DNA of 64,000 bases from Spizellomyces punctatus DAOM BR117 (taxonomy: Eukaryota; Chytridiomycota; Chytridiomycetes; Spizellomycetales; Spizellomycetaceae), in NCBI RefSeq assembly GCF_000182565.1, contig NW_015971537.1:1-64000 (forward strand), read 5' to 3'. The notes beneath the pieces are model-generated. The model searched no databases. It saw only the letters and a list, made by a program, of their open reading frames with translations, and had not been told where the DNA came from. Positions within the stretch are counted from its first letter, which is position 1. Each line of letters begins with the position of its first letter. Positions 1-64,000 of the stretch are shown one piece after another. The position numbers and the translations under genes were made by a program.

Positions 1-900
1 ATGCCATTTAATCCTAACGCAGTAATCACAAGTTTGTCAATCTTAACCCTAACTCTAACATCTCCGCCGCGCTAACAACAGCGTCACCCGTGCAGTGATC
101 GTGGATGTAAGTCTAAGCCTAATAAGCAGAGAGCAATCACAAGGTTGAAGAATGATTTGGTCATCGGTAGCTAGTGCATATTATAAATATCGGGAATTGT
201 TGCGTGCAAACGTTCGGTAGAGCTCAATCTGTGTCACAGGACATGGGCAATATGGTAGAGCGATGATTGAAGATTGGTTGACTTGGCCTGGCTGGCGGGC
301 AAACCGTAACTGCTGGTTCATTACCGCCTGTTCAAAATACCAAAAAGGGTCACAGAAATAACATGGCCAGACGGTGGCTTGGGCATTGCTTAATCTCAGG
401 AATGCCACTGGAAAAGGATCTTCACTGCTTTACAATGATCCAAAACAAAGAACCTTGTATCCAGTAGGTGTGTATAACAATCAAAATATAGCTGACTCTC
501 ACATAAAATCTCCCTACAGAAATCAACACGGAATGCTCTTTCGATAGTTCTAATATCGGCTGTATTGTGCGGGATGGTACAAACCAGATAATTGGCTCGC
601 TCCATGTAAGAACGTAGATGATATATCCGAGCCCCTGGTGTAATACTGCCTACCGTGCACGGAGAGAAAAGATACGCTTTCGATGATGACTGCACCTGTT
701 CCTGCACGACCAGAGCCCAGTGGACGGCCCAGCGAATGCAGATATCTAGATCCGAACTGCTGGCTTGCGGAGCTTCCAACATCACAAATGTTTTATTTAG
801 ACTATAAATGAGGCTGCCCAAACAGAAATAAGAGACAGCAGCAGGTGCGCCTTCTACTTTACAGATGCCCATATAGCTGATTCTGGTCGAGGATATTGCA
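1..900. other. Left edge, no supported gene
   Basis: No recognisable gene is seen here. The minus strand has an open frame of 177 codons (396-929), but it begins inside the P450 3' end in another frame and matches no family I know, so I do not call it. It could be a 3' UTR or an unrecognised exon. The left end of the gene cluster may lie outside the window. Confidence 0.4.
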
Positions 901-3102
901 TTATGCAGAGCGTGCGTACCTACGGTCATCTTTCAACGGCCGGACTCGAAAGGTGCACTCTGGCGTTTGGACGAAGAGGTCCTTTTTCTTTGTTACGGTT
1001 CCCACGATTTCAAACTCAAATCTTCGCAGAGCATGGAAAAGGAACATTTTGGCGATTTTATCGCCAAAGAACTGTCCGACACATTTGCGCGGACCTTAGC
1101 AAACAAAGAACAGTGTTATTTTGCGACATCGCTCTTGATATCCGAGGAGAATGCCAGATGCCGCTAGGATAACATACCAATGCCAAATCTCCAGAAGGCG
1201 TACCGATACTCTGTCGGTGAAATGCTTGCGAACCTTTCAGGACGGTATGAGTCGCCGTCAGGCTGCCAGATCGGGGCGGTGCGGTTGAGAGTATTAGCGT
1301 CGATAAGCACCGACGTCTTAGGAGGGATATTCAAACTTAGCTGATCAAGAAGCTTTCAGTTATTTGCGGAAGAAACGCACTGGAACTCACGTTTGCAGGA
1401 ATGCGGTATCCGCAAATGAGCTTCTCTTCTGCGGTAACCTCTGGAAGGGAGTAGACTTGGCCCGCACAGATTAGGTCGCAAGCTCATTCATTCGTGACGG
1501 TCTATAAGTGCTCACATAAAAGCGGTACTAATCTTGTGGCCTCCAAAACACAGAAGTGTAAGAATGTGTTCTGCTTCTCAATGTATTTTGCGGTTCGCTC
1601 TTTCTCGGTTGCACCATACTGTGGATTGTTGAGGGCCTCGAATAGTTCTTTACGAGCTTTTTCCTGTGCTTCAGGATTCTGCGCAAGGTGGATAAGGCCC
1701 CATGTTAAGGATGTCGAGGTAACATCGATATTTGTATATAGAATCTCGTCTGCGGTTTGAAGAAGCTTTTGCGGCGACGGCACCGACGTAAGAATAATGG
1801 CGTTGAATGCAACGGATGCGGACCTACCTCTAAGAGTTCCATATCACCGCTTTCAACTGATTTGTACATTTCGCTGATAGGACAAGGTTTATTTTGCTGC
1901 CCAAGGTACTGGTCAGCATATGCCCAATTGTTCCGAGTCCCACTCGATCTCACCTTCTGCGCGCGTGAAATGATATCTAGCACCACAGCTTTCCACAACT
2001 CTTGGTAGCGGTCCATCCGCTTGTTCGCCGCCGTAGGTAAGAACCTGTACCAATGGTAGGAAGGAATTTGGTGCAGGAAGGCAGTTTCTACAAGTTTTTC
2101 GTGGATTTCGTTCATCTTGTACATTTTTTCAAAGTCCTATGGACTGCATGTTAGACCATATGCACTTATAATAGAGATATTAAACATTTTCTATTACCTC
2201 TTCAGTCATGACAGGATCAAATAGAGCCCTGGCGACAACCTTGAATGGTGTTCGTTCCGCTACTTTCAGGCCGTCGATTTCAAACCAAATTGGCTCTTCG
2301 CTGGCGCTGCGTCTTGTGATCCCAGAGTGCTTCTCCAACTTGGCGAACCAGGTACCAAAATCATCGTCCATCCTTCCCAGCAAGTTCTTGACGACACCCA
2401 ACTGAAAGTGCGGATCGACGATGCGTCGCACGCGGAACCAGTCTGTGTTGTGCATCGTTCCTACAGCTTTTCCCAAGAGACGACCAAAGTAGTAACCCAA
2501 TCCCATTGCATGAGCTTTGCGGTGCACTCGACCGTCATTTTGATAATACCGTTTGACGGCATCCGGGGTTGTGAGAACGCTGGAGAGTTTTCGATTCGTG
2601 AGTTAGCGAGTGAATCCTCCCTTGGGAAATAGAGCGAAGCCTACAGTTCGGGAATAGTGTCGTTATAGACAATGTACACTGCGCCATACATCTCGGCATA
2701 GTCCCTTGTAATAGTCGATCTAACAAGACACAGATTCATGAGCGGATCTCTCACTGGATGCGCTAGCTCAAGAAACCAATCCGGTACTGATACTAACTGG
2801 TAGTCGAATCTAGTGAACCGAGTCTCTACCAAGGGTCCAGGACCAGGTATCTGCTTTCCCTCGTCATTGACGATTTTTGGCCTGAGCAAGAACTACCAGA
2901 AACCCAGGTATCAGCATGTTAAGCGAACCCGGTAGAAACGGTTGGTATTAAAGCATACTGTTGTGAGTTTTCGAACGTTGTTCAGCAGTTGAACGAGGCG
3001 ATATAGCTGCAGTCTGGTCGAGTACAAGAGCAAAATTGTGATCGCGGCCGCCAGTATTGGCGTGCTCATCATTGGAACTGACGATGGAATAGAGAAGCTC
3101 AT
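901..3102 (-). CDS. Cytochrome P450 monooxygenase
   Basis: A membrane-anchored P450 of about 576 residues that would hydroxylate or oxidise a pathway intermediate at the ER using a P450 reductase. I read eight exons: 3102-2959, 2892-2645, 2579-2198, 2136-1828, 1765-1516, 1455-1391, 1316-1178 and 1094-901; the total is divisible by three. Visible motifs are an N-terminal hydrophobic anchor (ILAAAITILLLY), the I-helix segment ADEILYTNIDVTS, the K-helix ExxR (EATR), the YRPERF segment, and the haem loop FGIGPRKCVG with the Cys ligand. A longer start at 3147 is possible. It is divergent from the multicopper oxidase, with which it shares a promoter carrying the cluster motif. The subfamily and substrate cannot be assigned by eye. 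Confidence 0.9.
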
Positions 3103-3229
3103 GTTGTAATTGACTCTGAGTCCTATGAGGCTGACCAAAGACGGCAACAGTGGCGGATAACAGTTGGAAGATGTCAGTCAAGCTCGGGTTTTAACTAACG
3201 GCCATTGAAGCTTCGCCTCTGCAGCCCAG

Positions 3230-3243
3230 GTGGACGAAGTGGA
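3230..3243 (-). promoter_or_regulatory. Cluster motif, P450/oxidase promoter
   Basis: Read on the minus strand this is TCCACTTCGTCCAC, two TCCRC pentamers separated by four bases. It lies 128 bp upstream of the P450 start and about 200 bp upstream of the oxidase start. A further lone TCCACCGCA lies at 3254-3262 (minus). The first 12 bases are identical to a site upstream of the MDR reductase. Confidence 0.6.
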
Positions 3244-3443
3244 TGAAACGAGTGCGGTGGACTTTCCCTTTGCATTTTCGAGTCGCGTTGCCGGACTCTA
3301 CTTAGGAAAGTCCTACCAGAAGCGACGAATGATACACAGCTGGATTTTGACTTGAGCAAACACTCCTTCAGACTACTCCTGCAATATAAATTTATCTGCA
3401 ATCCTCATATCCTTATCACCAGTAACCTCTTAAACCTCACGGC

Positions 3444-5699
3444 ATGATTTCATTGTGTAGTTACATCATTGTTTTCCTAGCGATCCATGTCTCATCCCTC
3501 ATTGCTATACCTCACGGCCGTATTCGCACCTTCCGTTGGAAAATTACGAATATCACAGACGCTCCTGATGGCATTCCTGTCTTTGCAATAGGCATCAATG
3601 GCAGGACAGGCGCCTCGACTGTAATTGGTGCGTGAATGTTCATGCGAGTTATGTTGAATGTTTTTTGAACCTGCTGGGATTGCTGGGGCGACTCAGACGT
3701 CAATCTTGGGGACCTCATCAAAGTGCATGTGACAAATGCACTGGACGTGCCAACAGCTTTGCACTGGCATGGCATCTTACAAGAAGGTAGGCCACCGATG
3801 GAAAGGCGTACATTTGACCCAAAATAAGGACTGATATCGCAAAGGTACGGTGGATATGGATGGGCCCGCTATGGTCACCCAATGTCCTATTCCGCCAGCT
3901 GGCACCTATACGTATACTTGGCGAGCAACTGAAGCAGGAACATTTTGGTGGCATGGCCATTACCGAGGACAATGTACGACCCCATTGTTGGTTGCTCGTT
4001 GAGTGAACAACCTGACACTTCTGTGCGCATTTTCAAGTATCCGACGGCCTTCGTGGTCCGATCATTGTGCGAGGAGCTGAGACTTTTAGTACGTCCAATG
4101 AACTTGCACTGGAAACGTTGCGAGTTCCCAAAACTGACCTGCTGGCTGCCGCAACCCCAAGATTACGATGAGGAGTATATTGTTTTCTTGGAAGACCATT
4201 TCTATAGGACATCCGAAGAAGAAATAGCCGACTACCTCGTAAGTGAACGCAAACTGCGAGAATGCACGTCCGTTCACCATCAAAAATTCACCAGATCCCA
4301 CGAGCCGTTGTGCCTCTTCCTGAGTCTGGTCTCTTGAACCGTAAAGGCTTTCCCCACGGCGGGTTGGATGGCGTCGGTGACCCCTCTAATCTTACTGACT
4401 TCATATTTCAACGGAAGAAGCGTTACCTCCTACGTATCATCAATGCCGCTGCCGTCGTACCTTTTGAGTTCTCCATCGACAAACACAGAATGACAGTTGT
4501 GCAAGCAGATGCCACCGATGTGACGAATATGACTGTGGACAGTATTTATATTGATATTGCACAACGATATTCCGTCATTGTGCATGCCGATCAACTTGTA
4601 GATCGATACTGGATGCGAGCTGTGAGTATTCAAATGCTTCCGCTCTCTCCTAGTCATCCCGGCTAACGATTTTGTAAATTGACCATCCGCCATTTTAATG
4701 AAAAGAAAATGCGTGAGTGAACATGTTAATCGAATTACTCGCGGAAATATGGAGTGCTGATGTCGAGTTTACAGCGGTGTCAAAGCAGAAGCGTTCAATA
4801 GAAGTTCTTGCGACTATCACCTACGATGGAGCGGATGGACGTCAGCGTCCAAGTACAAGTGCTAAGGAGAATCCAGTCACTCTACCGGAAAACGGTCTGG
4901 CGCTGAGCCCAATGGTTCCCCTGATGGCCCCACCCAAAGCCGATAAGACGTACGTCTTTGCGTGGGACTTTCATGCAGATGAAAGTGGGCGAGATGATAG
5001 CGAAGTCACTCGCGGATGGATCAGCGTGAACATAACTAGGCCACTGACTCGGAGTGACGGGCTGAGTTACGTGACGCCAAAACGACCAACTTTGTTCGAC
5101 GTGGTGGACGGAAAGGACCCGGACACCCTGCCCAAAGAAAGCGTTGTTTTCACAGCAGAGCCTCAAGAAGTGGTTGATATTGTGTTTATGAATAGAGAGT
5201 TTCGTATGTACCAATTTCCGAGGTTATTCTTTAGTCAAATGCTCGGGCCTGTATTAACGAGGATATCCATTGATATTTCGGGGTAGCACCTCATCCATTT
5301 CACCTCCACGGCCACACGGTATGGGTCCTCGGCTACGGCACGGCCAAGTCCTATGCGGAAATTCCCTTTGAGAACTTCAATTTGACAAATCCTCTGCGCC
5401 GCGACACCTTTAGCGTCCCATCTGGAACTTGGGATGGGCTCACTTTCGGGTGGACAGTGGTTCGCTTTGTTGCCAATAATCCCGGTGTGTGGTTCCTCCA
5501 CTGTCACTTAGAGTTCCACATCATAGCAGGGCTTGCAATGACTCTGGTTGAAGACGTGGCCGCTCTGAGAAGAATGGGAATATCGCCACAAAGCAGGCAA
5601 CTATGCAGAAGCTTTGAGGAATGGAGAGAAAAGAATGAACTTGGTGAGAAACTGGTTGACGCTACGGAAGAGGGAGATATGTTGGTCATGCAGCCATGA
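3444..5699 (+). CDS. Secreted multicopper oxidase (laccase-like)
   Basis: An extracellular copper oxidase that would oxidise phenolic or similar substrates with O2. The protein starts with a signal peptide (MISLCSYIIVFLAIHVSSLI). The copper-ligand motifs are all present: LHWHG in exon 2, WWHGH in exon 3, HPFHLHGH and HCHLEFHIIAGL in the last exon (from about 5287); the T1 axial position reads Leu. Early exons are 3444-3627, 3697-3786 and from 3845, then short exons to about 4620. The junction between 4621 and about 4780 is ambiguous: the frames on both sides are clearly MCO, but I see no ideal acceptor, and a weak one giving RYWMRA-FTAVSK is possible. Cluster context suggests late oxidation or coupling of the product outside the cell. 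A ferroxidase or ascorbate-oxidase-like role is less likely but not excluded. Confidence 0.88.
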
Positions 5700-5860
5700 A
5701 TTAACGGAAGACGATGAAAGCCATATAACTTTGGGTTTAGAGTTGGGTGCATAAGCCTGTTCCACTACGTGGAGGAAGCACAGTGTTAATACTTGATGCA
5801 CCATACATTGGTAACACTTTCAGCCTATTTGGTTCGAAGCTGTAATATATTTTACAACTA

Positions 5861-7383
5861 TCATCCAAGTATCTTGGTGAATTTTACGAGTTCCGCATCC
5901 ATCACAAGTCTTTTCATTGGGAGGGCTGTTAGTCCGACCATCACTTCGATGCCTTGACGTCCGGGGGCAGCGGGAATAATTACAATTACTCCGTCGCCGA
6001 CTGTGGAACCAGGAGATACAAGAAAGGGACAATTTCCAGTACCGAAATGAAGCTTTTCTGCTTCATAAAATGGATACTTGCTCCACTGAGTAACCGCGAC
6101 GTCGTCACCAAAAACCTCTGTGTGGCTGGTACGAAGAAGCGGAAGCTCGGTTGCCGGGTCCAAGGAAAGGAGATAATCGACACTGGAACGAATTCGCTCA
6201 GGAGAATGTGCCCGAATCGCTTGGCGCAACATGAGCGCCGTGGTACCCAGCGGCTGAGTGAGAAGGTTGTCCACAGTATGCGATACACATAGGCCACTTC
6301 CAACATAATGAGCAATAACAGTTTGCCTGTAAGCACAAGAGGACTGCACCCTAGGTTTGAGAGAGGCACTTACGTTATAAAATTTCCAAAGTAGCCTTTG
6401 CTCTCGGGGGCCAGTGCCTTGATCCTCTCCCGCCCATTCACCGCCAAACCTAGTTTGGTTATACCATTTTGCTCAAGCTCGCGGGCCCTGCTAACCGCCC
6501 TCCAGAAAAGTGCTGCAACAGCATCGTTGGTAGACACCCAAGAGCCATCGTTGAGACCAAGATGGGCGTACTCTTTTAGATTTGCGAGAGCTTCGCTATC
6601 AAGGATAAACTGCTTGCCGTAAATGGGCTCTGGCTTGCGAGTCATTCCCGTATCCTCTTCTCCAGTACTCAACCGGTATTCATGGTTCACATAAGAGGGT
6701 GCAGGCTGGATGATTTCAACGAGATTGGCAAGGTCACGGACAAGGTGCTTCTGCTGAATGCATATCAAATCTTCCTGGACTTCCACTGACGTTTTACCGT
6801 GCAGCTCACTCCACCGATATATGAAATCGAGGAATGCCGGTAAGTCGGCAACATAATGGTGACGGCGGAATCCCACAGCTACTTTGCTTCCTGGGAACTA
6901 CGGAAACCAAGTGGTTACCTATGACCCACGAGAATGGATGTGAACATAACTCAGCTGGCTTACCAATGTTATTTGAACGGCCAAAACTGTCTCTCCAGAT
7001 TTAGGGAACGGTCCTCGAGGAAACAGGTTGGGAGGGATGGTTTCTGGTGCAAACTGACCTTCCACCATTGGCTGAAAATCCTCTTCAGAACCCTGTGCAT
7101 ATACGAGCGTTGCTCCTTTGTTGTTGAAAATGAGACGAGGTACAGCATCTTTTTCTTCAACAAGCTCAGCGGCCAGAGCAGGATATTCGCTTAGAGCGCG
7201 TTCCAAAGAGGACGAAATAGCGCCGTGGTCTGAGAAGCGTCCACTCGGGTCATCAAATAAAAGTAAGAGAGCTGCGTAGACTTTTGGAACGACCAAGTCC
7301 AGAGGAGTTAAATTGACTGACAAGCCCGGAGGCTTTATTTCAACGGATGGCCGAATGGTGGCCTCGGATATGATGCTGATCAT
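5861..7383 (-). CDS. HXXXD-type acyltransferase
   Basis: A 469-residue acyl-CoA-dependent O/N-acyltransferase of the PF02458 (BAHD / trichothecene acetyltransferase-like) family, expected in the cytosol. Three exons (7383-6964, 6897-6374, 6326-5861) keep phase and total 1410 nt. The catalytic HXXXD is seen as HHYVAD early in exon 2. The second family motif, usually DFGWG, reads LHFGTG, so the structural Asp is replaced. The N-terminal NLTPLDLVVPKVYAALLLLF is typical of the family. It is divergent from the MFS exporter with a shared motif-bearing promoter. It probably acylates a hydroxyl of the cluster product; the donor is unknown. Confidence 0.85.
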
Positions 7384-7537
7384 GCTTGTAGTGGTTCAGA
7401 GTTACTGCTCGGCCAAGAATCCCAAAATGCGGGATTGGAATACTAATATGTTTGCTTCAAGCATAAATAGTTCGTTTAAAACCCTGAAGACTTATGTCCT
7501 CTGATTGGAGCAAGCTTGGTACAGCGGACCGGATCGG

Positions 7538-7560
7538 TCCACCGCATCCACTCCATCCAA
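7538..7560 (+). promoter_or_regulatory. Cluster motif, acyltransferase/MFS promoter
   Basis: Three pentamers in register with a nine-base period: TCCAC at 7538, TCCAC at 7547 and TCCAA at 7556. It lies between the divergent acyltransferase (start 7383) and MFS exporter (start 7670). The spacer reads CGCA here rather than NNCG. An imperfect inverted repeat GGACC-N5-GGTCC (7526-7540) overlaps it. Confidence 0.5.
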
Positions 7561-7669
7561 AGAGTTTTACGCCTCGGCGACCTAGGGCGCAATGCTCACG
7601 AATATATATGTCAGTATTGTGAATTACAAATTCGTTTCGCTGTTCAGAAATCCTCAATCCCTCGCAAAC

Positions 7670-9466
7670 ATGACCATCTTATCGCAGCAAGGCTGGTCAG
7701 AATCGCAGCTCGCTTCGGTTTCGCTGGCTATACGTAAGTGTGATCCCCATTCCTGCGTAGCAGCTGTGCCCTGACATTTTTTTGATATGCTGTGTACTTC
7801 ACCAGTTTCTGTCACCCAGTTTTTGGACTTCCTGAACTTATCCGCCCTCAACATCGCAATCCCTACGATCGCTGAAGAACTCAAGATTCCAGCCGGGCTC
7901 GAAGGATGGATCCTCATCTCATACTCTTTGGCGCTATCCGCCTTCATGCTGCCATTCGGAAAGCTGGGAGACGCTTGGGGCCACAGGAACATATTTATTT
8001 GCGGCTTGCTGATCATGACAATAGCGAATATCTTTAGTGCAATGGCACCGACCTTGCCAGTACTGGCCACATTTAGAGGGTTGCAGGGTTTGGGTGCCGC
8101 AGCAACAGTAAGTATCCTGCGCAGCCAGTAGTTATGCTACGCAGCTTAATAGTTTGTCTTGCTGAAGATGCCGAACGCTTCCGCTATTATCGCCCGGATA
8201 TTTCCAGCAGGCGCTCCGCGTAACGCAGCATTTGCAAAGTAAGGAACGATCTTTAACTTTGAAAATATGATCTAACATGTTAGCAACATATGCTAGACTG
8301 GGCGCTGCAAGTGCCATTGGCAGCGCCGCCGGGCTCATCGTTGGAGGTCTTTTTAGCGGGATAATTGGCTGGCGTTACGTCTTCTATGTATTAGCACCGA
8401 TTTGCCTCTTGGTGATGGTCCTGTCACTCCTGTTCCTGCCCGCCGCACAGGATGACGAGACAGTGGACAAAGGTTTGAAGGACTTTGACATTAGCGGGAC
8501 ATTGACCTGGTTGGTGGGCATGTCTCTCATCGTATATGGTGAATATTCCTACATGACTTTCTCTACACTTGCGTGATTGAGGCTAATAGTTTACGTCGTG
8601 CAGTGCTCTCGACTACCAAGGGGGCAGCTTGGAAAGAAGTTCAAACGATGGTACTTTTAGGCATCGGCGTCGCTAGTTTCAGCTCCTTCTTCTTCGTTGA
8701 ACGCAAAGCAGCCCGTCCACTCATTCCACCATACTTGTGGCAAAATCATGTTATTGTGGTGAACTCGATTCTCATCGCCATGGTACGCGGCGGAGCGTCC
8801 ATGTTTGTCTACCTCATGTCCCTCAAACTTCAGAGAATCCTGTTGCTTTCTCCTTGGGAAACGGCATTGCAAAGTTTACCAATGGCAATTGTCGGATTCT
8901 TCTACTCTTTCTTTGTCGGCACCATCGTGAAAAGGCTTGGATTCAGTGTACCTGTCATCCTCGGCTTCGGTATGGCGGCTTTCGGATCCGCCTACTTTTC
9001 GTTTTCCTTGCACGGTCCAGATGAAAATGGTAATAATGCCTCATCGTTTTGGACGTCTACCTTTCCGTCTAGTGTGGTCTTTGTCCTTGGAACTCCGATG
9101 GTGTTCATTTCAGCGCAGCTCGCGATGCTCCACGTCGTGGAACCTCGTCAATATGCGGTGGTTGGAGCACTGTTCAACACTGCCGGTCAGATCGGCGGAC
9201 CTGTGGCACTTGCACTTCTCACGGCAATTATGAATGCAGTACTGGTCAATAAGGAACGAAGTGGCTGGTCCGAGAAAGAACGGCTGCTGGCCAGTTATGA
9301 TGCGGGGAATTGGACAATTGTAGGATGGGAGTTGGTGGGGTTGGTCATCGCGGGACTGTTTTGGTTGCGCCAAAAATTCATTGAGGAAAAGCGGCATCTC
9401 TCTGTAGACGTGGAAAGTGACGAAGGGGAGAGGCAGCGACTCCTAGGAGATACCTCCAACCCATGA
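7670..9466 (+). CDS. MFS drug/metabolite exporter (DHA type)
   Basis: A 513-residue multi-pass plasma-membrane transporter, probably a proton-coupled exporter. Exons are 7670-7733, 7806-8107, 8168-8238, 8297-8538 and 8604-9466, summing to 1542 nt. Family signs are the TM1 segment FLDFLNLSALNIAIPTIAEEL, the loop GKLGDAWGHRN (motif A region), GAASAIGSAAGLIVGGLF (motif C region) and many hydrophobic helices consistent with a 14-helix DHA2 layout. The charged C-terminus (residues after RQKFIEEKRH) is cytosolic. Being divergent from the acyltransferase in a biosynthetic cluster, it is a good candidate for product efflux or self-protection. Confidence 0.9.
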
Positions 9467-9679
9467 CTCTATGATTTTGTTCGTATATCAGATTCATTGA
9501 GAACATCATGAAGAATGCAATGCTTCACTGTTCAGTCAAAGATAATTCTATGACCATCAAACCCTTCTCATCTGTGAGTTTCGGCAAACCGCATGAAAAC
9601 TGCGGAGTGATGACTTTCGACTTTTGCAGTCACATATAGGGCAAGTACTACGCAAACAACTTGAAAAATGTGTAAACTC

Positions 9680-9719
9680 TCCGCAGCATCCGCCGTCCAC
9701 TTCGTCCGCATGGATCCAC
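9680..9719 (+). promoter_or_regulatory. Cluster motif array, MDR promoter
   Basis: Five pentamers within 40 bp: TCCGC at 9680 and 9689 (four-base spacer), TCCAC at 9696, TCCGC at 9705 (four-base spacer, TTCG) and TCCAC at 9715. This is the densest set in the cluster and lies 75 bp before the first ATG of the reductase gene. Confidence 0.6.
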
Positions 9720-9794
9720 TATATACCGACGCCATCAAGATTGCCGGAACAAATCGCCTACATGGCTCATTAAACAACTGGAGAAGGTAGAAAC

Positions 9795-11161
9795 ATGTCC
9801 TTTATCTGTACGCGAGTCCAGCAATTTTCCCCGTCAAAAGCCGGATTGACTTTAAAGGCCCGTCTTTACGCACCGCGATTACTTGGTCATCAGACTTGTC
9901 TTATAGCCCAGCGGAACAGTATTACCTCTATATTGACGTTAAGGATGACAGTCTCTACAATGCGAGCGTATCGATATGACAACACTGGGGGCCTTGACCA
10001 ACTTCGATTACGAGAGGTCCCCAAGCCAGTTCTGGAACCTGGAGAAGCTTTAGTGAAAGTAAAAGCCAGCGGAGTCAATCTGGTACGATCTGCGGTGACC
10101 TTGCAGAAACCAACTGTCATTGACGTTTACTTTGTGCAGTCCGACGTGGTTGGAATTTGCGGTTGGCTTCCATTCGTCACGACGCCCAGAGTACCAGGTC
10201 GAGACTACGCCGGAATAGTGGAGGCGGTACGAGATCAGCATGACGACCACTGGATTGGCAGCGAGGTGTGGGGGACCGGGGGTAATGTAGGTTTTACCGT
10301 TGACGGATCATGGGCAGAGTAAGTGGGTTATGAAAGGAAAAACGCTATAACATCCTCGGTAATCTCTTTGGTCCCTCAACCCTCTGAAGGTATATCAAGG
10401 TACCTGTGAAGGCTTTGAGTAAAAAGCCGACCAACCTCTCATTTGCTGCAGGGGCAACGGTCGGTTTGCCTTGGCTATGCGCCGATCAGGCAGTGAACAC
10501 CCTGGCGAGTGTTCGTAAGGACGATGCCGTACTCATCATTGGCGCCCGCGGTGCAATTGGGTCCGCCGCTGTCCAACTATGTCGATCTATCGGCGTACAA
10601 GAGCTATACGGCACATTTTCCAGCAAGCCATCGGAATCCCCTGGCTTGAAGGCTATCGATCTGAGTGCTGCAGATGGGTCCAACATCGGTGCATATGCCG
10701 ATCTTTTAAAACGAACGGTAAAAAAAGTCAACGTTGTCATCGATGCATACGGGTCAGACTTCGACGCCCATCTACTCAACGCCTCCCTCGACGTCCTGAC
10801 GCCAGGTGGACGAGTGGTTGTGATGGCCGTGCACAGCAAGGTCAGTTTTTCCACGTTTCCAAATCTCAATGCTAGTCTTATTCTCTGAGTACAGTCAGGA
10901 GTATCGTGTCTCAATCTCCGCAAGTTTTATGCCAAGAGCCTCGTTTTATATGGATTAAGTTCGGGACAAGTGACTCAGGAAATGGGAGCACGGTTGCTCG
11001 ATAGACTTGCGCCTGGATTTGAGACTGGAATTTTCAGCAACGAGAGTAAGCCTATGGCTCTGGTAAGGTTTTCCGATGAACAAAAGGTACACGATGGTCT
11101 CAAGGCCGTGTATGAAAAGACGGGAAAGGAAAAATACGTAGTGACATTCGATAGTGAGTAG
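9795..11161 (+). CDS. MDR-family NAD(P)H reductase (quinone oxidoreductase-like)
   Basis: A zinc-independent medium-chain dehydrogenase/reductase. Exons 9795-10318, 10390-10840 and 10895-11161 give 413 residues, or 363 if translation starts at the second ATG (9945, MTVSTMRAYRYD). The N-terminal extension is rich in Arg/Ser and could be a mitochondrial presequence, but the shorter form aligns better with the family start. The fold signs are GLDQLRLREVPKPVLEPGE, VPGRDYAGIV and the nucleotide loop LIIGARGAIGSAAVQLC. The nearest type appears to be RTN4IP1/quinone-reductase. Terrequinone and atromentin clusters pair an MDR reductase (TdiC) with an A-T-TE synthetase, so reduction of a quinone core is a plausible role. 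Confidence 0.85.
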
Positions 11162-11702
11162 TACCAGATGGAGGGGAAAGGCTTGTGTTATACTCATCAA
11201 CAACCATCTCATGGACGTGGTTAATGGTCGAGAGCAAAAGATCATTCGTATGAATGCTGAACTAGTTTTTTTACCACTAAAATACTGCCCATTCACATAA
11301 GTGGGTCCTGAGAGGTTGATTTGGGGTTGAGAGCTACCAGACTCCTTTGGGTCGCTCCAGTCGACAGCAGGATACTTTTGGTACGGTTATCATGAGAAAA
11401 GTTCACACAGTTGTAATCCTCAATTTGGTTGCCAAGAATCAGTCGTCTCGCCTGGGGCAAGCAAGTCGCAGCATCCAACCGTGTGACTGGAGGTATTAGC
11501 GTAAGGCTAAGTGATAACCCGCTTTCCCATTAAGCTCAGGAAGTCGGATGATCCACCACCACCACCACGTAGTCGTACATGACGCTGCTCAACAAGCTGA
11601 GGTGTTTGCCATTTGCATGCAACTACAAATCTATGTGTCCATCATCGCCAAGCGTATATTTAAAGCAGGTCCATTTTTTTGGCCCTATACCAATAATATC
11701 AT
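11162..11702. other. Intergenic between convergent genes
   Basis: The stretch separates the 3' ends of the reductase and the methyltransferase. I see no gene-like frame and no cluster motif; it should hold both terminators. Confidence 0.5.
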
Positions 11703-13115
11703 CTAGATCGGGATAGCCTCCACGATACTAATCGCACTCCTGTTTTCATGCACATCCACAATCCGGAATCCCGCGTCGTAAAACAACTTCTTAAACTGCT
11801 CCTCTGTTCTTTGCAGAGAGTTCACTAGGGTCAGCATGTTGACATCTACCATGTGCTTGACACGGTTGGAGGTAGCGGTCATTACAAACTCGGCGGCGAA
11901 GAAACGACCGTCTTCAGAGATGGCTTGGCGAATGTGGCGAAGGATTCGTAGACAGTCAACATCGCTCCAATTGTGGAGGCACTGCTTAATCAAGAAATGT
12001 CGGTGTCGACCACTTTGAGGCTGGAAGAAGTCATGAGGAGTAAAAGTTACGCGAGAACACAGTTCGGCGTCTTCTTTCGCCCAAAACTGCAGGAAAAGAG
12101 GAGACGGCAGTTTAGCTTTAATGGTAAAATCACAATTAAGCTGTGAACTAACAAGCAAACCAACCTTTTTAGCGTCATCAATGACGCTTGGAAGATCCTG
12201 AAGTTCGAAAGTGAGATTTGGCCATCGTTTGCACAGGGCAAGATCAACTGCTCCAACCCCACAGCCAATATCCACTAGCGTGGCCTTCTCGCCGAGAATA
12301 GACCAATCAAAGTCTTCGACAATCCCGTCTTGCAAACCATTACTGTAATTCGACATCGCACCGTTCACGCGTGTCGATAAAGCAGCATTTTCCGGCTGAT
12401 GAATCCAGTCATAAAAGCTCTTTCCCATTTCCAGTTCCCACGGAGCTTTACTTGCATTGGCAAGCCGAATAGCTTCAGCAAGCCGGTTGGCACCACGGTA
12501 ACTATCATGGCCCCTACGGCAGTGAATTGTCAGAAAGTACGACAGCTTAAAATTGACAGATATCATTTCTCCTACCAGTGAAGCACAAAATCTCTCATGC
12601 TTTTAGGATGGTCCGTCCTTAAGGACGACGAAATGGCATTGTTGGTAAACTTTTCACCATTTTGGATAAAGACGGAGCGGTTGGCAAGCAGTGAGAGGAT
12701 TTGTCCTTAACCGACGAGTATTAGTACACAATAATCATGATATTGAGATCCGACGAACGAACTCACGCAATTTCCTCGGATCAGCATCTACCAGTTTAGC
12801 AATTTCATCAATTGACAACTCCGAATCTTTAAGCGCATCCGCAATGCCGAGGTCTGCCGCTGCTGTCAATGCTTTTGACTCTAAGCAGCTGCCCACAATC
12901 AAGGTAAGTACGTCCTGTGGCGGAGCAAGCATGCTTGTCAACTTGTCGACGCCATCCCAACAAGACTGGAGAGCCTTGCGTGAATCGATATTCACGGCAT
13001 TGTGGTTGCGCTTCAAGTCTGACACACTCGTTTTAATGTTTTGCAGAGTAGAAATCAATTTATCGATTTCTGAAAGTACGCTTGCAGGCTCCGCGGCAGG
13101 AATTTCGATGGTCAT
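11703..13115 (-). CDS. SAM-dependent O-methyltransferase (COMT-like)
   Basis: A 403-residue class I methyltransferase of the plant COMT/fungal OMT type that would methylate a phenolic or carboxyl oxygen. Four exons, 13115-12767, 12705-12576, 12513-12165 and 12086-11703, sum to 1212 nt. An N-terminal helical dimerisation/winged-helix part (LTLIVGSCLESKALTAAADL) precedes the SAM loop VDIGCGVGAVDLALC. The catalytic His is seen in KQCLHNWSD, and MVDVNMLT near the C-terminus is typical. It is cytosolic with no signal peptide. The upstream region carries a perfect copy of the cluster motif, tying it to the same regulon. Confidence 0.9.
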
Positions 13116-13249
13116 AATGGAAAATAGTTTTTCTCCTTACGGGAGTTGGGATGTGATAATGGGTTTAAATATTTCAAGGCTGAGTTTATAAAGGAGCTCA
13201 AGGCTCCTTCGAGTGGACACGGTAGGTTGACCCGCGTCAATCCGAGCGA

Positions 13250-13263
13250 TCCGCCTCGTCCAC
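13250..13263 (+). promoter_or_regulatory. Cluster motif, methyltransferase promoter
   Basis: The site reads TCCGCCTCGTCCAC, a full match to TCCRCNNCGTCCRC. It lies 135 bp upstream of the O-methyltransferase start. A single inverted pentamer (GTGGA) occurs nearby at 13213. Confidence 0.6.
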
Positions 13264-13578
13264 AGGAGATCGCAGCACTCGTCACACACAAAAGTTTAGA
13301 AAGGGCGGAGCATTTCGTGCAGCTACTGCTCACTGATCACTTGTCCTTGCACAGGCCTGCGGCACCAGAAAAGGAATATCCCGGCTTCTAATGCTCCGAG
13401 ATCATGAACACAGCCATGCTGAGCATTGAGGTTTCTTACAAGGAATGCACTGTATATGCAAAAATAAGCCTGTGTTTTGTACAAATGCCTCTTTCACATA
13501 CAGTTTGCAGGTAATGCTATACTTGCATATACAGATACTTTTATGACGTCAATAGATTTGAGCTCGTAGGCATGACAG

Positions 13579-15004
13579 CTACAAGCAGAGGTGATGATGC
13601 TCTACATATCCGATACCCCACTCTGCGGAATCTGTCACCCTATCGTCTACAATGGAATGGCCATTCAGATCAACTTTAATACGGGTGGTCCCACCGGTAT
13701 GCTGACATTCTGATGAGATCCTATACTGCGCCGGGAGATGGTAGTAACCTTTCTCTCCGCAGATGTCATACTTCAACAGGTAACTCGTTAATGCTGAATC
13801 ACCCTGTCGATTTTGAATAAGGGAGACGTCTGCTGGGTTCCACAAGCTAAAGAGAGGATCGTGATGGTGGGCAAAATATGCAGCAAGGACCGAGTCTACA
13901 GACATCAAAGTCATTTTAGGATTGTAGATCGCTGTTGAGGTCGCATTGCTTGCGCACGTACCTTGACCATCAGGGGACGTGGACATTATAGCATTGAGAG
14001 TGATATTCCAGCTATGTGCGCGCAATATCGACCTGCATTTCAAGTTCCGGCAGTGTGATGAGAGACAATCCTGAGATTGCCACAATATGGAAATATTCGC
14101 ATCAAACTCACCATTTGTAGTCTTTATTTACCGGAATAATTTGACCCCACCGATGACTCTGCAAAAGCAGTACGAGGATTATTGATCAGTATATACCCAC
14201 CGGTTTCTAACTTTCAGAAACGAAACTCTAATGCGTCGGCACGTACGTGAAAGCCGACATTTTGAATTGTCCACCTTTCGCCATCCGCGAACTCTACCCA
14301 TCCGTCGACGTGAGCACGAGGGATCGGGACAATGAAATTGAAAAATGGGAAGACGCTAACCGAAGAGTCGTATTGCCGAGGAATGAATGGCATGGAAATC
14401 ATACTTTCAGATATCAAAGATGTTAGACACATCCCGCAATCGACAGTTGTTGTGCCTCCACACATTTTAAACCCAGGGCTTACTTTTCGTAAGTCAATCT
14501 AGCTCTAAAACCTTCGATAGCAATTTCCAGCTCGTAGTATTTCATATCCGGCGTCCAGGAAAATTTGTTAGATCCCATTGTGAGCGAGTGATTTCCTTGT
14601 TCGCGGTACACTGATGTCGACTTCACGCTCTTTGTCCAGTGAGTTCCATTGGGTAGAGTATACTCTACGACGAAGACAGGATCGTACCCTCCGTGCGCAG
14701 GGTCGTTCAAATACCAGTTGAAGAAGAACTCGGTGTTGTTTTGCAACAGCACCACATCGAAATGCCATGATTCGAAGGCACCTTCACCAAAATGTCGTAA
14801 GCGCGGTGCATCAAAAGATCCATTTAATGCCAACGGAGGGAATCTCTGACAACTGCGGTAGGGAAGATCGAAGGCTGTCAAATGTGGGTCATCAACGAAA
14901 ACATGTGAAGCGAGATTCGTTATGGGGGTTTGTTGGATGAGCGATGGTGTCGGTGCGCCTTGGACGCCGCACAATAAGGCACAGAAAAGGACTATGAGGA
15001 TCAT
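13579..15004 (-). CDS. Secreted CrtC/AttH-lipocalin (pericyclase-like) protein
   Basis: A 392-residue protein with a signal peptide (MILIVLFCALLCGVQGAPTP). Exons 15004-14484, 14403-14247, 14158-14112 and 14032-13579 sum to 1179 nt; the start at 15004 is preferred over an in-frame ATG at 15058 because it opens directly on the signal peptide. Family marks of the hydroxyneurosporene synthase/AttH fold, which includes fungal decalin synthases (Diels-Alderases such as CghA and Fsa2), are FESWHFDVVLL in exon 1, VPIPRAHVDGWVEF in exon 2 and GFH-SHRWGQ across the exon 2/3 junction. Known decalin synthases act in polyketide-peptide pathways, and no PKS is here, so a cyclisation, hydration or isomerisation role is inference only. 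It shares a promoter with the asparagine synthetase gene. Confidence 0.72.
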
Positions 15005-15098
15005 TTGGGTGATGAAAGCTTCAAATGATGATGGCAAGAGGGCAGTACGAACGCTCACTCATAAAAGAGCAAATAGAACTGGGCTTGCAACTGCCCTA

Positions 15099-15145
15099 TC
15101 CACATCGTCCACCAGGACCAAAACGCGCCTGTCCGCTACGTCCAA
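15099..15145 (+). promoter_or_regulatory. Cluster motif pair, lipocalin/amidotransferase promoter
   Basis: A full site TCCACATCGTCCAC at 15099-15112 and a near match TCCGCTACGTCCAA at 15132-15145 lie between the divergent lipocalin gene (start 15004) and asparagine synthetase fusion gene (start 15294). Confidence 0.6.
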
Positions 15146-15293
15146 ACTGTTGCTCTGCCATCCATTGCGAGAATGAATTTTATATTCTGCGGCATATTTG
15201 TACAGCTCCGCTTGTCGCAAAGTATTTCAGTGCCGGGTGCTTGATATCTCATTTGCTTTCTTACTCGAAACTCGCAAGACACTCTCCTTAGCG

Positions 15294-18200
15294 ATGTGTG
15301 GGATCACTGCCTTTGTTGATACGGGGGGCCGCCAGAGAGTCTCCCCTGCACAGTTAGAGTCCGCTCTCGATCTCATCCATCATCGCGGACCAGACTCGAA
15401 GGGGACATTCATTACTCCGGATAGGCGAGTCGGTAAGATAATGGACAGAATGCGGTGGATTTATGACCTTGTTGTACTCTCTAACGCAAAAGAACATAGG
15501 TCTCGGGCATAATCGTCTCGCCATCATGGGTTTGGCAACAGGACAACAGCCAATTTCAAACGAAACTGGTGATATCCATGTTGTAGTGAATGGAGAGCTG
15601 TACGGATTTGAGGCAATTCGTTCTCAATTGCACGCTGACGGCCATGTGTTCAAAACCGAAAGTGATAGCGAGATTGTAGTTCACTTGTACATATTCCTTT
15701 TCAGCTTTCAGATCACTACTGGCAAAACTAATACAATTTATATTCAGATATGAGGACCTTGGCCTGTCGTTTCTCGAGCGCCTCCGCGGCGAGTTTGCAC
15801 TCTGTCTCTGGGACAGCCGAAGGGGACTTTTCATAGCCGCCCGGGACAGGTTCGGCATCAAACCATTGTACTATAGCGTAATCAACGGAGCACTTGTCTT
15901 AGCCAGCGAAATGAAAGCATTCCTTGCTCTGGGATGGAAACCCGAATGGGATATCGAAAGCATTGTGCACGGCGGTTCCTCCTTTGATAACAGAACCGTA
16001 TTCAAAGGTGTTAGCAAGGTTTGGTCGAGTGCCTGCTCACATTGCATGGAGGTACACTCATCTTCTCGTATGCATTAGCTGCCCGCTGGAAAATATATGA
16101 CTGCGACACTCTCCGGCAGCGTCGATATCCAAACGTACTGGGATGCAGCCTACCCAGACAAGCGTGTACCAGATGTACGTAATCTAGAAGATATGATCCA
16201 AGGCGTTCGTGAACGCCTTTTCGAAGCTATCAGAGTGCGAATGCGATCGGACGTGCCTTTGGCGATCTACTTGAGCGGAGGCATAGATAGCGCTGCTATC
16301 GCAGGAATCGCGATGGCTATTCTAAGGGAGACTGACGCTAAAGCGAGTATTGATGCTTTTACCATCGCATTTCCTGGTAAAGGTATAGTTTTCCTACTCA
16401 TGTACGACTTTACTCTGGCCTGAATTTTTGCACGGGTAGGAGCTGAACAGTTCGACGAAGGACCTATTGCGGAACGCATGGCAAGACACATCGGTGCCAC
16501 ATTCCATAAGATTCCCATCACAGAGGATGACCTGGTTGCTGGATTTGAAGATGCAATATGGCATTTCGAGCACCCGATGCCAGATCTGAACGCGATCGGA
16601 AAATACCTACTGTCCAAAGAAGTCCGAGACCGCAAGTTTAAGGTGCTGTGCTAGGTTTCAATTCACTGTTGGTCGGCCTCTGTCCAATATCTGATATTGC
16701 TCAATCGCATTGTCATCATAGGTCGTGCTCACCGGTGAGGGGGCTGACGAACATTTCGCTGGATATGCTTTCTTTCTGGCGGATTACCTTCGCGAACCTG
16801 ATGTGGCGGTTGAAAATCCTTTGTCGGATGTCCAGCGAGAGGCTAAATTAAGGGAAATTGAAGGAGTGACGGGCGGATCCTATGATACAGTTCTAGTCTC
16901 AAAAATGTCATACAACGACGCTTCGGTTGGACGGCAAATGCTTAATGGAATAAGCAGCCATCGTCAACTGGCAGGGGCAGCCCAAATCCCCCAAGATATA
17001 TTTCAAAAATCGCTTATAGAGAAAACTGGTGCTCCTGATGCGTGTACCGCCCTTGCGGTAGGATTGAGTGGAATAGCTAGGGAGAATGCAAGAACGAAGG
17101 TAATGTGTATTCGTTGGTGTATTTATCTCCGAGTCATAAATTCAAGCTTGCCGTCTACTCCCCTTCTACCATCAGTGGCACCCTCTGCATACGGCTTTGG
17201 TGAGTTTCTAATGCTTGGTGCTCATTATCCCCTATAGGTATTTACTCGTTTCATCAGTATGCGGAAAGTAGGACGTTTCTGGGGAACGTATTGTGTAATG
17301 TCTTGGGAGATCGTAGCGAAATGGCTCATTCTGTTGAGGGGCGCACTCCTTTCCTCGACCATCACCTATGCGCATATGTAAACAACCTTCCACCGTGAGT
17401 ATTGTCGCCGAGGTTTTCTTATTAATTATTCTAGCAGTTAGAACAACTTAACTATGTTCGCAGCTCCGTGAAGATACGTGCGTCTCAAACAGGTGAATTG
17501 ACTGAAAAATGGATATTGCGGGAAGCAGCAAAGCCCTATATTTCGGAAGAAATTTACAATAGGCGTAAACATCCCTATTTGGCACCTGTGTCAAACCTCG
17601 CCGAATCTCCCGTCGGTGTTCTTCTCAGGCAACGTATCACAAAGGAAGCTATCGACAGGCTAGGGTGGGCTCGATGGGAGGTGGTGGAGCAATTGAAGGA
17701 ATCGTTTGAAACGACGGGGTCAACTATGGCCTTACGCACATTGCTGGTCATGTTGTCATTCGTTGTGATGAGCGAAAGGTTTAACGTGAAGATCTATGAA
17801 GACAGCTCGACAGAACTTGTCACCAACTTTAAGCAAGAGTCTAATGATAGTACCAGGGATGTGGAATCCTGCCCTGGAAGTAATCCACCGCTCTTTCAAG
17901 TAGAGACGAAGCTTCCTGACGAAGATGTATCAATGATTTCTGGATGGAGATTCTATGTTCTAATTTTCATGTAGTGTCTGTCCTGCGATGTGTTTTTTCA
18001 AAGGCAGGCATCTCACATAGACTTTCTCCTCATATAGGTTGGGAATGGTTGTTTTCCTTGCGGCCCTTGACCAGGTGTGTAGTGTGTTCTTGGAAATGAT
18101 TTGACTCTGATTGGTGCCATATCATAAGTAACCCTTCCACTCTCATGAAAGACCATAGTTGCCCCAGCGGTGGTCAAAATCGCCGATGAATTCAATGCTA

Positions 18201-19882
18201 GTTCACAGCTGTCATTGATTGGCACCGCATATCTGTTGACATCGGTTAGCGTTCAACGAGAGATTGAGTACAAGTATCAACAATTTCTGATTTACGTATC
18301 ACCCCACTTAGACATGCGTTGCCCCACTCTACGGAAAGCTGTCTGACATCTTTGGCCGGAAATACACCATTATCGCGGCAGTCTTACTGTTTTCGATTGG
18401 ATCCTTGCTATGTGGAGCATCAAACGGAATGGCGCTACTTACCGTTGGACGTGCAGTCGCCGGCTTGGGTAATTTTCGATTTGTTTCAGACAAATAGAGC
18501 AAATAGCTTACTTTCGACTGTAGGAGGCGGAGGACTAATCAGTCTCGTACTCATCATCATCGCCGATATCGTTGCAATTGGTGAACGCGCCAAATACCAA
18601 GGGCTTATGGGAGGGGTTTTTGGTCTAGCTGCTGTCGTTGGTCCGCTGGTCGGAGGTGCATTTACTGATCACTGGAGCTGGAGGTGGTGCTTCTATATCA
18701 ATCTTCCAATATGCGCTGTCGCCGCTACGGCGATATTCTTTCTTTTGCGAACTCGATCCGGAGAACCAGGGAGCGTACAGCGAAAGCTGCGGCGGCTTGA
18801 CTACATCGGCACGACCTTGATCATTGTCGGTTGTGTTTGCTTGCTGTTGCCTCTGCAGTTCGCTGGTGAACGATGGAAGTGGGACAGCCCACAAACCATT
18901 ATCCTCCTGATTCTAGGCGCGGTGTTTGCTGTCGCATTTGGATGGTCGGTCACCAAAGTCTCTGAGCCGATCCTCTCACCTCAACTTTTCAAGAACCGGA
19001 CCGCCGTTGCCCTTCTGGCTACATCCTTCTGCCTTGGTGTATCTTTCTATGCAGAAGTATTTTACACCCCGTAAGTGGCTCTTGTAGTTCCCTTCTATAT
19101 CTATCGATGCCACTCCCATTGACATTTTCGCTCTTAGAATCTACTTCCAGGTTGTTGATGGTGCCTCCTCCACTGCCGCAGGATTACAGACAATCCCTTT
19201 GATTATGGGCGTTGTTTTCATGAGCGTCTTGTCAGGTACAGTCAAAACAGCTAAAGCCTGAAACATTGATGTAGCTGACCTTGTATTGTTTTTACATGCA
19301 GGCCACCTCATTGCCAAAACAAACGTCTACCTCATTTATCCATTTATTGGTTCGGTCCTTTCTAGCATTGGGCTTGGCTTGATGTCCACTCTCAATGCAG
19401 ACTCTAAGACGTGGCAGCGAATCATTTATCTGCTCATCGCGGGATTGGGAAGTGGCAGTATTGTTCAAACAGCTGTGGTCGGCATACAGCACAGTGTGAG
19501 TCCCGACCTCATTGCAGTGGCCACCAGTGCCAACACTTTTGTCCAAATTCTTGGAGGGTAAGTTCTAAATGTCATATGCCAGATCGGTATTTCCGCGAGC
19601 GTAACTCAAGGTATTTTCCTGCTCTTCAGTGTATTTGGCATAGCCATGTCTGGTGCAGTTTACAACAACGTTCTCAATCATTGCCTCTTATCCGATGCTC
19701 CTTCCGTGGACGCTGCCAAATTGCAGTCTGCCAACGATCTTATACAGACGTTACCGGACAACGTCAGGCATGCGGTTGAAGCATGCTTCACAACGAGCCT
19801 TCAGAAGACTTTCCTATCATTAGTGCCATTTGCGGCACTTATCTTTGTCTTCATGCTGTTCACAAAGGGAAGGAAATTTTAG
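15294..19882 (+). CDS. Asparagine synthetase-MFS transporter fusion
   Basis: One reading frame joins a glutamine-dependent amidotransferase to a membrane transporter. Exons are 15294-15432, 15500-15686, 15748-16018, 16079-16376, 16440-16642, 16722-17099, 17176-17199 (24 nt), 17258-17394, 17464-17970, 18038-18074, 18152-18244, 18312-18468, 18524-19070, 19138-19235, 19302-19557 and 19630-19882; they sum to 3585 nt (1194 residues). The glutaminase half is intact: MCGI with Cys2, LGHNRLAIMG, VVNGELYG and ESDSEIVVHLY. The synthetase half has the PP-loop YLSGGIDS, GEGADEHFAGY and SVEGRTPFLDHHL. An acidic linker of about 45 residues leads to MISGWRFYVLIF, then an intron, then the rest of TM1. The likely task is ATP- and Gln-dependent amidation of a pathway acid, coupled to export. 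Two adjacent genes with overlapping ends remain possible. Confidence 0.8.
17933..19882 (+). CDS. MFS exporter moiety of the fusion (or overlapping gene)
   Basis: This part encodes residues 703-1194 of the fusion and looks like a full DHA-type exporter. TM1 ends in VVFLAALDQTIVAPAVV, motif A is GKLSDIFGRK, motif C region is GGVFGLAAVVGPLVGG followed by SWRWCFYINLP, and the C-terminus ends in a short basic tail. It could begin at its own ATG (17933) inside the last synthetase exon if transcribed separately; I see no cluster motif or clear promoter there. If the intron 17971-18037 is retained, its first complete codon after ATG is TAG, which would release the synthetase alone. Confidence 0.8.
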
Positions 19883-19943
19883 AGTGCTTAGGGACACTGG
19901 GTCAAACTTTGAAAGCTTGAGCATGTAGCGTTAGGGTTTCTAA

Positions 19944-20102
19944 ATCTCGCCATCTGTGTATTATACGATATATCTATGCAATATGATGTCTTGCGGTAGT
20001 TGTGGCCTGGCTTCAGGGTGTTGATTAGGGTTAGCGCTCCGGATCTCGCCATCTGTGTATTATATGATATATCTATGCAATATGATGTCTTGCGGTAGTT
20101 AT
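19944..20102. repeat. Tandem repeat, 99-bp period
   Basis: A block of about 60 bp beginning ATCTCGCCATCTGTGTATTA occurs at 19944 and again at 20043 with only a few changes, and the bases between and after the blocks are also alike. It lies between the 3' ends of the fusion gene and the orphan membrane-protein gene. No coding function is seen; together with flanking bases it makes up most of the gap 19883-20257. Confidence 0.85.
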
Positions 20103-20257
20103 AGCTGGCTTCCAGGGAGATCCCATTCCTCAACACATCGCGGAATAATGCAAAGTGGATTTCAAAGCCCTAGGAAAGTTCGAGCCTAGCATATGTATTG
20201 CAAGTCATAGCGACAAATTTGTCTAAAGAATCATAGAAGTCCTGAACTGTCCTAAAT

Positions 20258-22922
20258 CTACAAGGTCTCTGTGCTCGCTGAGAGTAACAAAAGGTGGTAG
20301 CCAAAGGTTGAAAATAACAGCAGGAGAATTATCAAAGGAAGGGTGTAAGCAAGGTTGCGTGCAATTGCCCGATGATAACGACCTGCTTCTGTAATGGTGC
20401 TTTGTGATGCAGCTGATTGCACTCCTTCCCTAATGGGCATCCGACTAGTGATAGCAACGTTGCATTCGTCGAAGGTTTGAAGAATGATAGTTATTTTCGC
20501 TTTCTGGAGGGTGTCGTCCGTCGTGGAAAGCGTTAATGAGATCTTTCCATCGATATCGTTCGAGATGAAAATGTCGGTGCAAGTAGCAGAGGTTTTGGTG
20601 CTTGTAACCCCTTGCGCTAGATCCTCCGATGCAGAAGAGTCGGCGTATGATTTTCCATGTTCTGTGGACAGCTTCTTCTGCCTCCTGGTACTATCGACGG
20701 AAGAGACAGAGTTTGTGGGCTCTTTGTACCTTGTGGAGTCGTTTGGATGTGTGGTGCCGCAAGATGCTCTGTCTTTACTGGTATCGACGGAAGAGACAGA
20801 GTTTGTGGGCTCTTTGTAGTTTGTGGAATCGTTTGGATGTGTGATGTCGCAAGATGCTCTGTCTTTACGCGTAGTTGGAGAAGACTTCTTTTTACTAGCA
20901 TCGTCGGATGTTTTATGAGCTTCCGTAGTCTGCGGTTTCTTGCCTTGTCTCTCTTGCGGGGAATGACTTTCTTCTTCAAAAAAGCCTGGGAGAATTACAC
21001 GTTTGCCAGCGCGGATTCTATCCTCTGTAACTACAGCCAAGTGTCTCGGTCGTTCCAAAAACATGTGCTGCGGAACAAACAGATGCATTGCATCATAGGA
21101 GGTTCCCAACTTATGAGAGAAGGCGATAAGTTTGCGATGTTCTTCATTCATGAATCGGAGGCCGTTACTATTGAACGATTGGGTGAGAGGATCACCATCT
21201 TCAGTAATATCGGACGCATTCAACGGGAAAGGATAGTTGGAATGCTGGGCAAAAAACGTGGTGATGACATCGTTGAAATTGCAGGACAGGATTTGACTCA
21301 CGGCCTTCTTATTGTTCTGGCAATCGCAGTCGTCGTGTAGTCGGGACCACGGACCCTCTCCAGTCACGCCGGAGACTAACTCGGAATTTCCTCCGTCGAG
21401 AGAGTTTGCGATAATACAAATGTGCGGTTCATCGAGACAAGGATCAAAGTTGGTTGCCGATTGAATATCTATAGTCTCCACGTGCTTGACGGTAAAAGTG
21501 ATCTCGTTGCCGATTATGTAGCGACGCAGGACATCTTCATCTGCATCATCTCCCGGCGGTGCCAAGGCTGTCGTGGGATGAGGCTCGATGCGAAAGTAAT
21601 TTGCGTGGTATCCTGAATATTGGCAGTAGGCAATCAATTCAATGCTACTAACTAGATAACACCAAACCACTTACATACCTTGAGGACAAAAGCGATAAAC
21701 TAACAAAAATGTAGGAATATCCCTCATGACCCAGGCGTGCCTGATTGCAGGTATAGTCAAAAAGGTTGGAACGGCCGCAATTCCACGAGCTGACACACGC
21801 ACGGTCTCGCGAACCGCTCTATAAAATATAGAAGTACAAACATTACCAGCAGAACCTTGTATGCAGCAAAAGTGTTACGAAGCACTACCTTTCAACGCTT
21901 CGAGGCATTCCCATTGCCCCACATAACTTCTCCATGAAACTGCACGAAAGACGCGAGACCCATATCTGCATCATGGAGATCTCGTCGTTTATGAGGCGGG
22001 GTCCGTCCTTGCGCACCCTGTACGTACATCTGGCTGGGGTGTGCACGCAGCGGCAGATCAGCTCTTCCCCGTCGCGAAGGACGTGGGCATCGAAGGCACG
22101 CTGTTGCGAGACGCGATATATGAAGGCTTCTGCATCCGGTCGGTGCAAACATGTTTTGAAGCGGGAAAGAAAATTCGCGTAGACCAGAAAGCGAACGACA
22201 GTGCGGAAGTTCTTTACATCCCAGATGGGATGTCCTTCGCTCGAAATTGCTTTAACCCGACCGCCGTTGCCCGAATGCCTGATCTGAGGTGAGCCGGGCG
22301 GCGTAGGAAGCTGATGGTTGGGAGAAATCGGGACAGCAAGATCGAAGCTGCCACTTGCACGGGCCTTGGTCGAGTGAATAGTGTTTTCCGTGAAAAGGAG
22401 ACTGTCATAGCTCTCAGGGTCAACCCATGTGGTAAACCATTCCGATAGACCGACTTTCCGATAGAAGGCGTTGAGGGTTTCTTCCTTCCTGCTCAACCCA
22501 TTGATTTTCTCGACGGGGGTATTTTCATCACAAAGTTTTCGGTGTACTTCCATAGCTTTCGTCACCATGGCTTCCAGCTTTCTCTTGGTCAGATTGAATG
22601 CCTCCAGCGTTTGATCAGGATGTTTTCTGTACTCCCCAACTATCTCCATGAGCAGCATGGGGCGAATCTGGCATGCACAATCTCCAACGTGAGCATCAAA
22701 ATCGAGGAAGCCATCCCATGAGTACGAATTGTTCTTGATATCAGTGCTATGGCGACTCGACTCTCCGATGACTTTTGCAGGAAACAAGAGATTTTCGAAG
22801 CTCTCCAGCGCATGAAGGGCGTCTCTCGCTCCGCGGATAATCCGTCTAAGGTGGAACGGATACAGCCTCTGCAAGAGAGGTTTCTCGCGAGCAGATTCAT
22901 CGTCAAAAAGAAGAGTCGCCAT
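20258..22922 (-). CDS. Orphan membrane protein inside the cluster
   Basis: I do not recognise this protein of roughly 850 residues. Exon 1 (22922-21889) ends in GMPRSVER and joins, in phase, a short exon (about 21825-21682, AVRETVRVSARG to LLVYRFCPQG) and a long last exon (about 21621-20258). The first half is mostly soluble, with a clustered Cys stretch (GDCACQIRP). The last part is hydrophilic and Ser/Thr/Lys rich with two copies of a 30-residue repeat, and ends with one hydrophobic segment (YTLPLIILLLLFSTFGYHLLLL) followed by only a few residues, like a tail anchor. It is divergent from the NRPS-like gene and shares its motif-bearing promoter, so it may belong to the pathway, but no function can be given. 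Confidence 0.65.
20693..20872. repeat. 90-bp coding tandem repeat (two copies)
   Basis: Two nearly identical 90-bp units within the orphan gene encode a 30-residue repeat containing THPNDST and YKEPTNSVSSVD. The exact multiple of three keeps the frame, so the duplication happened or survived within a translated gene. Confidence 0.85.
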
Positions 22923-23096
22923 TACGAAAGTCAGTTAGAACCGCGATAACACACAGTGGAACACATATTCCCGCCGGACTCATTTATTAAGAGGACATGA
23001 TGGTAAGGCCTGCCTGCGGACTGTTCTATCCGCCTGTTGCGGGTGGCAGTGCTCTGTTTTCTGTTGTACATCGGATGATGGGAGCATTCCTCCGAG

Positions 23097-23110
23097 TCCA
23101 CCACGTCCGC
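23097..23110 (+). promoter_or_regulatory. Cluster motif, NRPS-like/orphan promoter
   Basis: The site TCCACCACGTCCGC is a full match to TCCRCNNCGTCCRC. It lies between the orphan gene (start 22922) and the A-T-TE gene (start 23339). Confidence 0.6.
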
Positions 23111-23338
23111 TCGCTTGGCAGCCGTGCACTGCCGGTAAACGTTGCCCCATCATAGTTTTTGTTTGCGTCATCTTTGGCGCCAGCCGCTAGGTATAGACGA
23201 ACCCGCACGACGGTCCTGCCATTCTGAAGTTTGGCCGACTCCGCCTGGAGTGAGTGGGACTCGAAACTATTAGACAAAATCCTGGCCGCCCTCGTGCAAG
23301 GAGCGTCCCCATTCTCACCGAAATCAAATATCGCAGCA

Positions 23339-26300
23339 ATGAAGGTGCCTCTTAAACTTTTGAAGTTCGTTCAACAATGCCGTTGGCTGGCAAAGCAGGC
23401 GAGCAACCGGCAGCGCAACGAGACCGACATACGACAAATCCTCGTGAGATGCGCACGCCGGTATCCTGGTCGTGGCCTTTACTACGTTGCCAGCGTATCA
23501 GGAATAGAAAACCCTACTTTCACGACCTATATGGAACTTCTCAACCGGGCGGTTCTCATCTCCAGCTTTCTGAAAGCGAAAGGTCTATCTCCCGGTCGTG
23601 TAATAGTTCTCTACTTTAACAACCACCAGGACAACATCGAATATTTTTGGGGGGCATTGTTTGCGGGCTTGTTGCCCTGCGTGCTAGGGCCTCTCAACCC
23701 CAGCGTGCCAGGAAAGAATAGCAAGATGGTCTCCTACCTCCACCGCCTGTTGAACAAGCCAATATTTCTCACACGCCAATCACAATGCGCTGACCTTACC
23801 AAAATGACCGAAGAAGATACACTCGACGTCCTTACTGCCGACGAACTCGAATCTAAGGTAGCTGTCATGACGAAGAGAACGCATTCGCATAGACAAAATG
23901 GCGGATCCGCGTACGACACGACTTTGCTTCTTCTTACCTCCGGCTCGACTGGCATGCCCAAGGCTGTGGAGCTGACACACGGCAACATTTTCGCCGCATC
24001 GCAAGCTAAAACGGCCTCTTACAACCTTAAATGTGATGATACGGTGCTCAATTGGGTTGGGTTCGACCATGTGGCATGCGCCGTTGAGAATCATATAACC
24101 CCCATGTGCGTGGGAGCAAATCAAGTGCACGTCCTGGCTCCCCTGCTTATCAACGATGTCGGCTCTTTTTTCAAAATGATTGAGCATTATGGTATTACCC
24201 TGACATTTGCCCCAAATTTCCTTCTTGCAAAGATGAACGCTTGTCTGCGAGAGAATATGGAGCAATATCGAGGAAAGCTCGATTTATCTGTTTTGCGACG
24301 GATCAACTCTGGCGGGGAGGCAAATGTGGTAGAAACAGGTCAGCAGCTACTGGAAGCGTTGGAGAAGGCCGATGCACGTTTTGCCGGGTGCATTACACCT
24401 GGATTTGGCATGACCGAAACCTGTGCTGGATGCATATACAATCTTGGCTACCCGTTTGTTGATGCTGGCAGAGAACTGGCTAGTGTTGGCCGCTGCGTGA
24501 AAGGAGTTCAGATGCGCATTGTGGACAAGGATGGGAAGGAGACATCATCAGGGAGAGTCGGAGCGCTACAGATTCGCGGCCGTATGGTTTTCAAAGGATA
24601 TTTCAACAATCCTGTCGCCACTCGCGGATCGTTTACCGATGGCTGGTTCAAAACCGGGGATTGCGGGTTTGTAGTAGATGGAGTACTTACATTGACCGGT
24701 AGAGCCAATGATAGTATTATCGTAAACGGCATCAACTACGGCACATCCGAACTTGAGAGACACCTGGAGAGTGTCCCGGGCATCACAAAGTCATTTGTGG
24801 CTGTCCTTACAACTCGCCCGCCAGGTTCAGGTCACGAACATTTGGCCATCGTTTACCTTCCCTCATTTGCCTATCCCGACGACGAAGAGACCCTAGTAAA
24901 AACCCACGCTGCTATCCGTGAGCGCACTGTACTATATTGCTCCAAAGTCCCCGAAATCATCCTTCCATTGCCACAAAAAGCTATGGAAAAAACATCACTC
25001 GGCAAGCTCCCTCGTGGCCAACTACGGAAGCAGTTGGAAGGAGGTGGCTTTGATTGCCATCTGTCAAAGGTTGAAGAAATCTTGGCAAAACGACGACAGG
25101 TTCTGAAAGCATCACCGGCAACCCCAGCTGAAAGTACTCTGGCGACATTTTGGAGCCATATTTTCGGGGTTCCTCAAGAAAGCTTGGACGCGGAGGAGAA
25201 CTTTTTTGAGCGTGGCGGTTCGTCTCTGGAAGTAATAAGGTAAATAGGTGTCACTACGAGGACATGCGACTTCCTTATTGGCGCAAGTATATTCATTGCT
25301 ACTATTTCGTCTGATCTGTGCAGATACAAGTCCATGATCGTTGAGCATTTCAGCCTTGACGACAACTGGCCTGTCATAAGGATCATGCAATATCCGACCA
25401 TCCGCAGCTTGGCTCATCATCTTACATCGGAGACGCAGTTCGCTGAGAATGTAAAACCAAATTCAAATTACGATCCCCTCATATGTTTGCAACCAACCGG
25501 CTCCAGGACACCTATCTTCTTTATCCATCCTGGAGTGGGAGAGGTTCTCATTTTTGTCAACCTGGCAAAGTATTTTATCAATGAACGCCCTTTCTATGCT
25601 CTTCGTGCCCGAGGATTCGACGAGGGTCAGACCTATTTTGAATCAATGGAGGAAATGGTTGAGACGTACACACGCGCAATTGAGCGGAAGCAACCTCATG
25701 GGCCGTATGCCCTTGCAGGATACTCTTACGGAGGTGTTGTAGCATTTGAGATAGCAAAAAAACTCGAAGCCCGAAATGCAGAGGTCAAGTTCGTTGGACT
25801 GGTGAGTTGCTTTTAAGAAACCTCAGAATTATTCTCCAGCTGATCACATGGATATACTAGGTGAACATCCCCCCTCATATCAAGTCCAGAATGTTGGAGA
25901 TCAATTGGACAGATGGCTTCCTTAATCTCTCATACTTTTTAGAATTCATTACAAAAGCGGAGGCAAAGGAGCTCGCTAGCCAGCTTCTCCCACTGTCTCG
26001 CCGCGAGCAACTAGACTACGTGTGGCATCGTGCCCCAAAGGCTCGAAGAGCGGAGCTAGGTCTCGATGTGGAACGCCTGGAAAAGTGGGTTGATCTCGCC
26101 CAATCGCTGCTTGCCTGCGGTCGCGCTTATGAACCCTCGGGAATGGTTCGCGGCTGCGACTTGACTGTATTCTATGCGGAGCCTCTTAAGGGAACAAAGA
26201 CGGATTGGTTGGTGAACCAATTACAGGACTGGGCGAACTATGCCCAACAAAACGTTCAGTATGTTGAGGTGCCAGGGTCCCATTATACGTTAATGAATCA

Positions 26301-26361
26301 ACTATACGTAGGACACTTTCAAAAAATTTTTAAAGATAGCTTGGCTAAAGCTGGTCTTTAA
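23339..26361 (+). CDS. NRPS-like A-T-TE synthetase (arylpyruvate-condensing type)
   Basis: The likely core enzyme of the cluster. Exons 23339-25239, 25324-25801 and 25861-26361 sum to 2880 nt (959 residues), the usual length of AtrA/TdiA-type enzymes. The adenylation domain (about residues 35-590) has LLLTSGSTGMPKAVELTHGN, FDHVACAVENH, GFGMTETCAGC, FKTGDCG and a C-terminal Lys in KTSLGKLPRG. The carrier domain has FFERGGSSLEVIR with the phosphopantetheine Ser. The thioesterase has Ser in GYSYGG and His in VPGSHYTLMN. There is no condensation or reductase domain. Family members activate two aryl- or indolyl-pyruvates and condense them to benzoquinones, furanones or butyrolactones; that role is inferred here. 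The ATG at 23339 is chosen; the frame stays open upstream to 23231 without another ATG. Confidence 0.9.
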
Positions 26362-26716
26362 ACGACATGTTTGTAATTACTTGATTAGATTTGGGTTAGG
26401 ACTATTGCAAGGTTGTCATTCTAGATATTTGTAGTCAGATCCAATATGCAAGTGTCCATCTTTGAAGGGAAATGCGCTAAATTCCTAAATGCATACTATT
26501 GGACGTTAGATAGTAGGTATGGATGCTGAGTAGTAAGTATCACGAATCAAAGGACATTTTGAACAGCGTTCTCCAAGTGAAATGCAATGACATTCTGATA
26601 TATGAATGGTATATGCAAATAATTCTATTTTGAAAAAAAAAAAAAAGAAAGAAAGAAAGTAAGCTGTTGCGTATAATGCCGCTGGAGCTGATATGATCCC
26701 ATTATAGAGCTGTAGG
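26362..26716. other. Intergenic, convergent 3' ends, poly-A/GAAA tract
   Basis: The gap separates the last cluster gene from a zinc-finger gene. It holds an A-rich run with short GAAA repeats at about 26631-26659 and nothing else I can identify. It is the natural right border of the cluster. Confidence 0.6.
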
Positions 26717-28037
26717 TCAGATTTTGTGTGACGGGAAAAAGGCAAGAATAGGATCACCGTCACGCAACCCACAACCTCCAACAAGAGCTGCTCCCCCCAA
26801 AAGCCTAGGACGGAGGCCTTCCCAATACCAGAGCTGCATGTCATCCGGTGAATATGACGGAGAAAGCGGTATGTCTTCGTCCATTCTCGTCCGTTTTCGA
26901 GGCGGGCCTTGTTCTGACGGACCGTCCACAAATTTCATGTAGCGCAGAACGAGTTGCTTGAGGGACGAAATCGACATATGAGAAAGGACCGGGATAGGAA
27001 TACTCCATAATCGCGGTGGTGGAGACGGAGGCCGTGGCGCGGAGATATGCGGAATCGAAGGCTTGCTGTCGTGCATGATAACGGATATCCACACAACTGC
27101 CACATCGTCTTCCGGATTGGAGTTTGGATTTGAAAGTAGAGTAGGTGCAGGTTCAGCTTGTGCACTTTCCTGCCACGCCAGCGCGGCAGACAAGTCCGCA
27201 TCCTCCGGTGAGGAAAAGTCTGAAGATGGTGTCGGTGGCAAGAACGAAACAGGCATTGAAGTTCTGTTGTGACTTTCAAGTGTCGCCGGCGAACACGTAT
27301 TGAACTCGGGCACCACCAAACGCTCCCCTAGTGGCTGACAGATCAGTGGAGATGCCGTATCAGGAGCTGCCGACCAAACGACATCTTCATGCGTTTGAGA
27401 AACGGTTTCGCCCGAATTTGGGCCTAAGAGTAGAGAATTAAGCCAATCGTCCTGGGATACACACGAGCCGTCTAGATCCGAAGATACACTGGCAAGCGGT
27501 GAATCTGTTATGCTCTTGCCGTCCCCGTCACTTGTCGAGAACGAAGAGCCATTGAGACCCGAAGGTGGGCTCGCGCAAGCCAGCATTTCTTGAAGGGTGG
27601 TACAGCTTTCAAGCGGAGCATCCTGAGCAATCTTGCAGTTGGGTATATGGGACGCCGCCTGTCGAAATCGCGCCAAGTTTCTGAGAATGACATAGCAGCA
27701 AATTAAAGAGATGATAGAGCGGACCTAAACAATAGGAAAAAAAAAGTTTGCGCAGCTCCTACCTTCCGCAAAGGCAATGCCAATGTCTGGACCGCTTGGT
27801 TTCCCGATACACACAAGGGTACCACTTGCAGGCGAGACAAACCTTGTCCCCTATAAGCGAACCCAAGGAAAACCATTTAGATACTCAGCGTAATGATGAG
27901 AACACGCGGGAGGTAAGGCTCACCGACTATCAGTAGCTCGGAATCCCTTTTGGCATGGTCTTCATGTAGATGAGGGCCTAGATATTTGGCGGCCATGGGG
28001 TCTCCACAAAGTGGACATTGGATCTGAGTATCATCTG
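26717..28037 (-). CDS. Zinc-finger protein with ubiquitin-like C-terminus
   Basis: A predicted regulatory or adaptor protein. Two exons near the N-terminus form Cys/His-rich units: IQCPLCGDPMAAKYLGPHLH in the exon ending at 27924, then VCLACKWYPCVY...RHWHCLCGR in exon 27850-27763. The large exon 27680-26717 starts NLARFRQAASHIPNC, has a long Ser/Pro-rich acidic middle (possible activation domain) and ends in a fold with GLRPRLLGGAALVGGCGLRDGDPILAFF, suggesting a ubiquitin-like domain. The first exon and start codon are unresolved (upstream of about 28037). It lies just outside the cluster and is the only nearby candidate for a DNA-binding protein, but the zinc units match no fungal cluster-regulator class I know. 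Confidence 0.55.
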
Positions 28038-28039
28038 CA

Positions 28040-29177
28040 AAAGGGGAATATGAACCGGGCAATACTGAGATTAATGACAGAAAAAAAAAAAAGAAAACTA
28101 TTGGGCTCAGGCAGCCAACTGTTCGCTTCATCACTGAAGTTGCAAGAACCATTCACAATGCTGTGTACCTTGGATCAAGAAGACTGCTGTTGTTGCAGTT
28201 ACAAAATCTGAGAGTGGGATCCACGAGGTGTAGCGTCGTCTGGCGACAAGGGGATTGTGTGGATGAAGTTGAAGCATTTTGGCCAGGACAATTTCAGTAA
28301 CGGAGGACAAGCGGGACGTTGAGGAATTTTATAAAGCAAACCCCATATGTTCGCGCCCTGTGGCAGCGAAATAGGTATGCGCAGCAACGGCCTTTGCCAT
28401 TAAAAGCTCTTCCCGACATCCTTTAGCCCACGTTTGCTGCTTGTTGTTCTTTACTATAGTACTCTCCATCCAGTTATAGAAAATCAGAGGTGAAATGGAT
28501 GCGACGACCTAGGGACCAAAGCGCGGGTATGCTGCGGCATGCATTTTTCAGCCTGGTCATTGCCATCATCTATACCATATCCGTCTTGTTTGACGAGTAG
28601 GCGTTAGGGCTAAAAAATGGAGGGAAGACGGTGGGCGGAGGCGCAATGGGGGAATCCAAGTAGAATCGCAAAAACCTTTGGAAGTTCATCGACAGCTTTT
28701 TGCTTATCTAACTGGATTGGAAGGAAAGCCACGTTGTCGGGTCAAAATTTCGGATATTGATCGGAGGCAAAACGTAAGCAAAGCAAGTGTTATTATCCAA
28801 GAAAGTAACTTTGGGCCAAAATCCACACTTGTAAGGCTTTGAAACCGCTTTGCACCCAGAGTTTCACGCAAAAGAAGTGTTCCAAAAACGCGTGGGCAGT
28901 TGCCGTCAAGATACGAAAAACAGCCGAGAATGACACTTGACAGGTATTTGGCGCAGCAGAATCTGGTAAAATGAATGTGGCCGCCATTAGAAAAAACAAC
29001 TCGTGGCAAGTCACGGCTGGCTGGGGGGGCAGTGGACGGAGTGGACCGGAACAGATTAGCGCCATCCGCTTCTGCTTTTTAATCGACGGCCCCATTCCTC
29101 CTCGAGTGACAATTCCCTTTTGTTGACTTTTTTATTTTATTCCAAAACCTCTTACAAACCGGTTACCTATTTTAGAC
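28040..29177. other. Intergenic region upstream of phosphate carrier
   Basis: About 1.1 kb between divergent genes. It should hold the unresolved first exon of the zinc-finger gene near 28100-28200 and the promoter of the carrier. No other gene-like frame or RNA gene is seen. Confidence 0.4.
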
Positions 29178-30465
29178 ATGTCTGCTGCAGTCAAGTGGGA
29201 TGCCCGTTATGCAACCGCTGTTCCGCATGACAACGTATACTATGCAAAGTGCTTCATGTCAGGCATCCTCGCCTGTGGGTTGACACATAGCGCTATTACG
29301 CCACTCGATGTGACAAAGTGTAGTATGCAGGAAAGTGTTCTTTCACCCGTCACTGGCTGTTACGCTTGTGCAAGGAAACTTAACCTTTTGTCGATGTTAT
29401 AACAGGTCAACCCTGCCAAATACCGCGGTCTCATCCCTGGTCTTCGTACCATCGTGGCCGAGGAAGGTGCCCGGGCTGTTTGGAAAGGACTGGTTCCAAC
29501 AGGTGCGTCCCTCCTTTGCGTCCCTTTGCATGTCTGCGTATGAGCCAGTCAGCGGCGCGGTCCAACCGTCTTGCAATATACAGCTATCGGATACTCTGCT
29601 CAAGGAGCTTTCAAGTTTGGTCTCTACGAGTATTTTAAGGACTTTTACTCCAATTTGGTTGGAGAAGAGAATGCGAAAAAGTACAAGCAACTCATCTGTA
29701 AGTGTCCCTCTCCTCATTTGTTCATCCGTTCTGCTCCGGTAACAGTTCTTTACAAAACAGGGTGTGCGGGTTCGGCTTCATCAGAGTTCTTTGCCGACAT
29801 TGCATTGTGTCCTATGGAGATGACAAAAGTCAAAGTGCAGACATCTCCTGCAGGAACCTTCCCGACGGCGTTCGCCCCCGCACTGAGGGAAATGGTCGCC
29901 AGACGGGCGGAAACGCGCTTCCCCTTTGGCTCTCTGGTGCCGCTGTGGGGTCGACAGTAAGTAGAGCATTCTGGTTTGATTGGGCATGCTGGTCACATCT
30001 AATAGTTAAATATTCAGAATCCCCTACAATGTCTCCAAGTTCTTCTTCTTTGAGCAGATCGTGTCGTCCTTCTATACATACGTCCTGACAGAGCCGAAGG
30101 ACTCTTACTCCAAAACCACACAGCTGGGAGTGACCTTCACCTCTGGATACCTTGCCGGTGTGATCTGTGCCTTAGTCTCGCATCCCGCGGACTCGATCGT
30201 GTCCCTCATGGCCAAGCCCGACAACAAAGGGAAGAGCGTTGGGCAAATCGCCCGCGAGACGGGAATGAAGAGACTGTTGACTGGGGGCCTTGGTACCCGT
30301 GTGCTCATGATTGGAACCTTGACGGGTGAGTTCACATGCATAATATATAGTTGCTACCACTTTACTGAAATTTGACTCTTTGCAGGTCTCCAATGGTGGA
30401 TTTATGATACCTTGAAGACGGCAATGGGCATGGGCACAACAGGTGGTGCGGAACCCAAGAAATAG
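29178..30465 (+). CDS. PIC2: Mitochondrial phosphate carrier (PIC2/MIR1 type)
   Basis: An inner-membrane solute carrier (SLC25A3-like) that brings phosphate, and in yeast Pic2 also copper, into the matrix. Three carrier repeats are visible: [15 protein letters not shown] (PxD motif) in exon 1, [16 protein letters not shown] in the middle and [14 protein letters not shown] in the third, with [20 protein letters not shown]-like sequence after repeat 1. Introns fall near 29323-29403, 29503-29570, 29700-29760, 29957-30018 and 30327-30385. It is a housekeeping gene and marks the return to ordinary chromosome. PIC2 versus MIR1 cannot be decided by eye. Confidence 0.9.
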
Positions 30466-30928
30466 AGGATTAGCCCCCTCTAAGTAACCTTGTGGTAGAG
30501 GATAGAAGCCTGTTTAGAAAGGGACGTTGGATTGTGAAAAGTGATATATATTCCCCATATTGATTTATTCGCCAACTATACAGCCCAGGTTTGAGGCTCT
30601 GTCTGAATGTTTTTATAAGAAAACAGTAGCTGGGTTGCAAATTGCACAGGTAGGTACAGAAGCGAGATCAAAGTTTCTTTAGGGTTATGTATTATACTCT
30701 CCATATTCAACGCCGAATGCACTGGCGTCTATTCTGAAGAGCATCACGGCAACTGGTCAGGCTGCATTGATTTAACAGTTTCTGGCTGACGGACCTTGGT
30801 TTGGTGGAGATCATAAACTTCAGAGTTTTTCATCTGTCAGCTAGGATGTCTAGCGTAATGGAGCTTTCCGTCAACAAATTGTTTGGATCAGTCACGGTGC
30901 TTCAACGTTTTCATTACTATATACAAGA
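30466..30928. other. Intergenic between convergent genes
   Basis: AT-rich 3' flanks of two convergent genes; no gene or motif is seen. Confidence 0.5.
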
Positions 30929-32600
30929 TCATGCAATGTCATCTCCGTACAGCAGTCGACGGCTCATACTCAGCTTAACGTCATCTTCAGCCATTTCTGT
31001 CATCGGCGTGGCAGGTCCAGCATCCTGCATCGGTTCAGATTTAAGGATACCTGATCCAAAGGGCCCCAGTCGCGCCTCTGATCCCTGCAAGCACTTTAGC
31101 GTCCTTTTCTCCGTTGGACTCAGTTCCTGAACAGTGGTTGTCCCCACCGTCGATATTTGATCTGGGACCCCCCTTTTCTTCTTTTTTCCTTTGCGTTTTT
31201 CTTCCGATGGTTGCTGTAGCCGCAGTTTGACGGTTTGAAAATACTTTCGCTGCGTCCTTTCGGTCCATGGTGAAAGAACGCCGCCGACCACGAGTCCCGC
31301 GCAGCCGTAAACAAAGATCAGTGTATATGCCTTTTCGGTCTTTGCCATCATGGGTATCAGAACCGCAGCAGACAGATCGATTCCAGCGCATGCAACGGCA
31401 TAAGGGCCGCGGACACACTCTGAAGAACTGCGTGCAATCATGAAATTAATGTGCAAAAAGAGCGCCGATATGCATCCGGCTAGCGCCGCGCCATGATGAC
31501 CCCCGTCCGTCGACTCTTGCAGCACTAGTGAGCCATGTCGGATCAGTCCCAGATTTGCTGCTTGTATGAGAAGGTAACAGAGTGTAACGCAGATTTGTTG
31601 CCGTCTCGGACGGACTTTGCCTAAGCCGGGGATCCATGTCAACCCTAATGCAACCAAACATGCGCCAGGGATGATAGCACCAAAGCCCATGAGCATCCAA
31701 AAATCTAAAGGCTCGTTGCTGTGGTACCTGAGATCAACAGATGTGAACTGGTTGATGATAATGGCCGCCGAAGCTCACCACTTTGCAAATACTTACTTTA
31801 CAAATAATCCGAGAAATGATAACCAAGCGGATGCTATAGTCGAAAGGTAAGTGATTCTCGCATCGACTAGTGAACTCCCAGAGTACTCGATGCAGAATCT
31901 TCTTTCTAGATCCGCATCATCAAACTTTTGTGCCATGGCTAACCGGTACTGCCGAAGAACATGCAACTTGGCGGCCGTCATCCATGTGGGTATAAGCCAG
32001 CATCGAGATCGACCGTCCCGCGAAATTTCAGGCAGAGAGTTATTGGCGCTTGAGCTGCCGTCAGGTGCAAAGAGGTAACTGATTTTTGTTCGCCACTCCC
32101 GTACATAGGCTGACCGCAAAGTGAGGACAACACCGAGGGCTAGCTGGAGAGCAGGTTCCCAGTCACCGCCAAACAAAAATGCTGGAGCAAAGATCCAGCG
32201 GGCTGCAATCCGCCCACAAATTAGATATACAATCGACGTGAAAGCCTTGTATCGGAACTCGACTTGTAAGCCGACGATCGAAAGCCACGTAATGCCCAGT
32301 TCTGTAGGTGCAAGCATCCTGGCATTCGCCAGAGGAACATCCTATCACAGTTATGATGAGTGCACATATCCAGTATGAGAAGCTCATAGTTAACGCTTTC
32401 CTTACAGGAGTAGCAAAATACTTTAGTCCTCCTACAGGAATCGCAACATAGGCAATGCAGAGGAAAATGAAGAAAAGCAGACATAGGAGTGCAGATGAGA
32501 AGGTCGGTGATGGCCATTGAAGCCGCATTTGGAACAGCAGTAGAATAATGGCAAGCAGTGGGCAGGCCAGCATGACCTGCATCTGGCATATCAAAAACAT
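30929..32600 (-). CDS. Multi-pass membrane protein, unknown
   Basis: I do not recognise the family. Exons run from MFLICQMQV (start 32600; an earlier exon is possible) through ...GGLKYFATP, then DVPLANARMLAPTELG...LSFLGLFVK, then YHSNEPLDFWMLMGFG to the end. About eight to ten hydrophobic segments are spread over the protein. A central cytosolic loop (around SLPEISRDGRSRC and MAQKFDDADLERRF) and a long Lys/Arg-rich C-terminal tail (EEKRKGKKKKRG) are hydrophilic. The fold could be a sensor or transporter; no catalytic domain is seen. Splice phases across both inner introns agree. Confidence 0.6.
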
Positions 32601-33904
32601 CGTTCCGCCGGCGAAAGCGGACAGAGTTTACCCACCCAGATTACGTGAAACATATATCTTCCATCAAGTTGACCATGATTCTCAGCGGCCCTGGCCATGG
32701 CGACATTTCCAGCGCATGCGCAACTGGCGATAACTGTGAACGAGATCTTATTGAGTGTTCACGCGTTTGCCCCGTCTGCAGTGGGTGCGGGACGCAGTTC
32801 TTACACATGACCATGATAGTATTGCGTCTCCATCTCGGCCAATACAGATGGGTGAACCTTTGGAAAATGGCAGTAGGTTCGCATCAGTGAACCTCTACGT
32901 GTTCTTGCTAAAAGAGCAAACACACCTGTCAGCAGTATCAGAGTTCTGAAATCTCAAGGAAACTGTGGAAATCTTCTCTCGATCATTTCCGTCATGTTCC
33001 ACAGTACCCAAGTCTTCAGTCCCGAGGATCAGGCCACTCAGGGCCTGTGGGAGACCTTTAAACGACATTGATGGCGGCCGGGTTTTCATGATGACAGATC
33101 AGGCAGAGTAGGACATGATGGGGTTTTCACAGGTATTCACTTCCGATCGGACTTTTGAGCGCGGACGCTTACGTAAGCTGCATTGATCTGTCAATCTGGT
33201 CCCCTGGACTTTTCCCTGGTGGAAGCTTCCATTTCGCTACCCTAACCTTCCTGGTTGGCGTCCCACAGATCCTGATTCAGCGCATATCTACTTTTAGCAT
33301 TGCGCTTCATCGAACTTGATGAGGTTTTCTGCATTGAACACCTCCTCATATTCTATTAATAGTTTTTCAAAGGGACCGTTCATTCGGGTCTCCGTTTCGT
33401 TGGTAATTATCGTTTCTATTGCGAGGCACGTGTGCAAGATACAGCGACCGCATATCCAAGGAACCCAGGATGCCATGAACAATAGATGCATCAGCCTTGA
33501 TACATTATTACATCTATTCATTCAACTCGCGGCGTTCTTCCAGAAGGGATACGGAAGTAGATTGGATAATTAGCGATTTACTATTCGGGCAACGTTCCGT
33601 CAGCCGGTGGCATTTACCATTCCGTTGAACTTTCTTAAAAATAACCATCACAGCCTCATTTTTTTGTGATGACAATATTTGCGGCTATCTAGAAGGGCAA
33701 GATGCAATTATGAAAGCCGCAAATAGCGGAACTCTGGATGGGTATCCAAGGTGGCGAATGAACACTTGACAGATGTCACAATGAGGCGGTTTTTCTTAGC
33801 AATCGAGAAGCGATTAGACGGATATAAAGGAGAAAGAGATGTCCTCTTTTTCCTTTCTTCAGCAAATTCAAGTTCCCTATCCCTAGCGACGTGTACAGTG
33901 CAAG
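32601..33904. other. Intergenic, 1.3 kb
   Basis: Both strands are broken by stops and I see no exon with family resemblance. Promoters of the two divergent flanking genes should be here. Confidence 0.45.
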
Positions 33905-34966
33905 ATGAGCTCAGTGTCGCTTCCTCCGTTCCTCTCGGCAACGTTGCTCATCACGATCCCGGCACTCGGCTTTCTAAGTCGAGGTCTAAACCGATGGATT
34001 CCCAATAACGGCGCTGATCAGAAAAAGAGGCTACGAGGAGTCACGTTCATCGCGTTCGGTATACTTCGCTCTGTGATCCTGGGATTGGGGTTGTGGAAGG
34101 CTCCCGAGTTCTTTGCGAACTGGTTCACGCCCACGAACGCGTCAGAAGAGCTCCAGAGCATCATTCTGTATACGACCGGGCTGTATTGCTCTATGCTGAG
34201 TAGGCATCCTTTCATTGCGCGGTATTGCTTCATGTGGCCTTGCAACTTACATGTGATCTTGTAGTTTACGAGTTAACCGTGAATGATCTCTCCTGGGTTT
34301 CCATTTTGCACCACACCGCAGCGTTGATCGGCAACGGCATCCTTCTCGTTGGCGTCGAGTTGCACCCTCTGTACCCTTTCTTCGTTCACCTCTACAGGAT
34401 GGGAACTTTAATGGCGACACCAATCTTCTTTTCCATTGCATATTTCTATCTTGGGCAGGATAAGAAGCCAGCCCTTCGATTGAAACTGAGCTCTCTTCGC
34501 CTCACCTGCGTTGAGTTGAACATCGCTTGCATCATGTCAAACTCGATTGGATTGGCATTCTACTTTACTCACTTCAAGTCGTTACCGAACATTTTGCGCG
34601 TCCTCCTTCTGGTTTGCAACGCTGCCTTCATTCCCGAACAGATTCAAACCAGCAAAGTTATGGGACAGGTAGATATTGATGAAGGTTTCATGTTGACGCT
34701 TAGGATATATTCTAATCATAGTTTTGCAGTGGCAACGAAAACTCTCCATCGAAATCAAGAGACGCCTATCAAGTCCAGTGCTGACGACTTTCCCCGCCCT
34801 CTCTGCCTTGTCCATGTCCTCTGCAATCCAGAGGCCCTCTTCCCCAATCAAGCGTGTCCGAATGACCCACACAAAGTCTCTGTCTCTGGATATGTCAGTG
34901 ATCAGCCGTCGTCCGTCCTTGGCCCACTCTGCTCTACCTCTCGCCTCTCCTGCAAGCGCTGCATAG
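33905..34966 (+). CDS. TLC-domain-like membrane protein
   Basis: A 311-residue multi-pass protein (exons 33905-34199, 34265-34668, 34730-34966; 936 nt). It has about six to seven hydrophobic helices. The segment YELTVNDLSWVSILHHTAAL resembles the Y-x-D...HH core of TLC (TRAM-LAG1-CLN8) proteins such as TLCD/TMEM56, which act in lipid metabolism in the ER or plasma membrane. The last exon is a basic, Ser-rich cytosolic tail with several RRxS sites (for example RRLSS, SRRPSL) that look like phosphorylation targets. The substrate is unknown; ceramide synthase itself is unlikely because the Lag1 motif is incomplete. Confidence 0.65.
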
Positions 34967-35609
34967 AATTCTTTCTGTTCATATCTGCTTTATTTAGATC
35001 GTCCGAACCTATTACCTACTTGCAGCCTATTAAGCTTAGATTTTACTTATTGTTCTAGTAGATTCAGGCTGGTGGCCCTACTTTTTGTCGGATGTATCAG
35101 CTTACCTATTAGGCTCTTAACACTCGTTTCTTTCGGGATCAATAGATTTTAGATTTTAAATTTGAATGAAAAACTTATAAATGTTCTCTATACTGCTTGT
35201 GATTTCTTAAAGTGGCCGTGTCTGATGCAGTTGACTTGAAGATCATTCCTACTATAGTGACCCAACAGAATGTGCTGGTTCTTCAAACAAAAAAGGCATT
35301 AGAATATTCAAGGCCCCCGTCACGCTGAGCACTGCGAACACTCTAAAAGTTCAACAAACTCAAAGTTAAGCGTCAATTCTAGCAACCGTCTCAAGTATAG
35401 GCTCAAAGTTACTGCTCGGAGCTTCCCGCTGACATAATCATTAATCGATTCTGAATAAGGCTATATGAGTACACATGCCGTGAGTGACTGTGCCTGGGCC
35501 TGTCGGTGAGTCAGCATGATGTGTCGCGCATCATCGCCTAAAGTTGGAGTTTGTCTTCCTTTTCCCTAATTCACAGTTCAGGACCTCGCACTACATTCAA
35601 AGACCTAGA
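34967..35609. other. Intergenic
   Basis: A short gap with AT-rich 3' flank then promoter of the CBS gene. Nothing else is seen. Confidence 0.5.
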
Positions 35610-36851
35610 ATGCCTCATCACGCACATCCACCAGCGTTGTTAGACAGATACACTCTTGAAGATGTTTTGAAGGACAAACCAGCCGAAAAGCTGGTGCAAG
35701 TACACGCCGACGCCAGTGCACTGGACGCTTTGACCTTGATGAAAAATCATCATATTTTGGGTATGCTGAACCATGAAATACTGTCTGGATCATTGACTGA
35801 GCAACATCCCACAGCTGTACCTGTTTATGGAGAAAAGGGTCGGTGGTTAGGGGCCGGAGGAACGGAGGCTTTCGCTGGCTCGCGGCAATACATTGGTGTC
35901 GTCAGCGTACGTATTTCACGTCATCATGTCCACCAACCATTGTCTGCTGTCAAGAAAGCTCATGCAATCTAGCAGATTCTGGATATTGTAGATTTCATTA
36001 CAACCCTTCTTCCCGATGACTTGGGGGCTCCACTTCCGTCTCATGCGACAACGGGTCCGCATCCAGACCTCTCTCACATTCGCGTGATGGATCTCATTGG
36101 TGAAACCCTCGAGAGTCGTTCTCTTTGGGTCGCACGTCCGGATGTCCCTTTGCGGCGGTCGGTGGAACCTATGGGACGAGGCGTGCACCGGTTACTTGTG
36201 CCGACGCGACCCGATAGTGCCGATGCCGCACTAGGAGCACATGGTCCAGCTTCCATTGCACTTGAAGCTGGTCCAGATACAATGTCGAATGAGTTTAGAA
36301 TCGTCACACAGACGGACGTAATTCGATTCCTGCTGCATCGGTTGAATGAAGACCCAGAGTTAGCAAAGATCTGCTCAGCAAGCTTGGAGCGTCTTGGGCT
36401 GGCGGACCAGTCAAACTCTGTCATTATAACAGCCGACATATCTGCCCCTCTTTCTACCATTATCAAGCAAATGACGCTGCACAACTTGAATGCTATTCCC
36501 GTCACCAACTCTCATCTCAACGGCACAGTGGTCGCGACACTTTCCGTATCTGATCTCCGTCCATTTCTCATATCCGAAACAGATCTTGTCGATATTGTTA
36601 GAGATTTAAGACGACTGACTGTAGGAGAATTTTTAAGAAGGGTCAAGGGAGACTGGTCTGGGGAAGTTGGTGGTGAGAAGACTGGTGTGAAATGCAGAGC
36701 GGAAGCATCGCTACGAAGCGTGATGGAATTAGGCGTTGAAAAGGCTGTGCACAGAGTGTGGGTTGTGGACAGGGAGGGGGTTCCTATCGGTGTTGTGACA
36801 TTTACGGATGTGATCAGATTGGTAGAAGCTGAGGTTTTGGCGAGAAGTTGA
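35610..36851 (+). CDS. Four-CBS-domain protein (SNF4/SDS23-like)
   Basis: A 372-residue cytosolic or nuclear protein made of tandem CBS motifs (exons 35610-35760, 35815-35906, 35976-36851; 1119 nt). CBS-type units are visible at HADASALDALTLMKNHHILA...YIGVVSILDIVDFI, at ARPDVPLRRSVEPMGRGVHR...RIVTQTDVIRFL, at SAPLSTIIKQMTLHNLNAIP...VVATLSVSDLRPFL, and at AEASLRSVMELG...IGVVTFTDVIRLV. Such proteins bind adenine nucleotides; SNF4 is the AMPK gamma subunit and SDS23 inhibits PP2A-like phosphatases. Inserts in the second and fourth units make a precise ortholog call unsafe. Confidence 0.82.
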
Positions 36852-36983
36852 AGAGCGGGGATCCATTTTGCTTATGTAACAACCTTTCAAGTGAATAAAT
36901 GCATTTAACCCGATTGCAATGTAAATCTGGTCATTTACGAACTTGCAGCACGCAGCTGATTCTGGACGTTGACGAGTAACAAA

Positions 36984-38873
36984 ATGGGCAAGAATACGGA
37001 CAAGCTATATGTAACCCACTCGGAGCACGCCGCGGGGCCGGGGTATGTAGAGAACTATTTTGTTGTCAACTCGGAAAAGCTGATTAAACTCTGGGTTTTA
37101 GAGGTGCCAAGCGAAGAACGGGATCTGAGTTCAAAAGGTTGCCCTTTTACTGCTGTTCTCTTTCCTTGCAGCCCTTCGAACATCCGGTATGCACAAAGGA
37201 CGGGATGGTGTTTGATCTCATGTAGGTATGAGTGTCTGTGCGGCTGAAAAACAGCCAACTGGTCTGCGTGAAACCAAATACTTAAAATTCCTACCCTTCA
37301 GGAATATCATTCCTTTCCTGAAAAAGTTCAACAATAAGAACCCAGTAAACGGAGAGACCCTCATGCCAAAAGACCTTCTCAAACTACACTTTCACAAAAA
37401 CGGCGATGGAGAATATTACTGTCCGATAACCTTTAAAGTCTTCAACGAGAACACTCACATTGTTGCCGTTGCTACGTCCGGCAATGTCTACTCGTATGAA
37501 GCCATCGAACGTCTCAACATTCAAACGAAGCACTGGGCTGATCTGCTGACGGATGAGCCTTTCAAGCGTAAAGATATAATCACGATACAAGATCCCCACG
37601 AAATTTCCAAACGAAATATATCAGAATTCTTTTATATTAAGAACGATATGAAAGTGGAAGATGAGGAGGCCAAAAAGCTTGAAAAGGAAATTGGTTTCAA
37701 GATAAATGCTATGGGGGCGACCGATCGGGTGCTGAAAGCCATGCGTAAAAAGGACTCCGAAGCGGCTGGAACCCTGACGTCGTCAGCAACGTCAAGCGCG
37801 ACTGAATCAGTCACCCCGTCATTTGTCTCCAAGGAAAAGAAGGCATACAATGCAGCGCATTACTCTACCGGTGTTGCAGCTGCATCGTTCACATCAACTG
37901 CTGTACCGGTCGAGACGAAAAATGCAGCTGCGATCATTGATGAAGAGGAGTATATGTTTCAAAGGATCAAAGAGAAGGGGTACGCGCAAGTCCGCACGAA
38001 TCTGGGCAACGTCAACTTGGAACTTTATTGCGGGGACACTCCGCGCACAGCGTATAATTTCATTCAATTGGCGAAGAAGGGTGCGTTCATGACTTGTTAA
38101 ATGTGTCAGCAACCTGTCAGGTGTTGAGCCGCATTTGTTTAGGATATTACAAAAATACTAGTTTTCATCGGTCCGTTAAGAACTTTATGATTCAAGGTGG
38201 AGACCCAACTGGGACCGGACGAGGAGGCGAATCCTTCTGGGGTAAACCCTTCAACGATGAATTCAAAGCCAACTTGACGCACACTGGGAGAGGCGTTTTG
38301 TCCATGGCAAACAAGGGCAAGAACACGAACACTTCACAGTTGTAAGTGCTGGTTGTTGCATTACATGCATGTTTAATGACTAATGAATGAACCTATATTG
38401 GTTGAAGCTTTATCACTTATCGATCGTGCCAACATCTCGATTACAAGCACACCGTTTTTGGGAAAGTGGTCGGAGGAATGGATGTTTTGACGAAAATGGA
38501 ATCTATCGAAACCGACGATGGGGACAAACCAAAGGTAATATGGTCATACCCACGTCGTAAAATATGCGCGTATGTTTAACCTTCCTTGCAGCAAGATATT
38601 CGCATAATCGACATTGAAGTGTTTGTTGACCCATTCGAGACGTTCCGAGAGAGCCTAGCAAAGCAATTGGAAACAGGAGAATCTGGGCCCACGAAAAAGG
38701 GCAAACAAAAGAAAAAGGAAGACGAAAAGAATAGTGGTGGTGGGGGAGGAGTAGGAAAATACTTGAAGAGAGACGTGAATGCGGGCACAATTGACTGGGG
38801 TACGCATGTCGGGGAAGTCAAAAAGAAACAAAAGGTCACAAGTGGAGGTTTTGGTGATTTCAGTTCTTGGTGA
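36984..38873 (+). CDS. U-box cyclophilin, PPIL2/CYP60 family
   Basis: A nuclear peptidyl-prolyl isomerase with ubiquitin-ligase U-box, part of spliceosomal complexes. The start [14 protein letters not shown] is the family start, followed after one intron by [20 protein letters not shown]. The U-box region includes [20 protein letters not shown] and [18 protein letters not shown]. The cyclophilin domain has the catalytic Arg in [17 protein letters not shown], then [19 protein letters not shown] and FITY. A Lys-rich tail ([13 protein letters not shown]) with a glycine run follows. Ser/Thr-rich linker residues separate the two domains. Length and order match the human PPIL2 family closely. Confidence 0.92.
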
Positions 38874-39163
38874 ACCGTCATGAATTGGGTTAGAAATTTA
38901 TACATTATCTGTACATACTATGTCTTGTAATTTTATTTATGGGCTTTGCAGAACTCGATATAAACCTGCTAAAAAGGATTGCATCCAGGCAGTGTGGCTT
39001 TGCAGTGCTGACGTAACACGTTTCGTCATGATGATCGGTCGAACTGGCTTTGGGTGAAAAGCTCAACTAGCTGCATGTCTTGAGACTATCAAACCTTTCT
39101 ACGCTTCACTTGCCATTACTTGAACTTTACTCTCCCAGAATCCGTCAGTTTACCACCATCACT

Positions 39164-39708
39164 ATGCCCTCGTCTGACTTGATGGAAGCGCTCAAGGTAA
39201 CCAATGTGTGACATCTGTATAGGTCAAGGGAAACCTTTATCTCACCTTTAATCCACACACACACACACACAAGGCATTTGGCCCTATCGACGGCCCCAAT
39301 GCAAGCGACACAGGGCCATGGGACCTGGATGCCACCCGCACCTCCAAACCGGAGGCCGCAGCCCGCCTGCAGCAAACTCTAGCTCAAAACCGGCCCTCGC
39401 CCTATACACATAACCCACAAACACACCCGCCGCGGGACAGTCGTATACAGTATTATGATGCAACGCGCACCACTGATCCCGAAGAGCATCGGAAGATCAT
39501 CTCAGTCGTGGATCCTGGGCGGGATGTGGACACTGGAGTCGGGGCAAGAACTAAGGCAGTCGTAGAGGGTGCGAAGGACGCTGCTAGGGACGGAGTTGAG
39601 AAGGTTAAGAACATTGCTGAGGAAGGGGTAGAGAAGGCTAAGAATATCGCTGGAGGAGTTGTTGACAAGGCCAAGGAAGTTTGGAATGAAGGAAGGAGCA
39701 AGTTGTAG
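39164..39708 (+). CDS. Small LEA-like helical protein
   Basis: A 155-residue protein in two exons (39164-39196 and 39274-39708; 468 nt). The first half is polar and proline-rich. The C-terminal 55 residues are amphipathic repeats of the 11-residue LEA group 3 kind (VEGAKDAARDG, VEKVKNIAEEG, VEKAKNIAGG, VDKAKEVW). Such helices protect membranes and proteins in drying or cold; the role here is inferred. The intron holds a short (CA)n run at about 39254-39270. Confidence 0.65.
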
Positions 39709-39911
39709 GTTCGGTACTAAATTGTTGTGTGATGTATTGTCTTTTGCAAGATAAAATACATTGCCTATGAGACCGGACTTCCTGTTGAATAGGGCCTTGT
39801 ATTGTGCGTCATTAGAAAGCAAGTATCCGGAAGGTTTTGTGCCACGAACATGTGCGGAAACACATTGCTAATATGTATTCCATCGCGCACAACCTTGCAC
39901 CAAATAATAAC
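39709..39911. other. Short convergent intergenic
   Basis: The gap separates the stop codons of the LEA-like and TTLL genes. No feature is seen. Confidence 0.5.
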
Positions 39912-42723
39912 CTAAACAAACGGCCGTCGGATCAACCTTCCCTCTGCTAAAATGTCCCTCGTTTCCTTTCTTATCTTCAATGAATACTGTCCAGTTCTTC
40001 CGACCTTCCACGAGGGGAAAGTATTATTTATGCTCGGATTCTGCGCGTCGGTTTCCAAATTAACCTGTTGGATCTTCACGCTTTCCTGTAAGGGTGCACA
40101 CGACTTGGGGCGGGGCGGTGCTGGTTGTCCTGCTCGGAATTTGGTATGAGAGGATCCGAAAGGCGCTAGTGAGGAAGGCGAAGGCTGCGAAGATGTTTGC
40201 CTAAGACAAGAAAGGGAGGATGATACTACTTTCGCAGTCTTTGATGGCTTTGCGAGACATGATAAGGAGGAGGATGCACGAGGTTTCATTGTGTGCGGCT
40301 CTTTAGTCAGATTGGGTAGTACTCTCACTGTTGCGCCTGGTGTCAGCGATCGCAGCATGTCTACTCGCTTCTGGTCGACTGGCTCTAGATGAGTCCAATC
40401 GTGTAATAGCCGTGTTGCATAAGTGGTTGAGTTGAGATAAGGAAGCTGTTGCGCTCGGCAAGCGGGTGGAACGAGACGAATAAAATTTCCTCGACGAGAG
40501 TACTTGAGGGTGCATGCTGCAAGTTAGCTCCGTGTATTGTCTTACATGATAACCTTGTAGTGCATACCTCGTCCTCAGATTCTTGGAGGAGGAGAATATC
40601 TTGCACACTTAGCGGCCCTAATTTCACATGGCGATCCTTTTCCAGTATACTGGACTTGCACCGGGCCTTTTCAAGAGGGAAGCTTGATGGTGACGAGCAG
40701 GAGGAAGCCGACGGACTCCTTCGTCGCTCCCAACTTGATCCACTAAAAGAGTAACATTTTGTTCATCTCAACATCTTAATAAGAAGTTTTACCAACACTT
40801 ACGACTTGTCTGTCATCCCAAACGCACATTTCTCGATATCACACACCCTCACTCCAACCAAGTTCAATATATCCGTCACTACGCTGCTCTTTATCTTCCA
40901 ATCCAAATCACATGAGGCTTTTAGCGATGGAGAAATGTTGACTTCCATTAACCAGGGTTTAAGTGCAGAATCCAGTAGAATGTCAAAACCGAAAAGTTCG
41001 TAGCAGCTGGTCCTACCCCATATGTGTATGTTGAATTCTCTCATTTGTTGCCGAGAAGTGTCCAATCAAGTTTGTGAACTTACCGGCTCTGAGTATACAG
41101 TCTCATGCCACTAGCGTTTGAAGCATGGCCGCAAATAATGGTGTTCACCACAATACGTTGGATTTCTTTGTAGACGGGCACAAAGTCGATGCCAATTAGT
41201 GAGAAATATTCTTGCAGAGCCGAAAAGGACCTTTCGGTACAAGTTTGCCAGTTCGAGCCCTCTTTAGTTCATCGCCTTGTATTCTGGCGTTTTATAAAGC
41301 GGCAACATACCTACCACTTATTTGCGGTAGTACTGAACCTGGGATCGCCCAGAAGATAACTTTGCTCCTCATTTTCCCTTGGGTGGGAAGAGTCTTTTGA
41401 GCGCTTATTGATGCTATAGTTGGTCAGATGTATGAAGCGATTGCTGGCTGATTTTGGTGAGTTGGTATATCTACGAATCAGTGAAGGCATTTGTCAACAC
41501 AATCTCGTAACAAGCAGCATGGTAAAAATGATCGAGAACTGATTCTTTACTTGCCTTTGACCAGCGAACCTTACGATTCCTTCACTAGCAAGATAAACCC
41601 TTAAAGGCTCCCAGGAAGTAACAAGGACATAAAGCCGTATGTCAAATTTCCTCCCGCCAATGAGAAATGGTTTGGTGATGTACTTTGAAATGACCGCTTT
41701 TTTCTTTTTGGGCAGCCTTTTCGGAGTATTGATGACTTTGATGCCGTGACCGCGAGCTGATGCAGGAGGTTTGATGATCCAGAGAGGGTGGATTGAGAAA
41801 GTGCGTAGAAGGGATGGGAGATGCGCCGGAAGGAGATAAGTGTCTGGGATAAAATTGAAGTGCTATTGCGGATTAGCTCAGAAAGGTCTCGTTCGGGAGG
41901 TAAAAAACGGTGTTCATGAAACATAACCAACCTCATGTCCCCACACACCTCGACATTTCACGTAGTTTCCCCATAATTTGTCCTTCCGACCGATCTGGAA
42001 GCTCATCGGGAAGTGGTTTATTTTCTGCCACGACTGAACGCGCTTGAAGCGACATGGAGAGCAGGGATGTTTTCCCCAATATCCAATCCAGTTTTTTCCT
42101 TTCCTAACTAGCGAGAAGTTGGCGCGTAGTAGGGCCGCTAGACAATAGTACGAGATGTGAGCGTCGGTGTTTGATGGACTCTGGCATGCAATACATGACA
42201 AAAACTAACCTCGAACTACTTTGGGCGTGAAGCCGCTGATTTTCCATCGCAGTGCTTCTTGTAACCTGTCCGGCAAAAAGGAGACTGATCACAACCTTTC
42301 GCAAATTCATTCTTTATCCTTGACCGTCGAGTGAAAGCATTTAGCATGGACATTACCTTTCTCCCCAACTGGTGGAAACACCAGTACATCTTCTCCTTGC
42401 GAAAAGAGACTTTTCCGAATGGGATCTCTCGAGATTTCTTTGCGCAGATCAGAACCTAGGAAGTCGAACGCTTGCATGTCCTCATAATCGGCCACGACAG
42501 TGGGAGTGGAGGAAACAGTCAGATCTTCCTCTTCGTCCTCTTCTTCTTCTCCATCTTGGTCAAAGTCATCGTCTTCTTCTAGCTCATTATCATGTTCCAC
42601 GATAGATTCCGAGTCAGAGTCTGTTCCATTGCCAGATAAGTCATCAGCATCATCGTAGTCACAATGAATTTGCTGAACACTCCATTTGGCATCACGCTCG
42701 GATATCCTGACGGGCACGATCAT
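39912..42723 (-). CDS. Tubulin polyglutamylase, TTLL4/5 type
   Basis: An ATP-grasp ligase that adds glutamate chains to tubulin tails, acting on ciliary or cytoplasmic microtubules. The start at 42723 gives an acidic low-complexity N-terminus (runs of Glu/Asp around residues 40-60). The TTL core follows in several exons: DRLQEALRWKISGFTPKVVR, NHFPMSFQIGRKDKLW, LWIIKPPASARGHGIKVI, GRKFDIRLYVLVTSWEPLRV and CYELFGFDILLDSALKPWL...EVNISPSL. After the core a helical part (RRGNFIRLVPP, LLHDWTHLEPVDQKRVDMLR) and a Ser/Pro-rich tail end at 39912. TTLL polyglutamylases are typical of ciliated lineages, and this is the main taxonomic clue in the window. Confidence 0.88.
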
Positions 42724-43270
42724 TTGTACACACACAAATCTTGAACTTCAGATTCAAGAAAATTGCACAGTATAAAGATGTGGTTGGTTTTCGCGATTGC
42801 ATATACGTGGATACTTAGGGCGAAATGGGCGAAAATTGCCCGATCTAAAGAATTGCTTGGGATAGTCCCTTGTCGCTTACGATAGGCGCGAACCTTCCAT
42901 ATACACTCTTTGAAAAGGCAGATGTCGTCTACTCACAGCCCTCATAAAAAGTCATATTGCATATCTCGCTTACAGCGTACCGCATGATGACGATGTTATG
43001 CAAGATAAACGATGGACTTTGTCGATAAGTGATGGGATGGAGGTCGTCGAACCGCCATCTGAATTTATCGAGAAGCACATTCTGGCTATCAGTAATTTCA
43101 GCGCTCTGAAGGCCTTTTCCTAGAAGGAATGACTGCGTAGAGTGCTATCCGCGAAGTAGCTGGGAGCCCTAGGTCGTCGGAGGAGCTTACTTGATCGCTC
43201 GGCACGTGCGCTGCTGCCTTCGTCAGAAGCGCATTTGCAGATTGGAATTTCACTTGGAAAGCTAGTGCCG
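42724..43270. other. Divergent promoter region
   Basis: Between the TTLL gene and an F-box gene. No gene-like frame is seen. Confidence 0.45.
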
Positions 43271-44020
43271 ATGCATCTTCTTTCCCTTCCAGTGGAATTA
43301 CTCCTTCATGTGAGTCTGCAAGAGATTGGCCCTACATTGAGAGCGAATGTTAACCATATTAGATGCGCTTAGATTGCAGAGTATGCGATAGCCAGCGACC
43401 CCACTGCGTTCTTGCATTTAGTTCACGCTAGCCCAAAGACGTTCAAGCTATTTACAGCGGAGCCCTTCATTAGTTTATGGCGCTTTCACGCTGCACATGC
43501 CCTGGGGTGGTCGTCCGCTCAGGATCTCGAGGTCTATCTCAGACAAAGTTTTGACGATAGGTTGGCAATAAATTCCTTCCCGGCGAATGCAAAATCATTG
43601 TGTTGGTGGCGAGTATTTGCCCTTCGCGATCAGCTGTGTCAGTTTTGCTGCTCAAATCTTGAGCTGGTCGCTTGTAAAGCATCTAGAGACGGTGATGTAC
43701 GAAGACACGCGTTGACACGGCTTCTGGGTGATTGGTGGGGGACCGATGGACCTTGTCCTTGCTGCGTTACATCATCTCCAGGCCTCCTAGATATCAATAC
43801 TTGCGGTAGCTGTGGTAGCCAGTACTGCTGGACCTGCGCGGTAGACAGCGCTAAAGTAAAGCACTGCTGCTCCTGTTCGGATAGTTGGGAAAAGTTCTGT
43901 CCTCGATGTTGGTGGTATGTCTTTCCACGGTGTAATCAGTGTGGAGTTCGAGCGTGTAGCTTTTGTGAGACGGACGTTGAGGCCGGGAAGGAATACATTT
44001 GCGCGGACTGCCGAGATTGA
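43271..44020 (+). CDS. F-box protein with Cys-rich region
   Basis: A 228-residue protein in two exons (43271-43309 and 43373-44020; 687 nt). Joining the exons gives the F-box LPVELLLH-IAEYAIASDP then AFLHLVHASPKTFKLF, so it is a likely substrate adaptor of an SCF ubiquitin ligase. The second half has many CxxC pairs (CPCC, CGSCGSQYCWTC, CCSC, CPRCWW, CNQCG, CSFC, CADC), which should bind zinc, possibly as the substrate-binding part. The target is unknown. Confidence 0.7.
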
Positions 44021-45419
44021 GACGTGATTGCGAGTTCATGGAACGATGGGTCATGCCGCTCATTAAAGTGTTGGACTTTAACAATCGGCTGTGAGAAATG
44101 TGCATATGCCCTGTAATAATCGTAACAAGAGGACGCACTGAGGGCAATTTGTAGGCACCGGTCGGGTGCTGGGAAAATCAATACTGTACTTATTGTGAGC
44201 TCCCAAGTGACAATCAGCATATGTGCAACAGCCGCGCGCATTGCTGTCTGCAACCATCAAGTTGGTTCTTCCACCTGTCCAGTTGACCATAATGCATCGA
44301 GAACCTTTACAGTAGACTATGCCTATCCTTGGGCAGAGACAAGTAGTGAACTTTGCTGTCTGTGCGTACGATATTTGTTCTTCATCTCGTTGGGGGAGGA
44401 CCGTGGGAAAATCAAGATAAACAAATGACTCGCTTCACGCGTTTACATAATCCGAACTTACGCGCCGTGTGCAAGGGGAACGAACGCACGCCAGGAGGTC
44501 TGCCAGGAGGTGGAAACGACGACGATGATTGGGCGTTCATGGCGTGCTCAGAAGAATGACGTACGCAGGATACGGAATCTTCTGCCGAGAATTCTGAATT
44601 GCAAAAAAAAAGTGCAGTCCCCCAGGGTTATAAAAAGGCACCCTTTCTCGCATCCCCCCACTCGCTCTTCAGTACTCTCGCCTTGGGATGTTGGCGTTAA
44701 ACTCAACTCGGTCGAAAAGTCTTAACCGGAAACTTTAATGGCCGTTGTAGTAATGCAACGTACTACCTCTTTGAGGTGGGCGCCTGGGACTGATCGTTTG
44801 CGCGCGCCAGAAATAGAAGGAGCAACGACTCGCCGGAGCCTTCGGGTGATGATGGCATCCTCTTCGGAGGAAGGGCCTGTGATAAAGGATGAAATAGGAT
44901 GAAAAATGATATGTTGACAAACTACAAAAACCGGCGCGAAACCATATTTGCGGAAACACATCAGGCTAAATGTGGGCATTAGCTTGTGAGCTAGAGGTTT
45001 CTTCCCGATGTCGCAAGGTATAAAGTTCAATCTCCACAGTTACAGCCAGGCCCCAGCCTATCACATCCCATGTCATACCTACCGCGCTGTCCGTGGAGTG
45101 TTGTTTTACATTCATGCAGAAACTCTCTTCCTCTTTCGTTTTCCTGAAATGAGCAACATATATTTGCATGGATATACCCAAAATGTCGTATTGACGGCAA
45201 GCTATTATCGTAAAATACCAGTACTTTTCGTAGATCTGGTCAAGATGTCCAGCGAAGTGTCATGTGACTTGGCATCTCCGAAATGAATTGCACTGCCACC
45301 GGGGAGCGCGCTAGTTGCTTCCAAACGCTTTTACTGCGATTTGCCGATGCACATTCGTGGTGGGCGTATTTCCTGGTGGTCTCTTGGATAATATCGGCAA
45401 TTAGACGTCTGGCTCCATA
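44021..45419. other. Intergenic, 1.4 kb
   Basis: Mostly non-coding on both strands. It contains a TATA-like box at about 44628 followed by a pyrimidine-rich stretch, and one short open frame described separately. The last part is the EME1 promoter. Confidence 0.4.
44738..44902 (+). CDS. Possible 54-residue small protein
   Basis: An ATG-to-TGA frame of 55 codons lies about 110 bp after a TATA-like box (ATAAAAAGG at about 44630) and CT-rich leader. The product is basic then acidic (QRTTSLRWAPGTDR to EEGPVIKDEIG) and matches nothing I know. It may be chance; transcript evidence would decide. Confidence 0.25.
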   Translation: MAVVVMQRTTSLRWAPGTDRLRAPEIEGATTRRSLRVMMASSSEEGPVIKDEIG

Positions 45420-48416
45420 ATGTCTCTGGCGCTGGAGCCAGAACTGCTGGACCAATGGGCAGAGCAGGTTCTCGCCTTTTTCCCTCACGTTGCGAAAAAC
45501 AAGATTCTGGTAGATTTAAGGAAGACTCATAGCCTGGAGTTAACTGTCAACAGAATTGTGGATGGACAGGTACGCTATAATTAGGCCGCAAGGAGGAGGC
45601 CAGATCTTAATTGTATCAGCGTCCCTAGTTTTTGGAAGGAACGTACTTGGACCCCAGCTACGATGTCATCCTTTCCAACGAGCTCTCACCACCACGCTCG
45701 AAGCAACCTGAGATCCGACAAGAACCAGGACTAGAACTAGGCCCACCTATCTTTTCCCGATCTAATACCTTTCCGATCGATTCCCATGCACCGCCTGCTT
45801 TTTCCCGTTCGAGTAGCTTTTCATCCTTGGGCAACGCGTCACGGGCTATCGAGCTAGATTCGCCAGAAAAGACGTCCGATTTTCGAGCTCGTGTTGCAGG
45901 ACGACAACTTCCAGCGTAAACTAGTTCCTTCCATATCTTTTGGATCGGGAATCACCGTGACTCACGACATCTTCTATCAGTCATACCGCCACAGATTTAC
46001 CGCCAGGGAACATTGATGATATCGAAACCGACACTCATGAATTGACGGTGAGTCCGATCAACTATTGCTATGTGAAGTGTAGTTAAACTCCTGCGTTATT
46101 ATGATTAGGATAGCGACTGCGAAGTTATTGACTTGAGTCAAGATACGCTTTCGACGGGCTCGGCATTGGAACAGCTGGATGCCGGTGGCAGTGTTGTCGA
46201 ATCAATTCATCCCCAACCAGTTATCCCGCCAAGTCTTCCTGACCGTAGAATAAAAGTACGTGTTTACCTACTTCCGAACCCATGTAGAGACTGGGCTAAT
46301 ACTACTGATGCAGCTCGACGATCCCGATGACCAAACTGATGATATTGAGGAACTGATAGACCTCAGTCAGAACAGCTTTTCTTCATATCTGGAAACGGAC
46401 CAACTTCATATCGATCGTAGCGACGAGCTAATGAGTAGCCTACGTAAAGGCCGTTCATCCGCGCGACGGCAAATTCCAAGCGCACAGACCCGTCACCATC
46501 TGATAGTATCCAACTCAACGGATTGCTCCGACGAAAAGCGGAAAACATCGAGCATTGGCGTAAAGTCAGCAAGCCATTCAGCTGCTATTATCAATGGGGG
46601 CTCTCAAACTTCTCAGCAAGTCATCGTCACCATTCTATCAGACACAGAGGATGAACTTGAAACATATAGGCCGCCATTCAGGAACCTGGTAAACACCTTC
46701 AAACAATCTAAACCGATACTTTCTGCCGAACGGAAGGCCAGTCATGGTAGGAAGTCAGGGCAGATCTCATGTTTTCTTTCACGATCTGACAACGTTTTCA
46801 AACTCGTAATATCAAGGTCAGCCCAAAAAACATGGATCTCTCAGCTCAAGTAGCTCCCATAACGGGATCACAAATTTCCGCTCAAATCAGGCGGAAAACC
46901 AGAATCAATCTACCGTGAAAACATCGTCGCTGCCCTCATTACGCAACACGGAACCACCCACCCACTCAAAAAGCATGGAAGACACACACTCATCTGAAAG
47001 CCCTACCGTTGGAAGTCAGTCAACATCGAAACGAAAGAAGCCATCTGATAAAAACACTCGGTGCCCCAGGACGGAAGAACGGAACCATGAGGACCATGAC
47101 AAGACAACAGATCAGGTATGAGGAAGGCCAAGTTCACTGTAGAGGAATTGGAAATACAGAACAGTTTATCCTATGCTCTAGAATGAGAAGCCAAATGCAG
47201 CACCAGCAAAAAGGGCAGAGAGGCAACGCGAAAAGGTAAATACCGTGTTCCGCGCCTTAGACATTGGTACTGACATGGATGGTGGTCCAGGAAGAAAGAA
47301 TGAAGCGAAAGAAGGAAGAGGGCGAAGCTCGCAAGGCCATGCGAAATGTCAACACAATCCGATCAAAATCAGATTGCGTAACGGAGATGATTGTGGAAAT
47401 TTCCTGCGATTTTCTTTCTGACGAAGAAAATGCACTATTGCTCGCCACTTTGAGGGAAGCCGGCGCACAGGCGAGCTTGATGTCTCTTCCTATTTCTCGC
47501 TGTTTAAGATGGTCAAGGAAGGTAACCCGAGAGTGGAACGCTGCCGACGAATGCTGGGAGCCCTGCTCGGAGAAGATCGAAAGTGAGCCATTTGTTCTCG
47601 TTAGACTCACCGGGGATCACTTTGCGGAAGTTCTCGCGCGCGCAAATGGATGCATTCTGCCCTATAACCAAACTATTCGTACGGCCCTTCCTGATACTAA
47701 AGTCATATACCTCATGGAAGGCCTGGAGACGTACTACAAACGCAAGAATCGGACCAAGGCTGCCGCGAAGCGTGCAAACGATGAAGAAAATGACGAGCAG
47801 GACAGCGGAAGGAAGAGAAAGCGGAAGCCGGCTTCAGATTCCACACTGCCAACTCCATTGCAAATGGAAGAACAGCTCTTGAAGCTGCAACTTGAGGAAG
47901 AACGCAACGTGTATGTACATTTGTCAAAAAGTCCTAAAGAGACTATCGAGTGGATTGGCAGCTTCACAGATCAGATATCTATGATTCCAGAATTGAGGTA
48001 AAGAGATGCGGTGGCGGTCGCGTGAATATTGTGGGTGGGGCTTATCCAGCTGTGCATTCGACAGACATCGCAGTGAACAAGCATGGCAGCTAAACTTTGG
48101 AGATAAGATCCGATCAGGGGCTGATGACGCCAATACATGGGTAAAGATGCTAGAACAAATCCAAATGTGTACAGAAGCCCGGGCGAAAGCGATCGTCCAA
48201 GTGTACCCGTCATTACAGTCTTTGTATTGCGCGTACGAACGGTGCACATCAGCAACCGAAGCACGGAATCTCCTGGCAAAAATTCAGGTGCTTATTCATC
48301 GTCAATTGATATGGGCCAACCTCGCTACGGAGAGCTTAAGTATAATCTTATCTGTAGGTCAACTCTGGGACTGCTGCGAACCCGAATTTGAGGAATATTG
48401 GTCCCCAGTTATCTAA
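45420..48416 (+). CDS. EME1: MUS81 partner EME1/MMS4
   Basis: The non-catalytic partner of the MUS81 structure-specific nuclease that cuts stalled forks and recombination joints. The first exon encodes LLDQWAEQVLAFFPHVAKNK, a CUE-like helix bundle; the next begins FLEGTYLDPSYD. A long acidic, Ser-rich region with several short exons follows. The ERCC4-like part is clear in the exon from about 47289: RMKRKKEEGEARKAMRN, VEISCDFLSDEENALL, LMSLPISRCLRWSRK, REWNAADECWEP, VIYLMEGLETYYKRKNR and the helix LQLEEERNVYVHLSKSP. The C-terminal tandem HhH part ends at 48416. Sequence conservation is low in this family, so the call rests on order and the ERCC4 core. Confidence 0.82.
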
Positions 48417-48636
48417 ACGGGTCTACGCAGCACTCATGGAGGAGGATGCGTCCAAAGTCTTGATGGAGTAGCTAGCTACTCTGGGAGAAATAAGATGTGT
48501 AAAGGAACAAGAATCGTCATGTACATGTATATATTAATCAGTACGCCGCGCCTATTTACAAATAAAAGAGAGGATTGTCTTATCTAAATCACCCATGCCT
48601 TTGCATATTTCCGATTGAAAATAGGCCTGCTTCATA

Positions 48637-49901
48637 TTAATTGGCGACAGCTGCCTTGTCGCTTTTCATCAGGATGGCAGTAACTAATGGATCAGCCTCA
48701 GCCGCTAAAGCACTAACAGCTAAAGTACTAACAGTCTCGAGATTGGTTACCTCTTCGACTACCTGGACCTTGTCAGTTACAACTGCTATTCTGTGTACCT
48801 CAAGCATTGACGATGAGCTGTTATCTGTGAGCGGATCCTCTTCGGTCTCGGCTCCGTTCGACTGTTCCAACGCCTCCACAAGTTCATCCCGACTGTGGGT
48901 ACTACCGTTTGACGGGCTTTGTCGCGCTTCAGATGTCCCATTTGTCCTCCGTCTGCTGCGAGATGCAGAGTCATCCTCCTTTTCGTTCGTTTGCATCTTT
49001 TTGCGCTTATTCCGCTTGCATGTTTCGCATGTACATGGCTCGCTATTTTGTTCGCACCGAAGATGAAGTGCCAACATCTTGGCAGAGCGGAAAATCCCGT
49101 GAAATCCCTGATGCCCCAAATGAACAGCACATTGTTATCATCCAACGTAGCGATTAGAGCGAAACGCCGGAGAGCTACCTTTCTCAGTACATAGTAATCA
49201 AAGACGCTGTGTCTGGACTGCTTCTGGAATCGCTCCACTTTCACCATTCTGAACTCCTCAGGAATGTCTTGCCATCCAAGAGTGTTAAGCCATCGTCGTT
49301 TCACAGCCTCGTCTGCCTTTTCCAAAACTTGAAATCGGTTCGGGGCATCTTCGAAGCCGTTCCGCTCGAATAGATGGCCTCGCCAATACCAATCGCCGTA
49401 CGAAACCAAGAGCTCTTCATCTTGGAGGATGTCTCTCAACGCTGTTACCACTACTATTCCATTTTTTTCTTTGAATTCCACATTGCAAGGCTCGTTCCGG
49501 ATAATGGGCGCTTGGTCATCTGAGGATAGTATGACGCTGTCATTAATGTATCTCCCCGGAATGTACGAATGCGGAACTATGACATTGCTATCCTTCAGCC
49601 AGAAGGAGTCGTCATTGGATGTGTGTCTATTATTCGCCAGCAAGTGGGACATTGTTTCTCCATGATAGTGATCGATACAAGCACCCGCTGGAATAAGCTC
49701 TTGGTCGCAAAAAAGACCTTTCCCATGATACTTTGACTTTTGGGCCTTTAGGTGGACGACATTGCCGGTATCAATCCAAGTAACTTTAAACCTCTTGTCA
49801 TCATCCGGTAGGTCCACTATCTCGTATGTTACGAGTGGTATGTCCTTTGTGCACGGTTGAGCGACATTGTATGTGCCGCGTGCTGGTCGTGGCCTCGTCA
49901 T
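48637..49901 (-). CDS. SET-domain protein
   Basis: A putative lysine methyltransferase. Start MTRPRPARGTYN at 49901; one intron (about 49172-49105) joins VLRK to GFHGIFRSAKM. The SET signs are GKGLFCDQELIPAG near the start, the asparagine-rich PCNVEFKEKNGIVVVTALRD (NH-type core is degenerate) and DEELLVSYGDWYW. After the SET part come a Cys cluster (CEQNSEPCTCETCKRNKRKK, post-SET-like, may bind zinc) and a long Ser/Thr/Glu tail. The H of the usual NHxxxPN motif is not seen, so activity is uncertain. Confidence 0.72.
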
Positions 49902-50673
49902 GAAAGTTCCACCAGTCGCACACAACGATGACTACAGCTCCACAGCGTCAATCACTTGCTGCTCTTCTTGGTCCTATTCAGCCCTCGGCTCCCCAATGTC
50001 CTCGACGATGGCAATCTCCACAGCTTTTTGAAATGGGGTGAAGGAACTCAACCAGCTGGAGGAAGGCGAACATCCTCGCAGATGGCACAGCCATGTAGCT
50101 TACTCCTGGCACAGTCACCTTTCGCCAACGTCATCGACAAATCTGTGGGGCGCATGTGGCTTAGATGTCTTCGAATATCCGCGCTGCTTGCCTTTGGGCG
50201 AAGGGAAACCCTTCCCGTTCTCGACGGCTCTAAAGGTCCATCTCACCTTGTTACGTGGTAGACGTTGGCTTGTCCTGCGCTTAAATCCGACGTATATCAC
50301 CCTTGCAAACGCAACATTGTGTCTACCAGCTTGGAAACCCTGCAACGCTGGACGTGCGACACTTTTGTGCGTGGTGGAAGCTCATTTTCAACAGGAGACC
50401 GAGTGCTTCTGTGAGGCTGTGAATGACCTGCAAAGCTCTGCTAATACCTAGGCCAAGTCACGCATAGCTGCACTTGAGGAAGAGGTGAGCATGCGCTTTC
50501 GCTGGAACGAGAAATTAGTACGGATTGCTGATGCAAGTTGCCTTGCTGCCCCCCAGTTGCTCTACCTGGTGACTGCCGTCCTGGTCTTGACCAGTTCATT
50601 CTTGCTCCGACTCGGGAAAGCATTTTGATAGGTGGCATATCCCTCTGGATTGATTTTTTCTCGTTCAGCCGTC
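49902..50673. other. Intergenic, divergent promoters
   Basis: An open frame of 138 codons on the plus strand (50038-50451) has no family resemblance and I leave it uncalled. The stretch should hold the promoters of the SET and APSES genes. Confidence 0.4.
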
Positions 50674-53600
50674 ATGGAGACTCCCCCATCTGTCCCTGTG
50701 TCGGTTCCCGCCAACGGGTCTTCGGGAGGTGGGCCAACCATCTATTCGGCCATCTACAGTGGTGTGCCGGTTTATGAAATGATGTGTCGGGACACTCCTG
50801 TTATGCGTCGTATGGCGGATGCTTATATGAACGCAACTCAAATCTTAAAGGTGGCTGGGTTCACAAAGCCAAAGAGGACAAAGATCTTGGAGAGAGAGGT
50901 CCTCCAAGGCGAACACGAAAAAATACAAGGTGGATACGGAAAATATCAAGGAACATGGTATGCATGGGCTGGTGACTGTGTTATAATGATAGGGAATGAA
51001 AAGAAATGAGTGACACACTTTGTTGTAGGATACCCCTATCAGAGAGCCGCATGCTCGCAAGCCGATACAATGTGGATACTGAATTGCGTCCCCTATTTGA
51101 TTTCGATCCACAAACTGGATCTGTTGCTCCGAAACCACCGACATTGAGAACCCCTCACGTAGACCTCGCTGGAGATGGCCTTGCATCACCGAGTTCACCC
51201 TCACCACCGCCGCATCATTCGTTAGATTACTTCTCCCCAGTCGACGGGCCGTCTCACCTATTGTCGGAGTTCAACAGCCCCGATGGTAGCATTACGCCGC
51301 AGGGCACTGTAAGCCCTCCGCCGGGAATAAACGAGGAAGCACCGCAGCCGACGTGGAGGGATAACCTGAATCTATCTTCCATGACACGCGAAGCGTCTTC
51401 ACAACCTCTTGATCAACCGCACTTAAACTCTCAAGTACAGTCTATACTAAATTCTTTCGGCATGCAGCATTTACTACAACATCCGTCTACCGATGGCGCT
51501 ATCAGCAACACAGAATCATCTTCCAATGCAAACACGGTGAATGAGATGGAGACGCCCACTACGACAAATTCACAGGAAACGAACAGGCAGACAAGCTCAA
51601 GTCAACAAAGCGGTCCTACACCATCTAGTCGACCTACGCAATCACAAGCGACATCGATTGAGGCGGAATACTATCAAAAGCTTCAACAAGGGCTGCTATT
51701 GGACGAAAGTACAGCACAGAATTATGTCGCACATATTCAACAAATTCTCCGCACACAAGACATGCAACAATTTCAGCAAGCACAGCAATATTCTAGTTAC
51801 CTGCAAGCTGGGTCTTACCCAGCTGTGCAAAGTGCTTATCAGCAATTGGCCATGTTGAACTTGCTAAGTCTCGCCGCCCAGCATGCATACACATATCCGA
51901 ATGGATATCCTTCCTTGGATAGTTGGTTTAAGCAGACCGACGGCACTGCGTCAAAGTCTCTCAGTGGGCTAGGGCAGCCGATAACTGGCCAGCGTTCTCA
52001 GGTGTCAAGTTCTCCCGAGCAGTCCAAAGTGCCATCAAACGATCGACGACAATCAGGAGTCGAGGAGGATCATGATGCTCCTGAGCTCGATTCACGGCAT
52101 ACATCTGCGCATCAGCTCCGACAACGAGAAGTTCTGACAAACCTTTACCTATATAGTGATTCCCAACTTCATAAGATCATCGACAGCCTCAGGAATCCAA
52201 CTAACCCGCGAAAGCTCGACGTAAACTTGGTACTTGAAGGGAAGCGCGGAAGTACGCTGTTACATTTCGCGGCGGCTCTTGGCCGGGAGAAGCTTGTCAA
52301 GGCTCTAATAAGCAATGGAGCCAATCCGGCCATTGCAGCCAACGGCGGAGAAACTCCACTTATGCGTGCCGTATATCATGTCGGCTGCTACGACCTACAA
52401 ACGTTTTCTCAGATTGCCGACTGGCTGCGTGATTCGGTCTACTTGACGGATACGAGTCGGCGGACGGTTCTCCATCACATCGCAAAGGCCAGCAAAAAGC
52501 GGGATCTTTGGGCGGCAGCAGGATATTATGTGCGCTGCATTGCTCAGGTTATTCAGGAAGAATACTCTGAAGCAAAGAACCTCATTCCTCAGGTTGTCAA
52601 TGCTCAGGATGCATATGGCAACACCGCACTTCATTATGCATGCAAGTATGCCAGCAGAAGTGTCGCGGAGGTGCTTCTTAAGCTTGGTGCGACGCATGAG
52701 ATTGCAAATCATGCTGGCGAGACGCCTGTGGATCTTGCCCGGTATGAGCCTAAATTGCTCGCTTTGCTATTTAGAGAGATCGAAAGGGTGAGTATTTCTT
52801 AGCATCGTTAAGGAGATCTGCCCATATGTGCTGACATCTATCTCAGGATGACGTGGCGGCTTGGGATGATTTTGATGAAGACGGCGATATTCTGATGCGT
52901 GATTTTGATGAAGCAACGGACACGGACGACGACGAATTTGAGAGATCTCCGAGTCCTAATCCAGTAGAGCGAAGCATGCACGAGCAGACGATGAACACAT
53001 TGGACAAGTTCTACGGAGAAAAAGTGGAAAACAGTAAGTCGTGCTGCTACCGCGAGGATGTGTCACCATAAATACTTAATGCTATGTGACCAGTTTTATC
53101 AAATCTCACTCCCTCCGTTACCAACGCGGTAAAGGCGGGCGTCGACCAATTGCGCAATAATCTGATGAGCCGGTATCGTGAGCAGGAAGCTCGGGTGGAG
53201 ATAACTCAACTTGAGCTCGAGCAGGCCAAAGAACAGCTGGCCAATGCTAAAAAAGAGCTTTCAGAGTTGCAGGAAAAGAGGAAGCGGATGGATGAGTTGG
53301 TTGAACTTGCCAATGAACTTGAAGACAAGCTCGAGCAGCACGCGACGCGGTTGATAAGGAAGACCAAGGGAAAACGCGCTGTGGAACCCTCAATCAGTTC
53401 CGATGAGGATAAGGAAGACGACGACACGCATGATCCTGACATGGTGGGGGAAGAAGCTACCCAATCGGGTCCGTCAGCCGAGGCCGAATCGGCCGCAAGA
53501 CCGTTGGAAGACGATCCGTCCAAACCTTCCCGCGACCCATCAGACAGCGCACGAATGAACAACGAAGCGATCCCCTCCCAATCAACTGACCCAGAATCAT

Positions 53601-53980
53601 CAATATCCCAAACATCAACCACCAAACGTAAACGATCTGCGTCGCTCACGGATGACGAAGATACCGTCTCAGACGCCGCCGCACACTCCTCTGACACATC
53701 CCACACCAGCAAACTTCGCAAACTGATGCCCAGCGATCGAACACGAACGCGATCTGGCCGACAAGCGGAGGTACGTCTTAAAGCCGAACTGGCGGACCTT
53801 CAGCAAGAAGTCGAACGAAGCGAGCAAAATCGGCTGAAAATGTTCCATGAGATTGAGAATATTCGGGCACATCGGGAGGAAAAAGATCGTAAATTTAAGC
53901 GGATTATTGCCGCATGTGTGCGCATGCCAATGGATAAAATCGATGAGCTGATTGAACCGCTCGTTCATGAATTGGAGTAA
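50674..53980 (+). CDS. APSES/ankyrin cell-cycle transcription factor (MBP1/SWI4-like)
   Basis: A DNA-binding subunit of the MBF/SBF complex that drives G1/S genes. Exon 1 (50674-50957) starts METPPS; the APSES (KilA-N) domain contains [40 protein letters not shown] and [10 protein letters not shown], continued after the intron by [15 protein letters not shown] and LRPLFDF. A long Ser/Gln-rich linker follows, then ankyrin repeats ([66 protein letters not shown]). Exons from 52847 and 53093 encode an acidic part and coiled-coil helices ([20 protein letters not shown]) for dimer formation with a SWI6-like partner. Confidence 0.92.
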
Positions 53981-54254
53981 AGGGCGGTGGTGAAGCGACG
54001 GTGAAATTGGAGACCACGATTTTTGATGGGATAATTTAGTGTCAGATTACTGCAATTACCAGTTCCCCCTTTTTTTTTCTTTGTATAAATGATTTCCCAA
54101 CAATCTTGAATTTCGTATTAATAATATGGTGTATCTCGTATACTCTCTGGAGCATTATAGAACACATTACTTTGTGTTTATTGCAATCTTCCATGCACAC
54201 ACAAATTATCCCAAAACAACTTTGCTATCATGACGCACAATCTGTCGTGTTTGT

Positions 54255-57200
54255 TCAGTCACTGTCAACTTCAACGTTGAATAATGTCATCAAATCGCCC
54301 AAAGTCAACCGTCCGCCCTTTCCAAATGCACTAGTGCCTTCGCCCAAGGCCGCTTCAAAAAGTTGTTGCTTCTTGTCTTGCAGGGCCAGAATCCGGTTTT
54401 CAATGGTCTTTTTAATGGTAATGCGGTGAACATGGACAGCTCTGCCGGGACAGCGTATTTAGTACATGATTCATGTGAGAGTAGGAGGTGAACTCACTTT
54501 AGTTGTCCAAAGCGATGAACGCGGTCAATTGCCTGATTTTCTACAGCTGGATTCCACCTGGAAGTTAACAATAGAAGCGGTGAGTGCCATCCCATGCATG
54601 TTAGGACGAGAAACGTCGCAAAAGCGTCCTACCAGGCATCCAATAAGATAACCCGATTTGCACATGTCAGGTTCAGGCCCAAACTACCACATTTCAGACT
54701 GACCAGAAGAATTGTAGTCTGAGCGCCGTTCTTTAGTTTGTTGAGGGATGCATCACGTTGGTCAGCGCTCATTGTGCCGTCATACTGTGATGGATCGGCG
54801 GTGAGGTAAGATTAAGAGCTTGGGGAACGACGTCGTCTACTTACTCGAGTGAACTTGTATCCCTTCCTGCGTAATGCATCCTCGCAAAGATCTAACAACA
54901 CAACCGACATGTGTAAGTATGACCATTGTACAATAAAGAAGTATACGGCATTACCAAGCATTGTCGTGAACTGCGAGAACACTACATACACAAGTCATGT
55001 TAGACAAATGCGGTTACCCCATTTGCAACAAATCCGCCAATATACCGATTGTCTTATCTTCAGGTGCCTCTTTTTTAGCTTGGTCCAAAATACGTAGCAT
55101 CTCCTCAATCTTGCTGCTGGTGAGCCCCTTTTCCTCCGGATCAGGCGCAAAAAAGTCGTTGTCAAAATCCTCGTCGAACAGCCCGTTCTTGGCGGGTTCC
55201 TTGCCTTTGCCATTGGTTCCTTCTTCTCTCCGGAAGGTCTTTCGGTAGAATGAAACTGGCACAAGAGCATCCAAGTCTATCGCTGCTCTTGTGAAGCAAA
55301 TAGTGTTAGGCTCACTATCGCATGGGACGGTATGGTGGGTGCCACTAAGAGCAGGTGACCTTACCGGCAGGTAGGACAGCGTCTATCGCCGGCCAATCGA
55401 GCTTGACTCGTTACTGCCTCCGTCAAACACTCCCTGAACGTAGAACGGCATGAATAAAAGTCTCTAAACTGGCTGTTGTCGGTATATTGCTCACCTGCAA
55501 AAAGCATGGCCACAGCTGCTGAAAACAGCATCTGTCATACTAAAGTACAAGGTCAATACCACTAGTCCAGTCCATGGTGCAAGTACGAGTACGTACGCAT
55601 CAAGGCAAATTATGCATTCTTGATCAAAATCAGCCGCCAGAAGCCGATTCTTGACTTCCGGATCAAATCGTGCAAATATTTGATGATAGTGATCTTCTTG
55701 CGTCGTAGCCGCCATTGCGTCGGCCGGGTCAGCTGCTTCAAAATCCTTAGCGACGAGTGAAGGATGGCAGCTAGAGAAGGCATGATATATATATAAGACT
55801 CGATCGACGCCATTTACTGACATTGCCATACCATGCTTGTCTTAGTCTTAGCAGCAAAACCAGGATGTTGGTATAATTCTTCATCACGGTTCCTGCACGC
55901 AACTGTGGATTCAGCATCCAGATGAGACTAGTGGCCAAAGAGGAACAAAAAATTGTCGAGGGCTTACATATGCATTAAACCGCAGCTGTACGCGGTCCTC
56001 AAGAGATCTGTAGAAATCGCGTTCAGCTGCTGTAAAGTCAATTTCAATGTGGTTCGTGTTTCGTTCCGGAAGTTGAATAATCGGTCGACCGTCTATCATG
56101 CACTTCTTGGTGCGGCGCAAACAGATTGCTAAAATAAGAGTATCGCGCTCGTAAATATGGTACGCAGCAAGTTTATAGAATACAAATTATACCTTGCAAA
56201 AGGCCTTGCACGCGGGCTATGGCACGCTTATGTCGACCCCGTTTAAATGGTTGTTCTATTTTTTTCTTGAACTCAGTCCATTCGCAAAAAGGCTATCATA
56301 GAGACGCTGTAAGGTAAACGCTGGAATGTTGAAAAGTAAGACATCAATCTCATACTGACCTTGATTTTAAGGAAAAACACAAGACTGTACAATTCACCAA
56401 TATTATTCTGAATTGGAGTTCCGGTGAGACACCAGCGATATTGAGCATCCAGTTGTTGGCAAGCTTTTGCACCACGGGTCCTTTTGTTTTTAATCACATG
56501 CGCTTCATCAAGTATCACCCTATAGGGATGTTATGAATGTCTCAATGCAAAGCATAACCAAAATATTTGGGGCTCCATCCTACGTACCTCCACCATTTAA
56601 TTTTAAAGAGTGGCCCGGCAGATTTCCGCAGCGTGATTTCTTCCGATTCGTCATCCTGGCGCTCTTTCTCGTATTCTGCATCGTCCATCGCCTGCCTTGC
56701 ATTGCGGTCCATGAGCATCTCCAACTGTTCTTTCTCTTTTTTTTGGGACTTTGGCCATTCGAGAGCGACAACTGACAAGAATCGAGGTCAGCACTTGGTA
56801 GACCAGCTTCAGTTTTAAGGCTCAGTAGAACTCACGCGAATAACTTGTGATTACCACATCGTACGTCCTGATTCTGTTGTGACTTCTCTCACGTTTTGAA
56901 CCATAGTAGATGAGCACACGTAGCGTGTTGGGTTTTGTTTTCTCTTCAATTTCCTTCTCCCACTAGTATAGCAAAAGTATGATTGAGATCATTATCTACT
57001 ACTGCGAGCTGAGTCAGGAATCCCACCTGGAGTATCAGCGACACAGGTGCTATTATGAGAGTGGGTTGCGACCTGCCGCCCCTATTGGAAACAATGACGG
57101 AAAGGCTCTGCGTAGAACATGACTGTCAGTGGGATCGGACGCAATTATAGAGTACTGAACGACTACATACCTGGATTGTTTTGCCCAAGCCCATATCATC

Positions 57201-59078
57201 GGCCAAGACTATGGATAATCAATTCGGTTCATCAGAAATCCCACTGCGCACAGAAAAAATAACAGTTGCACATACTTCCTCCTTTATTAGTTCCTTGCTC
57301 CATCTTCAGCATCCACTCCAGTCCTTCAATGGAACGTGTCAGTTAAAAAGACAAGTCATTGTCGATGTAAGTGAGATACTTACCGAGTTTTTGGTGCTCC
57401 AAAAGCTCAATCCTCAAATCCGGTGGTGTTTGCAACCGCCGTTCAGGCGGTGAAACCTCTGCAGTGTGCTGCACATTCTCCAGCAATGCCTTCAATTGCT
57501 CCTCTGTTTCTTTCTGCATTCAAAACAAATCACATTAATGGAAGCCGTTTCAGGAACCGCCTGCTGCTGATATACTGACCTGGTTGAGCGGTGCTTCCCA
57601 TTCTCCCTCCATATCTTCCTGATTCGGAAACGACGTGAGAGGCAGAGAGTATGGAGGGTATGGCACATTACCGTCCATGTTAGGAACTGGCAAAGAAGGA
57701 TAGTCGTGTGGGGAAACTCGTGCCGGAGGTCCTCCAGTCGGGTAAATAGGAATAAATAGGATCAGGTGCGTCAAGTCGTCTGAAAGGACCAACGCAGAAG
57801 AAGGGCCCGCTTGGCAAGGTCCGCCACACTGGGTTGTGCGTGAAACGGAGATGGTTTGAAAGGTGATGAAAGGGGACTTTCCCCAAAATGTTGATAGTGG
57901 CTTGGCGTTGCTGGGAAGACTGGTGGCAGTTGAGGGGGTAGCGCACTGCTTGAGGAAGTTGCCGGTGTGGGATTGTTATTAGGTGATGTCGCAGGTAGCT
58001 GCGGAGGATAGGGCGCTGGCGGGACATGTGTACCACCGAAAGCCGCATTGAACATATCCTCGATATCCCTTGCATCCAAGGAGGTCAGATTCATTGGTTC
58101 GTCTTCAATGTCATCGTCCCAATAGTCAGGCTCTACCGCGGTTACTGGCTGGGGTTCGCCAGCAAGCTCACGATCCATACGCTGTTCCTCCTCAGCCAAC
58201 TCTCGAGCAAATGCAGCATCTGCCTCTTCCTGTCGCCTGCGGTTTTCTTCCTCTTCCTCATGTCGTCGCCTAGTTTCTTCATCTTCAGGTTCCAGGTTCC
58301 ATTCTTCTTGAAGCCTCCGTGCTAATTCTTCGTCATTGCTAATATCCAGTGCGTCCTAAATGTGATTTGTCAGTAAAGATGGATGAGCGATCATTTCAAA
58401 TATACGTACCCCCTGGATTGAGGCTTCATCCTGAGATGTCAAGTCGATTAGGGATGCGTCATTGTGAGCTTGCTCAGTTTCCATATCGAATTGCGCCTGC
58501 AGCCATCGCGCATACTCCTCGTCGGACGAAAAGGTGGGCTCCTGGTCTTCACTCCCCGCACTGTTCTCGGCAGCGGTCAAATCAATGTGATCGTGGTCAT
58601 GCTTGGGCCTTTTGTAAGACTCTGATGTATCTTGCAAAGACCTCGATGAGAAGAAAGGGGCGATAATCCTCGTAATAAAAGATCCAGAGGACCCGCTGCC
58701 CGCGTCGTCGGACTCTTCACTGTCACGGTTTGGCCTTTTCATCCTGCTGGCGGAATAGATCCACGACGGATTCTCAACGTCATGAAGCTTATCGACAACA
58801 AGACCCGCAATCTGGTTGCAATCCGAGATATGATGCAAGTGCCCGGCACTAGATGGCTCGTTCCTTCCGTACTCCTTTTGTTCGGGATCCCAGGAAGCTT
58901 TGGAAGAGAGCTTAAAATGAAACAGCCAGCCACTCGGCTGCGCAATAGTGAATGGCTGGAATGCGGATTTGAACCTCCTTGGCGTGGATGCAACCAGCAC
59001 AGCCACAAAAAGCGCCTCGTGTGTCGCTTCTTTTGCCTCTCGTGTAAAGTTTAAGAGTTTCCATTTGGAAAACGTCAT
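54255..59078 (-). CDS. SNF2-family translocase with RING, ULS1-like
   Basis: A nuclear dsDNA translocase of the RAD5/RAD16/ULS1 group with many short exons. The N-terminal exon (59078 down) has two SUMO-interacting-type motifs ([19 protein letters not shown]), and three helices of the ARxLQ kind ([29 protein letters not shown]) follow. The ATPase part has the DEAH box in [20 protein letters not shown] and [18 protein letters not shown] near 56300-56520; the RING begins [10 protein letters not shown] near 55600; the helicase C-lobe shows [10 protein letters not shown] near 54510. The end VEVDSD-stop is at 54255. SUMO motifs plus RING suggest a SUMO-targeted ubiquitin ligase like ULS1; RAD16 is the alternative. 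Confidence 0.8.
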
Positions 59079-59206
59079 TTTCGGAGCAAGCGGTCTTTTT
59101 ATTTTTATTCAAAGCGCATCGTCCATCTCGCTAGATTTCCGCATCCCCATAGCCAACGTCTTTTCGCCTTTTGCCCGTCGGCCTACGAGTGCCCTCCAAC
59201 CGTCCA

Positions 59207-61431
59207 ATGACTTACGCAAAGGTTAATGACGCGTACGGCAGCAGTGAGTGGGCTCCGCCACAAGGTGTTCCGCCTTACCAGCAAGCGGCTGGTGGACAGC
59301 CGTATGCCCAGTACGGAGCCCCCAGCTACCCTCCACAAGGCTACCCAACTTCATACAGTCAACAACCTCAACCTGCATACGGTCAACCCCCACAGGCGCC
59401 GTACGGTCAGGCCCCGTACGCACAACCAGCTCCGTATACAACGCCTTACAATGCACCTTCCTACCCACCGCCAGCAAATCCGCCACCACCGCAGTCGGTT
59501 GGAAACAGCGGGGAAAAGTTTAATAAGGAACCAAAGTACAAGGTGGGTTTTGCAAAAGGATTCACATGTATTGATCTACAGATTTCGCACGTCAACAAGC
59601 TGAACATGGACCTGCTTTCCGATTTTAGGATTTGTGGGCTACAGTCCTGTTTCTTCTCACGCTCCTTGGATTCGCTGCTACCGCTGTCATTGGTATCAAG
59701 AATATCCACCTAAGCTCGGGCAATAGCCCTGAAAACCAGCCAAACAATGGCAGTAACAATAATTTCGTGGTTCCTCCTCCAAAGGATATTGCTGGTATTC
59801 TAATTTCTGTTGTTGGAGGTGGATTTCTTATTAGCGCAGTGGTGAGTACTACGTCTGAAGATTCATGCGACTAGTGACACTATTCTCATCTGTTTGCATT
59901 CGTCAGTACTTTCTCCTCATGCAAAAGTATATATTGTCGTTGGTAAAGTTTCGCACTACAGGCACCTGATATCCATTCTTTCTTTAGATTTGCCGGAAAG
60001 CTGATCAAAGTATCCATGGTTTTAACCATTCTCGTCATGGTCGCTCTTGGGGCATATTATATTGTTGCGGGTTCAACCGCGGGAGGCATCATTGTTTTCC
60101 TCATTGCAGGCTTGTATGGTATGTTGTTGTCCTGTCTTCTGTTTGCCGTACTGCACGCATATTGACAAATGTTATTCTTAGCCTTCTTCTTGTGGTCATG
60201 GAGGTCTCGAATTCCATTTGCAAAAGTTCTCTTGAAAACCGTTACATCGATCACTGGCCAATACCCAGCAACTCTGTTTGTGGGTTTCGTTGGATTGATC
60301 CTGGAAACTGCTTTTACGGCACTGTGGATTGCCAGCTTTGCGGGCATGATGCAGTATTTCGATAGCGACAAGGCTAGCAATGGACTCCGATATGTTACAG
60401 TTGTGTTTATGGTGAGTGGATTGGATTACTGGCCTTGTTAGGTGGAGCTATTCCAACGGTTGTATCTGTTATAGCTGTTTGCGCTATACTATGTGACCCA
60501 AGTCATTTCAAACACAATTCATGTTACTATCTCGGGATTGTTTGCCACCTATTACTTCATGGGTACTCGCCAGCCGGATGGAAAAGTTACTGTACCCGTA
60601 CGGAACCCGACCGCTTCCTCAGCAAAGCGTGCCGTTACCACGAGTTTTGGGCCTGTCTGTTTCGGAAGTTTGATCATTGCACTTATCCAAACGATCCGGG
60701 CGTTGCTCCGCATGGCATCACAATCTGCGGCTGAGGACGGCAACATTGCTGGTGCTTTGTGTGCTGCCTGTGCCGGATGTTTCTTGAGCTGCATTGAAGG
60801 GTTGGTGGAGTACTTTAACAAGTACGCGTTTGTGCAAGTTGCAGTTTACGGCAAGGTAAAATGATGCATGCTGCATGCAATAAAATCTTTATGGCTGACA
60901 TATTCATTTTACTAGGATTACATTCGTGCTGCAAAAGACACTTGGGAGCTTTGCAAGTCTCGTGGTATTGATGCAATCATCAACGACAGCCTTGTTGGGT
61001 CCGTGCTCACCATTGGCGGTCTGCTGGTCGGATTCATCTGCGGTTTCGTGGCTTACCTCTACGTCCGTAAGTATCCATATCACTGCCTCAAGTTTTTGAA
61101 AAAAGAGTTGTGACCATGACACTATTTGCAAACCAGGATTCTCTCCCAATATCCCATCGGATGGGCTGCACTATGGCGTCTTTATCGCCGTGGCCATTCT
61201 GATTGGCATGTCAGAGTTTTTCGTGCTTTCAACGGTGATTGACAGCGGTGTCACTACAACGTTTGTTTGTTTGGCGGAAGATCCCGCTGCTCTTTATCGC
61301 ACCAAGCCGGAATTGTATGAACGAATCCGGCAGGCAAGTACACCCGCGCGGCTGTGCAATTGCGTAGTTTTGATCGTATTGTTGACAAGTGTATTATATT
61401 AGGTGTATCCTCAAATTGCGTTCCCAGTGTG
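59207..61431 (+). CDS. PNS1: PNS1/CTL choline-transporter-like protein
   Basis: A plasma-membrane protein of the CTL/SLC44 family with about ten helices. The cytosolic N-terminus is a Tyr/Pro/Gln-rich stretch (PYAQYGAPSYPPQGYP repeats) usual for fungal PNS1. Core signs are DLWATVLFLLTLLGFAATAV, LLKTVTSITGQYPAT, TVSGLFATYYFMGT-like sequence, SFGPVCFGSLIIALIQTIRA, LCKSRGIDAIINDSLVG and DSGVTTTFVCLAEDPA. The final intron appears to be GC-AG (61334-61401), giving the end RQVYPQIAFPV; read through without splicing the frame ends at 61402 with a hydrophobic tail that is not family-like. Confidence 0.9.
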
Positions 61432-62372
61432 ATCGGAGGAGAAAGGAGGAGGTTATTTAGATTGTGTGAAATGCTCAATGTTGTTTTTTTGGATCCAATT
61501 CTATCCGTAGTGTTGTTGCTGCTGCTACTTTAATTCAATATCTTCAAAGTTGGTCGCCAGCATTTTAAAGGGTCCACGTGGTCAAATGTCCCTTGATCCC
61601 CATAATGTGGGCCTAGACTTTGTTATATCCCCAACTTTAAGGAATGGGTCCGCCGGTTTCTCTCCCGTTACCAGGTCCGCGGACTTGGACCCGTGTGCCA
61701 CACGATCGCACCGCTGAATAACAAGAGCCGATTTGCATTTCACGCTTTCCCCCACCTTTTTATTTTTTATTTTTTCTTTTAGACGTCGTTTCGGACGGGC
61801 GGAGCAAACGGCACGGTATTTAAAAAGGCTTTGTCTTGCTGCCATTCCCCCTCCATTGACCTTTAGAACGTCCATCTGCGTGTTGATGGTCCCTCGCAAC
61901 ACGCATCAAAAGGGGGACGATGATGGTTTTTCCGATATTCTTTTTTTTTCATTCCGCTTCTCCAGAAACAGCACTACCCGCTGTTCACTGCCAAATTAGC
62001 ACTCAACGCTCATGAAACCTGAATGGAAAGACTATTAGTGTGGGTCGTCGCGCTTGTTTTGTCCGTGTGCACACTTGATTGGGAACACCGATACATGGCA
62101 AGAGTGTTTGCTTGTTGCTGGTATCTCACTTGGTTTTTTGTGTGCACGGACAAAATGAATTGCAGGCACTGCTGATCAATTCGAGAGCTTGACTGGTAAT
62201 TTGGCTGCTGAATAGCACGTGTTGCTGTTTTTTGGGTTCATCCAAAAAGTATGGCAAGTTTCCCAAATAGCCGCCAGGTGTTAAGTAAGTAGTGCGGGGT
62301 ATTAGTATTGCTTCTTCTTACACACATACACAGACATCTAGTAAAACACACGGCCCTCGTAAGTGAGCCCTA
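61432..62372. other. Intergenic, 0.9 kb
   Basis: The 3' flanks of two convergent genes. It has several poly-T/pyrimidine tracts (about 61760-61790 and 61940) and a short CA-rich stretch near 62320. No exon, tRNA or other RNA gene is recognised. Confidence 0.45.
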
Positions 62373-63846
62373 CTACTCTACTTGGACACCCTGTTGACAG
62401 CGCACAGCAAACTCTTCACACACATCCGCCATGGCCGTCTCTAGAACTCGTTGCTTTTGATGCTTGGCCCATTTCCCCACAAGCCCATCCTCGCCCGCTA
62501 CGACAGCAACCGATTGCGATACGCTCGTTGCAACGTGCATCGTATCTCCCGACACAAGGACAGTGTAGTATTGCAAGTGTGGCTGCGAGTCGGAGAGGAG
62601 GGACGTGAGCGTTGTTGTAAAAGGCTGGATGACGAGGAACACGGCTTGGGAGGCTGTTGGAATGGGCTCGCTCGAGTCTGATAGCTTATGTAGGCGTTCA
62701 ATGGTAGACTGGGAATCGCAGACCAATGACATTGGTATTAACATTGAGTATTAGAAACACAAGGACTTGACATACCTCGACGATTTTGGTTGCCTCTTCC
62801 AAACTATCAGCGATCTTGGGCTCAGGATGCTTGACGCTGTTCACCGAGACTTTATCACAAAGGCGCGGTCGCGAGTTGAGCCACATTTCATTCACAGTGG
62901 ACTGTACAAAGTCGTGGAGGTTGTCCAAATCTGCCGCGCCTGAAGCCTCGCCGCAGAACCAGACTGTGACATTTGACGCAAACATAGCTGTGCTGGGGTG
63001 ATCTCCTCTGCCTATTGGAGGCGCAATCGTGTCAACAACACTTTGCGTAAGTCGCGTAATGTCTGTGCCTGTAGTTGGTGTGTGAGATCCCGTTTGCCAC
63101 GGTTTTTTCAATATAACTCGTTCCACCTACCCAACTTTTCAAACTGCTCCTTATTCACATTAGATATAATCCCCTTGACTTTTTCGTTCGTAGATACCGC
63201 TTTGGCAGTCTCTTCCGCCATCGCTTTGGCCGTTTCCAATCCCTTTGTCAAGGACGTTGCAGCTGCACCGCTCACCTTGGCAGCTTGTGACCATATATTT
63301 CCCCACCCCCATGCATCTCCCCTGACAGTAGGTGAGGTATCTGTTGATTGATAAGAAGGCTGTATGAGTGGGACGTTTGTCTGTTGGGGAACTGTTTGCT
63401 GCGATGTAACTGGTGACGGAGCTGGAATTGAAAATCCTTGCGGGGGTCGCTGGGATGTAACTACAGGAGGGCGGTGTGGTGCGGAAGAGGTAGCGGCATA
63501 CGGATTGGTCTGCCCAGGCTTTGATGCGGGTACACCGACAGGAGGAGCCTGGCTTGGTATTGTGGATGCACTAGGGCTTGCGCTTGAGACAGGTGGTGCA
63601 TCCAGTTCGTTGAGAAAGCTCAAAACATCCTGTGATGACGCCGCATGGGTGGTAGGAGTTGCATTCTGAGCGACGCTTGTTGTTGGTCCGCCGGCAGCTT
63701 CTCCTGGGACAATAGAGTCCAAGTCTTGCAGAAATCTGAACGATGGTAGGACTGTGTTATACTGCGGCGAGTTGATGACCACGAGTAATCGATGCCATTC
63801 CAAACACTCACTGTAAAACCTCTTGATGTGCATTTGGTTCCGTCAT
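62373..63846 (-). CDS. MTC1: MTC1-family protein (DUF5427)
   Basis: A conserved fungal protein linked by yeast genetics to telomere capping and found with vesicle proteins. The start MTEPNAHQEVL at 63846 splices in phase to QFLQDLDSIVPGEA; DVLSFLNELDAPP repeats the family FLDxLD element. A Pro/Ser/Thr-rich linker follows, then WGWGNIWSQAAKVSGAAATS with an Ala-rich helix and NKEQFEKLG. Later exons give DITRLTQSVVDTIAPPI, VTVWFCGEASGAADLDNLHD and, after an intron, STIERLHKLSDSSEP to the stop at 62373. Confidence 0.8.
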
Positions 63847-64000
63847 CTTGTGTGTGTAGATGGCTTTAACAAAAAGCTGGATTCCGTCAAGGAAATGGTC
63901 AAGGAAGAAGCAGCGGTCAACGCGGCGCGAAAGGCCAACGTCACATTGAAATGTCATTTGACCAATGTGGAAAGATTGAATGTAGTGCGATTTAGTGTGG
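63847..64000. other. Right edge, upstream of MTC1
   Basis: A short upstream region of the MTC1-like gene with no other feature I can identify. Confidence 0.4.

Follow-up and report, generated by a model that had tools for sequence, protein, structure and literature searches.

A tandem nine-base repeat in the upstream regions of an A-T-TE gene cluster of the chytrid Spizellomyces punctatus, a probable operator of one pathway-specific activator

The DNA analysed here, referred to below as the window, comprises bases 1-64000 at the left end of contig C1 of Spizellomyces punctatus DAOM BR117, whose genome totals 23,997,880 bases. Gene models made in this analysis give ten clustered genes with six common upstream regions. 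From left to right, these genes encode a cytochrome P450 (901..3072, minus strand; PF00067, E 4.9e-40; start codon at 3072 or 3101), a laccase-like multicopper oxidase (3444..5699, plus; PF07731, E 1e-26, last exon), an acyltransferase (5861..7383, minus; PF02458, E 9.4e-15, one exon), MFS transporter 1 or MFS1 (7670..9466, plus; PF07690, E 9.8e-8, one exon, where the 31.7 bits fall below the cut-off of 33.4), a medium-chain dehydrogenase/reductase or MDR (9945..11161, plus; PF08240 and PF00107; a start at 9795 is also possible), an O-methyltransferase (11703..13115, minus; PF00891, E 7.4e-26), a lipocalin-like protein (13579..15004, minus), an amidotransferase/asparagine synthase with an MFS transporter (15294..19882, plus), an orphan protein (SPPG_00010; 20258..22922, minus) and an A-T-TE quinone-synthetase-like protein (23339..26361, plus). 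The lipocalin-like gene keeps its label from a preliminary description of the window and has no Pfam match. The amidotransferase gene of that description does contain an amidotransferase, and it also continues into an MFS transporter, with GATase_7, Asn_synthase and MFS_1 in one open model of 1214 aa; no stop lies between the asparagine synthase/amidotransferase part and the transporter, which may be an enzyme-exporter fusion. The A-T-TE protein matches g02367 of S. palustris at 93% and many named atromentin synthetases at about 42-46%. To the left of the P450 gene, bases 1-900 hold no gene model and no telomere array, only a lone CCCTAA at 47. Because the cluster is located at the contig end, it could be cut on this side.

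The orphan gene is divergent from the A-T-TE gene. A-T-TE and orphan genes bear consecutive locus numbers, on contigs that match in length, in three other chytrid genomes, namely S. palustris (g02367 / g02368), Geranomyces variabilis (HDU87_006667 / HDU87_006666) and G. michiganensis (HDU86_008409 / HDU86_008410), and we place the orphan in the cluster on account of these adjoining numbers; together with the motif in its upstream region, they uphold the earlier proposal that it belongs there. At E 0.001 the orphan has 14 relatives, fungal proteins with S. punctatus itself included, while the orphan itself scores above cut-off against no family of Pfam or NCBIfam and has no sequence relative in the PDB. 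Its structure model is of good confidence in part, with 473 of 842 residues at a pLDDT of 70 or more. The family shares invariant F-D-x-H-x-G-D-x-x-C residues, which suggest that the orphan may be an enzyme. A hydrophobic helix closes the Spizellomyces copies. In one relative, from Chaetothyriales, the protein is attached to a zinc-cluster regulator, which may reflect a fusion of gene models.

A pattern search of the 64-kb window found TCCRC-N4-TCCRC in all six upstream regions common to the ten genes; read on the opposite strand, the element is GYGGAYG-NN-GYGGAY. The search bore out that the exact form, TCCRCNNCGTCCRC, fits five of the six regions and that the sixth has CA for CG, a change carried by the site at 7538 and by the second MDR site at 9680. 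Between the P450 and laccase genes lies an exact site (TCCACTTCGTCCAC, 3230..3243, minus strand), with an extra GTGGA half-site at 3257; the gap to the start codons is 128 or 157 bases on the P450 side and 200 bases on the laccase side. The CA-for-CG site between the acyltransferase and MFS1 genes (TCCACCGCATCCAC, 7538..7551, plus) is followed by a third half-site, TCCAA, at 7556. Upstream of the MDR gene there are two sites, one with CA for CG (TCCGCAGCATCCGC, 9680..9693, plus) and one exact (TCCACTTCGTCCGC, 9696..9709, plus). Further exact sites precede the methyltransferase gene (TCCGCCTCGTCCAC, 13250..13263, plus) and lie between the lipocalin-like and amidotransferase-MFS genes (TCCACATCGTCCAC, 15099..15112, plus), where a second pair with one mismatch is found nearby (TCCGCTACGTCCAA, 15132..15145, plus). 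The region between the orphan and A-T-TE genes has an exact site (TCCACCACGTCCGC, 23097..23110, plus) with an extra TCCTC in register at 23088. All seven sites in the earlier list (3230-3243 on the minus strand; on the plus strand those starting at 7538, 9680, 9696, 13250, 15099 and 23097) were recovered, but an exact site at 29032-29045 had been overlooked.

The distance from site to start codon is 85 to 235 bases, both extremes coming from the two possible MDR starts. GTGGA makes up 11 of the 16 half-sites and GCGGA the other five; the base that follows is C or T in 15 of the 16 (GYGGAY) and G in one. The extra half-sites TCCAA at 7556 and TCCTC at 23088 keep the nine-base register, although three half-sites in register occur 42 times in the genome and twice in the cluster, so that this pattern is not rare. 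One of the nine loose sites in the window, at 8716, falls within the coding model of MFS1.

The window contains six exact matches, where shuffled sequence averages 0.02, and nine matches to the loose form TCCRCN4TCCRC, where it averages 0.42. Across the genome (24.0 Mb) the exact form occurs 34 times and its reversed-pattern control 26 times; for the loose form the counts are 540 and 355. Six of the 34 exact matches lie in the first 29.2 kb, which is 0.12% of the genome, where the rate outside those 29.2 kb predicts 0.034 (Poisson P 2e-12), and the nine loose matches there compare with an expected 0.65 (Poisson P 3e-8). An equal density of the motif elsewhere is therefore not what the genome-wide count gives. 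Direct pairs with a four-base spacer number nine in 1-29200, whereas no other spacer exceeds four pairs; the nine-base period is specific. Four-spacer direct pairs are absent from 29201-64000, and the four-spacer pair is also missing from the two 3'-3' intergenic regions inspected (19884-20260 and 26362-26716). That chance, base composition or codon bias might explain the motif draws on the excess of the loose form over its reversed control genome-wide (and of the exact form, 34 to 26), but the clustering, the spacing and the shuffles contradict it, and the statistics leave such an explanation hardly credible.

The element also emerged from a scan that presupposed no motif, in which every pair of 4-mers with spacers of 0-16 was counted in the six upstream regions (2124 bases). 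Fourteen pairs, or seven distinct ones on both strands, occurred in four of the six regions, and six of these seven are pieces of TCCRC-N4-TCCRC; the P for a single 4-mer dyad is about 3e-5, uncorrected for the many pairs tried. No pair occurred in five or six of the regions, and because A and G alternate in the motif no single undegenerate 4-mer pair spans all six. A weight matrix built from seven sites scores those sites at 19.4 to 23.3 bits and, once exact sites are masked, finds no match of at least 17 in 219 kb of background sequence, a result which shows separation only and is circular for the seven sites, since the matrix was built from them. Compared pairwise, the seven sites average 0.82 identity in the core and 0.30 and 0.29 in the two 30-base flanks, where random sequence gives 0.25 (sd 0.08); the slight excess in the flanks may stem from the extra half-sites. 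The promoters are not copies of one another. The element recurs against differing backgrounds, the pattern that selection on a binding site should leave.

For each of the 28 exact sites elsewhere in the genome, the neighbouring sequence was examined. Under a stricter coding rule (a frame of 200 codons or a codon score of 9), which picks out 554 of 624 coding control positions and 17 of 367 non-coding ones, 21 of the 28 are coding and seven are not, and none of the eight cluster sites is coding; for the six exact cluster sites against the others, Fisher P is 1.3e-3. An initial count, which combined open frames, codon scores and inspection by eye, had put 24 of the 28 in coding sequence. The laxer rule of that count, which also flags 129 of the 367 non-coding positions and three of the eight cluster sites, raises Fisher P to 0.05; it weakens the contrast in coding share and leaves the main tests unaffected. 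Among the unflagged sites, three (L016, L017 and L034) appear by eye to be in coding sequence, and L014 is flanked by two apparent converging 3' ends; L018 and L021 precede candidate starts, judged by eye, by about 640 and 490 bases. No second promoter-proximal exact site outside the cluster was found among the 28, with starts judged by eye and L027 unassigned. Outside the cluster the motif is rare, and above all in promoters (28 exact matches in 24 Mb, 21 of them coding). The gene that follows the site at L021 (4000-4013; C3:1624186-1624199), with its candidate start about 490 bases away, shows GATA-like and C2H2-like Cys pairs by eye and has no Pfam match over cut-off.

To the right of the A-T-TE gene, the overlooked seventh site, an exact match (TCCACTCCGTCCAC, 29032..29045, minus strand), lies 132 bases upstream of the start codon of SPPG_00013 (29178..30465, plus), which encodes a mitochondrial phosphate carrier. 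The preliminary description had taken the motif for a cis-element common to the whole cluster, ending at the A-T-TE gene and so marking its limits. Its presence in all six upstream regions, far above chance, stands; its ending there does not, and because of the seventh site the motif gives no clean right-hand limit. The S. palustris carrier, g02365, is on the same contig as g02367 and g02368, from which we take the gene order to be kept in that species. The carrier has relatives at 84% identity in both Fimicolochytrium and Powellomyces, at 83% in Geranomyces, and a further one at 76% in Fimicolochytrium, and because such carriers are also present in these genera SPPG_00013 is probably an old housekeeping paralogue and not a cluster duplicate. 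By its site it is probably a member of the regulon, without being a biosynthetic gene. Either the regulon takes in one ordinary neighbour or the carrier site is a relic. That the site is a product of chance or a relic, with the regulon stopping at the A-T-TE gene, would suit the carrier's resemblance to an old paralogue with relatives of 83-84% in three other genera; we consider this somewhat unlikely, as the match is exact, its distance falls within the range of the other sites, and in the 3 kb around the second carrier copy, on C21, every match has at least two mismatches.

One more gene, by its numbering in the place of SPPG_00012 (28277-26717, minus strand), separates the A-T-TE gene from the seventh site. 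Its protein is Cys/His-rich and Ser/Pro-rich, with a basic NLS-like stretch. A regulator of the cluster encoded next door by this gene would fit the finger-like spacing of its Cys and His residues by eye, its single copy, and the S. palustris numbering, which leaves one gene between g02365 and g02367. It is nevertheless an improbable candidate: no Pfam match is above cut-off, the best, at 13.3 bits, being to a ubiquitin-binding finger; no motif pair lies within 700 bases before the start at 28277; and the match at 28259 sits inside its own coding sequence.

Within the cluster the motif is concentrated, keeps a single spacing and holds a promoter-proximal position. It is probably the operator, in the sense of an upstream activating sequence, for one pathway-specific activator of the S. 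punctatus A-T-TE cluster. Judged from the DNA, a protein would bind the element and activate transcription, and one factor would serve all the promoters. This factor would recognise two like-oriented copies of the pentamer at an interval of nine bases, at one or two sites placed 85-235 bases before each start codon; a single site between each divergent pair would serve both genes, and the one pathway-specific transcription factor would thereby switch on the whole A-T-TE cluster. One source (PMC7466969) describes zoosporic fungi, among them the Chytridiomycota, as poor in secondary metabolites, although another (PMC8106346) now speaks of anaerobic gut fungi as an untapped reservoir. A clean operator of one cluster would be a direct handle: it points to the genes that deserve joint study, favours the assignment of an unknown protein family, the orphan, to the pathway, and could act as bait with which to find the activator and turn the cluster on.

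As to the class of the binding factor, a Crz1-like C2H2 protein with three fingers is the most likely, though we advance it tentatively. C2H2 arrays prefer triplets starting with G, and the nine-base unit may be read as three finger triplets, GYG GAY GNN, each starting with G. The genome has 80 C2H2 finger matches, and of 20 arrays chosen from these for reading, some in part, 17 were by eye of the three-finger N-D-A kind, which we take to be Crz1-like. So many arrays of this type in S. punctatus (17 of the 20, L042-L061) perhaps reflect a family expansion. However, the finger recognition code sets a residue requirement for GAY, and because no middle finger among the 17 arrays carries that residue the Crz1-like class is weakened. 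The Crz1-type core (GNGGCK or GYGGT) is matched in GYGG and missed at the fifth base, which is A; this A is kept in all nine window matches with at most one mismatch, partly through selection, the half-sites having been chosen as GYGGA. A CreA/Mig1 site, which is SYGGRG, was also considered and rejected, as G follows GYGGA in one of 16 half-sites and C or T in 15. In the fullest and rather doubtful form of the C2H2 proposal, a three-finger factor diverged from Crz1 would stack head to tail on the nine-base units (three triplets each), the number of sites would set promoter strength, and the dedicated regulon would include the mitochondrial phosphate carrier; if true, a zoosporic fungus would here have a regulon specific to one pathway.

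Comparison with known systems draws on the available portions of the papers cited. The terrein cluster of Aspergillus terreus has operators of consensus TCGGHHWYHCGGH, bound by the cluster's own activator, TerR (PMC4360782), and these resemble the present element in having direct-repeat half-sites at a fixed short spacing in the promoters of one pathway. They differ in that TerR, a Zn2Cys6 factor, has CGG half-sites and a five-base spacer, whereas the half-site is GYGGA, the spacer four bases and the host a chytrid in S. punctatus. The shared architecture raises the possibility that a Zn2Cys6 (Gal4-type) factor binds the direct repeats here, and the genome does have 16 zinc-cluster matches. 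We hold this to be unlikely, since CGG is present in five of the 16 half-sites and so is not conserved, and since, unlike the TerR cluster, contig C1 has none of the 16 matches in an exon-by-exon search, which could miss an intron-split domain.

For the C2H2 factor that we prefer, a parallel is Rua1, a C2H2 zinc-finger activator of the whole ustilagic acid (cellobiose lipid) cluster of Ustilago maydis; like the proposed factor it activates one cluster, but it differs in that rua1 is listed among that cluster's own genes (PMC7673458, in the portion available). The earlier statement that no named regulator has this site holds in so far as searches of the literature by TCCRC and by topic showed none among the papers listed, but Crz1 sites with a GYGG core are known (PMC6942403). 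These sites, GNGGCKCA and, in Candida albicans, G(C/T)GGT, have the G-Y-G-G core in common with the element; their fifth base is C or T where here it is A, and tandem nine-base repeats are not seen for Crz1 in the available text of either source (PMC9604740, PMC6942403). Among the papers listed by literature searches, none names the six queried locus tags and none treats cluster-specific regulation in chytrids. In Fusarium graminearum, the same logic has been applied to clusters whose promoters over-represent a motif relative to the genome (PMC4198257, as far as available); that species is an ascomycete, and the likeness is one of logic, the motifs themselves not having been compared. Activator-bound motifs common to the promoters of a cluster are well known, and what is new here, as far as the literature searches show, is the motif and the host group.
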